Program-made: the position numbers and the translations under genes
The notes under the pieces: generated by a model
Databases searched by the model: none
What the model saw: only the letters and a program-made list of their open reading frames with translations
What the model was told of the DNA's origin: nothing
NCBI GenBank assembly: GCA_030683605.1
Contig: JAUXPL010000015.1
Coordinates: 1-42,300, forward strand
Source of the DNA: Candidatus Altimarinota bacterium
Lineage (GTDB): Bacteria > Patescibacteriota > Gracilibacteria > BD1-5 > UBA6164
Direction of reading: 5' to 3'
Length of the DNA stretch: 42,300 nt
In this document: positions 1-42,300 of the stretch, piece by piece
How positions within the stretch are numbered: the stretch's first letter is position 1
How the letters are laid out: every line of letters starts with the position of its first letter

Positions 1-1422
1 GGAAGTATAGTAGTATTTGAGTGAGACTTATTAACATTATCAGATACAACAAGTGTATGAATCCTAGCAAGAAAAACATTAATAGAAAAACTACAACAAG
101 CATATACAGGAACAAGTATAATAACAGTATGAGAAATAGCACAAATAATTAATACAAATACAACAGACGAAATATCAACAGAATATGTATCAACAAATCT
201 AGTAGCTAATAATTTATGATGAAGTATTAAACCAGTAACAACAGTACCAACAACAGTAACATATGCAAACTGTGATGCAACAACTCAAAGCTGATATACA
301 ATACCACAACTGAATCATGGAATAAATAATCAAGAAGTTACAAAAAGTGTAACAAATTGAACAAAAACATTACAAGTATCATGTGGTAATGGAATACTGT
401 CATATTGAACAGAAATAACAAATTGTGAGAATGATTATATAGTAAGTAATGATGTATGTGTATTAGATTCTTGCTTATGAACAATGCCAGATAATGCAGA
501 ATTGAATTGAACACAATGAACATCAACATGGTCATACAATACAACACCATGAGTATGTAGATATGATTGTCAAGACTGATTTCATACAGAGAATTGATGA
601 GTAAGTTGTGTAAGTAATACAAGATCATGTGTAATAACAAACTGAACATGACAAGAAACATGGAATGGAAGCTCTTGGTGAGTATGTACAGTGACAAGTT
701 GTAATTCATGATACACACAAAGTGGAAATGTGTGTAATCAAGACATATTAACAATTACATGAAATGATACAATTTGAAGAAATTGGAGTGATTGAACATT
801 TGCAACAAATTGTAATTGATACAGAAATCCTGGTTTATGAAAATCATACTCTTGATCGATAGGAGATTGAATATATTGGATTAAGCCTAACTCAAACCCT
901 CAATTTAAAGTATATTGTAATATGACCATTGATGGGTGAGGATGGACATTATTATTTAGATGGACTATGATACCTAGTGTTTATACTTCTACGGATGTAT
1001 GTTGATTAAGTGTTAATTTTAAAACTTATACAAATAATACTACAAATTTTCCTGTTTTTACCAATAATATATCAAATTTTTGAACAGAATGTTTATATAT
1101 GAATAATAATACAACATGGAATAATACTTTTTGATGGGTAAAATGGAATAAATGAGTACATGAAAATTCTCCATTAAATACATGATTTAATTGATATTCT
1201 TCGGTAAAAAATTGAATTCATAAATTTTGAATAAGAGATAATTGATGGTGAGGAAATTGATGACCAAATAGTTGATTTGCTGTATGGGAAAGGCCTTCAA
1301 ATTGAGGAACTTGTTGATGAGCAAATACTTGTGCAAGTGCAGTTTGTTGATCACTTGAAAGAACAACTTCATATAGTTGTCATTATGATTTAAGTAATCA
1401 AAAATTTTTATATGTAAGATAA
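1..1422 (+). CDS. Pilin-like surface protein with C-terminal fibrinogen-type domain (5' truncated)
   Basis: The frame is open from the window edge to a TAA, 473 codons, with UGA decoded as Gly many times. The first 90 residues resemble the middle of the pilin-like protein at 40152-41657: both have an L-x-x-L-Q-x-x-Y-x-G-T stretch followed by L-V-x-N-N-L-G-G. Then comes a Cys-rich region with short EGF-like turns (for example SCNSGYTQSGNVC). From about residue 288 there is a fibrinogen-related start, DGIYWIKPNSNP followed by FKVYCN and DGGGWTLLFRW, which is the bacterial YCDxxxxGGGWTL type. Known fibrinogen-like domains bind carbohydrate or acetylated ligands. I infer an exported, pilus- or surface-attached adhesin, perhaps for host-cell contact. 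The N-terminus, and so the expected prepilin leader, lies outside the window. It converges on the next gene. Confidence 0.72.
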
Positions 1423-1426
1423 AACA

Positions 1427-1456
1427 AAATAGACTAGAAAATTCTAGTCTATTTTT
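1427..1456. terminator. Bidirectional terminator between convergent genes
   Basis: A near-perfect hairpin with arms AATAGACTAGAA and TTCTAGTCTATT is flanked by A and T runs, so it can act on both strands. The TAG stop of the minus-strand gene (1449-1451) lies inside the stem. Confidence 0.8.
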
Positions 1457-2285
1457 GTTGTTGTGATTTGAAATCAGCTTCTTCATACATCCAATCAAAT
1501 TTTTTCAACATTTCGCTTCAAGTATCTGGTATTACTATATAAGAATTTTTTATTATAGCATCTTTATTATTTATTAGAGTATCAAGTAATTGTTTATTGT
1601 ATTGCGATAAGAAATTGTATTCATTTAAAAAATGATTTATATAAACTATATAAGTTCTAGCATAATAATATTCTTTTTTGTATTCTAAATATGTATCAAT
1701 ATTTGCTAGACTTTCTTTTGAATTATTATTTTTGAAATCTAGATCTATTTTTTGTTTTAGAGTTTCTATTTTTGTATTTGCTTCATTCATACTTGTTTCA
1801 AAAATTGTTTTTTGTTCAACTAATTTTTTCATATTTTCTAGTCATGTAATATATCTATATTCTAGTTGTTCTATAAAAGCATTCAAAATTTTTGATTTAT
1901 CAAGGCTATTATTAACTAATTGTTTTACATCAGTTTTTAGTATATTTTTATATTCACTTATATATTGCATATTTATTCAAACTAATTCATTATTAGCTAT
2001 GGTTTGGTTTCAAATTATTTCTGTTATTGAAAAAACTTCTTTATAAATAGTTGCTGGTGTAATTTGTCTTTGTTTAAATCTGATTCATATATTTGTTGAA
2101 ATAGCTACTCATGTTTTTCATAATGAGGAGTTATTTATTTTTTTAAAATTTGAATTATTATCATTTTTGATTATATTGGTAACTGTATCTGCATTTATTA
2201 TGCTATCTCATATATTAAAAGCAAGTACCATAAATGTACTTAATAGTAGGATTTTAATCAAAAATTTCTTAAACTGTTTTGACAT
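1449..2285 (-). CDS. Secreted or membrane-anchored coiled-coil protein, unknown function
   Basis: 278 codons from ATG at 2285 to TAG at 1449. The N-terminus (MSKQFKKFLIKILLLSTFMV) is a basic stretch followed by about 15 hydrophobic residues, so a signal peptide or membrane anchor. The rest is rich in K, E, N and I, with long predicted helices (about residues 110-250) that look like coiled coil. I see no catalytic motif and do not recognise the family. Glycine positions use UGA. It is divergent from the amidase/SpoIID gene at 2335, with only 49 bases between start codons, so the two probably share a promoter region; both encode exported products. It may belong to the cell envelope, but that rests on the neighbours and the signal peptide alone. 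Confidence 0.6.
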
Positions 2286-2334
2286 ATATTGTATTGTTAT
2301 ATATAATTATTATTATTTTATCATAAAAAATCAA

Positions 2335-4212
2335 ATGATGAAAATTTTTTACACTATTTTTTTATTTTTTTTACTTTTTTCTTCTACTTTTGCTTCAGAA
2401 GATATAAAAATTATAACTAGAGCCGAGTGGTGAGCAGATGAAAATATTAGATATATAGATTCAGTTGAATGGAAAGAAATATTACAAAATTGGGAACAAC
2501 AAAAAATTAAAGATAAAGATAAAATTCTAACTCAAGCCCAAATTGATGCACAGAATAAAGCTAAAGAAAAAAATAAACTTATTCTAGATATTTTAGATAA
2601 GTATTCTTTTCAAAGAGGAATAAATAGTAGAATAACAACTGAAAATTCTAGAAAGTTATTTTGGCCAATAGAAAAAGCTGAAAAAATAACTTGAATAATT
2701 ATCCATCATACATCTACTGATTATGCTTCATCGATTGAATGAGTTAGAAATATTTATAGATATCATACACTTAAAAATGCATGGTGAGATATTTGATATA
2801 ATTTTATAATATGAAATGATTGAGAAATATATGAATGAAGAGCTTGATGAGAAACATCAGTTGCTGCACATGCTAAATATAATAATATATGAAATATTTG
2901 AATATCAATTATAGGTAATTATTCAGATAAAGCCATAAATGATAAACAATATTTATCACTTAAAAATTTAACTAGCTATTTAGTAAATAAATATGATATT
3001 GATTTAAATAAAAAGAAATACTATCATTCTGATTGTAATTGAAAATCTTGTGATTTACCACTAAATACTGTATTAAGTGATACAATAATATGACATAGAG
3101 ATGCATGAAATACTAGTTGTCCAGGTGATAAATTATATGCTCAAATACAAGATATTAAATCAGAATTAAAAAATAAAAATACACCTATTTTTAGTATTAA
3201 AAATGATTATAATAATAAAATAAATAAATTATTAGAAAAAATACCTGAAAATAAATTATTAGATATATTAGCAAATATTGAAAATGATTTGGATAAAAAA
3301 GTAGATTTAAAAAAAATGAAAGCAAAGTGATTAATTGTAAACTATTTTAAGTCAAAAAGTTCAAAAAATTTAACTTCAAATATTAAAGTAAATCAAAAAA
3401 TATCTATTAAGTTATCATATCCTGATAATGATATTATAAAAATTAAGTCTTGAAATATAGTTATAGAATTAAAAAGAGATTGAAAATCATTGCTACTAGC
3501 AGGAAAAAAATTTAGTTCATTAAAAATTCCTAAAAAGGATCCAAATTCAATACTAGAAATTGTTTCTTGGAATAGGGTACCTGAATGGGATAAAGAAAAA
3601 AAATATAATGATAATAAATTTAGATGAGATCTGATTATATCAGTTAAAGATAATAAATTGCTTGTTGTAAATAAATTGAATATGGAGGATTACTTGAAAT
3701 GATTATGAGAAGTAAGTGATTATGAAGATTCTGAAAAAGTAAAAACTATTATTATAGCAGCTAGGAGTTATGCTACTTGGTATATTACAAAGGATAGAAA
3801 ATTTCCAGGTGAATCATATGATTGAGTTGATGATCCTAATGTTTTTCAAAAATATTTATGATATAGTTTAGAATCTAGAAGTCCAAATATAAATAAAATT
3901 GTAGATCAAACTAGATGAAAACTAATAACATATAATTGAGAATTAATAAAACCATGGTATTTTAGTAATAGTAATGGTAAAACTCTAAGTTATTATGATT
4001 TTTGTATGGAAAAATATACTGAAAAAATTTGTAAAAAAGAGGCAAAAAAATACCCTTATTTAACTTCAGTAATAGATAAATGAAGTGAATGAAAACAGTT
4101 TTTATGACATGGAGTATGAATTTCTTGAGCTTGAGTAAAATATTTTGCAGAAAAGTGATGGTCCTATGATTTGATAATTAAATATTATCTGAAATGAGTA
4201 GAAGTAGGGTAA
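2335..4212 (+). CDS. Exported bifunctional wall hydrolase: amidase_2 (PGRP-like) plus SpoIID/LytB domain
   Basis: 625 aa. Residues 1-21 form a signal peptide. Residues about 115-290 are an N-acetylmuramoyl-L-alanine amidase type 2 domain: IIIHHT gives zinc ligand H124, followed by GDIGYNFIIGNDGEIYEGRA, then GHRDAG (H254) and TSCPGD (C262). Residues about 430-625 are a SpoIID/LytB domain: MEDYLKGLGEVSDYE, IIIAARSYATWYI and the C-terminal GHGVGISGAGVKYFAEKGW. SpoIID enzymes are lytic transglycosylases that prefer glycan strands without stem peptides, which is what the amidase would produce, so one polypeptide could do both steps. I infer a role in wall remodelling or in attacking the wall of another cell. 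Two ATG codons are adjacent (2335 and 2338) and the start could be either. No Shine-Dalgarno motif. A strong terminator follows. Confidence 0.85.
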
Positions 4213-4217
4213 ATAAT

Positions 4218-4247
4218 AAAAAGAGTATGAGAAATCATACTCTTTTT
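4218..4247. terminator. Bidirectional terminator
   Basis: A 13-bp perfect stem (AAAAAGAGTATGA with its complement) around a GAAA loop, flanked by A and T runs, sits between the convergent amidase/SpoIID gene and the small gene at 4264-4518. Confidence 0.85.
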
Positions 4248-4263
4248 AAAAATTCTCCTTTTT

Positions 4264-4518
4264 TTAACAATTTCTTAATCTTAAATAATCTTCAATATTA
4301 GATTCTAATTCATCATCTTGAAAATCTATTTCAGGATAAATACTATCCGTATTTTGATTTGAGATTAAAATATAACAATCTGGACACACTAATAATACTG
4401 TATTTCTATATAGTGTATCGAGTATTTCTTTTAAATCTCCTTCATCGTAGTCGGCACCATATTCGCTACTACAATTAGGATTTTCACATTTTTGTACTAT
4501 TTCTTCATCTGTTTCCAT
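4264..4518 (-). CDS. Small acidic protein with zinc-ribbon-like Cys pattern, unknown function
   Basis: 84 aa, ATG at 4518, TAA at 4264. It has a C-x4-C pair (KCENPNCSS) and a later C-x2-C pair (VCPDC), spaced like a small zinc ribbon; the rest is strongly acidic. The family is not recognised. It is unusual for this genome in three ways: a clear Shine-Dalgarno (AGGAG about 6 bases before ATG), no UGA codon although two glycines occur (GGT, GGA), and a stretch with GCC, GAC and TAC codons where neighbours prefer AT-ending ones. The genes at 27661, 30543 and 39363 share the Shine-Dalgarno and UGA-free traits. I infer a different origin from the core genes. The function is unknown; metal binding is inferred from the Cys spacing. 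Confidence 0.7.
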   Translation of the reverse strand: METDEEIVQKCENPNCSSEYGADYDEGDLKEILDTLYRNTVLLVCPDCYILISNQNTDSIYPEIDFQDDELESNIEDYLRLRNC

Positions 4519-4588
4519 GTTATTCTCCTACAAAAAGGCTTGCTAAATATAGTACTTTTTTAGATTAATACAAATTTATTTTAAAAAA

Positions 4589-4693
4589 TTGACTATATTA
4601 CTATTTTGTGTATATTACATATACATTAAATAAAACGGAATTTAGGATGTTTTAATAGTATTTTAACTATTAAATGTATTTTTTTTTTCTAAG
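4589..4693 (+). ncRNA. Possible small RNA 1 with promoter and terminator
   Basis: A promoter-like TTGACT (4589) and TATATT (4611), 16 bases apart, precede a short stretch. It ends in a hairpin with arms TTTAATAGT and ACTATTAAA (4651-4674), followed by a long T run. No open frame of note lies between them, so a transcript of about 65-70 nt is possible. A second hairpin plus T run (4704-4733) follows. Sequence alone cannot show that it is expressed. Confidence 0.4.
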
Positions 4694-4703
4694 AAGTTTC
4701 ATT

Positions 4704-4733
4704 GCTACTTTTTTTATAAAAGTAGCTTTTTTT
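4704..4733 (+). terminator. Intrinsic terminator in the gene-free stretch
   Basis: The hairpin has arms GCTACTTTT and AAAAGTAGC with a 5-nt loop and seven T residues after it. No gene ends here, so it would serve an untranslated transcript or back up the terminator at 4651-4690. Confidence 0.6.
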
Positions 4734-4746
4734 ATTTCAAAAATAT

Positions 4747-4873
4747 TTGACTTTATATAGTAATTGTTTATTATATTTGTAATCCAGGTTTGTTATTAAA
4801 CAATCTTTGTGGTTTTATCATAAAACAAAGGGAAATTGTTATTTTTTGGGGCTGTATTTGCCCCTTTTTTTTT
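4747..4873 (+). ncRNA. Possible structured small RNA 2 upstream of uvrB
   Basis: A TTGACT at 4747 with an AT-rich -10 region is followed by a region that folds well. AACAAT (4799-4804) pairs with ATTGTT, CTTTG with CAAAG and TTTTA with TAAAA around a 3-nt loop, giving one extended hairpin. It is followed by a GC terminator, GGGGC-TGTATTT-GCCCC (4848-4864), and nine T residues. The gene-free region 4519-4944 thus holds three hairpin-plus-T-run ends and two or three promoter-like sites. I do not recognise an RNA family; it is not tmRNA, and I see no 6S-like internal bubble. Confidence 0.45.
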
Positions 4874-4883
4874 GAAAAAATTA

Positions 4884-4911
4884 TTGATATTACTTAAAAA
4901 ATGGCTATATT
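4884..4911 (+). promoter_or_regulatory. Probable uvrB promoter
   Basis: TTGATA, a 16-base spacer and TATATT give near-consensus -35 and -10 boxes about 33 bases before the uvrB ATG. The predicted 5' leader is short and has no Shine-Dalgarno motif. Confidence 0.5.
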
Positions 4912-4944
4912 TAAACTACATTTAAAAATATTATATTAAAAAAA

Positions 4945-7278
4945 ATGACTCAAAAATTATTCAATCTTAAATCTAAATATTCTCCGAGTCCAGACCAGGC
5001 AAAAGCTATTAAAACTATCACTAGCTATATTAATGACGGGCATAAATTTCAGACTCTATGGTGAGTAACTTGAAGTGGTAAAACATTTACAATGGCAAAT
5101 GTAATACAAGAAATAAACAAACCGACTTTAATAATAGCTCATAATAAGACTTTAGCAGCACAATTGGCTCAAGAATTCAAAGAATTTTTCCCAGATAATT
5201 CTGTGCATTATTTCGTATCTTATTATGATTATTATCAACCAGAAGCATATGTAGCAAAAACAGATACATATATAGAAAAAGAAGCAACAATCAACGAAGA
5301 AATAGATAGACTTAGACATGCAGCTACTCAAGACCTACTAACTCGAAAAGATGTAGTGATAGTGGCATCAGTTTCATGTATTTATGGTATATGAGATATA
5401 GATTTGTATACTGAGCAAGTATTTGATATAAGTGTTTGAAAAGAGTACAAAATGGAAGAATTGCTTAAAAAATTAATAGCAATTCAGTATAGGAGAGCTG
5501 CATCAGATTTCAAACAATGAATGGTGTTAGTTATGTGAGATGTACTAGAAATATTTCCTTCTAGTAGTGAAACAGTTATTACTGTAGAATTCTGGTGAGA
5601 TGAAGTAAGTCAGATAACAAGCAGAAATTATTTAACAGGTCAAATATATGAATATCTACAAAATGTAACAATATTTCCTGCAAAACACACTGTAACAACA
5701 AAAGAAAGAATAGAAGAAATAATACCAGAAATCAAAAAAGAACTAGATGAAAGACTTAAATACTTCAAAGAAGAATTATGAGATTTATTGAAGTATGAAA
5801 GACTGAAAACAAAAGTAGAATATGACTTGGAAATGATGCAAGAAGTATGATACGTAAACTGAATAGAGAATTATTCTAGCTATTTAGATGGTAGAAAATC
5901 ATGAGATGCACCAGCTACTCTTATTGATTATTTTTGAGATGATTTTTTGTGTTTGGTTGATGAATCACATATGACTTTTTCTCAAATCGGTTGAATGTAT
6001 GCTGGTGACAGGGCTAGAAAGACAAATCTAGTAGAAAACTGATTTAGATTACCTAGTGCTATGGATAATAGACCATTGAAATTTGATGAATTTGAGGCAA
6101 AAATGAAAAGTGTTTTAGCTGTATCAGCTACACCAGGTCCTTTTGAAATACAAAAATCATGCACACCATTAATAACCTCATCCCAACCTTCTCCTTTGGA
6201 GGAGAAGGGGCAAGAAAAAAATAATGTAGCCTCTTTCTCCCACAAGGTAGAAGAAATTCAAGGATGAGGTCAAAAATTCTTCGATTTTGACCCAATTAGG
6301 GATTGAATATGGGAATCAAGTGAAGATTGTAGAGTTGTACCTCAGATGATGAGACCAACATGATTACTAGATCCAGAAATAGTATTGAAACCAATGGAAT
6401 TTATGATAGATGATATCATGAAAAATATTTCAGAAGTAGTAGAAAAAAATGAGAGAATATTAATAACTACGATTACCAAGAGATCAAGTGAAGAATTAAC
6501 TGAATATTTACTAGATAATGGAATAAAAGTAAAATACCTACATAGTGAGATAGAAACACTAGAAAGGCTTGAAACATTAAAAGAATTAAGAGAGTGAAAA
6601 ATAGATGTAATAGTTTGAGTTAATCTATTAAGAGAATGACTAGATTTACCAGAAGTAAGTAAAATATGTATATTAGATGCTGATAAACAATGATTTTTGA
6701 GATCAGTATCGTCACTTATACAAATAATATGAAGAGCAGCTAGAAATGAGAATGGTAAGGTATACATGTATAGTGAACATCATAAAAATTTAGAATTAGA
6801 AGATACCTCACCCCCAACCACTCTCCTTATAGGAGAGGGGAGTAATTGAATAATTACTTCTGAAGATATAGATAAGAAGAAGAAAAAAGAAAAAAAATTG
6901 ATATTAGAAGAAGATAATATTTATCTAGGTAAATTATATAGACTAGATCAATGAAAACTGGTAAATACAGATTGATTGGTAGTATCTGAAGCTATGAGAA
7001 AGGCAATAAATCTGACATATTATAGAAGAAATTTGCAAGATAAATTTAATAAAGAATATGGAATAACTCCAAAAACTGTTTTCAGTGATATAAAAGATAT
7101 GTGACTTAAATCAAACAAAACAAAGAGAGATTATTCAATATTGGATAAAAAAGATATAGCAAAAGAAATATCTAGACTAGAATTGGAGATGGATATTGCT
7201 GCAGCAAATATGGAATACGAAAAAGCAGCAGAATTAAGAGATGCACTACTAGAATTGAAAAAAGGGAAGAAAAAATAA
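4945..7278 (+). CDS. uvrB: UvrABC excinuclease subunit B with two in-frame palindromic insertions
   Basis: 777 aa against the usual 660-680. UvrB is the helicase-like, damage-verifying subunit of nucleotide excision repair. Visible motifs: Walker A LWGVTGSGKT (38-47, with UGA at G40 and G43), the beta-hairpin region [88 protein letters not shown] and a C-terminal UVR motif ([12 protein letters not shown]). The extra length lies in two places. Residues about 411-442, after [12 protein letters not shown], carry a palindromic element bounded by ACCTCATCC and its inverse. Residues about 621-633 carry a second copy, after the VYMYSEH strand. Each is embedded in a wider low-complexity insert. Both keep the frame. 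Conserved motifs are intact, so the enzyme is probably active. Confidence 0.95.
6175..6270 (+). repeat. Palindromic element A, in frame inside uvrB
   Basis: A 96-bp element bounded by a 9-bp inverted repeat (ACCTCATCC and GGATGAGGT). Inside is an arm-to-arm palindrome CCTTCTCCT / AGGAGAAGG. It encodes [13 protein letters not shown] in the host frame and contains no TAA or TAG. Related copies are at 6805, 7284, 32955, 35569, 40170, 40596 and 41739. Confidence 0.8.
6805..6842 (+). repeat. Palindromic element B, in frame inside uvrB
   Basis: Starts ACCTCACCCCC and contains the palindrome CTCTCCT-TAT-AGGAGAG. It is read in the same frame as element A, giving [14 protein letters not shown]. Confidence 0.75.
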
Positions 7279-7283
7279 TTTAC

Positions 7284-7326
7284 TTTAACCCACCCTACCC
7301 CTCCCTAAAATTAGGGAGGGGATAGA
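7284..7326. repeat. Palindromic element C after uvrB
   Basis: The 24-bp near-perfect palindrome CCCCTCCCTAA-AA-TTAGGGAGGGG (7298-7321) sits six bases after the uvrB stop with the family flanks AACCCACCC and GATAGACC. It closely matches the copy at 40596 inside a pilin gene. It may also act as an RNA hairpin at the uvrB 3' end. Confidence 0.8.
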
Positions 7327-7488
7327 CCAAAATTAATACATATTTATATAAAATAATATAAATGGTTAAAATTGAGCCACTTTCTCTTGAAAAGAGATAA
7401 ATTAAGAAAGGAGTAGTATACGACTATTCTGAATTTTAATCCTGCAGAGGATTTAGGAGAGAGTTTATTTAAAATAAAATATTAAAAA

Positions 7489-8328
7489 ATGTGCCGTATA
7501 TTATTCCTAAAATGAACAAATAAGCAAAAAGCTATTGATTATATAGATGCATTTTACCAAGCTGGATATGATGATCCACATCTACAAACTGCAATAAAAA
7601 CTCTAAAAATAGACAAAATAAAAAATCAGCATCTTCACGGGTGGTGATATTTATTAGTTACAAAAGATAATATAAACACTTATCTGAGTGGAGAAGCATT
7701 TTTTAATGATGAGTATTGATTTGAAAATCTAAAAACACAAATTAGAAATATTTCATGAGATTTTTTACTAATGTCAGAACTAAGACTTACAGACGAATGA
7801 CATGTTAGCGCATTAAATACGCATCCTTTTTTTATTTCTACTTTAAATTGATATGATTGATGGTTTTTCTATAATTGACTACTTGATCACGAAAAATTAG
7901 CACAAATTGAATGATTAGATATTAACAATTTCAAAAGAAAAAATGGAACAACAATAATGTGTCATTCTATTACAAAAGAGTTACAAAAATGATCAAATAT
8001 TAAAGATTCACTTATGAAGCCAAAAGAAGCACTAAAGAGTGGATATAATCTAATGTGTTTTATCAATGATAATAATGGAGATTACAAAGCATATTTAAAT
8101 GCTTATTCAAAAGAAGAATTATTAGAAAATAAAGATTATGTAGAATATACAAAACTAATTAAAAAAGATGATTCAGACTTGTTTTTTGCAGGTTCTAATG
8201 CTATTTGAGTTTATAAAAATGATGAATATGAGATAATGCAAAATGGTGAATTTATAGAGTTTGATATAGATTTTATAAACGAATACTATTTTAATTGATA
8301 TGATGAGGGTATTGAGATGAATATATAA
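7489..8328 (+). CDS. Class II (Ntn) glutamine amidotransferase domain protein
   Basis: 279 aa beginning MCRILF: after Met removal Cys2 would be the N-terminal nucleophile of a class II glutamine amidotransferase. Supporting motifs are HLHGWGYLL (about 47-55) and LNTHPFFISTLNGYDGWFFYNG (about 105-126), like the N-HPF and hNG motifs of the YafJ/GATase_4 group. There is no synthase domain, so the ammonia acceptor is unknown, and it may act only on gamma-glutamyl amides. The 5' leader (7365-7480) folds into small hairpins (for example AATCC-TGCAGA-GGATT) just before the start; this may be regulatory, but I recognise no riboswitch. No Shine-Dalgarno, UGA-Gly throughout. A terminator follows. Confidence 0.75.
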
Positions 8329-8358
8329 AAAAACTAGAAAATATTTTTCTAGTTTTTT
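8329..8358 (+). terminator. Terminator of the glutamine amidotransferase gene
   Basis: Arms AAAACTAGAAAA and TTTTCTAGTTTT followed by more T residues, directly after the TAA. Confidence 0.8.
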
Positions 8359-8366
8359 TGTTACTT

Positions 8367-8432
8367 AATCCCTCACCCCCTGCGGGGACTTTCCCTGCCC
8401 TAAAGGATACACCTTCGGATAAAAGGGACAGA
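8367..8432. repeat. GC-rich repeat D, inverted copy of part of 25902-26025
   Basis: Contains CCCCCTGCGGGGACTT and, at 8397-8428, a 32-nt segment that is the exact reverse complement of 25957-25988. Both copies lie between genes. The G+C is far above the surroundings. Confidence 0.8.
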
Positions 8433-8452
8433 AAAATAAAACACAAATACAC

Positions 8453-8497
8453 AAAGGGCTGAAGCCCTTCCTTAACAGAATGCTTTAGCTTTCTGTT
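8453..8497 (-). terminator. Two hairpins behind the PHP-domain gene
   Basis: On the minus strand AACAGAAAGC...GCATTCTGTT is followed by AAGGGCTTCAGCCCTT, both just downstream of the PHP gene stop at 8501. The second ends in TTTGTG rather than a clean T run, so termination is likely but not certain. Confidence 0.5.
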
Positions 8498-8500
8498 ATT

Positions 8501-9451
8501 TTAACTAGATTTTTTTATACTTTTAACTGTATTTACTAGCAATAGAAAACTTCTAAAATTTTCCATTATATCACTATCCGAAATATGCGGATTTGTATCT
8601 CATAGTTTTCAGTGTACTTCATCCACTAATTCTCTTTCGAAATGATCATCACTTCAAAAAGTAAGTATCATATTGTATTTTTTTGCTGTTCTCAGTATTA
8701 CTTCTACCCATTCTTTCGATGCCAAACTATTTATCTCTATTCAATTTAGTATATCTTTGTATTCTTGGATAAATAAAATAAATAATTCAAAATCATTTTT
8801 AAATGTAAAATTTGGATGTGCTAAACTCAAAAAATAACCACTTTCTTTAGATATTTCTCATACTTTATTCATACTTGGTTCATAATCATCTACATGTACC
8901 CAACCAATATGCCTTAAGTCTCCAGTTGTTTTCAAACATCTACGAATAAAATCTCACCATTTCAAGTTTTCTCAAGTAAGCTCTTTTATTAGTTTTACAT
9001 TATATTCATTTAGATAAATATATTCACTAATATGAGAATTATTTAGATTTTGGATATCAAATCATTTATTCTTATTATACTCCAAAAATTCATTATAATC
9101 TATTTGAAATCAGTTATTTTTCAATACGGTTATTTGTTTTTGTATTTTATTTATTTTACCATTTCTATTGTTTTCTAGCACTTTTATTATATCACCACTA
9201 AATCTATCTGCATAACATGTTATATGCAGACTTTTTTGAGCTATTTTTTTATCAAATATTGATATTTCTACTCATTCTATACTCTCTATACCATTTTCTC
9301 TAGCCAAAATAGCTAACTGAGTATTCACTATGTCATGTTCAGTAACACATATGAAATCTAGTCATTTATTTTTTGCTTCTGCTATTACTTGTTCATTTGT
9401 ATATTTTCAATCAGATACTGTAGTATGGAAATGTAAGTCTATGTTTTTCAT
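8501..9451 (-). CDS. PHP-domain metal-dependent phosphoesterase
   Basis: 316 aa. The PHP (polymerase and histidinol phosphatase) metal-site motifs are in order: DLHFHTTVSDG at residues 5-15, VTEHD at about 41-45, GVEI at about 65, LAHPNF in the middle and FGSDDH near the C-terminus. This matches the stand-alone PHP group (YciV/RNase AM-like or nucleotide and sugar phosphate phosphatases). The segment between motifs is about 100 residues longer than in the shortest family members and mostly helical. Likely a cytosolic phosphatase or 3',5'-nucleotide hydrolase; the substrate cannot be read from sequence. Transcribed alone, convergent with the glutamine amidotransferase gene. Confidence 0.8.
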
Positions 9452-9479
9452 TAATTGTAATTATGTATTAATTTTTATA

Positions 9480-9590
9480 ACCCATCGGCCTAAAGGCCAC
9501 TTCCACCCCAGAGTGCACCCCAAGAGTACTTCCTACGGGGCACCTTCTCTTGACTCTTTGAGTCAATTCACCTTGCCTTGAAAAGGGAAG
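9480..9590. repeat. GC-rich repeat region E
   Basis: An isolated GC-rich block of about 110 bp between two divergent promoters. It contains palindromes GGCCTAAAGGCC-like (9487-9499) and TTGACTCTTTGAGTCAA, and CCCCTACGG-like words reminiscent of repeat D. No gene is visible. It looks like a composite of the same repeat class, but I cannot align it fully by eye. Confidence 0.5.
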
Positions 9591-9627
9591 ATATACATTA
9601 TATTCAATTATATATTTGTTTAATGTT

Positions 9628-9717
9628 ATGTAAAGTTTTACATTTATTTTTTTTGACTTAAAAAAATATTCTATATAATAATGTATATTATTGAGACTTA
9701 GTATCAATAATATACAT
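9628..9717 (+). promoter_or_regulatory. Promoter with two inverted repeats before the metallochaperone operon
   Basis: TTGACT (9653) and TATAAT (9674) form a promoter with a short 15-base spacer. Directly downstream is a perfect 14-bp inverted repeat: ATGTATATTATTGA at 9681-9694 and its complement at 9704-9717, 9 bases apart. Directly upstream is ATGTAAA-GT-TTTACAT (9628-9643). One or both could be operators. The first gene belongs to the COG0523 group that is often controlled by Zur, so a zinc-responsive repressor is a reasonable inference. The sequence does not match the textbook Zur boxes exactly, and the longer repeat could instead form an RNA hairpin in the 5' leader. Confidence 0.55.
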
Positions 9718-9735
9718 ATATTTTAAAAATAAATA

Positions 9736-10947
9736 ATGAAAAAAATACCTGTTACAGTTTTGTCTGGATTCTTATGATCAGGTAAAACGACATTGTTAAA
9801 TAATATTTTGAGACAAAGATGAGATAAAAAAGTTGCTATAATAGTAAATGATATGTGAGAAATAAATGTAGATGCAAATCTAGTTAATAATGAAAATAGG
9901 CTTTCTCATACTGAAGAAAAATTGGTAGAAATGAGTAATGGTTGTATTTGTTGTACTCTTAGAGAAGACTTATTAATAGAAGTAGAAAAATTAGCAAAAG
10001 AATGAAAATATGATGCAATTATAATAGAAAGTACTTGAATATCAGAACCAATTCCTGTAGCTCAGACTTTTTCATATATTGATGAAGAAACTTGAATAGA
10101 TTTGAATAAGTGGGCTTATTTAGATACTATGGTTACAGTTGTAGATGCTTATAATTTTTTAAATCAATTTTCTAGTGATAAAACATTAGCAGATTTAAGA
10201 CAATGAGTTTCTGATGAAGATGATAGACCGCTTGTAAATCTAATAGTTGAACAGATAGAATTTTGTGATGTAGTAGTATTGAATAAAACTGATTTGGTTT
10301 CTAGAGAAGAATTACACTATATTAAATGAATAATTAAATGATTACAATCTGATGCAAAAATAATAGAAACAGTTAATTCCAAGGTTGATATTTCAGAAAT
10401 AGTTGATACAGGACTTTTTGATTTCGAAAAGGCAGAAAAAAGTCCATTATGGGTAAAAGAATTAGAATCATGATGACATTCAACTCATATTTCAGAAACT
10501 GATGAATATTGAATTAGCTCATTTTTATACAAGAGAGAAATACCTTTTCATCCAGAAAGATTTATGCAAGCTGCTAGTAAAGTATGGCCTTGAGTAGTAA
10601 GATCAAAATGAATATTCTGGGTTGCAAGTAGAAATGATTTAGCATGAAATTGGAGCTTGGCATGATGAAGTATCAAAATTGATCCAATGTGAAGATGGAT
10701 GGCTAGTTTTTCTAGAGATGAGAGAGTGTTATATTCTCCAGAAGCAAATGAAGAATATGAAAAAGATTATTGAAATAAATTATTTTGAGATAGGAGAAAT
10801 GAAATGGTTGTTATCGGTGTAAAAATGGATAATGATGAAATTATTTCTATATTAGATGAAGCACTTTTAACAGAAGAAGAATTAAAAACACCTGAAAATT
10901 GGATACATTTCAATGATCCATTACCAATATGGCAGTTAGCTGATTAA
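9736..10947 (+). CDS. COG0523 (ZigA/YciC-like) GTPase, probable zinc metallochaperone
   Basis: 403 aa, the usual length of the ZigA/YciC branch. G1 is SGFLGSGKTT (10-19; G14 is UGA). The metal site GCICCTL holds the CxCC motif (C70, C72, C73). ESTGISEP, and NKTDL for G4, follow. The C-terminal CobW_C domain begins near [21 protein letters not shown]-like residues, the stretch typical of Zur-regulated zinc members, and a His-bearing linker (GGHSTH) precedes it. Such proteins use GTP hydrolysis to hand Zn to client enzymes. First of four genes on one strand with 19 bp, then overlapping junctions, so probably one mRNA. The clients may be the operon's own products, but that is inference. Confidence 0.87.
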
Positions 10948-10966
10948 TATATAATTAATACAATAA

Positions 10967-11908
10967 ATGAAAATAGCATTTGTGTGAAAATGAGGGACAT
11001 GAAAAACAACATTGACTTCATTATTTATAAAGTACTTAAATGATAAAAAAAATAAAATAATAGCAATTGATGCTGATATAAATGTTTGATTAGCTGATAA
11101 TTTATGAATTGAAATTAATGATGATAGATTTTTATCAAAAAGCGAAAATACATCAAAAATAAGAGAAAAACTTATTTTAAATAATAACAAAATAAAGTCT
11201 GTAAATCATTTTGTAAAAACAACTCCTCCTGGTAATGGCTCTTTTATAATTGATTTTTCTAAACAAGATTTTTTTCATAATTTTTCTAGTTATGAAAATG
11301 AATACTTAAAATTTTTTCATGTTTGAACTTATAGAAGTGATGAGATATGAGTAAGTTGTTATCATACACATTTATCAATTTTGGAAAATATTATATCTCA
11401 TACTAAATTAGATATTAATGAGTATATGGTTGTAGATATGGTAGCTTGAAATGATTCTTTTTCTAACACTCTTCATTCTCAATTTGATGTTCTATTTTTG
11501 ATAGTAGAACCAATTATAGAATCTATAAATATGATGAAATGATTTATGAAATTAGCTAATCATTCTAATGAAACTTCAAAAATAGTAATTATATGAAATA
11601 AAATAGAAGATAGTGATGATTTAGATTTCATAAAAGATAATTGAATAAATCTAGATTTTTATGTTCCATATAATAAGAATTTTAAAAAGAATAGAAGAAA
11701 TTGAGAAATAATAGTAGATGATGATTTAAAACTAATATTTGATAATATTTTAGATTATTTACTAGAAAATATAAAAGTAGATAGAAATAAAAAATTAAGT
11801 GATTTGCATAATCTTCATAAAAAATATTTAGAACTTGATTATATCAAATTACCATTATGAGATTTGAGTGAACAAATAGATTTAGATTTTAATTTTGATA
11901 AATGTTAA
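10967..11908 (+). CDS. CooC/MinD-family P-loop ATPase
   Basis: 313 aa. The deviant Walker A GKGGTGKTT (7-15), with its signature Lys near the start, and IIAIDADINVGLADNLGIE (about 36-54) place it in the SIMIBI MinD/ParA/CooC class; the start MKIAFVGKGGTGKTT is closest to CooC, which helps insert nickel into CO dehydrogenase. VVDMVAG (Walker B region) and VIIGNKIED (specificity loop) follow. The 5' half has an unusual insertion around residues 60-110 that resembles no CooC I know. I see no CODH gene, so a metal-insertion or scaffold role is inferred only from family and from the metallochaperone upstream. Its stop overlaps the next ATG (ATGTTAA), meaning translational coupling. Confidence 0.7.
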
Positions 11909-13287
11909 AAGCTAGATTGGATGATTTTTTTAAAAAATTATTTTTGAATAATGATAAACTACTTCAATTAGAAAAAAAATATTGCTCACCTTTAAATGTA
12001 TTATTTCCAAATAATTTTTGTAAGAATATTGATAGATTTAAGAGCGTATTGGATAAATATGATTTAAGATATGAGATATTTTATGCTCATAAATCAAATA
12101 AGTCCAAAGTATTTTTAAAAAATGCTTATAAATATTGAATTTGAATAGATGTAGCATCTATTCATGAATTGAATAATGCAATTGATGTATGATTTAGTAA
12201 TTCAAAAATTGAAGCAACTTGACCAAAAAGTAGAATATTTTTAGAGAAGCTTTTGATTGAAAATGTCTTAATTAATATTGATAGTTTTTCAGAACTAGAT
12301 GAAATTTTAAGCATAAAAAAAGAAAAAAATATTATTGAAAAAACATGTATAATTATAAGAATATCATGATTTACAAATTCAAAAATTTCTAGATTTTGAA
12401 TAGAGTTATCAAAAACTAAATTACTTCTAGAATTTGTAGTAAATAATAGAGATAATTTTAATTTGGAATGATTTTCTTTCCATATTGATTCAGTAAGTAG
12501 CATAGAAAAAGCAAGTGCATTAGAAGAAATATTTCTATTACAAAATGATTTTTCAAGAGCTTGATTTTTTACTAGAAAAATAAATATAGGTTGATGATTT
12601 AGACTTTCATATATAGAAGATTCTGGAGCATGGGAAAAATATTATGAATTACTAAAAAAAGAGCTAGTTGATGAAAACTTGCTTATGACTTGGAAAAAAT
12701 CTAGCTATTGATTTAATATAGTTAATGATAAAGTGATTTGAGAATCAAATATTTATTTACCTTATTCCAAAAATACTTCGGAACTATTTTTGGAAGAAAT
12801 TTTGAATTATGAACTTAAAAATTTTTGAAATATAAAGATTTGTGAATATTTGAAAGACAATTTGATAAAATTACAAATAGAACCTTGAAGATCATTACAT
12901 GATTTGACTTGATTTACTCTCTCAAAAGTAATATGAGTAAAAGAAATGTCATGAGAAAATCTGATAATTCTAGATATTAACTCTTTTTCTATTTGATCAA
13001 GAGAACAAGAATTATTTGTTGATCCAATAATTATATCAAAAGATAAAAAAGTAACTACAAATTCTTGAGTATTTTTTACATGAAATCTATGTTTAGAAAG
13101 TGATTTTGTTTATAGACATAAAAGTTTTTTGTGAATAATACCACAAGTTTGAGATTTGGTTATTTTTCCAAATACTTCATGATATTTTATGGATTTTTAT
13201 GAAAATACCGCTATTTTGCAAGAAGTAGCAAAGAAAATAGTAATAGATGAAAATTATAATACAATTTTAGAAGATAATTATATATAA
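11902..13287 (+). CDS. Fold-type III PLP decarboxylase (LysA/ornithine decarboxylase-like)
   Basis: 461 aa. Motifs of alanine-racemase-fold decarboxylases are in order: FYAHKSNKS with PLP lysine K64; GIGIDVASIHELNNAI; SRFGIEL; FHIDSVSS where the family has HvGS; INIGGGFR; IEPGRSLHD for phosphate binding; and GNLCLESDF with the C-x-x-D pair whose Cys (C397) contributes across the dimer interface. The family removes the alpha-carboxylate of diaminopimelate, ornithine, lysine, carboxyspermidine or, in SbnH, a siderophore intermediate. The substrate is not clear, and no other lysine or polyamine gene is near. The placement between a CooC-like ATPase and a CysK-like enzyme is not one I know. Confidence 0.8.
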
Positions 13288-14573
13288 TGTTATACAAGAA
13301 TATTTGTGAATTAGTTTGAAATACACCACTATTAGAAATACCAAAATCTGTTCATTGATTTGATAAAGTAAATATTTTTGTTAAATTAGAATATTTTAAT
13401 CCATTTGGTTCAGTAAAAGATAGAACAGCATGGTGACTAATAAGAGATAATATAGAAGATATTTCAGTAAATAAAAAAATAATTATAGAATCATCAAGTT
13501 GAAATACAGCTAAAGCATTAGTTAGTTTTGCATGAATATATGGTACTAAATTCAAAACTGTTTCTAATAGAATTAAAGTAGAGGAACAAAAAGAAATATT
13601 AGAATTATTATGAGCAGAAGTCAAACAAATGCCAGGTAAAAGTGAGTGTCCAGATCCAAATGATCCTGATGATCCTTTGAAAGTTATATCTAGAGAAATA
13701 GCTTCAAATCCAGAAAAATACTTTTACACTGATCAATATGTAAATGAAAACAATATAAAAATTCATTATGAAACAACTGGAAAAGAAATATGGGAAGACC
13801 TAGAATGAAAGGTAGATTATTTTTTTGCATGACTTTGAACTACTGGTTCTTCGAGATGAACTGCTAGTTTTATAAGAGAACACAATGCAGATTTACAAGT
13901 AATCTGAGTAGTTTCTGAAACTGAGGATTTTATACCTTGAATAAGAAATAGTAGTGAAATGTGGGAAGTAGGTCTTTATGATAAGGATTTTTATAACCAT
14001 GTAGTAAATACTAATTCACAAAAATCTCTAGATTGTATGAAAGATTTAATTTCTAAAGTATGAGTATATTGATGACCTACAACTGGTTCTACTTATTTAT
14101 GAGTATTGCAATATTTAGAAAAAAATATTGAGAATATAAAAGAGTGATCTAATATAGTTTTTATAGCTTGTGACAGATTTGAAAACTATCTTTCATATAT
14201 AAAAAAGAGAAAACCTAATTATTTTTCTAGCCAGAAAAGAGATTATTGTGTGTATCATGTTCCAGAAAATATAGAGAAAGAAGTTAATTTTATAAACGCA
14301 GAAGTACTATTAGATTGAAATTATTTGATTATTGATATTAGAAATAATGAATCTTATAAAAATATTCATATTCCAAAATCTATAAATATTCCAAAAGAAA
14401 AATTTCTAGACTTAATAGATAATGATAATATGCCATTTTGTAATAGTTTTGAACTTGTGATAGTTTGTCCATACTGAAAAGAATCAAAAAAATTATCTGC
14501 TTATTTGTCAATGAAGTGATACAAATCTTATGTGTTAAAATGATGAATGGAGTCTTGGTTGGATATATTATAA
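13287..14573 (+). CDS. Cysteine-synthase-family PLP enzyme fused to a rhodanese domain
   Basis: 428 aa. Residues 1-310 are a fold-type II PLP enzyme of the CysK/CBS group: GNTPLLEI, FGSVKDR with K44 as PLP lysine, ESSSGNTAKAL, a C-P-D-P-N-D-P insertion at about 125, FAGLGTTGSSRG as phosphate loop and GGPTTGSTYLG. Residues about 330-428 are a rhodanese: LIIDIRNNESYKNIHIPKS, the active-site loop VCPYGKES with C394, and LKGGMESW. The first ATG overlaps the stop of the upstream gene (TAATG). CysK homologues make cysteine, or, as SbnA, a diaminopropionate precursor of a metallophore. The rhodanese suggests handling of persulfide sulfur. Last gene of the operon; tmRNA follows 53 bp later. Confidence 0.82.
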
Positions 14574-14626
14574 TATAATTTTTATCCAGCTTTACATTTT
14601 ATTAATTATAAATATAATGTAGCTAC

Positions 14627-15071
14627 GGGGTTAATCTTGGTTTCTATCGGGAGAATCGCTCGGGTTGTACGCTATCAGGGAGATGTTTGTGACTTCCTCA
14701 ATCAACATAAACAAAGATAAATGCAAAAAATAGAATTGCAGGTGGTTTAGCTTCTTTTAAAAAAGTGTTAAATCCAACTTTAGTTATTGCCTAAGCATTA
14801 ACTAGTAGCCTTCGCTAAGTCGATGAGCACCGTTTGGTCTGCTACACACTCTACAGATATCCCCACTCTTGGAGCTCTGCAGACTTATAAATAAGAGTTT
14901 TTACAGAAACGGTTTTGATTTAGTCTTGTTTCTATAAAATACCAACAGATTAGATTATTTTGAAAGTTTTTTGTTTGTTTTCTATTTTCACGATTATTAA
15001 AACAAAATATGATAGTAGAAGTGCTTCTTTAGCCTCTCGAGACGTCGGTTCGAATCCGTCTAGCTCCACCA
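14627..15071 (+). ncRNA. ssrA: Transfer-messenger RNA (tmRNA)
   Basis: The 5' end GGGGTTAATCTTGGTTTC matches the tmRNA consensus GGGGCTGATTCTGGATTCGAC in register. The 3' end has a T arm (GGTTCGAATCC) and TAGCTCCACCA. GGGGUUA pairs with UAGCUCC, including the G3-U70 pair needed for alanine charging. The tag frame probably resumes at GCA 14723 and runs 23 codons to TAA at 14792-14794: it starts AKNRIAGGLASF and ends NPTLVIA. The tag uses GGT, not UGA, for its two glycines and ends VIA instead of the common LAA. Pseudoknot-like helices follow. CCA is encoded. It rescues stalled ribosomes and marks the product for proteolysis. One T-T mismatch is seen in the T stem. Confidence 0.93.
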
Positions 15072-15162
15072 TTTTTCGCTATTCTCGTTACTCTCGAATA
15101 GCTACAAATGGCACGCCATTCTTTTTGAAGGCAAAAATATATTTTTAAAATAGCGAAAAATG
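15070..15162. repeat. 93-bp inverted-repeat element abutting the tmRNA 3' end
   Basis: Perfect 14-bp terminal inverted repeats, CATTTTTCGCTATT (15070-15083) and its complement (15149-15162), enclose a smaller hairpin GCTATTC...GAATAGC. The left repeat overlaps the last bases of tmRNA CCA. This may be a mini-transposon-like insertion or an elaborate 3' structure. It is followed by CTTCGTAG-TG-CTACGAAG, another perfect hairpin. Confidence 0.6.
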
Positions 15163-15289
15163 CCCTTCGTAGTGCTACGAAGCTTTAGCGAAGTATGTAC
15201 GAAGAATGGGCCACTCAAAATATAACTTATATAAATCATTTCATAACATTATTATGAAATAAATAAATCTTATTTAATAATTATTTTCA

Positions 15290-15541
15290 ATGTATTATGT
15301 TTATGTAATTAGAAGTGTTGAAAATAAAGAACAATTTTACACTTGATTTTCTGAAAATTTAAAACAAAGATTAGAAGAACATAATACTTGAAAATCTACA
15401 CATACAAATAAATATAAACCTTGGGAATTAGTTTTTTATTCAGCTTTTGAAAGTAAAAAGATTGCATTTGATTTTGAAAAATATTTGAAATCAGCTTCTT
15501 GAATTGCTTTTAGGAATAAAAGATTGATTTACAAGGTTTAG
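15290..15541 (+). CDS. Small GIY-YIG nuclease family protein
   Basis: 83 aa, the usual size of the stand-alone UPF0213/YhbQ-like GIY-YIG group. It begins MYYVYVIRSVEN, where YVYVI replaces the GIY strand; the YIG position is FYTGFSENLKQRLEEHN with UGA at Gly; then TGKSTHTNKYKPWELV, and FEKYLKSASGIAFRNKRL with the catalytic Glu region. The arginine of LKQRLEEH is the expected one. These small proteins are found near tRNA, tmRNA and rRNA genes and behave like mobile or homing-type nucleases, though some act in DNA repair. It lies immediately after tmRNA and a 14-bp inverted-repeat element, which fits insertion at the ssrA 3' end. No ribosome binding site is visible. Confidence 0.85.
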
Positions 15542-15759
15542 TGCTATTTACTTAAGTTCGACCAAAATAGCATGTTTTAGCAGTTTTTAAGTGAAATATT
15601 ATAAAAGTAATATTTTGTTAATAAAAATGCCTTAAAATATGGAGTTCGACCGAGTTTAAATCCTACAAGGTGTAAAACTATTTTTTCATGAATTTAAAGA
15701 TTTTTGAATTTAGGGGAAAGTAGTTTTAGATAATATTTATTTTTTAAATTTAATTACAA

Positions 15760-17811
15760 ATGTTTAAAGAAGAAAATCTTACAAAAAATAATACTCCAAT
15801 CAATAATGATATAGAAATTTTAAAAACTCATTTTTCACATTGTTTTGATAAAAATGGTGATTTTGATTTTGATAAATTTAAAAAAGAAATATCTAAAAAT
15901 GAAATTGATTTTTCTCGTGAGTCTTACTCAATGGACTGGCTTGGAAAATCATATGCAAGAGTTTTAGCTAGTGAACCAGCTAGAACTTTATTAAAAGAAG
16001 ATAAAGAATGGAATAAAAAAGAAGAAAATAAGAATTCTGAGAATTTACTTATAAAATGAGATAATCTTGAAGTTTTAAAACATTTATCAAATGCTTATCA
16101 CGAAAAAGTAAAAATGATTTATATAGATCCTCCATATAATACTGGATCTGATGGTTTTGTGTATCAAGATGACAGAAAATTTGATGTAAAAGAGTTCTCA
16201 AAACTTGCTTGAGTAGATGAAGAAAAATCAAAAAGAATACTTGATTTTGTAGACTCAAAAAGTAATTCTCATTCAGCTTGGCTGACTTTTATGTATCCAA
16301 GACTTTATATAGCAAAACAACTTTTGAAAGATGATTGAGTTATTTTTGTTAGTATTGATGATAATGAAGTTTCTCAATTAAAAATTTTGATGGACGAAAT
16401 TTTTTGAGAGGAAAATTTTATAGCTGAATTGCCAACAATAATGAATTTAAAGTGAAACAATGACCAATTTGCTTTTTCATGAACGCATGAATACACATTA
16501 GTTTATTCTACAAATAAAACAAATAGTAAATTTTATGAATTTAAATTAGAAAATGATGAGGATTTTGATTGGGAAGAAGATGATATTTGATTTTTTAAGA
16601 AATGAAGTTGATTATTAGCTACTTCTGAATGAAAATACAGAGAGGATAGACCATACATGTATTTTCCTATTTTACTTAAAAATTGATGTATTTCATTAAT
16701 TTCTAATTCAGAGTATAGAAAAATATATAATTCTGACTCTAAAGAATTTAATGATAATTTTGTATCAGAAATTATAGATAAATATGAAAAAGATTGATAT
16801 GCAGTAATATTACCAATAAATAAAGATGGTGAAAAACTTAGATGGACATGGTGATTTGATGGAAAGTTTAAAACAGATATACATGAGATTTTGTGTTCAA
16901 AAACAAATAATTGATATACATTAAACAAAAAACAAAGACCATCATTATGAGACTTACCTACAAAAAAACCAAAAACTATTTTTTATAAACCTGAATATAG
17001 TAGTTGAAATTGAACTTCTCAAATAAAAAAACTATTTAATACAAAAATGTTTTCTAACCCTAAACCATTTGATTTAATTAAGGATTTTATTCAATTATGA
17101 ATTTCTAATAACGACATTATTCTTGATTTTTTTGCTTGATCTTGAACTACTTGAGATGCAGTTATGCAACTTAATTCTGAAGACTCTTGAACTAGAAAAT
17201 ATATTTTAGTACAAATACCAGAATTAATTGATAAAGAAAAAAATAAAATTGCTTATGATTTTGTAAAAAATGAACTGTGAATTAAAACTCCAACTATTTT
17301 TGAAATTACAAAAGAAAGACTTGTTAGAGCTTGAAAGAAAATAAAAGAAGAAAAAAAAGATGATGAAAAAATAAAAAATTTAGACTTTTGATTTAAAATT
17401 TTTGAAACTACTCATATTTGGGAAGACTATAATGTAGAATCTCAAGAATTTAGTGAAAATTTAAAACTTTTTGATGAAACACAATTAAAAGAAGAAGATA
17501 TTCAAACTCTTTTAACTACTTGGAAAACTTCAGACAATATTGCTTTAACTCAAGATTTAGAAAAGATAGATTTAGATTGATATACTTCTTATTATTTTCA
17601 AGATAAAATTTATCTTATGAATAAAGGTTTTGAAACAAAAAATCTAAAATCATTACTTGAAAAAATAGATAGTGATAAAACTTTTGAACCAAAAACTATT
17701 ATTGCTTTTTGATATCATTTTGAAAGTAAAAACTTAAGAGAAATAGCTGAAAATATAAAAGCATATTCAAACAAAAAAAATATAGATATTGATTTTATAA
17801 CTAGATATTAA
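15760..17811 (+). CDS. mod: Type III restriction-modification methyltransferase (Mod)
   Basis: 683 aa, normal for Mod. Class beta amino-methyltransferase order: DPPYNTG (motif IV, 123-129) comes first, a target-recognition region spans about 210-430, and the AdoMet motif FAGSGTTG (458-465, three UGA glycines) comes last. The N-terminal WLGKSYARVLAS and NLLIKGDNLEVLKHL are typical of Mod. It methylates adenine (N6) in an asymmetric site and supplies specificity to the Res complex. It starts after 218 bp with no gene; that gap holds a TGCTATTT...AAATAGCA hairpin and two GTTCGACC words 90 bp apart. It is followed 4 bp later by res. The target site cannot be read from the sequence. Horizontal transfer is likely but old enough that UGA is used normally. 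Confidence 0.93.
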
Positions 17812-17815
17812 AACT

Positions 17816-20701
17816 ATGGTATGATTTAATTTTGAAAAAAATCTAGAACATCAAACTCAAGCAGTTGATTCAACTGTTTGAGTTTTTGAGTGATTAGAAA
17901 TCATTGAAGCAAACATAATAGAAAAAAATTATGTAAATCCAATTCTTGATTATAAAAAATGAATAAGTTATGTAAATAATATCTGAACAACTCAAGAAAA
18001 AAATAATATTGCTAGAAATGTAAAATGAAAAAGTAATATCATAGATATTATGATGGAAACTTGAACTTGAAAAACTTATACTTACACAAAAACTATTTTT
18101 GAATTAAATAAATTATATGGAATTAATAAATTTGTAGTTGTTGTTCCTACTCTTTCTATTAAAGCAGGTACTATAAATTTTTTAAATTCGCAAAGTTCAA
18201 AAAATCATTTTAAAGAGCAATATGGAAAAACTCTACATTTACATATTGTTGAAAGTCAAAAATCATCAAAATCAAAAAAATCTTATCTTCCACCAGCTGT
18301 AAATAGTTTTGTAAATGCTTGAAATTTTGATAAAAATACTATACAAGTAATGATTGTCAATGCTTGAATGATCAATTCTGAAACTATGCAAAAAAAGTTT
18401 GATACGAGCTTATTTGATAAATATAATATTCCATTTGATGCAATTGCAGCTACAAATCCATTTTTAATAATAGATGAACCACATAAATTTTCACAAGGAA
18501 ATAAAACTTGGGAAAATATTTTAAAAATGAATCCACAATTTATTCTGAGATATTGAGCTACTTTTGATGAAGATAAAAATGGAAATAAATATGAAAATCT
18601 TGTTTATACTTTGACTTGAGTTGATGCTTTTAATAGAAATCTAGTAAAATGAGTTATAGGTCATATTACAGAATTTGAATCTTGAAAAAATGCAATAGTA
18701 AAACTTATTTCTACAGACTGAAAAGAAGCAAGTTTTGAACTAATAGAAAATGATAAGAAAAAAACTTTTAAAATAACTAAAAAAGAAAGTTTAGATAAAA
18801 TTCATGGTGAAATGTCTGATTTATTAATTGAAAACTTAAATACAACTAAGGTTGTTTTATCAAATTGATTAGAATTAAAAAAATGAGATAAATTAAATCC
18901 ATATTCTTATAGTGAAACTCTATGAGAAAATATGATACAAAAAACTATAAAAAATCATTTTAGATTAGAAAAAGAATTTTTAACGAGAGATGTTAAAATA
19001 AAACCATTAACATTATTTTTTATTGATAATATTGATGAGTATAGAAATGAAGATTGATATATAAAGCAAACTGTAGAAAAATACATTGAGTTTGAAATAA
19101 AAGAACTTTTAAAAAGTGAAAAAGATGAATTTTATAAATGATATTTAGAAAAAACACTAATAGATATCTCAAAATCTCATGGATGATATTTTTCAAAAGA
19201 TAATTCTGAAAAAGATGAAGCAATTGAAAATGAAGTAAATGAAATACTTCATGATAAAGAAACACTACTTTCTTTAGATAATCCAAGAAGATTTATATTT
19301 TCTAAATGGACTTTGAGAGAATGATGGGATAATCCAAATGTTTTTCAAATATGTAAATTAAGAAGTAGTTGAAGTGAAACTTCTAAACTTCAAGAAGTTT
19401 GAAGATGATTAAGACTTCCAGTAAATGAATACTGAAATAGAGTAAAAGAAGAACAATTTTATCTTGATTATTTTGTAGATTTTACAGAAAGTGATTTTAT
19501 AGATAAATTAAAAAATGAAATAAACGAAAAATCTTGATGATTTTCTCGTGAACAAGTTGTTGAAATTTTATCTAATGAAATGATAAATAAAATAGTTGAG
19601 GTTTATAAAATAGAAGAAAATGAATTAATGCAAAAACTTATTATGGAAGATAAAGTAATAGATTTTGCAAGAAAATTTTTAGAATGATGATTTGAATATA
19701 TTAAGAAAAATTATCCACTTATTTTTGGATGAGTTGATTCTAGTAAAATTAGAAAAGAAAGTGATAGAAAGAACAAAGTATCTGTGAGGACTGAAAAGTA
19801 TCCAGTTTTAAAAGATTTATGGGAAAAATTAAATCAAAAAGTTATTTTAGAATATAAATTTAATAAAGAAGAAGAATTTAAAACTTTATTATGCAGATTT
19901 TTAAAATTATATGAAAAAACTTTTAATAATAATGAAGTAAGTGAAAAAGTCCTTGAATTATGAATAGTAAATAATGAAGCAGTTGTTAGAGAATCAATTA
20001 AAACTTGAAAAAGTAATGTTAAAATTTCAACTATGACTTATACTGAGTTTTTAAAAAATTTATCTTTTGAGTTAAATATAAATATTAAAACACTTCATAA
20101 TGCTATTATAGAATCAAAAATTGAGATTAATAACTATTTAAATAATTCTACTATAAGATCAATAAAACAAAGATTTAATATTTATTTATTACATAATTCT
20201 ATAGATAAATTTTCAATAGAATATCATAAAGTATGAAATAGTATTCATCCTACAAAATTAACTGATATTCATTGAAATATTTATAAAAGTGTTAAATCTT
20301 GAGATATTTGAGTTTATTATTCAGATGAAAAAGTTGCAGATAATTATATGTTTGAAGAATTGTTTTATGATAGTGATTTAGAAAAAGAAAATATTACAAA
20401 AAATATTACAGAAGTTGTAGTATTTAGTAAAATTCCAAAGAATTCAATAAAAATTCCAGTTGCATGATGAAAAACTTATTCTCCTGATTTTGCTTATGTT
20501 TTAAATTATGAATGATGAGAAGAAAAACTTTATTTTGTAGTTGAAACTAAAAATACAACTGAAGAGTCTTTAAGAGAAGAAGAAAAACAAAAAATTAAAC
20601 ATGCAGAAATGTTTTTTAATGATTGAATAAAAATTAGGTTTGAATCTCAATTTCAAGATGAAAAAATTTCTGATTTAATTAAAAAAATAATAAATGAATA
20701 A
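17816..20701 (+). CDS. res: Type III restriction enzyme helicase/nuclease subunit (Res)
   Basis: 961 aa, within the family range. SF2 motifs: METGTGKTYTYTK (Walker A, about 79-91), VVVPTLSIKAG, IIDEPHKF (DEPH box at about 219-222), YGATF, SKWTLREGWDNPNVFQI and QEVGRGLRLPVN (motif VI). The C-terminal nuclease has PD (about 889) and VVETKN (about 908-913), the PD-x(n)-E-x-K site. ATP-driven sliding lets two complexes meet and cut about 25-27 bp from the site. Contiguous with mod (4-bp gap), no frameshift, so the system looks complete. Arg codons are nearly all AGA. Confidence 0.93.
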
Positions 20702-20718
20702 AATTTAATTATTTTAAA

Positions 20719-21621
20719 ATGAGAGAATATGAAGTTTGGCATGATGAATTTAAATGAGATGATTCAGTTAATGAATATTGGCATTGAATATTTTTTATGC
20801 CAGTTGATAAAAAAATTGAAATTATAGAACATTTAAAAGATATTAAAGAAAAACATAAAACTGATAAAAATAAAGATGTTAAGTTTGCTTGATGTTTGAA
20901 AGATTTTAATACAACTAATGCTAAAATAGTTAGAAATAATTTAAGTTTATTTTCTCATTTACTTATAAACAAGGAAAGTGAAGCTAAAACAGATATACAT
21001 TTTTGGAATAAAAAAGATATTTATGAACAAAACTATGAACCATTTTTGACTATAGAATGAATATATTGATGTAAATTTGTTTTATTACATATTCCAGATA
21101 ATCATGAAAATATGACTAATTTTCCTCTATCTTATGCAGATCGTGTAGAAACAACTTTTCGTATTTGATTTAAATGATGAGCTCATTTATTATTTTGAGA
21201 TAAAAGTCCAATTATAATTAAAAATTTTTATTTTGATTGATATGAACATCATTGAAGAAAAATTGATTTTTGAAGAATTACAAAATGAGAATTTAGAAAT
21301 TACTGTAATATTTGTGAAAATTGTAGTATTGATGATAGATGAATGAAAGAAAGAAATGATGAAACAAAAATAATTATTTCTTTTATAGATAATATAGTTT
21401 GATGACTATCAGCTATTTTAAAAAATAAAACAGATTCTTGAAATGTATTATTTTGATTAAAATCAATTTATGAAAGATTAAAAAATAAACAAATTTTAAA
21501 GAATCATAATTGAAGATGGTATAAAAGTATAAATGTTTCAAAATTAGTTATAAAAAATTGAGAAATAACTTTTCCAGATTTTTTTGAAAATACTGAACAA
21601 ATTAGTTTATTTGATTTATAA
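20719..21621 (+). CDS. DUF3800-like (RNase H fold?) protein with clamp-motif tail
   Basis: 300 aa. The start YEVWHDEFKGDD...EYWHGIFFMP resembles the first strand pair of DUF3800 proteins (YxDESG, then a strand), and IISFIDNIVGGLSA near residue 225 resembles their Q-L-A-D-x-x-A-G helix, so an RNase H-like nuclease fold is plausible but not proven. A C-x2-C pair (YCNICENCS, about 195-203) could bind zinc. Residues 250-300 are a separate module, 46 of 51 identical to the tail of the protein at 22144-22833, ending QISLFDL. The QISLF part fits the beta-clamp binding consensus QL[SD]LF. It lies 17 bp after res on the same strand and could be an accessory of the island. Glycines are mainly UGA. Confidence 0.6.
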
Positions 21622-21625
21622 ATTT

Positions 21626-21742
21626 TTACACAATCAATTTTCTCAATTTTCCTAAAGTTCTCTCTAATTCTTCAGGAAACTCAAAGCACGGTAAATATAA
21701 TGATTTTCGACCCATCACTGGGTTGTTCCACCATTTTTTTAT
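21626..21742 (-). pseudogene. C-terminal remnant of a lost minus-strand gene
   Basis: 39 open codons with no usable start read WWNNPVMGRKSLYLPCFEF and PEELERTLGKLRKLIV before TAA. The composition looks like real protein. An upstream in-frame TAA and a terminator (21757-21782) cut it off. I do not recognise the family. It suggests a gene lost by deletion when the neighbouring cassette arrived. Confidence 0.45.
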
Positions 21743-21756
21743 TTACTATTAAGCGA

Positions 21757-21782
21757 AAAACTCTATATTTTTATAGAGTTTT
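21757..21782. terminator. Terminator after the clamp-tail gene
   Basis: Arms AAAACTCTATA and TATAGAGTTTT around a 4-nt T loop, active in either direction. Confidence 0.75.
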
Positions 21783-21844
21783 ATTATTTGATTTTTTTAA
21801 AAAATAAATATAATCAAATTGTTTTAAAAAGTAATTAATTTATT

Positions 21845-22141
21845 ATGATTGATTTAAAAAAACTACAAGATACTATATTTAATAATAAAATGGAAAAATG
21901 ATTTAATACAACAGATATTCATAAAGAATTTTGTTTTATTTATGAAGAATTAGCTGAGGCAAACAGAGCATATTATAGAAAAGAAACTAATATTTGAGAG
22001 GAATTGGCTGATGTAACAATATTTTTATTATGACTATCTGAAATGTTATGAATTAATTTAGAAAATGAAATTAGAAACAAAATAAAAATAAATGAAAAAA
22101 GAAAATATATAAATAATAATTGAGTTAATACTAAATTATAA
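21845..22141 (+). CDS. MazG-like nucleotide pyrophosphohydrolase
   Basis: 98 aa. A short all-alpha NTP pyrophosphohydrolase pattern: FCFIYEELAEANRAYYR for the first helix with the E-E-x-x-E metal site, then IGEELADVTIFLLGLSEMLG for the E-x-x-D site, then LENEIRNKIKINEKRKY. Family members hydrolyse NTP or dNTP to NMP and pyrophosphate, acting in house-cleaning, (p)ppGpp control or phage defence. The closely following gene (3 bp on) suggests co-expression with the phosphatase-like protein. Short for MazG itself (about 260 aa) but normal for the single-domain MazG-like group. Confidence 0.75.
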
Positions 22142-22143
22142 AT

Positions 22144-22833
22144 ATGTTAATTTATATTTTTAGTCATGCAAAAAGTATTGCTAATACACAAAAAATAGTT
22201 GAATGACACTGAGATTCAAAACTTTGTTTAGTTTGATATATTCAATCATTTTTTTTGTTTTTGAAGTTATTAGGGAAAAAATTTGCTGTTATATATTCAT
22301 CTGATTTAGAAAGATGATATAGAACTGCTCAAATATCCTGTATGACAAATAATATTATCAAAAAGAAAGAATTAAGGGAGAGATATTTGTGAATTAATGA
22401 ATGAAAACATATAGATGATGAATGTTGGGGGGATTTAGTTGATGATTGAGAATCAAATTATGAATGTTGAAAAAGATTAGAAAAATTCATAAAATCATTA
22501 GATGAAAAAAATAATAATATTATAGTATTTACACATTGAAGAATAATATCAAACTATATTTCTATAATAAAATGATATAATAAGGAAAATTGATACAAAA
22601 AAGTTGATAACATTAAAAACTGTTGATTAATTATATTAGAGTTAAATAATTGAAAAATATTGCATTGAATTAAACCTATTTACGAAAGGTTAAAAAGTAA
22701 ACAAATTTTTAAAAATTATAATTGAAGATGGTATAAAAGTGTAAATGTTTCAAAATTAGTTATAAAAAATTGAGAAATAACTTTCCCTGATTTTTTTGAA
22801 AATACTGATCAGATAAGTTTATTTGATTTATAA
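22144..22833 (+). CDS. Histidine-phosphatase-family protein with clamp-motif tail
   Basis: 229 aa. Residues 1-175 follow the phosphoglycerate mutase-like fold: IFSHAKSIANT (H8 nucleophile) where the family has RHGxT-x-N, YSSDLERGYRTAQ, ELRERYLGINEGK and VFTHGRIISNYI (H131). The usual Arg before the nucleophile is Ser7 and the Gly after it is Ala9, so activity or substrate may differ. Residues 179-229 repeat the tail of the protein at 20719-21621 (46/51 identical), ending QISLFDL. The tail is not part of the phosphatase fold. It probably forms a pair with the MazG-like gene 3 bp upstream. Nucleotide or effector dephosphorylation near replication forks is a guess from the motif. Confidence 0.7.
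22678..22833 (+). repeat. Second copy of a 156-bp coding repeat (first copy 21466-21621)
   Basis: Both copies encode the 51 C-terminal residues of two otherwise unrelated proteins, in the same frame and ending at the same TAA. The encoded tails differ at five positions (N/S, L/F, H/Y, I/V, E/D), and most DNA differences are silent, so the protein sequence appears to be under selection. Confidence 0.85.
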
Positions 22834-22839
22834 TTTTAT

Positions 22840-23133
22840 ATGTTAAATTGTATTAAAAAATGTTTTAAATCAATGTTTAGATTTAAAACTCCTAAAAATC
22901 ATGTAAAAATATATGATAATATTTTTATTGCTAATGAAAAAGAAAATCAGGTTTTTGAACAAAGCTTGATTTTTTTAGTAGAATCAAATAAATATTTGCT
23001 AAAAAATTATGAAAATTTATTTATACGGAAATTTTATAATTTTGAATTATTAGTTGAGTTATTTAATATATATTATAAAGAAATGAATCTTTCAGAACAA
23101 AATCCCTGCAAAAAAATGATGAAAAATAGCTAA
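22840..23133 (+). CDS. Hypothetical protein, 97 aa
   Basis: ATG 6 bp after the preceding stop, ending TAG. Basic N-terminus with two Cys (MLNCIKKCFKSMFRFK), then a helical, Leu/Phe/Asn-rich body. It contains no glycine, so the genetic code gives no test. No motif recognised. It uses CGG once (FIRKF), a very rare codon here. The 174 bases that follow contain only short broken frames (for example MQEKNYKVRLVKM then two stops) and may be a decayed gene. It may be the last gene of the island. Confidence 0.45.
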   Translation: MLNCIKKCFKSMFRFKTPKNHVKIYDNIFIANEKENQVFEQSLIFLVESNKYLLKNYENLFIRKFYNFELLVELFNIYYKEMNLSEQNPCKKMMKNS

Positions 23134-23307
23134 AAATGCAAGAAAAGAACTATAAAGTAAGACTGGTAAAAATGTAGTAAGTGGTGATAATTTTTTGATG
23201 AGTTGAGAAATTGAGAAGTTAAGTTAAAGAATTTTAATTCCAAGCATTTCCCCTTGTAATATTTTCAAAGCTTATATAATATTATAAATATTTTTATAAA
23301 TATATAA

Positions 23308-24159
23308 ATGACTAATTATTTTAAAAACCGCAATTTAGTTATTGCAACTATGCATCAAAAAGAAGTTGTAATTAAACCTCTTTTAGAAAAAGAATTATGA
23401 GTAAGTTGTTTTGTATTAAAAGATTTTAATACTGATATATTTGGTACTTTTACAAGGGAAATTAAAAGAACAGGAGATATGCTAGATGCAGCTAGATTAA
23501 AAATCAACTATGCAATGGATATATCCTGATGTGATTTAGGTATTTCTAGTGAATGAAGCTTTTGATCTCATTATTGATTACCATTAATTAATTCAAATTT
23601 TGAGCTTACATTAATTATTGATAGAAAAAATAATCTTGAAATTATATGACATCACCTTAGTCCAGATACAAATGTTAATGGTAAATATATTACAAGTATA
23701 GAAGATGTTATTAAAACATCAAAAGATTGGGGTTTTCCAGGACATGGTATAATTGTTCGCTTAAAAGAAAATAGTAGGTTTTTTATAGATAAGGATATAA
23801 ATAATGAGTCTGAATTAGAAAAATCAGTTTATAAAATATTATCTTTACCGTTTATAAAAAAGGCTTATATAGAAACTGATATGAGGGCTAATAGAAATCC
23901 TACTCGTATGAAAAATATAGAACTTTCTGTAAAAGATTTATTAAAAAATATTAATTTAGAATGTCCTAAATGTTGAACACCTTGATTTACTATAACAGAT
24001 ATAGAATGATGATTAGCTTGTTGATTATGTTTATTACCAACTAGTATACCTATATATGAAATACATACTTGTAGTAAGTGTAAATTTACACAAAAAGTAA
24101 AAATAGAAAAATATGGGAATTATGCAGATCCCTGAGAATGTTTGCATTGTAATCCTTAA
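23308..24159 (+). CDS. DUF6671 family protein
   Basis: 283 aa. It matches the DUF6671 pattern as I remember it: NLVIATMHQKEVVIKPLLEK, a GTFTREIKRTGD segment, SSEGSFGSH, LTLIIDRKNNLEIIGH, a GFPGHGIIVR segment and a C-terminal zinc-ribbon-like part with C-x2-C pairs (ECPKCGTPGF, HTCSKCKF, ECLHCNP). The first half has features reminiscent of nucleotide or glycosyl-phosphate binding, but the function is not established. It is followed 10 bp later by the TsaC/Sua5 gene, possibly one operon. From here to about 30.4 kb arginine is often CGT or CGC, whereas uvrB, the metallochaperone operon and the R-M genes use nearly only AGA. Confidence 0.65.
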
Positions 24160-24169
24160 AATATAAATT

Positions 24170-25162
24170 ATGTTAAAACAAAATATTAAAAAAGCAGCTA
24201 GTATTATTAAAAATGGATGAGTTGTAGCATTTCCTACAGAAACTGTTTATTGATTGTGAGCAAATATTTATAATAAGGATGCTATTATGAGAATTTTTGA
24301 AATAAAATGAAGAGCTTCAGATAATCCTCTTATAGTACATATTGATAATATTGATAAATTAACAACTCTCGCTATAGAAATACCTAAAATCACATATGAA
24401 TTAGCTAAAAAGTTTTGGCCAGGTCCATTAACAATTGTTTTTAAAAAGAGTGATAGTGTGATAAATGAAGTTTCTGCTTGAAGTGATACAGTTGCTATTC
24501 GTATACCTAATAATTCTATTGCAATAGAATTATTAAAAATTGCAAATGTACCTATAGCTGCTCCATCAGCAAATTTATCTTGAAAACCAAGTCCTACTAA
24601 AGCTTCTCATGTAAAAGATGATTTATTAAACAAAGTAGATTATATTTTAGATTGATGAGAAACAATAATTTGAGTTGAATCAACTGTTATTGATATAACT
24701 GTTTCTCCACCAATATTGTTAAGACCATGAGGAGTCTCATTAGAGGAATTAAGAGAACTTTTACCTAATATTCAATTACACCCTAATTTAAAATGAGAAA
24801 GTCAAGAAAATATAATTAAAAGTCCATGAATGAAATATCGTCATTATGCACCTGATACAAATTTATTTTTATTTAATCCATTAACAGATGATATTGAATT
24901 ATTAATTAAAAAATATAAATATTTGTGAAATAAGATTGGAGTAATAGCGACATTAGAAACTCATGATAAATATAATAATATAGATAAAGTCTTTTTATTA
25001 TGAAGTCGTAAAAAAATGACAGATATATCTAAAAATTTATTTAACATATTGAGAGAAGTTGATAAGTATTGATTAGATTTAGTATTTTGTGAAACTTTTG
25101 AAGAAAAATGAATAGGTTTAGCAGTAATGGATCGCTTAAAAAGAGCTTGTGAAAAAAAGTAA
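24170..25162 (+). CDS. tsaC: Threonylcarbamoyl-AMP synthase, Sua5 type
   Basis: 330 aa, so the long Sua5 form with a C-terminal domain instead of the short TsaC/YrdC form. Motifs: AFPTETVYGLGANI, IKGRASDNPLIVHI, WPGPLTIVFK, VAIRIPNN, APSANLSGKPSPT, GVESTVIDIT and RPGGVS; the linker SPGMKYRHYAPDT begins the Sua5 domain. It makes the L-threonylcarbamoyl-AMP used for t6A37 in ANN-decoding tRNAs, an essential step in nearly all bacteria. Partners (TsaD, TsaB, TsaE) are not in the window. UGA-Gly is frequent, including the GGE and PGG positions. Confidence 0.9.
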
Positions 25163-25172
25163 AATTTAGATT

Positions 25173-25295
25173 ATGCCAATTTCGTAGAATATATAAATAA
25201 AAAATGTGTTTGAAGGAGTTTCTAAATTTGCATCAGAAAAAAATGAAGAAAATATGGATAAATTGGATTATTTAATGAAAAAAATATATTTATAA
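25173..25295 (+). pseudogene. Decayed small reading frame between tsaC and the DUF4256 gene
   Basis: From ATG 25173 one frame reads MPIS, TAG, NI, TAA, then IKNVFEGVSKFASEKNEENM and a helical end closing at TAA 25295. The part after the two stops has normal protein-like composition. I read it as a short gene broken by two stop mutations; a chance open frame is possible. Confidence 0.35.
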
Positions 25296-25304
25296 CAGAT
25301 ATTT

Positions 25305-25868
25305 ATGAAAAATAATAATATATTATCTCCAGAACAAACATTAGAGATATTTAAAGTTTTAAAAAGTCGTTTTGAAAAAAATATGAATCGTCATATAGAT
25401 ATAGAGTGGACTAAAATACAAGAAAAATTAGAATCAAATCCATCTAAATTATATGTATTGAATGAAATGGAAAATACTGATTGAGAGCCAGATGTGATAG
25501 CATATGATAAAAATACTTGAGAATATATTTTTTGTGATTGTGCTATAGAAACTCCAAAAGCTCGTAGAAGTATGTGCTATGATAGGGAAGCATTGGAAAC
25601 TAGAAAAGAATTCAAACCAAAAAATACAGCAATAGATATGGCACAAGAAATATGAATAGAATTATTAAATGAAGAAGAATATAGAGAATTACAAAAACTT
25701 GGAAATTTTGATACCAAAACTTCTAGTTGGCTAAAAACACCAGAAAAAATCAGAAAATTATGATGAGCAATATTTGCAGACTATAGATATGATACAGTTT
25801 TTGTATACCACAATGGTGCAGAATCATACTTTGGTGTTAGATGATTTCGTGGATTATTAAGAGTATAA
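25305..25868 (+). CDS. DUF4256 family protein
   Basis: 187 aa, full family length. Recognisable blocks are FKVLKSRFEKNMNRHIDIEW, KLYVLNEMENTDGEPDVIAY, CDCAIETPKARRSMCYDREA, FDTKTSSWLKTPEKIRKLGG and FVYHNGAESYFGVRGFRG, which agree with DUF4256 as I know it. The family is widely distributed, cytosolic and of unknown function. Six or more arginines are CGT. Transcribed alone, followed by a repeat. Confidence 0.8.
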
Positions 25869-25901
25869 TTTTAATAGAAATAATAATTGTGTACTTTAGT
25901 T

Positions 25902-26025
25902 TTACCCCTTCCCCCTGCGGGGACTTCCCCTAAAAGGGGCAGAAAAAATTATTTCTTCCCTTTTATCCGAAGGTGTATCCTTTAGGGCCAAAGGGAAGTA
26001 CCGAGCTACGAGGGGATGGGATAGA
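25902..26025. repeat. GC-rich repeat F, with inverted partner at 8367-8432
   Basis: Contains CCCCCTGCGGGGACTT, the palindrome CCCCTAAAAGGGG and, at 25957-25988, 32 nt that are the exact reverse complement of 8397-8428. A further arm, CCCTTT...AAAGGG, closes the structure. It sits between the DUF4256 and xseB genes. Confidence 0.8.
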
Positions 26026-26068
26026 ACATTAGTTCACATTACATAAATAAAATCTAAAACAAACAAAA

Positions 26069-26260
26069 ATGGCAACAAAACAAAATTTTAAAGATTCATA
26101 TAATAGATTGCAAGAGATTTCAAATATCTTGGATAAAGAAGAAGTAATAGATGTAGACCAATTGATTAAATTGCAAGAAGAAGCTAAGAAACTGTATAAT
26201 TTTTGTAATTCAAAATTGAAAGAATTGGATGATAAAATAGATTCTAAAGATGTAATATAA
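26069..26260 (+). CDS. xseB: Exodeoxyribonuclease VII small subunit
   Basis: 63 aa, a little shorter than most XseB. One long amphipathic helical hairpin with the family pattern FKDSYNRLQEISNILDKEE, then an I-D-V-D-Q-L-I-K-L-Q-E-E-A-K-K-L-type second helix and CNSKLKELDDKI. Several copies wrap the stalk of XseA. The TAA overlaps the xseA ATG (TAATGG), so translation is coupled, which suits the unequal subunit complex. Confidence 0.85.
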   Translation: MATKQNFKDSYNRLQEISNILDKEEVIDVDQLIKLQEEAKKLYNFCNSKLKELDDKIDSKDVI

Positions 26261-27486
26261 TGGAAACTCCAGTATTGAAATTGTCCGAATTTCTAGATAT
26301 TGTTAAATCACAATTTGATGAGATAATATGATACCATGCTTATATTATAGAAGCAGAAGTTAAGTCTATTAAACAAAATAGGCAGTTTTATTATATGGAA
26401 TTGGTAGAAATAGATGAATGAAAAATAGTCGATGTAGCAAAGGCAAATATATTTAATCCTAGCGTGATGACTAGTTTTTTGAGAGAAGTAAATATATGGA
26501 ATATTCAAGAATTGGTGTGAAAAAAACTAATGTTAACAATTAGACCAACATTTCATAAAACATACAATTTCTCAGTTAATGTAATGCATATAAATACTGA
26601 TTTTTTTGTATGATGACTAGAAAAAAAGAAAAAGGAAACAATCAAAGATTTGAAAGAAAGATGAATTTTTTACAATAATAAATCTAGAGATATATGAACT
26701 CCTACATTTAATATTGCTGTTATAACTTGAGATAAAAGCGAATGATTTAGAGATTTTGAGACTATTTTAAAAGAATCATGATATAAATTTAATCTAACAG
26801 TTTTCAAATCTCTAGTACATGGTGAAAAAGCAAGTATTCAAGTACTAGAACAACTAAAAAAAATCAGTTTAGTGAGAGAAAAATATGATTTCAATCTAGT
26901 AGCTATTATTAGATGATGATGAGGTAGTGATGGGATAAATTGGACCAATGATTATGAATTATGTAAATTGGTTTGTGAATATGAAATACCTGTAATGACA
27001 GCAGTATGACATACAGTTGATCAATCTATACTTGATATGGTGTCGTGTTTTGAGTGCAAAACTCCATCTGAAGCATCCAAAATACTAATAGATATATATG
27101 ATGAATTTAGAGAAAATCTAGATTCAGATTATGAATATATTAACAATTTAATATTTGATTTCAGAGATAAATATAAACAAGAATTAAAATATATATCAAA
27201 AAATCTACCACTTCAAATATCTAGAAAAATCAGGTGATACAAGCAAAAATTGGAATCATTTAATATAGATAAAAAGCTGAAATATAATCTCAAATATCTT
27301 CAAAATAGTTTGGAATATTTGTATTCTAATATCAAATCAAATAATCCAGATAAAATACTAGATAAATGATATAATCTGATTTTTGATACTAAATGAAAAG
27401 TAATAAAAGAATATGAAATATGAAATAAATATTTGATGAAATCAAAAAATCATGAATATAAAATAGAAGTATTGGATAAGAAATAA
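26260..27486 (+). CDS. xseA: Exodeoxyribonuclease VII large subunit
   Basis: 408 aa. An N-terminal OB fold (about 1-100) begins VLKLSEFLDIVKSQFDEIIG. The catalytic domain has GTPTFNIAVITGDKSEGFRDF, VAIIRGGGGSDGINWTND and VMTAVGHTVDQSILDMVS, followed by CKTPSEASK where most relatives have RAPTPSAAAE. The long coiled stalk follows, and DKGYNLIFDTKGKVI ends it. ExoVII degrades single-stranded DNA in both directions to oligonucleotides, in mismatch repair and in clearing damage. The invariant glycines of the RGGGGSD run are largely UGA. A 63-bp piece of the stalk region (27217-27279) is repeated at 30437-30499. Confidence 0.93.
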
Positions 27487-27490
27487 AATA

Positions 27491-27523
27491 AAAAGCTGTA
27501 GTTTTTATAAACCTACAGCTTTT
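27491..27523 (+). terminator. xseA terminator
   Basis: Arms AAAAGCTGTAG and CTACAGCTTTT. A near copy follows the GH13 gene at 30491-30523. Confidence 0.85.
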
Positions 27524-27527
27524 TAAA

Positions 27528-27600
27528 TACTTCCTTTTTTGTTTATTCTTCCAAGTAATATTTGTTTTTTTCTTGTACATTGTATTTCTTTTTTAATTAT
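27528..27600 (-). pseudogene. Degenerate 3' end of a membrane-protein gene (paralogue of 30543-30935)
   Basis: On the minus strand this stretch parallels the last 25 codons of the 130-aa gene at 30543: ACAATGTACAAGAAAAAAAC here against ACAATGTTCAAGAAAAAAAC there, then weaker similarity to the stop. The frame is broken and no body of the gene remains. It sits beside the xseA terminator exactly as the intact gene sits beside the terminator copy. Confidence 0.55.
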
Positions 27601-27612
27601 TTTTATAATTTC

Positions 27613-27642
27613 AAAAGACTATGGATAACTCCATAGTCTTTT
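27613..27642. terminator. Bidirectional terminator
   Basis: A perfect 13-bp stem (AAAAGACTATGGA with its complement) and TAAC loop lie just after the stop of the minus-strand 39-aa gene. Confidence 0.85.
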
Positions 27643-27660
27643 ATCAAAAACTGTAATTAA

Positions 27661-27780
27661 CTAATCTTTTTTCTTTTCAGAATTATTTATGCGATTGTAT
27701 AATGCTACAGCTAATGGGTCGTAATGTGCACTTTCTTTTGAAAGAAATCTTTCTAATAAAAGAGATTTTACAATTACCAT
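27661..27780 (-). CDS. Very small basic protein, 39 aa, unknown function
   Basis: MVIVKSLLLERFLSKESAHY, then DPLAVALYNRINNSEKKKD and TAG. I chose the ATG at 27780 because AAAGGAG stands 6 bases before it, one of only four strong Shine-Dalgarno sites in the window; a longer in-frame start upstream would place that site inside the coding region. It has a hydrophobic N-terminal stretch, an acidic-basic tail and no glycine. A dedicated terminator follows. Together these make a real gene likely despite its size. No family recognised. Confidence 0.55.
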   Translation of the reverse strand: MVIVKSLLLERFLSKESAHYDPLAVALYNRINNSEKKKD

Positions 27781-27886
27781 TTTTTCTCCTTTTTCATTTA
27801 TATTAATGGAATTGTATATTATTAATATTGTAATATTAGTCAAATAATAATCTTAAAATCATAAATAATGTGAATTGGCATAATTT

Positions 27887-27976
27887 GGCTTAATCTAAAT
27901 TTTGGTGGAGAAAGAAAAAATATAGTTATAATAATAAAGTACTAAGGTTCTAATCCATCAAAATTTTGATTAAGCC
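27887..27976. repeat. Long inverted repeat upstream of the GH13 gene
   Basis: Two 23-nt arms (27887-27909 and 27954-27976, starting GGCTTAATC and ending GATTAAGCC) pair with one mismatch and one G-T pair around a 44-nt purine-rich loop. No T run follows, so it is not a plain terminator. The rest of the gene-free stretch 27781-28105 is AT-rich, with a TTGACA-like -35 near 28009 that could drive the GH13 gene. Confidence 0.65.
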
Positions 27977-28105
27977 TATATTTAAAACAAATGAAAATAA
28001 TTATTATATTGACAATTATTAATATTAATCTAGTATTATATAAGCTAATATTTTTAGATTAGAATAATACATTTAATACAATTGTTTAAGAAATAATAAA
28101 TCTAT

Positions 28106-30418
28106 ATGAATAAATTACCAAGTGCTGAAAATTGTTATATTATTGAAGAAGATCTTCAATCTATACTTGATTCTGATTTTATGAATTATACATCATCAAT
28201 GGTTAGATATGTATTGAATCCTCAAGATAAATTACCACCTAAATTAAAAGAAAATAATTTATGATTCATATTCGCATCAAATCTTTTAAATCTAGCAGCA
28301 AATATTGATTTCAAATCATGAATAATAACTGTTAATAAAGAATATGTAGTAGCTAATTATAAAAAAATACAAGATTTATTAGAAAAGGAATACAAGCCAA
28401 AAGATAACTTATGTTATTATCCATTACATATTATGGAAACTTCAAATTCATCCAAATTTATACATGGATTACCTTATGTAGAAATTCTTGAAAAATGGAA
28501 TGGTGAATTTGAACAAAATCCATTGAAATTAAAAGTATTTATAGAAAAATTGCGTGATAAATTACATATAGATAGTGATTTAGAAATAGTATCAGCAAAA
28601 GTTGTATGAAGATTGATACATTTGAGAATTAAAAATAATGAATTTGATGTAACTATTCCTTTGTGATATTCTACAAAACATGAAATATTTACTACTGAAG
28701 ATTGAGAATCTATTGAATTAAATGATAGCTATTGAAATATATTCTCACCTCAATGAGCAGAATATATTAGATATTATTTAAATGATGAAGAAATTATTAA
28801 TAGTATAAATACTGCACATAAACAGTGAGCAAAATATATGATTAATTTCTTTTCTTGGAGAGCTCCAGAATATGTTACTAAAGAAAATTATAAAAATTAT
28901 TATTATTTTGAAGTAGAACCAGATTTAGGAGATGAAGAAGCAGTATTAAAATACGATTGAGTACTTCATCATTTCGACGAATGACAAAGAATAATTATTA
29001 AACAAGTAAATGATAGAGATTGAAATTTTCTTTCAACTACACAAGATCAGATTTTACCAGATTATTGAAATAGACAAGGTAATGTTCAAGAACAAAAAAA
29101 TTATGAATATTGGATGAATACATACAAAAGCGAGCTTTATCGTTTGGTAAATTTTTGAGTAGATAGTTTTAGAATAGATTTAGCGCACGGTTTCCGTAAA
29201 AATAATGATTGTAATATGTTGAATACATTAATTAGTGATTTAGTTGATTATGCAGATAAAAAACTTAACAAAAAAGTATTTTTCATACTAGAAACATATG
29301 ATTTCTCAAATTTTTGAGGTACAAATCCAGCAAGTTTTCGAGATTGGAATAATAATCTACCATATCCAGCTGTAAAGGTATATCATAAAGAAACTGAAGA
29401 TAAACTTACTAGTATTCATGATTATCAATGAGTTGATAATTTGATAGATGATTTAAAATGGTTATTTCAAGATATTCGTGGTATATATGGTGAAATGATG
29501 GCTGCATCTACATTTGATGATTATACTCTTTATTCAATTGCTCAAAAATCAGGTATTGATTTCAAACATATTTTAGAAATGGAAATGTTTTTGGGTAAAG
29601 CTTGATATAATATTTTATCTCTTGATAGAGATTTCCTATGAGAAAATTGAGAAATTATTCCTACAGTACCTGGTTGATGTGAATCGCATTACGGGACTGG
29701 AAAATTTATTACTCATACATTTTCATCAAAAGATGAATTTCAATTACATGCAAAAACACAATCTCAAGATATTTATGAAAGATCTGAATCAATTAAATTA
29801 TTACAAGAAATAAATAAATTTCCTGATATAAAAGGTTTAAGTATAAACAAAGAAAAAAAACAACTAGTATTTATTTTTATTGATAATTCAAAAAGAATAT
29901 TTGACTTTTCAATTCTAAAGGATTGATGAGCACCTTATACTGTAGAATCAGAGCAAATACCAGAAATTATATCACAAGAGCTAGTAAAAGATTTATTAAA
30001 ACTAGAACAATTAGAAAGAGATTTATCTGAAAAGTTAAAAGATTTAGTTACAAAATATGATTGAAATAAAGAGCAATTACCTCATGTTTATACATATGAT
30101 TTTTGGAAAGAATTTGTAAATTATATAAAACATCAAAGTTGGAATGAAAATTGAATAGCAGAGTGGGATACTTTTAAACAAGAAGCGTATTTTATATTAA
30201 ATAGAGAAAAGTTGATTACTAATTTTCTTTCATATAAAAATATTGATTTGTCTGAGAAAGAGGAACTTGAAAATATAAAGCTAAACACAGATAATGTTAC
30301 TGATGAAAAAATAGAATTAAAGAAACAAATAAAAGAATTAAGAGCAAATTTGGAAAATGAGGTAAGAAGAATTATTGAAAAATCTATTAAAAAAACATAT
30401 CCTGATTTACTAGCATAA
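28106..30418 (+). CDS. GH13-like (alpha-amylase superfamily) glycoside hydrolase or transferase
   Basis: 770 aa, ATG at 28106, TAA at 30416. The catalytic barrel shows VDSFRIDLAHGF (nucleophile D358), FFILETYDF (acid/base E396) and AASTFDDYT (D471/D472 in place of the usual HD), in the GH13 order. The N-terminal 300 residues are an unusual all-alpha/beta region without a motif I recognise, and the C-terminal 120 residues are coiled (KLNTDNVTDEKIELKKQIKE). No signal peptide, so probably cytosolic action on alpha-glucans or on a sugar phosphate acceptor. His before the third Asp is replaced by Phe, so it may be a diverged member. CGT codons occur here, as in the genes at 23.3-25.9 kb. Confidence 0.72.
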
Positions 30419-30436
30419 GGAATGTATAAAAAACTC

Positions 30437-30523
30437 ATATCTAGAAAAATCAGGTGATAAAAGCAAAGACTAGAATCATTTAATATACATAAAAAGCTGT
30501 AGTTTTAATAACCTACAGCTTTT
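30437..30523 (+). pseudogene. Partial duplicate of the xseA 3' region, internally deleted
   Basis: 30437-30499 matches 27217-27279 (inside xseA) at about 58 of 63 positions. It then jumps directly to the match with the xseA terminator (27500 onwards), skipping about 217 bp. The join lies in ATAAAAAGCTG, a word present at both ends of the missing segment in xseA. It now serves as the terminator of the GH13 gene. Confidence 0.75.
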
Positions 30524-30542
30524 TAAATATCCCCTTTTTTGT

Positions 30543-30935
30543 TTATGCTTCAATGCAAAATGTGTTTTTTTCTTGAACATTGTTATCTCTTTTAATTTTT
30601 TTTATTACGAGAAAATTCTCAGCTATTACAGATATTGCCCCGATTAAAAAGCAAAAACTATAAAATGCAATATTTTCGAAATTTTCCAAAAATTCATAAC
30701 TCACTGTTATCAAAACAAAAGCTAAAAATAGTGAAAAAGAATACAAAATAGCATATTTAGTGGAATCCTCTTTGTTTAAAAATTTCCAAAATAGGAAATG
30801 GTTGATTAAAAAAGCTAATGAGAACCCAATTAGTAAGTCAATTGAATTTACTTGGAACATCATTCCTAAGTAAATCAAAATCGTACTAATAAGCAATAGT
30901 ATCGGACAAATGATGTCATAAAAATGAGATTTCAT
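30543..30935 (-). CDS. Four-helix membrane protein, 130 aa, unknown function
   Basis: Four hydrophobic segments (about residues 9-28, 33-52, 63-83, 90-110) and a basic-to-polar C-terminus. ATG at 30935 with TTAGGGG 8 bases before it, a rare good Shine-Dalgarno. Its three glycines are GGA, GGG and GGG, none UGA, though neighbours use UGA for most glycines. It ends TAA. No family recognised. A decayed partial copy of its 3' end lies at 27528-27600, so the gene and flank were duplicated or moved together with the xseA terminator. I infer acquisition from a standard-code source. Confidence 0.65.
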   Translation of the reverse strand: MKSHFYDIICPILLLISTILIYLGMMFQVNSIDLLIGFSLAFLINHFLFWKFLNKEDSTKYAILYSFSLFLAFVLITVSYEFLENFENIAFYSFCFLIGAISVIAENFLVIKKIKRDNNVQEKNTFCIEA

Positions 30936-31007
30936 TTCGTACCCCTAACTAGTTAAAGAAAAAGAACCATATCATAATATCAAAACACTAAGTGAAGTCA
31001 ATTTTTT

Positions 31008-31430
31008 TTATAAAAAATAATTATATACTCATCAATTCAAGGATATATCATATATTTCTTTTAAATCTAGAGGAATATCAAGTTTATTTTTATAAATAAA
31101 GTCAAAACTAAAAAATCAACTTTCACTCCATTCGTGACAATGACTGCAATTCTCCCTAATTATATTATCAAAATCAAAAATATTATTTATTTTGAATAAA
31201 TATTGAATAGTAATTTCATTTTTATTACTTATATATTCTTTAAATCAAATATAGTCTCATATTTTTGCGTTTATTCATGTCTCTTCTTTTATTTCTCTAT
31301 TTAGTGCTTCAATAATTCATTCTCATTTTTCAATTTTTCAGCCTGGTAACATATATTTTCAAGATCCAAAATCTTTTACTAGAAAAATTTTATTTTCTTT
31401 AATTATTATTCATCTTACTTTTATAATCAT
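31008..31430 (-). CDS. Nudix hydrolase
   Basis: 140 aa. A complete Nudix box at residues 31-53: G-x5-E-x7-R-E-I-K-E-E-T-G-I (GKIEKGEGIIEALNREIKEE), preceded by KYMLPGG. Such enzymes hydrolyse nucleoside diphosphate linkages, often to clear oxidised nucleotides (MutT-like) or ADP-ribose-type compounds. A short Cys/His patch (ENCSHCHEW) near residue 95 is unusual and might hold metal. Transcribed toward the 130-aa membrane gene with its own start and no Shine-Dalgarno. UGA encodes the box glycines. Confidence 0.88.
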
Positions 31431-31521
31431 TTTTTTATAATTATTAAATAATTTTAAATATTATAGATAAATATTAATAATAAGAAAATTATATTTACTT
31501 AAAAAATATTTCAACAATAAA

Positions 31522-31545
31522 AAATCGCCTTTAGAAAAGCGATTT
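31522..31545 (-). terminator. Terminator of the ABC-F gene
   Basis: AAATCGC and GCGATTT with a 10-nt loop; on the minus strand it is followed by TTTTTTATT, so it fits the end of the ABC-F transcript. Confidence 0.6.
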
Positions 31546-31555
31546 ATTACTATGT

Positions 31556-31573
31556 ATAAGTACATGTACTTAT
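31556..31573. promoter_or_regulatory. Perfect 18-bp palindrome
   Basis: ATAAGTACATGTACTTAT is its own reverse complement with no spacer, the shape of a dimeric repressor site. It lies 133 bp after the ABC-F stop and 126 bp before the Nudix start, so it could control Nudix. It could also be a chance AT-rich palindrome or part of the 3' structure. Confidence 0.35.
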
Positions 31574-31705
31574 TTATATTATTATGCATGAGTATTATAT
31601 AATATTATCAAAATAAACGAAATATAAAAATATATAATAACTAGATTTATGGTTATATAATGCAATAAAAAAGTGTTAACAAATATTTGTCACCAGAGCT
31701 ATATT

Positions 31706-33568
31706 TTATCCCCCAAATACTTCTGCAAATCACTTTTCAGGCTCAGTAAATACATCTAGTCATCCATCTCTTATTAGCCATACTTTGTTTGAAACACTTT
31801 GTAGTAAATCTCTGTCATGTGATACTATTATCGTAGTTCCATGAAATCAATCTAGCATTTCTTTTATTACTTCTTTTGAGTGCAAGTCTAGGTGATTTGT
31901 TGGCTCATCCATAACGATTATATGTGGTTTTACTAGTAGCATCTTAGTCAGTGCCACTTTTGCTCTTTCTCATCATGATAGAGTTTTTATGAATTGTTCT
32001 ACTTTTTCTCAAGTGATAAGCAATCATCACAAAATAGTACGAATATGTTTTTCATTATCGAAATCCTTTTTTAATTCATCTATTATACTAGCTTCCATAT
32101 CTAGATTTTCTAATACTTGAGAATAAGAACCAATTGTTAAATGCTCATTTATATCTACTTTACCATTCAATGCTTTTAATTCTCATAGAATAGTTTTTAA
32201 AAATGTTGATTTTCAAGCACCATTTTTTCAGATTATTCATATTTTATCACTTTTATACACTTCTAAGTATTCTGGCATTTTTACTATTGGAGTTGTATAT
32301 CATACTTCTACATCGTATAGTTTCATAATTATCTCTGGAAGTCTTTTTTCTAGATGAATTTGTATAGTTTTTACTTTTGCTTCATTTTCAGGCATATCTA
32401 GTATTTCTACTTTGTCTAATGCTTTTATTCTACTTTGTACACTTGTAGCTTTTGCACTATTTGCTCTAAATCTGTTTATATAATCTGTTTGTCTTTGTAT
32501 TTCTTTTTGTTGGTCTTCATAGTCTTTCATTTCTTTGTTGAAATTTGCTTCTTTTTCTATCAAATATTGTTCATAATTACCAGGATAATTATGTATTTTT
32601 TTTCCTGATATCTCTGCTATTTTACTAGAAGTATTGTTTATGAATCTGATATCATGAGAGATAGATAAAATTGCTTTTTTCCAGTTTTTACAAAACTTTT
32701 CCAGAAACACAATACCATTTATATCCAAGTGATTTGTAGGTTCATCAAGTACCAATATATCTACTTCCTGTATCAAAAATTTGGCTATTTGTACCTTTGT
32801 TTGTTCTCCTCCAGATAATTGTAATACATTGAAATCTAGTTGAGCATCAGTAAATCAAAAATATTTCAGTATTTCTAGCTGTAAAATATGTTTTTTGAAT
32901 CAATCCAATTCAATTAATTCTTTGTTCAATTTTTCTATTTCTTCCCAGTTTGAGTTATTCCCACTCCTTACTAAGGAGGGGGTTAGGGGTTGGTCTTTCA
33001 GTTCTTCTAATCTTTTTATTTTTTCATTTATTTCTGGAAATATTTCTAGCATTTCTTGTCTTAAAGTATTGTCTTTTGACTTCCAGAACAAGTCTTGAGA
33101 AAGATATCATATTTTTAATCCTGAAGCCAATTCTATGCTACCATCATTTATTTCTTCTACTCATATAATCATTTTTAAAAGAGTTGTTTTACCACAACCA
33201 TTTTTTCATATTAGAGCTACTTTATCTGTGTTATTTATCTTGAAATTTGCTTTATGAAAAAGCTCTGTTTTTTCTATATTTTTAGTTAATTCTTTTATAG
33301 TTATGAGACTAGATGCTATTTGAGATTTACCTGCGAACAAATATTTAGGTATAGTATCTAGACTGTACTCTTTGTCTGCTTCTTTTTTTACATGCATTTC
33401 ACCCATTTCAAATTCTTTTTCTAAGTATTTATTTAGTCTCTTATACTTTGTTTCTTCCTTTATTTTTGGGTCCTGTTCATTCAAAAAATCTTCACATAAT
33501 TCTTTTACTTCATTATAAGTGAAATCAGGATGATGCTCTATTACTTTTTCTATTATTTCGTGTAACAT
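31706..33568 (-). CDS. ABC-F family ATPase (ribosome-associated or antibiotic-resistance type)
   Basis: 620 aa with two nucleotide-binding domains and no membrane helices. NBD1: GKNGCGKTT (121-129), QLSGGEQTKVQ, LVLDEPTNHLD. A linker of about 80 residues (KEMKDYEDQQKEIQRQTDYI...) matches the P-site tRNA-interaction motif. NBD2: GKNGAGKST, TLSGGERAKVAL, IVMDEPTNHLD. ABC-F proteins bind the ribosomal E site and help elongation or release stalled ribosomes. The N-terminal extension of about 85 residues before NBD1 is longer than usual. A palindromic element (32955-32996) lies in frame in NBD1 as DQPLTPSLVRSGNN. No Shine-Dalgarno before ATG. Confidence 0.9.
32955..32996 (-). repeat. Palindromic element G, in frame inside the ABC-F gene
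   Basis: Core CTCCTTA-C-TAAGGAG with the family flanks GGTTGG and AACCCC on the plus strand. It is read on the minus strand and in a frame one base off from the copies in uvrB and the pilins. The uvrB register here would hit TAA and TAG, so only this register keeps the gene open. Confidence 0.75.
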
Positions 33569-33862
33569 TTGTAATTATTATAATAATATTTTTGCAATAG
33601 TATTTCAAAAATGAAAAAAAGCTAATTTATAGTTTTTTTTGATAAAAACTGAAAATATAATTATTTGATTAGGAACGAATAATTTATATAAAATAATTAA
33701 AAATATTTTTGTTAAAATAACTCTATAAGTATAATTTATGAAATATACAATTTATAAAATGAAAATTATAGTCCAGATACTATAATATCATTTAAAAGAT
33801 TGAATTGGTTATTTTGATTAGAAAACAAGACATACAACATTATATTATTTTAATAAAAAAAA

Positions 33863-34576
33863 ATGAGATTAGAAAAACTTGATATATTCAGATGAATAGC
33901 AATTGTATTAATGGTTCTTTTTCATTTTAATTATTCACTAGTTTATACTTTTGATATATGATTTTTAAATTTTTCTGATACTTTTTGGTTTATAGTATGA
34001 AAAATATCGGTTATATTATTTATACTTATTGCGTGAATATCGTTTTGTTTAGCTGAAAAAAAATACTCTAACAATATAACAAAAAAATACTTAAAAATAA
34101 GTACAATTTTAGCTATATTTGCTTGTTCTATTACTATTATAACTTATTTGTTAAATAATGAATTTTATATTAGATTTGGTATATTACATTATTTTTCACT
34201 TAGTTTTTTATTTATGTTATTTTTTCGTAGATTAGGGTATTATAATGTAATATTATGAATAATTATCATAATATATTGAGTTTATTTTATACCTATTATT
34301 CAAAATACTCATTTATTTTTCTTGTGATTTATGTATCCTTGATTTACATCATCAGATTATTATCCTATTATTCCATATTTTTGAATAATGTTACTATGAT
34401 ATAGTTTTGCATTATATTTAAATGATATTGATAAATTAAATATTTTTAAACTAAAAAATCACAAAAATATTTTAGAGAAAATACTAGAATATTTATGAAA
34501 AAAGTCATTTATTATTTATTTGATTCACCAGCCTATAATAGTTTGTTTAATATTTTTAATAATTTTATTATTTTAA
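33863..34576 (+). CDS. DUF1624/YeiB-like acyltransferase-type membrane protein
   Basis: 237 aa with about seven hydrophobic segments. The start RLEKLDIFRGIAIVLMVLFHF is the signature of the DUF1624 (HGSNAT catalytic) family, with the conserved R and the membrane His of the LFHF motif; IRFGILHYFSLSF and KKSFIIYLIHQPIIV are further shared blocks. Members are thought to transfer acyl groups to sugars, but most are uncharacterised. The 294 bp upstream are AT-rich and hold short protein-like scraps (for example NYSPDTIISFKRLNW) with no complete gene. Downstream, ACTGAAAAACTCACATCT resembles 30430-30441, another trace of the duplicated xseA-end sequence. Confidence 0.75.
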
Positions 34577-34739
34577 GGAAATACTGAAAAACTCACATCT
34601 ATAAAAAAATTATCTTTTTTGCTAAAATTTTTAAAAAATAGTATTATTAAAATTATTATATATTTCAATTTTTTTATTTTTGCAAAAAATCATAAAACAA
34701 TTAAACTAATAAAAATTACTTATTATAAACATAATACTT

Positions 34740-35423
34740 ATGAAAATAGATAATATCACTCTAACATTTTGAAATAAAACAGTTTTAAAAGATGTAGATA
34801 TAGAGATAAAAAAATGAGAATTTGTATTTTTTATTGGTTATTCTGGTAGTGGTAAAACTAGTTTGATAAGAGCTTTGATTTGAGACTTCAGACCTATGAG
34901 ATGAGATATTATTTTGGATAATAATCAGTCATTATACAAAGGTATGACAGAAGATAGTTTGCTCAATTATAGGAGATCTATCTGAGTAATATTTCAAGAT
35001 TACAAATTATTAGAATCAAAAAAAGTTTATGAAAATGTAGCTTTTGCCATGGAGGTATGTGGTTACTCAGATGCAATAATTAGGAAAAAAGTCCCAGAAG
35101 CATTAGAAAAAGTATGACTATTAATAAAAAAAGACAAGTTTATTTATGAACTAAGTTGATGAGAAAAACAAAGAGTAGCTATAGCTAGAGCTTTGGTTCA
35201 TGATCCACAAATAATTATATGAGATGAACCAACTTGAAACCTAGATCCAGAAACAGCAAAGGAAATAATGGATATATTTCTAGATATTAATTCTGATGGT
35301 AAAACAGTTATAATGGCTTCTCATGATTCAAATATAGTAAATAAATTGAAAAAAAGAGTAATAGCATTTCAAAATAAGATTGTGGTAAGTGATACTGAAA
35401 ACGGTCATTATCATATACACTAA
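34740..35423 (+). CDS. ftsE: FtsE-like ABC transporter ATPase
   Basis: 227 aa. Walker A GYSGSGKTS (33-41), Q-loop IGVIFQDYKLLESKKVYENV, signature LSGGEKQRVAIARAL, Walker B IIIGDEPTGNLD (UGA at the G of DEPTGNLD) and switch ASHD. The Q-loop FQDYKLL and NVAFAMEV are typical of FtsE, which with FtsX couples cell division to activation of wall hydrolases. FtsX does not follow: the gene is transcribed alone and ends at the structure at 35434-35556. The symbol is therefore a family assignment; a LolD-type ATPase is the main alternative. Confidence 0.78.
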
Positions 35424-35433
35424 AAAAAATCCT

Positions 35434-35556
35434 AAAAAAATCCTGAAAAACTTCGTATTTCTTCGTCAGAAAAATTATTTCTCAGTCACTTACTTATGTA
35501 AGCTCCTATCAAAATAATTTTTCTTCCTCGAACTACTCGTTTTTGAGGATTTTTTT
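35434..35556. ncRNA. Three nested helices: compound terminator or structured repeat
   Basis: Outer arms of 18 nt (35434-35451 and 35539-35556) pair with one mismatch. Inside, AGAAAAATTATTT (35468-35480) pairs perfectly with 35512-35524, and CTTAC-TTAT-GTAAG (35489-35502) closes the tip. It is flanked by A and T runs, so the outer helix would stop transcription from both sides. The 120-nt internal architecture is far more than a terminator needs. It follows ftsE. Confidence 0.6.
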
Positions 35557-35568
35557 AAATTTGTAGCC

Positions 35569-35592
35569 CCTTTCTCTTAATTAAGAGAAAGG
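35569..35592. repeat. Palindromic element H
   Basis: The perfect 24-bp palindrome CCTTTCTCTTAA/TTAAGAGAAAGG, with TAGCC before and ATTCAGGAT after, resembles the second half of element A in uvrB. Confidence 0.7.
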
Positions 35593-35616
35593 ATTCAGGA
35601 TAGAGTTTATTTATCA

Positions 35617-35648
35617 AAAAGCACTTAAATTATACCTTAAGTGCTTTT
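35617..35648. terminator. Terminator overlapping the end of the VTC gene
   Basis: Arms AAAAGCACTTAA and TTAAGTGCTTTT with an 8-nt loop; the VTC stop codon lies in the loop. Confidence 0.8.
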
Positions 35649-36568
35649 GTTATGAATGGATTATTTTTTTCTCATACTATAGATATTTGTAATTCTTTTT
35701 TTACGAAATTACTTTTATTTTCTTCTGTTGTTTCTTTTATTTTTTTTGTGTTTTTTACTTTTGCTATTCTTTTTCTATTTTTAACTGTTTCTAGTCTGAT
35801 TTCTTTTATTTTTTCCATTGTTTCGATGAAAGTATCATATTTTTTTGCTATTCCAGAATATACTACTCATAGAGAATATTTACTACATGATTTAGCTTCT
35901 GTTATATTGTGTTTTCCCATTATTTTAGCACTATCACATTCTTTATTTAATGATTTACTTTCTATTATTACTAGATTTTTTAAATCTATTTCTTTACTTT
36001 TTTTATCTCTTAAATCTTGAGTTTTTATATCAAAATCTATAGTTAATCTTTCAGATCAATCATTTTTAACTAAAGTAATTCTTTTGTATTTTGTTTGTAT
36101 AGATGGAGATATCTTAGGAGCTCTATCTTCATTGTAAATACTTTGCCACACTCATTCGAAAAATCTTTTTTTACCTTTTGTCATGAAACCATGTTCTTCA
36201 GATGGAAATTCATATCTATATTTATTTGTTACTCAGTCTACTTTTTGTTTGTATTCAAAATAAGCTGTGTTTGAATCTAAATAATATCTTGTTCTTACTT
36301 TAGTTCTAGAATTTTTTTTATCTTGATGTTGGTTGTAAAATAGATATTCATCACTATCCATATAAATATTGTCATATGAAAATATTTTTTTACCTTTTAT
36401 TTCTAGTACTTTGAAATCATTTTTTAATTCTCATAATACTTCTGCAAATTGATCGGCATTTAATAAGAATTTTTTATCAATTCTTTTTAAAAAGCTAGCT
36501 TTAGCATTTAATTCAGATAAACTGATAGGTTCAAAATCTTGTAATTTTGTATTGTAAGTAGATTTCAT
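35630..36568 (-). CDS. VTC-domain polyphosphate polymerase
   Basis: 312 aa. VTC/CYTH-type tunnel motifs: FLKRIDKKFLLNADQFAEVL, with the basic residues that bind the triphosphate chain; YDNIYMDSDEYLFYNQHQ; RTKVRTRYYLDSNTAYFEYKQK, with several Arg/Lys; SERLTIDFDI; IIESKSL with a catalytic-site Glu/Lys; and KYSLGVVYSG. Residues about 265-312 form a charged tail. VTC enzymes make polyphosphate from ATP. It lies 102 bp downstream of the phosphate carrier on the same strand, so phosphate import and storage may be linked. No VtcB-like membrane partner is visible here. Confidence 0.82.
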
Positions 36569-36670
36569 TTTTAATAAAAGTTAATAAGTATTTTTTGTTT
36601 TTGTTTATTATATAGAAATTTTATCATAATATTTTTTTTAAGTCAAAAATATTATCATAAAAATTTAAAA

Positions 36671-38041
36671 TTAAAATTGTATAATTACTAAGTAAGATAT
36701 TCAGGCAATAAATGCAGATACTGGAAGTGTAATTATCCAAGCTAATGCAATATTTTTTATCATTCAAAGATCAATATATTCTTTATTATTACCTTTTTTT
36801 CTTTTTATATGTTGTCTGATTAATCATATACCAAATACTCAACCAAGAGCTATATGAGTAGAGCTTACTGGTAATCATAATGCTGATGCAACTATTACAG
36901 TTATAGCAGCTGATAATGCTACACAATATGCCCTGATTTGGTTTAGTTTTGTTATTTCATTTCAAACTGTTTTTATAAGTCTAGCTCAAAAAACTGCTAG
37001 TCATAAAACTAACCCCATAGATCATATTAGAATTACCCAAGTTTCGATTTTAACTACTCATCAAGCAGATATATGATTTTTTATAGTATCATTTATTGCA
37101 GATAAAGGTCAAATTGCATTTGCTACATCATTTGCTCAGTGAGCAAATGATAATAGAGCTACAGCAAAGATTAGTGGAATATTAAATAATTCATTAATAA
37201 AATCTTTTGAATTTTTAAAAAATGCAGATCTTTTTTTATAATAGATTCTAAGTATTATAAATGTTAACACTCATATTACATATCCTACAAATAATGATAT
37301 TTCAGGTTTTATTAATAATTCGAAATCAGTTCAATTAAGTACTTGATGTAATCATTTTTCTAACATATATGTTGCAAATGCCCACACCATTGCTCAAATA
37401 TATATAGGTACCCAAACTTTTGCAGCTTCTCATCTATCATCTTTTTTTAGAATATTTTTTCTAATTGATAATAATAATATTACTGATATTATTCCTCACA
37501 TAATTGGTGAAATTACCCAACTAGCAACTATTTGCCATATTTGATTCCAGTTTACTATACTTGTTCATACGGCAGTTATTCAAGCTCAAACTAATCATCA
37601 TACTATAGAATGTGTAGTAGATACTGGCGCCTTGAAATATGTTGCAATATTAACCCATAATGCAGCTCATGCAAGTGTAGCCATCATAATAGCAAGAAAT
37701 TGACTTACATCAGGAATTAGCGTAGGATCTATTATTCATTTACTAATAGTATTTACTACGTCTCATCAAGCTAGTATAGCTCATGCAGCCTCAAATATTG
37801 CAGCAATGATTAAAGCTCATTTTATATTTATTGCTCATGATCAAACAGCTGGTCACATATTATTTGCTATATCATTAGCTCAAATATTTATTGCCATATA
37901 CAATCATATAATAGCAGCCATAAATAAAAATAAGCTAGTACTTCATCCATGAAAAAAATAAATCCATACAGTTATTACTAGTATTGATGCAGCTAATATT
38001 TCATATTTAAAGTTTTTTTTCTTTTCAAATATTGAAAACAT
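36671..38041 (-). CDS. pit: PitA-type inorganic phosphate transporter
   Basis: 456 aa, about ten hydrophobic segments. The two inverted-repeat PiT signatures are present: NIGANDIANNMGPAVGSGAI (about 54-73) and AHGANDVANAIGPLSAI (about 291-307), and each half also has its P-V-S-T-T/S-T-H motif (APVSTTHSIVGGLVGAG, LPVSSTHIALGG). Pit carriers import phosphate, usually as a metal-phosphate complex, with H+ or Na+. It is upstream of the VTC gene. UGA encodes most signature glycines. No PhoU-like partner is adjacent. Confidence 0.9.
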
Positions 38042-38045
38042 ATTA

Positions 38046-38080
38046 AAAATAGATTAATAAGTAAATTATTAATCTATTTT
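38046..38080 (-). terminator. Terminator after the gene at 38146-38595
   Basis: Perfect 15-bp stem (AAAATAGATTAATAA and its complement) with a 5-nt loop, just upstream of the pit start. Confidence 0.75.
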
Positions 38081-38145
38081 ATCACACTAATTTTTATTAT
38101 GCAAAAATTATAAACAAAAATATTGATTTTTTGATATTTTAGTTT

Positions 38146-38595
38146 TTAATATGTTTTTTTTACTAAGTTCTTCATTTTTATAAAACTACTTCTCATATTC
38201 AAAAAACTATTTTTTATTGCTTTATCCATTTCTTCATAATTATTATTTTGTTCTTCTATTTTCAAATAATAAAAAAATCTATTAGTATTATATATAAAAT
38301 TTTTATAACTAGATACTATTCAATTAAATTGATAATAAGTATATTCTCATTTTCTATATTTTTTTATAAATTCATCTTTTAATATTCTATCACTTATAAT
38401 TAATTGATTGTATATTTTATTATATTCTGGATTTGAAAAAGTAATTTCATTTATTTTTGCAAGTTCCAAATTATGTTCCTCAAGTCAGTAATTTAAGTCA
38501 AGTAATTTTTCTATATATCATTCTTTTGCAAAAGTATTAGTCATACTTGAAAAAAAGAAGATAGTTGATATAATAATAGTGATAATTTTTTTCAT
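38146..38595 (-). CDS. Small secreted helical protein, unknown function
   Basis: 149 aa. MKKIITIIISTIFFFSSMTN followed by TFAKEG is a clear signal peptide with cleavage probably after A22 or close by. The mature part is Glu/Lys/Asn/Tyr-rich and helical (LLDLNYGLEEHNLELAKINE). No catalytic motif or Cys. In style it resembles the secreted coiled protein at 1449-2285. Divergent from the DnaJ-domain gene with 50 bp between starts. Possibly a periplasm- or surface-facing helper; no function can be assigned. Confidence 0.6.
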
Positions 38596-38645
38596 ATTGT
38601 TAGATTAAAAATTAATATTACTATTTTATAATGAAAATATAGAAA

Positions 38646-39323
38646 ATGTCAAATAATTATTATGAAATATTGTGAGTAGATAAAAATGCTAGTACAGAAG
38701 ATATAAAAAAAGCATATAGAAAAATGGCAATGAAACATCATCCAGATAGAAATAAGTGAGAAGATGCAAAATTTAAAGAAGTAAATAATGCTTATGCAAC
38801 TTTGTCAGACTCAAGCAAAAGAAAACAATACGATATGTTTGGTTCAGCTGGATGAAATCCTTTTGGATGATGATCTGCTTGATATTCTAGCAATTGATTT
38901 GGATGATTTGAAGATATTTTTTCTAAGTGAGGATGATATAGTTCAGGATCAAGTTGATTTGATTTCAATCTAGAAGATTTGTTTTGAGGTATGTGAGGAG
39001 CTAGTTCTAGAAAATCATATACAAAAAAAGAAGCTCCAAAAGAACCTGAAACATTAGATGTAGAAAAAACTTATGAAGTACCTATTTTTGATTTGATTCT
39101 GTGATGCAAAATAGAAGTAAAATGAGTAAACTGACAAATAGCAAAATTGAAAATTCCTGCATCTACTAAACCATCTACAAAATTTAGAGTAAAAGATTTC
39201 TGAAAATCACAGTGAAGTCAAAAATGAAATATGATAGTAAAAGTTGAAGCAATTATGCCAAAACATATTAGTGAAGTAGATATTAGCTTATTAGAAAGAA
39301 TAAGAGAAAATGTAGGGTATTAA
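38646..39323 (+). CDS. DnaJ-domain co-chaperone without zinc fingers (CbpA-like)
   Basis: 225 aa. J domain at 5-68: [20 protein letters not shown] and KHHPDRNK with HPD at 32-34. A Gly/Phe/Ser-rich linker (about 70-120) is mostly UGA glycines. A single C-terminal substrate domain ([20 protein letters not shown]...) has no CxxCxGxG repeats. At 225 aa it is shorter than CbpA (about 300), so only one C-terminal subdomain and no clear dimerisation tail. It stimulates DnaK ATPase and delivers clients. The G/F linker shows how heavily the genome uses UGA: a standard-code annotation would break it at a dozen places. Confidence 0.88.
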
Positions 39324-39337
39324 CTTATGGAAACTAA

Positions 39338-39363
39338 AAAAGCGAGGATTTATCCTCGCTTTT
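39338..39363. terminator. Bidirectional terminator between dnaJ-like and membrane gene
   Basis: 11-bp perfect stem AAAAGCGAGGA with TTTA loop. Its right edge touches the UGA codon at 39363-39365 of the convergent gene. Confidence 0.85.
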
Positions 39364-39974
39364 CATGTAGTAAAAAATGCAATAGTTACAATCATCCAAG
39401 TAGATTCATTTACTACTTCAGAGATGAACATTGTTTTTTTATTTTTATCAGTTTTATTTGATTTCCAAAGTTGATAGTTTTGGAAACATCTAGGTAGTGT
39501 CAAAATATGAAATGCAATAATCATTTCTAGTGATACACCTAGATTACCTTCTTGCCATATTGTAATAGCAAAAGTTAATTGTGGAATTCCTTTTACCACT
39601 GCTCCTAATAGATTTTTTATTGTATTTACTTTTACTGTTATGAACAATATAATAAATGCAGAAGTGATAGAAATTACATTGATAGTATCGTAATACTTCC
39701 ATGAATTCTCCATCTCTTTAGAAACAATTATAAAAATTAATAAAGAGTATGTTAAAAGTGCTAATATATAAACAATAAAAATTTTTAAGTTAAAAAATGA
39801 TTTAGTATTATTCCATATATTAAATGCTTTTTTGGTCATAAAAATGAAAAAAAAGCAATTCGCAATAAACATACTTATTACTACGCCTTGATTTGAATCA
39901 AGCATTTTCATCGCTTGTCCATAAGCAAATACAAGACATGTTAATACATAAACTACAAATGATAAATTACTCAT
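39363..39974 (-). CDS. Polytopic membrane protein, PQ-loop-like; frame closes with UGA
   Basis: 203 aa, about seven hydrophobic segments. IPQLTFAITIWQEGNLGVSL resembles a PQ-loop motif (as in SWEET or KDEL-receptor folds), which is only suggestive. Start at 39974, with GGAGG 7 bases upstream, the best Shine-Dalgarno in the window. All glycines are GGN and no UGA lies inside the frame. The first UGA (39363-39365) comes exactly where a protein would be expected to end, beside a terminator. If UGA is read as Gly here, the protein gains 24 residues through the terminator hairpin and stops at TAA 39291, inside the 3' end of dnaJ. Its code use therefore fits a donor with standard UGA stop. Confidence 0.7.
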   Translation of the reverse strand: MSNLSFVVYVLTCLVFAYGQAMKMLDSNQGVVISMFIANCFFFIFMTKKAFNIWNNTKSFFNLKIFIVYILALLTYSLLIFIIVSKEMENSWKYYDTINVISITSAFIILFITVKVNTIKNLLGAVVKGIPQLTFAITIWQEGNLGVSLEMIIAFHILTLPRCFQNYQLWKSNKTDKNKKTMFISEVVNESTWMIVTIAFFTT

Positions 39975-40110
39975 TTAAGACCTCCATAAATCAAAAGTGT
40001 ACATATATTTTAAATTGATAATTATATTTGTCAAACAATAAAATTATTTTTAAATAATATACAAAAAATGTCCAGTTAAAAATTTAAATAAAATAGTAAA
40101 AAATAAAAAT

Positions 40111-40140
40111 AAAAATATAATAAAAATACTTAATAATTTA
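40111..40140 (+). repeat. Duplicated 30-nt leader before both pilin genes
   Basis: The 30 nt at 40111-40140 recur exactly at 41681-41710, about 11 bp before each pilin ATG. They are AT-only and could include a -10 element or a translation leader. The conservation suggests recent tandem duplication of the gene start. Confidence 0.75.
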
Positions 40141-40151
40141 TTTATATATTT

Positions 40152-41657
40152 ATGCATAGAAATAAAATAAACCCATCTCAATTTTTTCCATGTCAGGGGA
40201 GAGGTAGAACAGCTTTTACCCTAGTAGAGTTAATAGTAGTAATTACGATATTAGCAATACTTGGTACAATAGCCTTTATATCACTTAGTTGATATAGTGA
40301 AGATGCCAGAGATAGTACAAGAGTGTCTGATTTATCAGTAATAAAAACAAGTCTAGAATTATTTCATCTAGATGCAGGTAAATATCCAAAACCAACAAAT
40401 GGAATAGAAATAACATATAGTTGAGCAGTAGTATGGACACAATGAACAATCTGAGAGACAGTACATGCAAATCTATCAAAACTAGATAAAATACCATTAG
40501 ATCCATTAACAGAAAAAGAATATACATATTCAGTAATAAGTAGTGGAAATGAATATGAATTATGATGAATAACTGAAGGGGGGATTGTATCACTTAACCC
40601 ATCCCAACCTTCCCTAAAATTAGGGAAGGGGCAAAACAATGCAAATGCATGAACAGTAGAAGCCCAAGCCTATACGACATGAAATTATAATGGAATGATG
40701 GCAAAGAGTTTGAGTGGAGAAACATGTAGAATATTTAGTCTACCAAGTATAATAACAAATGATACAAGTATAACAGATCTACAACAACTAGTAACAGAAG
40801 AGAGATTAGTATATAGATGATACAAAAATCTACCAAGTACATTCAAGACAAGTAAATTCAAAAACGATGGATGATTTGAATTTACCCCAAATCAACTTGT
40901 AGCCTATATTGATACATGAAGTTGTGCAAAGATAACAGAAAACACAGCATCATGAATACAAGCAAGAGTGACATTATTGAAATGATTACAAGATAGTTAT
41001 AGTGGAACAATAGTACAAAATGATTCAGAGATTAAGAGAGTATTAGATTTAGTAATAGACCAAAATAATCCTAGTACAGAAGTATTAAATCTAGTATGAG
41101 ATTTGGTAAATAATAATTTATGATGAAATGTAGATAGATGAGGAAGTTCTAGTAGTTCATGATGAAGTACTAGTAGTGGATGATCTACAATTGAATATTG
41201 AAGTATTTTTGGTGTATGATCATGGACTAAAAATGATATTTTTGCATGAACATCATTTTTAACACCTGATGAAAGTCATATTTCATATGATTCACAAAAT
41301 TTTGCATTTACATGAAGCTGATATATTGATCTTTATTTAGATATAGACCTTTCGACGACTTCATTAACATCTTACTTAAGTTTTAATAATGCAGTATGTC
41401 ATATGATGATGATGTGATATGTAGGATGACCTGATTGTTTTAATATTTATACAGTAGAAAATCTATCTGGAGGTATATATAAGCATAGGTTTAATTATAA
41501 TTTACCTTCTAGTAGTCCTCTTAGAATATTATTTGCATGAGAGCAGTTTTGAGTTGATAGAAATTTTAATATTATAAATATTACAGGATATTGAAAAAAT
41601 GATATTTTACCATTATCATCTCCATTAAATTTCAATGTTCTTTCTGTAAACTTTTAG
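40152..41657 (+). CDS. Type IV pilin-like (pseudopilin) protein with long ectodomain
   Basis: 501 aa. A leader of about 21 residues ends RTA, then FTLVELIVVITILAILGTIA, the prepilin helix with F at +1 and E at +5. Position -1 is Ala instead of the usual Gly. The leader is partly encoded by a palindromic element (40170-40206), giving NPSQFFPCQGRGR. The helix is followed by YSEDARDSTRVSDLSVIKTS, HLDAGKYPKPT and DPLTEKEYTYS, typical of Gracilibacteria/CPR major-pilin-like proteins. A second palindromic element is in frame at 40596-40636. Residues about 210-340 match the start of the protein at 1-1422, then comes a Ser/Gly linker (SSSSSGGSTSSGG) and a C-terminal beta-rich domain of about 150 residues. 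Exported and assembled by a type IV-like system; likely in surface attachment. Confidence 0.85.
40170..40206 (+). repeat. Palindromic element I in the pilin leader
   Basis: AACCCATCTCAATTTTTTCC then TGTCAGGGGAGAGGTAG. The downstream pilin has the better-preserved copy (41739-41775), where TCTCCCC pairs with GGGGAGA. Both translate in the same register as the uvrB copies. Confidence 0.7.
40596..40636 (+). repeat. Palindromic element J in the pilin ectodomain
   Basis: AACCCATCCCAACCTTCCCT and its mirrored second half; core palindrome at 40608-40629. It encodes NPSQPSLKLGKGQN, next to NPSQF of element I and [11 protein letters not shown] of element A: three loci, same register. Confidence 0.8.
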
Positions 41658-41720
41658 TTTTATAATATATAAATGTAATTAAAAATATAATAAAAATACT
41701 TAATAATTTATTACAAAATT

Positions 41721-42300
41721 ATGCATAAACAAAAAATAAACCCCTCTCAATTCTCCCCTTGTCAGGGGAGAGGTAGAACAGCTTTTACCCTAGTAGAGTT
41801 AATAGTAGTAATTACGATATTAGCAATACTTGGTACAATAGCCTTTATTAGTTTACAATGATATAGTACCCAAGCAAGAGATAGTACAAGAATAAGTGAT
41901 ATGTCATCAATGAAATCAACACTAGAATTATTTCATTTAGATGCAGGTAAATATCCACAAGTATCAAGTTGAACAAATATCACATATAGTTGAGCAGTAG
42001 CATGGACACAATGATATTTTTGAGAAAGTGTATATTCAAATGTATCTAAATTGGATAAAATTCCAACAGATCCACTAACAGAAAAAGAATATGTATATAG
42101 TACAACGTCATCAAGAAACGAATACCAATTAGCCTGAGTAATGGAAGGTGATGAAGTTACAATGAATAATGAACAATGAATAATTAATAATGTAGCTGCA
42201 CTGATAGAGGTATCAGCCTCAGAAAAGACAGCATTATTGAGAATAAGTGGTTCATATAATGGAAAAATATTAAAAGTGAGTACATGATGATTGGATTGTG
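41721..42300 (+). CDS. Second type IV pilin-like protein (3' truncated by window end)
   Basis: 193 codons visible, still open at the window end. It starts MHKQKINPSQFSPCQGRGRT, then AFTLVELIVVITILAILGTI, nearly identical to the gene before it; the first 64 codons share almost all sequence, then the ectodomains diverge (FISLQGYSTQARDSTRISDM, LDAGKYPQVSSGT, DPLTEKEYVYS). It also carries IEVSASEKTALLRISGSYNG. Tandem duplication followed by divergence of the exposed part is what a variable surface protein would show. Its leader contains the intact form of the palindromic element. Confidence 0.85.

Follow-up and report, generated by a model that had tools for sequence, protein, structure and literature searches.

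A rearranged xseA locus in an uncultured Gracilibacterium, probably derived from a tandem duplication with complementary gene loss

The ways in which bacterial gene order changes are debated. Under the SNAP hypothesis (Brandis and Hughes 2020, PMC7055797), a segment is duplicated and different losses in the two copies then yield a new gene order. In that paper, direct empirical evidence for SNAP-caused rearrangements in modern species is described as absent, and a completed SNAP is said to leave nothing unique to the model. A later study (PMC8046335) names SNAP as one way in which a conserved operon cluster may have changed. Neighboring ideas are the order changes of animal mitochondria through partial duplication and random loss (PMC5745709), the fractionation of maize after tetraploidy, in which one duplicate is lost between short direct repeats and the loss is seen via the intact counterpart (PMC2893956), and the tandem duplications made from a taken-up piece of DNA during pneumococcal transformation (PMC3784515).

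The locus described here resembles the SNAP case in that a segment is duplicated, different genes are lost per copy and the order is rearranged, and in that gene relics stand together with an active partner, remains which the authors of the hypothesis suggest seeking. However, the unit here would be several kilobases, whereas SNAP concerns tens of kilobases to a megabase (8–355 kb in the isolates of that paper), and here there is no known selected gene and long repeats were not observed where the duplication ends. Unlike the mitochondrial case, this is a bacterial chromosome with variable gene content and scars whose repeat borders are readable. The repeats measure 11 and 12 bp here and 3–24 bp in maize; yet maize underwent whole-genome duplication, while the present event is local and bacterial, with gaps of 219 and 406 bp against mostly 5–178 bp. 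The pneumococcal duplications span about 100–900 kb and arise via repeats, incomplete IS copies among them; no such repeat was seen here.

The window, the whole stretch of 42,300 nucleotides that was analyzed, belongs to an uncultured code-25 Gracilibacterium with a draft assembly of 57 contigs. It was compared with two congeners, G002 and G004, and their loci L015 and L016. Only 2 of 58 other genomes match the locus at >80% identity, and these two differ in gene content there; across the three genomes, the region is variable in content. No genome of the same species was seen. Farther relatives did not help with gene order: near xseA (G012 and G017) and near the ABC-F gene (G001), no homologue of the 251-aa, 130-aa, 39-aa or P0001 proteins was found. 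The genes and elements of the locus are as follows.

26069..26260, plus strand: xseB, exonuclease VII small subunit (Pfam PF02609, E 5e-9)
26260..27486, plus strand: xseA, exonuclease VII large subunit, 408 aa in code 25 (Pfam PF02601, E 1e-42)
27661..27780, minus strand: 39-aa ORF, left copy only (66% identity in G004)
27887..27976, no strand: dispersed palindromic element, MITE-like
28106..30418, plus strand: P0001, 770 aa, without known family, which probably moved here
30543..30935, minus strand: intact 130-aa membrane-protein-like gene, right copy (88% and 87% identity in G002 and G004)
31501..31696, no strand: stretch matching L015 11638–11831 (sequence match)
31706..33568, minus strand: ABC-F-type ATPase gene, right copy

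We found two partial copies of one segment lying near each other in the same orientation. The left copy holds xseA whole (85–86% identity to its counterparts in G002 and G004), and the right copy begins with a decayed piece of it.

27217..27279, plus strand: xseA stretch with a second, decayed copy at 30437–30499 (alignment)
27269..27279, plus strand: ATAAAAAGCTG, first border repeat of the 219-bp gap (word search)
27488..27498, plus strand: ATAAAAAGCTG, second border repeat, start of left T1 (word search)
27489..27525, no strand: T1, terminator-like hairpin, left, now behind xseA (palindrome; −16.0 kcal/mol, z −6.1)
30437..30499, plus strand: decayed xseA fragment, right copy (alignment with 27217–27279)
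30489..30499, plus strand: ATAAAAAGCTG, scar of a deletion of 219 bp or longer (word search)
30490..30525, no strand: T1, terminator-like hairpin, right, behind P0001 and the 130-aa gene (palindrome; −15.5 kcal/mol, z −6.6)

The right fragment is identical to xseA at 58 of 63 bases (92%), and at ATAAAAAGCTG it runs directly into another terminator copy and another end of the 130-aa gene, where 30489–30605 and 27488–27606 agree at 87% (E 7e-33). The preliminary description had seen an xseA piece joined to the terminator at an 11-bp repeat present at both borders of the missing part, which these alignments confirm; its figure of 217 bp for that part gives way to 219 bp, made up of one repeat and a further 208 bp, because the copies are spaced 3220 bp apart on one side of the join and about 3001 bp on the other. 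If the 251-aa gene was then still present, the deletion would have been about 1 kb by the L015 layout (9010 to 10011). The fragment carries a TAC to TAA stop in the old frame plus two amino-acid changes, and no partner repeat is visible at its outer junction, 30436/30437.

An 11-bp shared word at the join is unlikely to come from random breakpoints: words of at least 11 bp were shared by 5.5e-5 of 400,000 random point pairs placed 150–1000 bp apart in window positions 20001–42300. Repeats as targets are common, with 133 maximal direct-repeat pairs of at least 11 bp at that spacing in the window, and two pairs at a spacing of 150–400 within 26260–27560. ATAAAAAGCTG occurs on the plus strand of the window at 27269, 27488 and 30489 and never on the minus strand; within the window, it was therefore rejected as a dispersed word, all three copies sitting in this locus. 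The stretch 27217–27610 has 12 matches in its own genome. Five lie in the two copies, two of them opposite-strand hits produced by the palindrome of the terminator, and the seven elsewhere are short (32–75 bp, 74–88% identity); none of the 12 represents a third copy of the locus.

The left copy is also a deletion product, having lost the 130-aa gene, which is bordered by the 12-bp AATTTTTTTTAT in the right copy.

27543..27606, minus strand: decayed end of the 130-aa gene, left copy (alignment)
27595..27606, plus strand: AATTATTTTTAT, scar of the 130-aa gene deletion, left copy (two-piece match to L015)
30594..30605, plus strand: AATTTTTTTTAT, border repeat in the intact copy (repeat search)
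31000..31011, plus strand: AATTTTTTTTAT, other border repeat, 406 bp away (repeat search)

The scar at 27595 differs by one mismatch from the repeats at 30594 and 31000. Thus each of the two scars holds one repeat and the undeleted copy holds two, one at either border. The right copy follows L015 in one piece (30481–31015 on 10003–10537), while the left copy follows it in pieces (27485–27606 on 10008–10128, then 27600–27851 on 10528–10781). Since the left copy continues into the far side of the 130-aa gene in L015, the duplicated unit extended past that gene. The decayed twin of the gene's end beside the xseA terminator, already noticed in the preliminary description, has 8 private columns of 81 (seven substitutions and one inserted base, which shifts the frame); in the same alignment, the right copy has 2, G004 none and G002 2. 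Aligning the two copies for their divergence, as had been proposed, thus yields the 92% and 87% given above for the xseA and T1/130 parts.

In both congeners, at L015 and L016, the terminator comes after a gene of 251/305 aa that was not found in the present genome. T1 was therefore not originally the terminator of xseA, which appears to have taken it over from the missing gene; a comparison by eye revealed no long repeat at the loss of the 251-aa gene beside xseA. Hence the earlier reading of one duplication, a short-repeat deletion and terminator reuse stands for the segment duplication, the 11-bp-repeat deletion and the T1 copy behind P0001, but needs amending in that T1 was not xseA's own, a second deletion (at 12-bp repeats) exists, the unit was larger and the gene order changed.

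P0001 matches nothing in Pfam at E 0.001, two families scoring weakly (0.13 and 0.32), and nothing in NCBIfam even at E 1; it weakly resembles one PDB chain (E 0.45 and 0.91). Among 353 genomes of the class it is present in two, own genome included, and an AlphaFold prediction based on two sequences was too poor to use (mean pLDDT 36). The stretch GVDSFRIDLA may resemble a GH13 glycosidase motif. In G002, the homologue starts about 4 kb beyond the 130-aa gene on the same strand, beyond and adjoining ABC-F.

Our preferred explanation, to which we assign a probability of roughly 0.6, is a tandem duplication of several kilobases followed by complementary loss, with two of the losses at 11–12-bp repeats and P0001 thereby moved. 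The ancestral order, assembled from G002 and G004 and present whole in no genome examined, would have been xseB, xseA, 251-aa gene, T1, then on the reverse strand the 130-aa gene, the 39-aa ORF and ABC-F, and then P0001. The duplication would have run from inside xseA to just past P0001. On the left, xseA, T1, the 39-aa ORF and P0001 would then have survived, while the 251-aa gene, ABC-F and, at the 12-bp repeats, the 130-aa gene would have disappeared; on the right, T1, the 130-aa gene and ABC-F would have survived, while the 39-aa ORF, P0001 and, at the 11-bp repeats, the xseA end would have disappeared. Because the copies lost different parts, gene order was altered, which would put P0001 between xseA and the 130-aa gene and leave each of xseA and P0001 ending at a copy of a terminator originally neither's. 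In fact, different genes are kept in each copy, with the 251-aa gene in neither, and the final order can be derived from the pieced-together ancestral one with all strands kept. The deletions themselves probably arose by replication slippage or single-strand annealing. Against this explanation stand the four-sequence trees, which do not group the copies as sisters, the lack of a clear P0001 remnant where the gene would formerly have been, the junction 30436/30437 with no visible partner repeat, the loss of the 251-aa gene with no long repeat, and the small number of relatives (two) that share the locus closely.

The main rival, which we consider unlikely, is that a piece or circle of congener DNA with part of the locus and P0001 was joined via the shared xseA-T1-130 stretch, by a single crossover or one-sided homology that left this stretch on both sides of P0001, and that the short-repeat deletions came after. 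Consistent with this, only two of nine informative columns group the copies as sisters (four group left with G004, three left with G002), two silent changes in the fragment give the leucine codon of G002, and synonymous divergence of the 130-aa gene among the three species is low (0.18–0.34) against that of xseA (0.53–1.01), as if this stretch had been exchanged between species. This last sign is not specific, since DUF4256 outside the copies shows similarly low divergence. P0001 itself, at a dS of 1.18 versus G002, resembles five resident genes (0.98–1.39), so a recent arrival is not indicated; three other genes lie lower (ABC-F 0.72, DUF4256 0.37 and the 130-aa gene 0.34). Moreover, P0001's homologue already neighbors the locus in G002, which chance arrival does not predict, and the fragment shares with left xseA two states absent from both G002 and G004. 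The fragment differs at 5 of 63 positions, where 13.6–16.4 differences are expected for a split as old as that from G004 (P 0.003 to 0.0003), and under neutral evolution its split is too young to equal that one. Trees of the four sequences (left, right, G004 and G002; 182 columns; p-AU from 2000 resamplings, a number the program considers too few) gave, by the same few resamplings, 0.20 for the sister tree, 0.76 for left with G004 and 0.35 for left with G002, rejecting none; the xseA part likewise rejected none (0.50, 0.59 and 0.09), and the sister tree had 0.042 in the T1/130 part, again from these few resamplings.

Still less probable is that P0001 was inserted alone, by repair or template switching that copied the flank at its end without duplicating the neighborhood. 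The variable gene content of the three genomes, the dispersed palindromic element just upstream of P0001 and the lack of clear remnants of ABC-F beside P0001 and of P0001 beside ABC-F agree with it; remnants do exist for xseA (right) and the 130-aa gene (left). Upstream of P0001, comparison with the region upstream of ABC-F gave nothing better than shuffles (score 45, shuffles up to 69), nor did that with G002's P0001 upstream region (44, shuffles up to 57), while a G004 region upstream of an unrelated gene scored 67 against at most 50 for shuffles. A search for P0001 remnants next to ABC-F in the window gave none that was clear, all matches being AT-rich; the best reached E 0.002 (28 and 40 bp, G002 P0001 region), and one to the window's own P0001 region reached E 0.007 (29 bp, opposite strand). 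Nevertheless, the 39-aa ORF segment, which lies beyond the 130-aa gene in G004, stands left of P0001 with the 130-aa gene right of it, so that copying of a flank needs further losses, and the neighborhood and strand that P0001 has in G002 agree with relocation inside the locus. An assembly or binning error at one copy seems very improbable. The draft has many contigs and repeats are where assemblers go wrong, but the divergence between the copies, 8% in the xseA part and 13% in the T1/130 part, is more than a collapsed or cross-joined identical repeat would show, a single contig contains them both, and every junction except 30436/30437 fits a deletion between words found in relatives or the other copy. 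We favor a single tandem duplication as the likely origin of the whole arrangement, with P0001 having moved rather than arrived anew.

Read so, the locus might tentatively be taken as a natural record, still legible, of a complete duplication-to-rearrangement cycle on a bacterial chromosome, from duplication through fixation by complementary loss to trimming at short repeats. It may be a fossil of the kind SNAP predicts and for which its authors reported direct evidence missing (PMC7055797), a reading somewhat short of an even chance. A claim of a comparable fossil in a bacterium was not found in the titles and abstract openings that searches of open-access papers returned. The leftovers are still readable here because two losses left short-repeat scars and relics unerased. 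Partial copies, complementary content and repeat-bordered gaps form a signature that could be searched for in many close genome pairs, which would make the question testable.

Two further features of the locus deserve mention. The dispersed palindromic element was rejected as the cause of the rearrangement, being absent from the scars and from 30436/30437; it may have joined the segment with the 39-aa ORF (present in 2 of 39 genomes, own genome included) to P0001. The stretch 31501–31696 corresponds to a part of L015 that follows a 262-aa gene there, a gene absent from the window; part of this stretch also matches G004:C12 40570–40691 (73%) and so may be a dispersed repeat.

The right copy of the duplicated locus carries a fragment of xseA that the preliminary description reads as joined to the xseA terminator at a short repeat. 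We found this join to be exact at ATAAAAAGCTG: the word lies at 30489, and also at 27269 (inside xseA) and 27488 (at the terminator). The fragment 30437-30499 is identical to xseA at 58 of 63 bases; the differences amount to one stop, two amino-acid replacements and two silent substitutions. At ATAAAAAGCTG it passes into the second copy of T1, a terminator-like hairpin, and of the end of the 130-gene (genes are named by protein length). The missing xseA stretch was given as 217 bp in the preliminary description, and the measured gap is 219 bp. The NUDIX gene at 31008-31430 had no homologue in the compared contigs of two congener genomes, G002 and G004; thus, the right copy also had a gain. On the plus strand T1 folds well, at -16.0 kcal/mol (z -6.1) in the left copy and -15.5 kcal/mol (z -6.6) in the right, and on the minus strand at -16.4 (z -5.3) and -16.5 kcal/mol (z -5.7). 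An intact hairpin stands at the end of xseA on the left; on the right one stands at the ends of both P0001 (a 770-aa protein gene between the copies) and the convergent 130-gene. Both hairpins would stop transcription.

The left copy is likewise a deletion product. It aligns to L015, a congener's contig that fits G004, as two pieces (27485-27606 with 10008-10128; 27600-27851 with 10528-10781), and the L015 interval between them contains the body of the 130-gene. In the right copy the 130-gene is flanked by exact AATTTTTTTTAT at 30594 and 31000; apart from these, the window has the word just once, at 36310. At 27595 the left scar has AATTATTTTTAT, with one mismatch to AATTTTTTTTAT. At random point pairs (n = 400,000) the chance of shared words was 1.25e-5 for at least 12 bp, a figure not to be pressed because the 12-bp word is T-rich, and 5.5e-5 for at least 11 bp. 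The left relic of the 130-gene end has 8 private columns of 81 (right copy 2, G004 0, G002 2), an excess with p = 0.10 against the right copy alone and 0.002 against the other three together. Beyond the scar lies a minus-strand 39-aa ORF (27661-27780), which 2 of the 39 genomes have, counting its own; it is 66% identical in G004 and is followed by a hairpin at 27613-27642, seen by eye.

The locus was present in two congeners: L015 is CALREY010000012.1 (fitting G004) and L016 is JAQTXG010000013.1 (fitting G002). Including the window's own, 6 of 59 genomes searched matched xseA, and besides its own only those of L015 and L016 exceeded 80% identity. The order in L015 is xseA, 251-gene, T1 and 130-gene (reverse). 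In L016 xseA is followed by three other genes, then a homologue of the 251-gene (305 aa), T1 and 130-gene. So, T1 stood between two convergent genes, the 251-gene and its neighbour. The 251-aa protein matched two of five genomes of the genus, and the window's own (96.58% complete) was not among them. The left copy kept xseA, T1, the 39-aa ORF and P0001; the right copy kept T1, the 130-gene and ABC-F. In G002 a P0001 homologue (66% identical in alignment) stands past ABC-F on the same strand.

Genes of the locus in G002
22927-23319, 130-gene
25100-27133, ABC-F
27298-29559, P0001 homologue

Pieced together, the G002 and L015 orders give an ancestral order that one tandem duplication with complementary losses would turn into the window order with all strands kept. 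The complete ancestral order was found in neither relative: P0001 was not found in G004, nor the 39-aa ORF in G002. P0001 and its G002 homologue have a dS of 1.18, similar to five resident genes (777, 279, 316, xseA and 238; 0.98-1.39); ABC-F (0.72), DUF4256 (0.37) and the 130-gene (0.34) are lower. For a neutral xseA fragment as old as the split of the window's species from G004, 13.6-16.4 differences in 63 would be expected, and 5 were observed (P 0.003 to 0.0003).

Several results speak against tandem duplication. Of nine informative columns in the alignment of left copy, right copy, G004 and G002, two group the copies as sisters, and four and three favour the other trees. The p-AU values (sister tree first) were 0.20, 0.76 and 0.35 over all 182 columns, none rejected, 0.50, 0.59 and 0.09 for the xseA part, and 0.042, 0.67 and 0.43 for the T1/130 part, all resting on resamplings that the program flags as too few. 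Beside ABC-F there was no clear trace of P0001 (best matches, E 0.002 and 0.007, were short and AT-rich), and beside P0001 no clear trace of the ABC-F upstream region. The gain of the NUDIX gene in the right copy belongs here too. Across three species the synonymous divergence is 0.18-0.34 for the 130-gene and 0.28-0.37 for DUF4256, a hint of interspecies exchange or of slow evolution. This weakens a tree from this stretch and leaves a congener as a possible source of one copy. On this measure the 130-gene (30543-30935) and the DUF4256 gene (25305-25868) lie clearly below the other six genes compared in all three species.

The locus is a probable new example, with clear scars, of a proposed kind, tandem duplication with complementary loss, of which we know none in this lineage. 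Duplicates in maize lose sequence by deletion between short repeats (PMC2893956), and for animal mitochondria duplication with random loss is a commonly used model (PMC5745709). For bacteria, duplication and loss were proposed as the SNAP hypothesis, with direct evidence stated there to be lacking (PMC7055797); SNAP is named as a potential mechanism in work on a conserved operon cluster (PMC8046335), and tandem duplications can arise through natural transformation (PMC3784515).

TGA encodes glycine (code 25) in the window's genome, whose near relatives are metagenome-derived Gracilibacteria genomes; xseA has 18 in-frame TGA codons versus 3 other glycine codons. The 130-gene has no TGA among three glycine codons. 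The L015 gene at 3514-5631 has none among 35, though its genome uses code 25, and looks as if acquired from a standard-code bacterium; we take its product to resemble a GGDEF/EAL protein.

P0001 (28106-30418, plus strand) matched no known family and, among 353 genomes of the class, occurs in its own and one other. Its upstream region (27991-28068) is 77% identical to the stretch ahead of another gene in G004 (C12 22666-22744), scoring above 200 shuffles, perhaps a shared promoter type. A dispersed, MITE-like palindromic element lies at 27887-27976; it is about 90 bp long, has inverted ends of 23 bp, and is touched by 14 of 17 own-genome matches (query itself excluded). In two of these, on contig C53 (553 bp from its end) and contig C36 (95 bp from its end), the element end leads into an ORF start, as in a parent insertion sequence. 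The window holds further direct duplications at 40079-42098 (spacing 1569, 79-80%) and 21438-22840 (spacing 1212, 88%).
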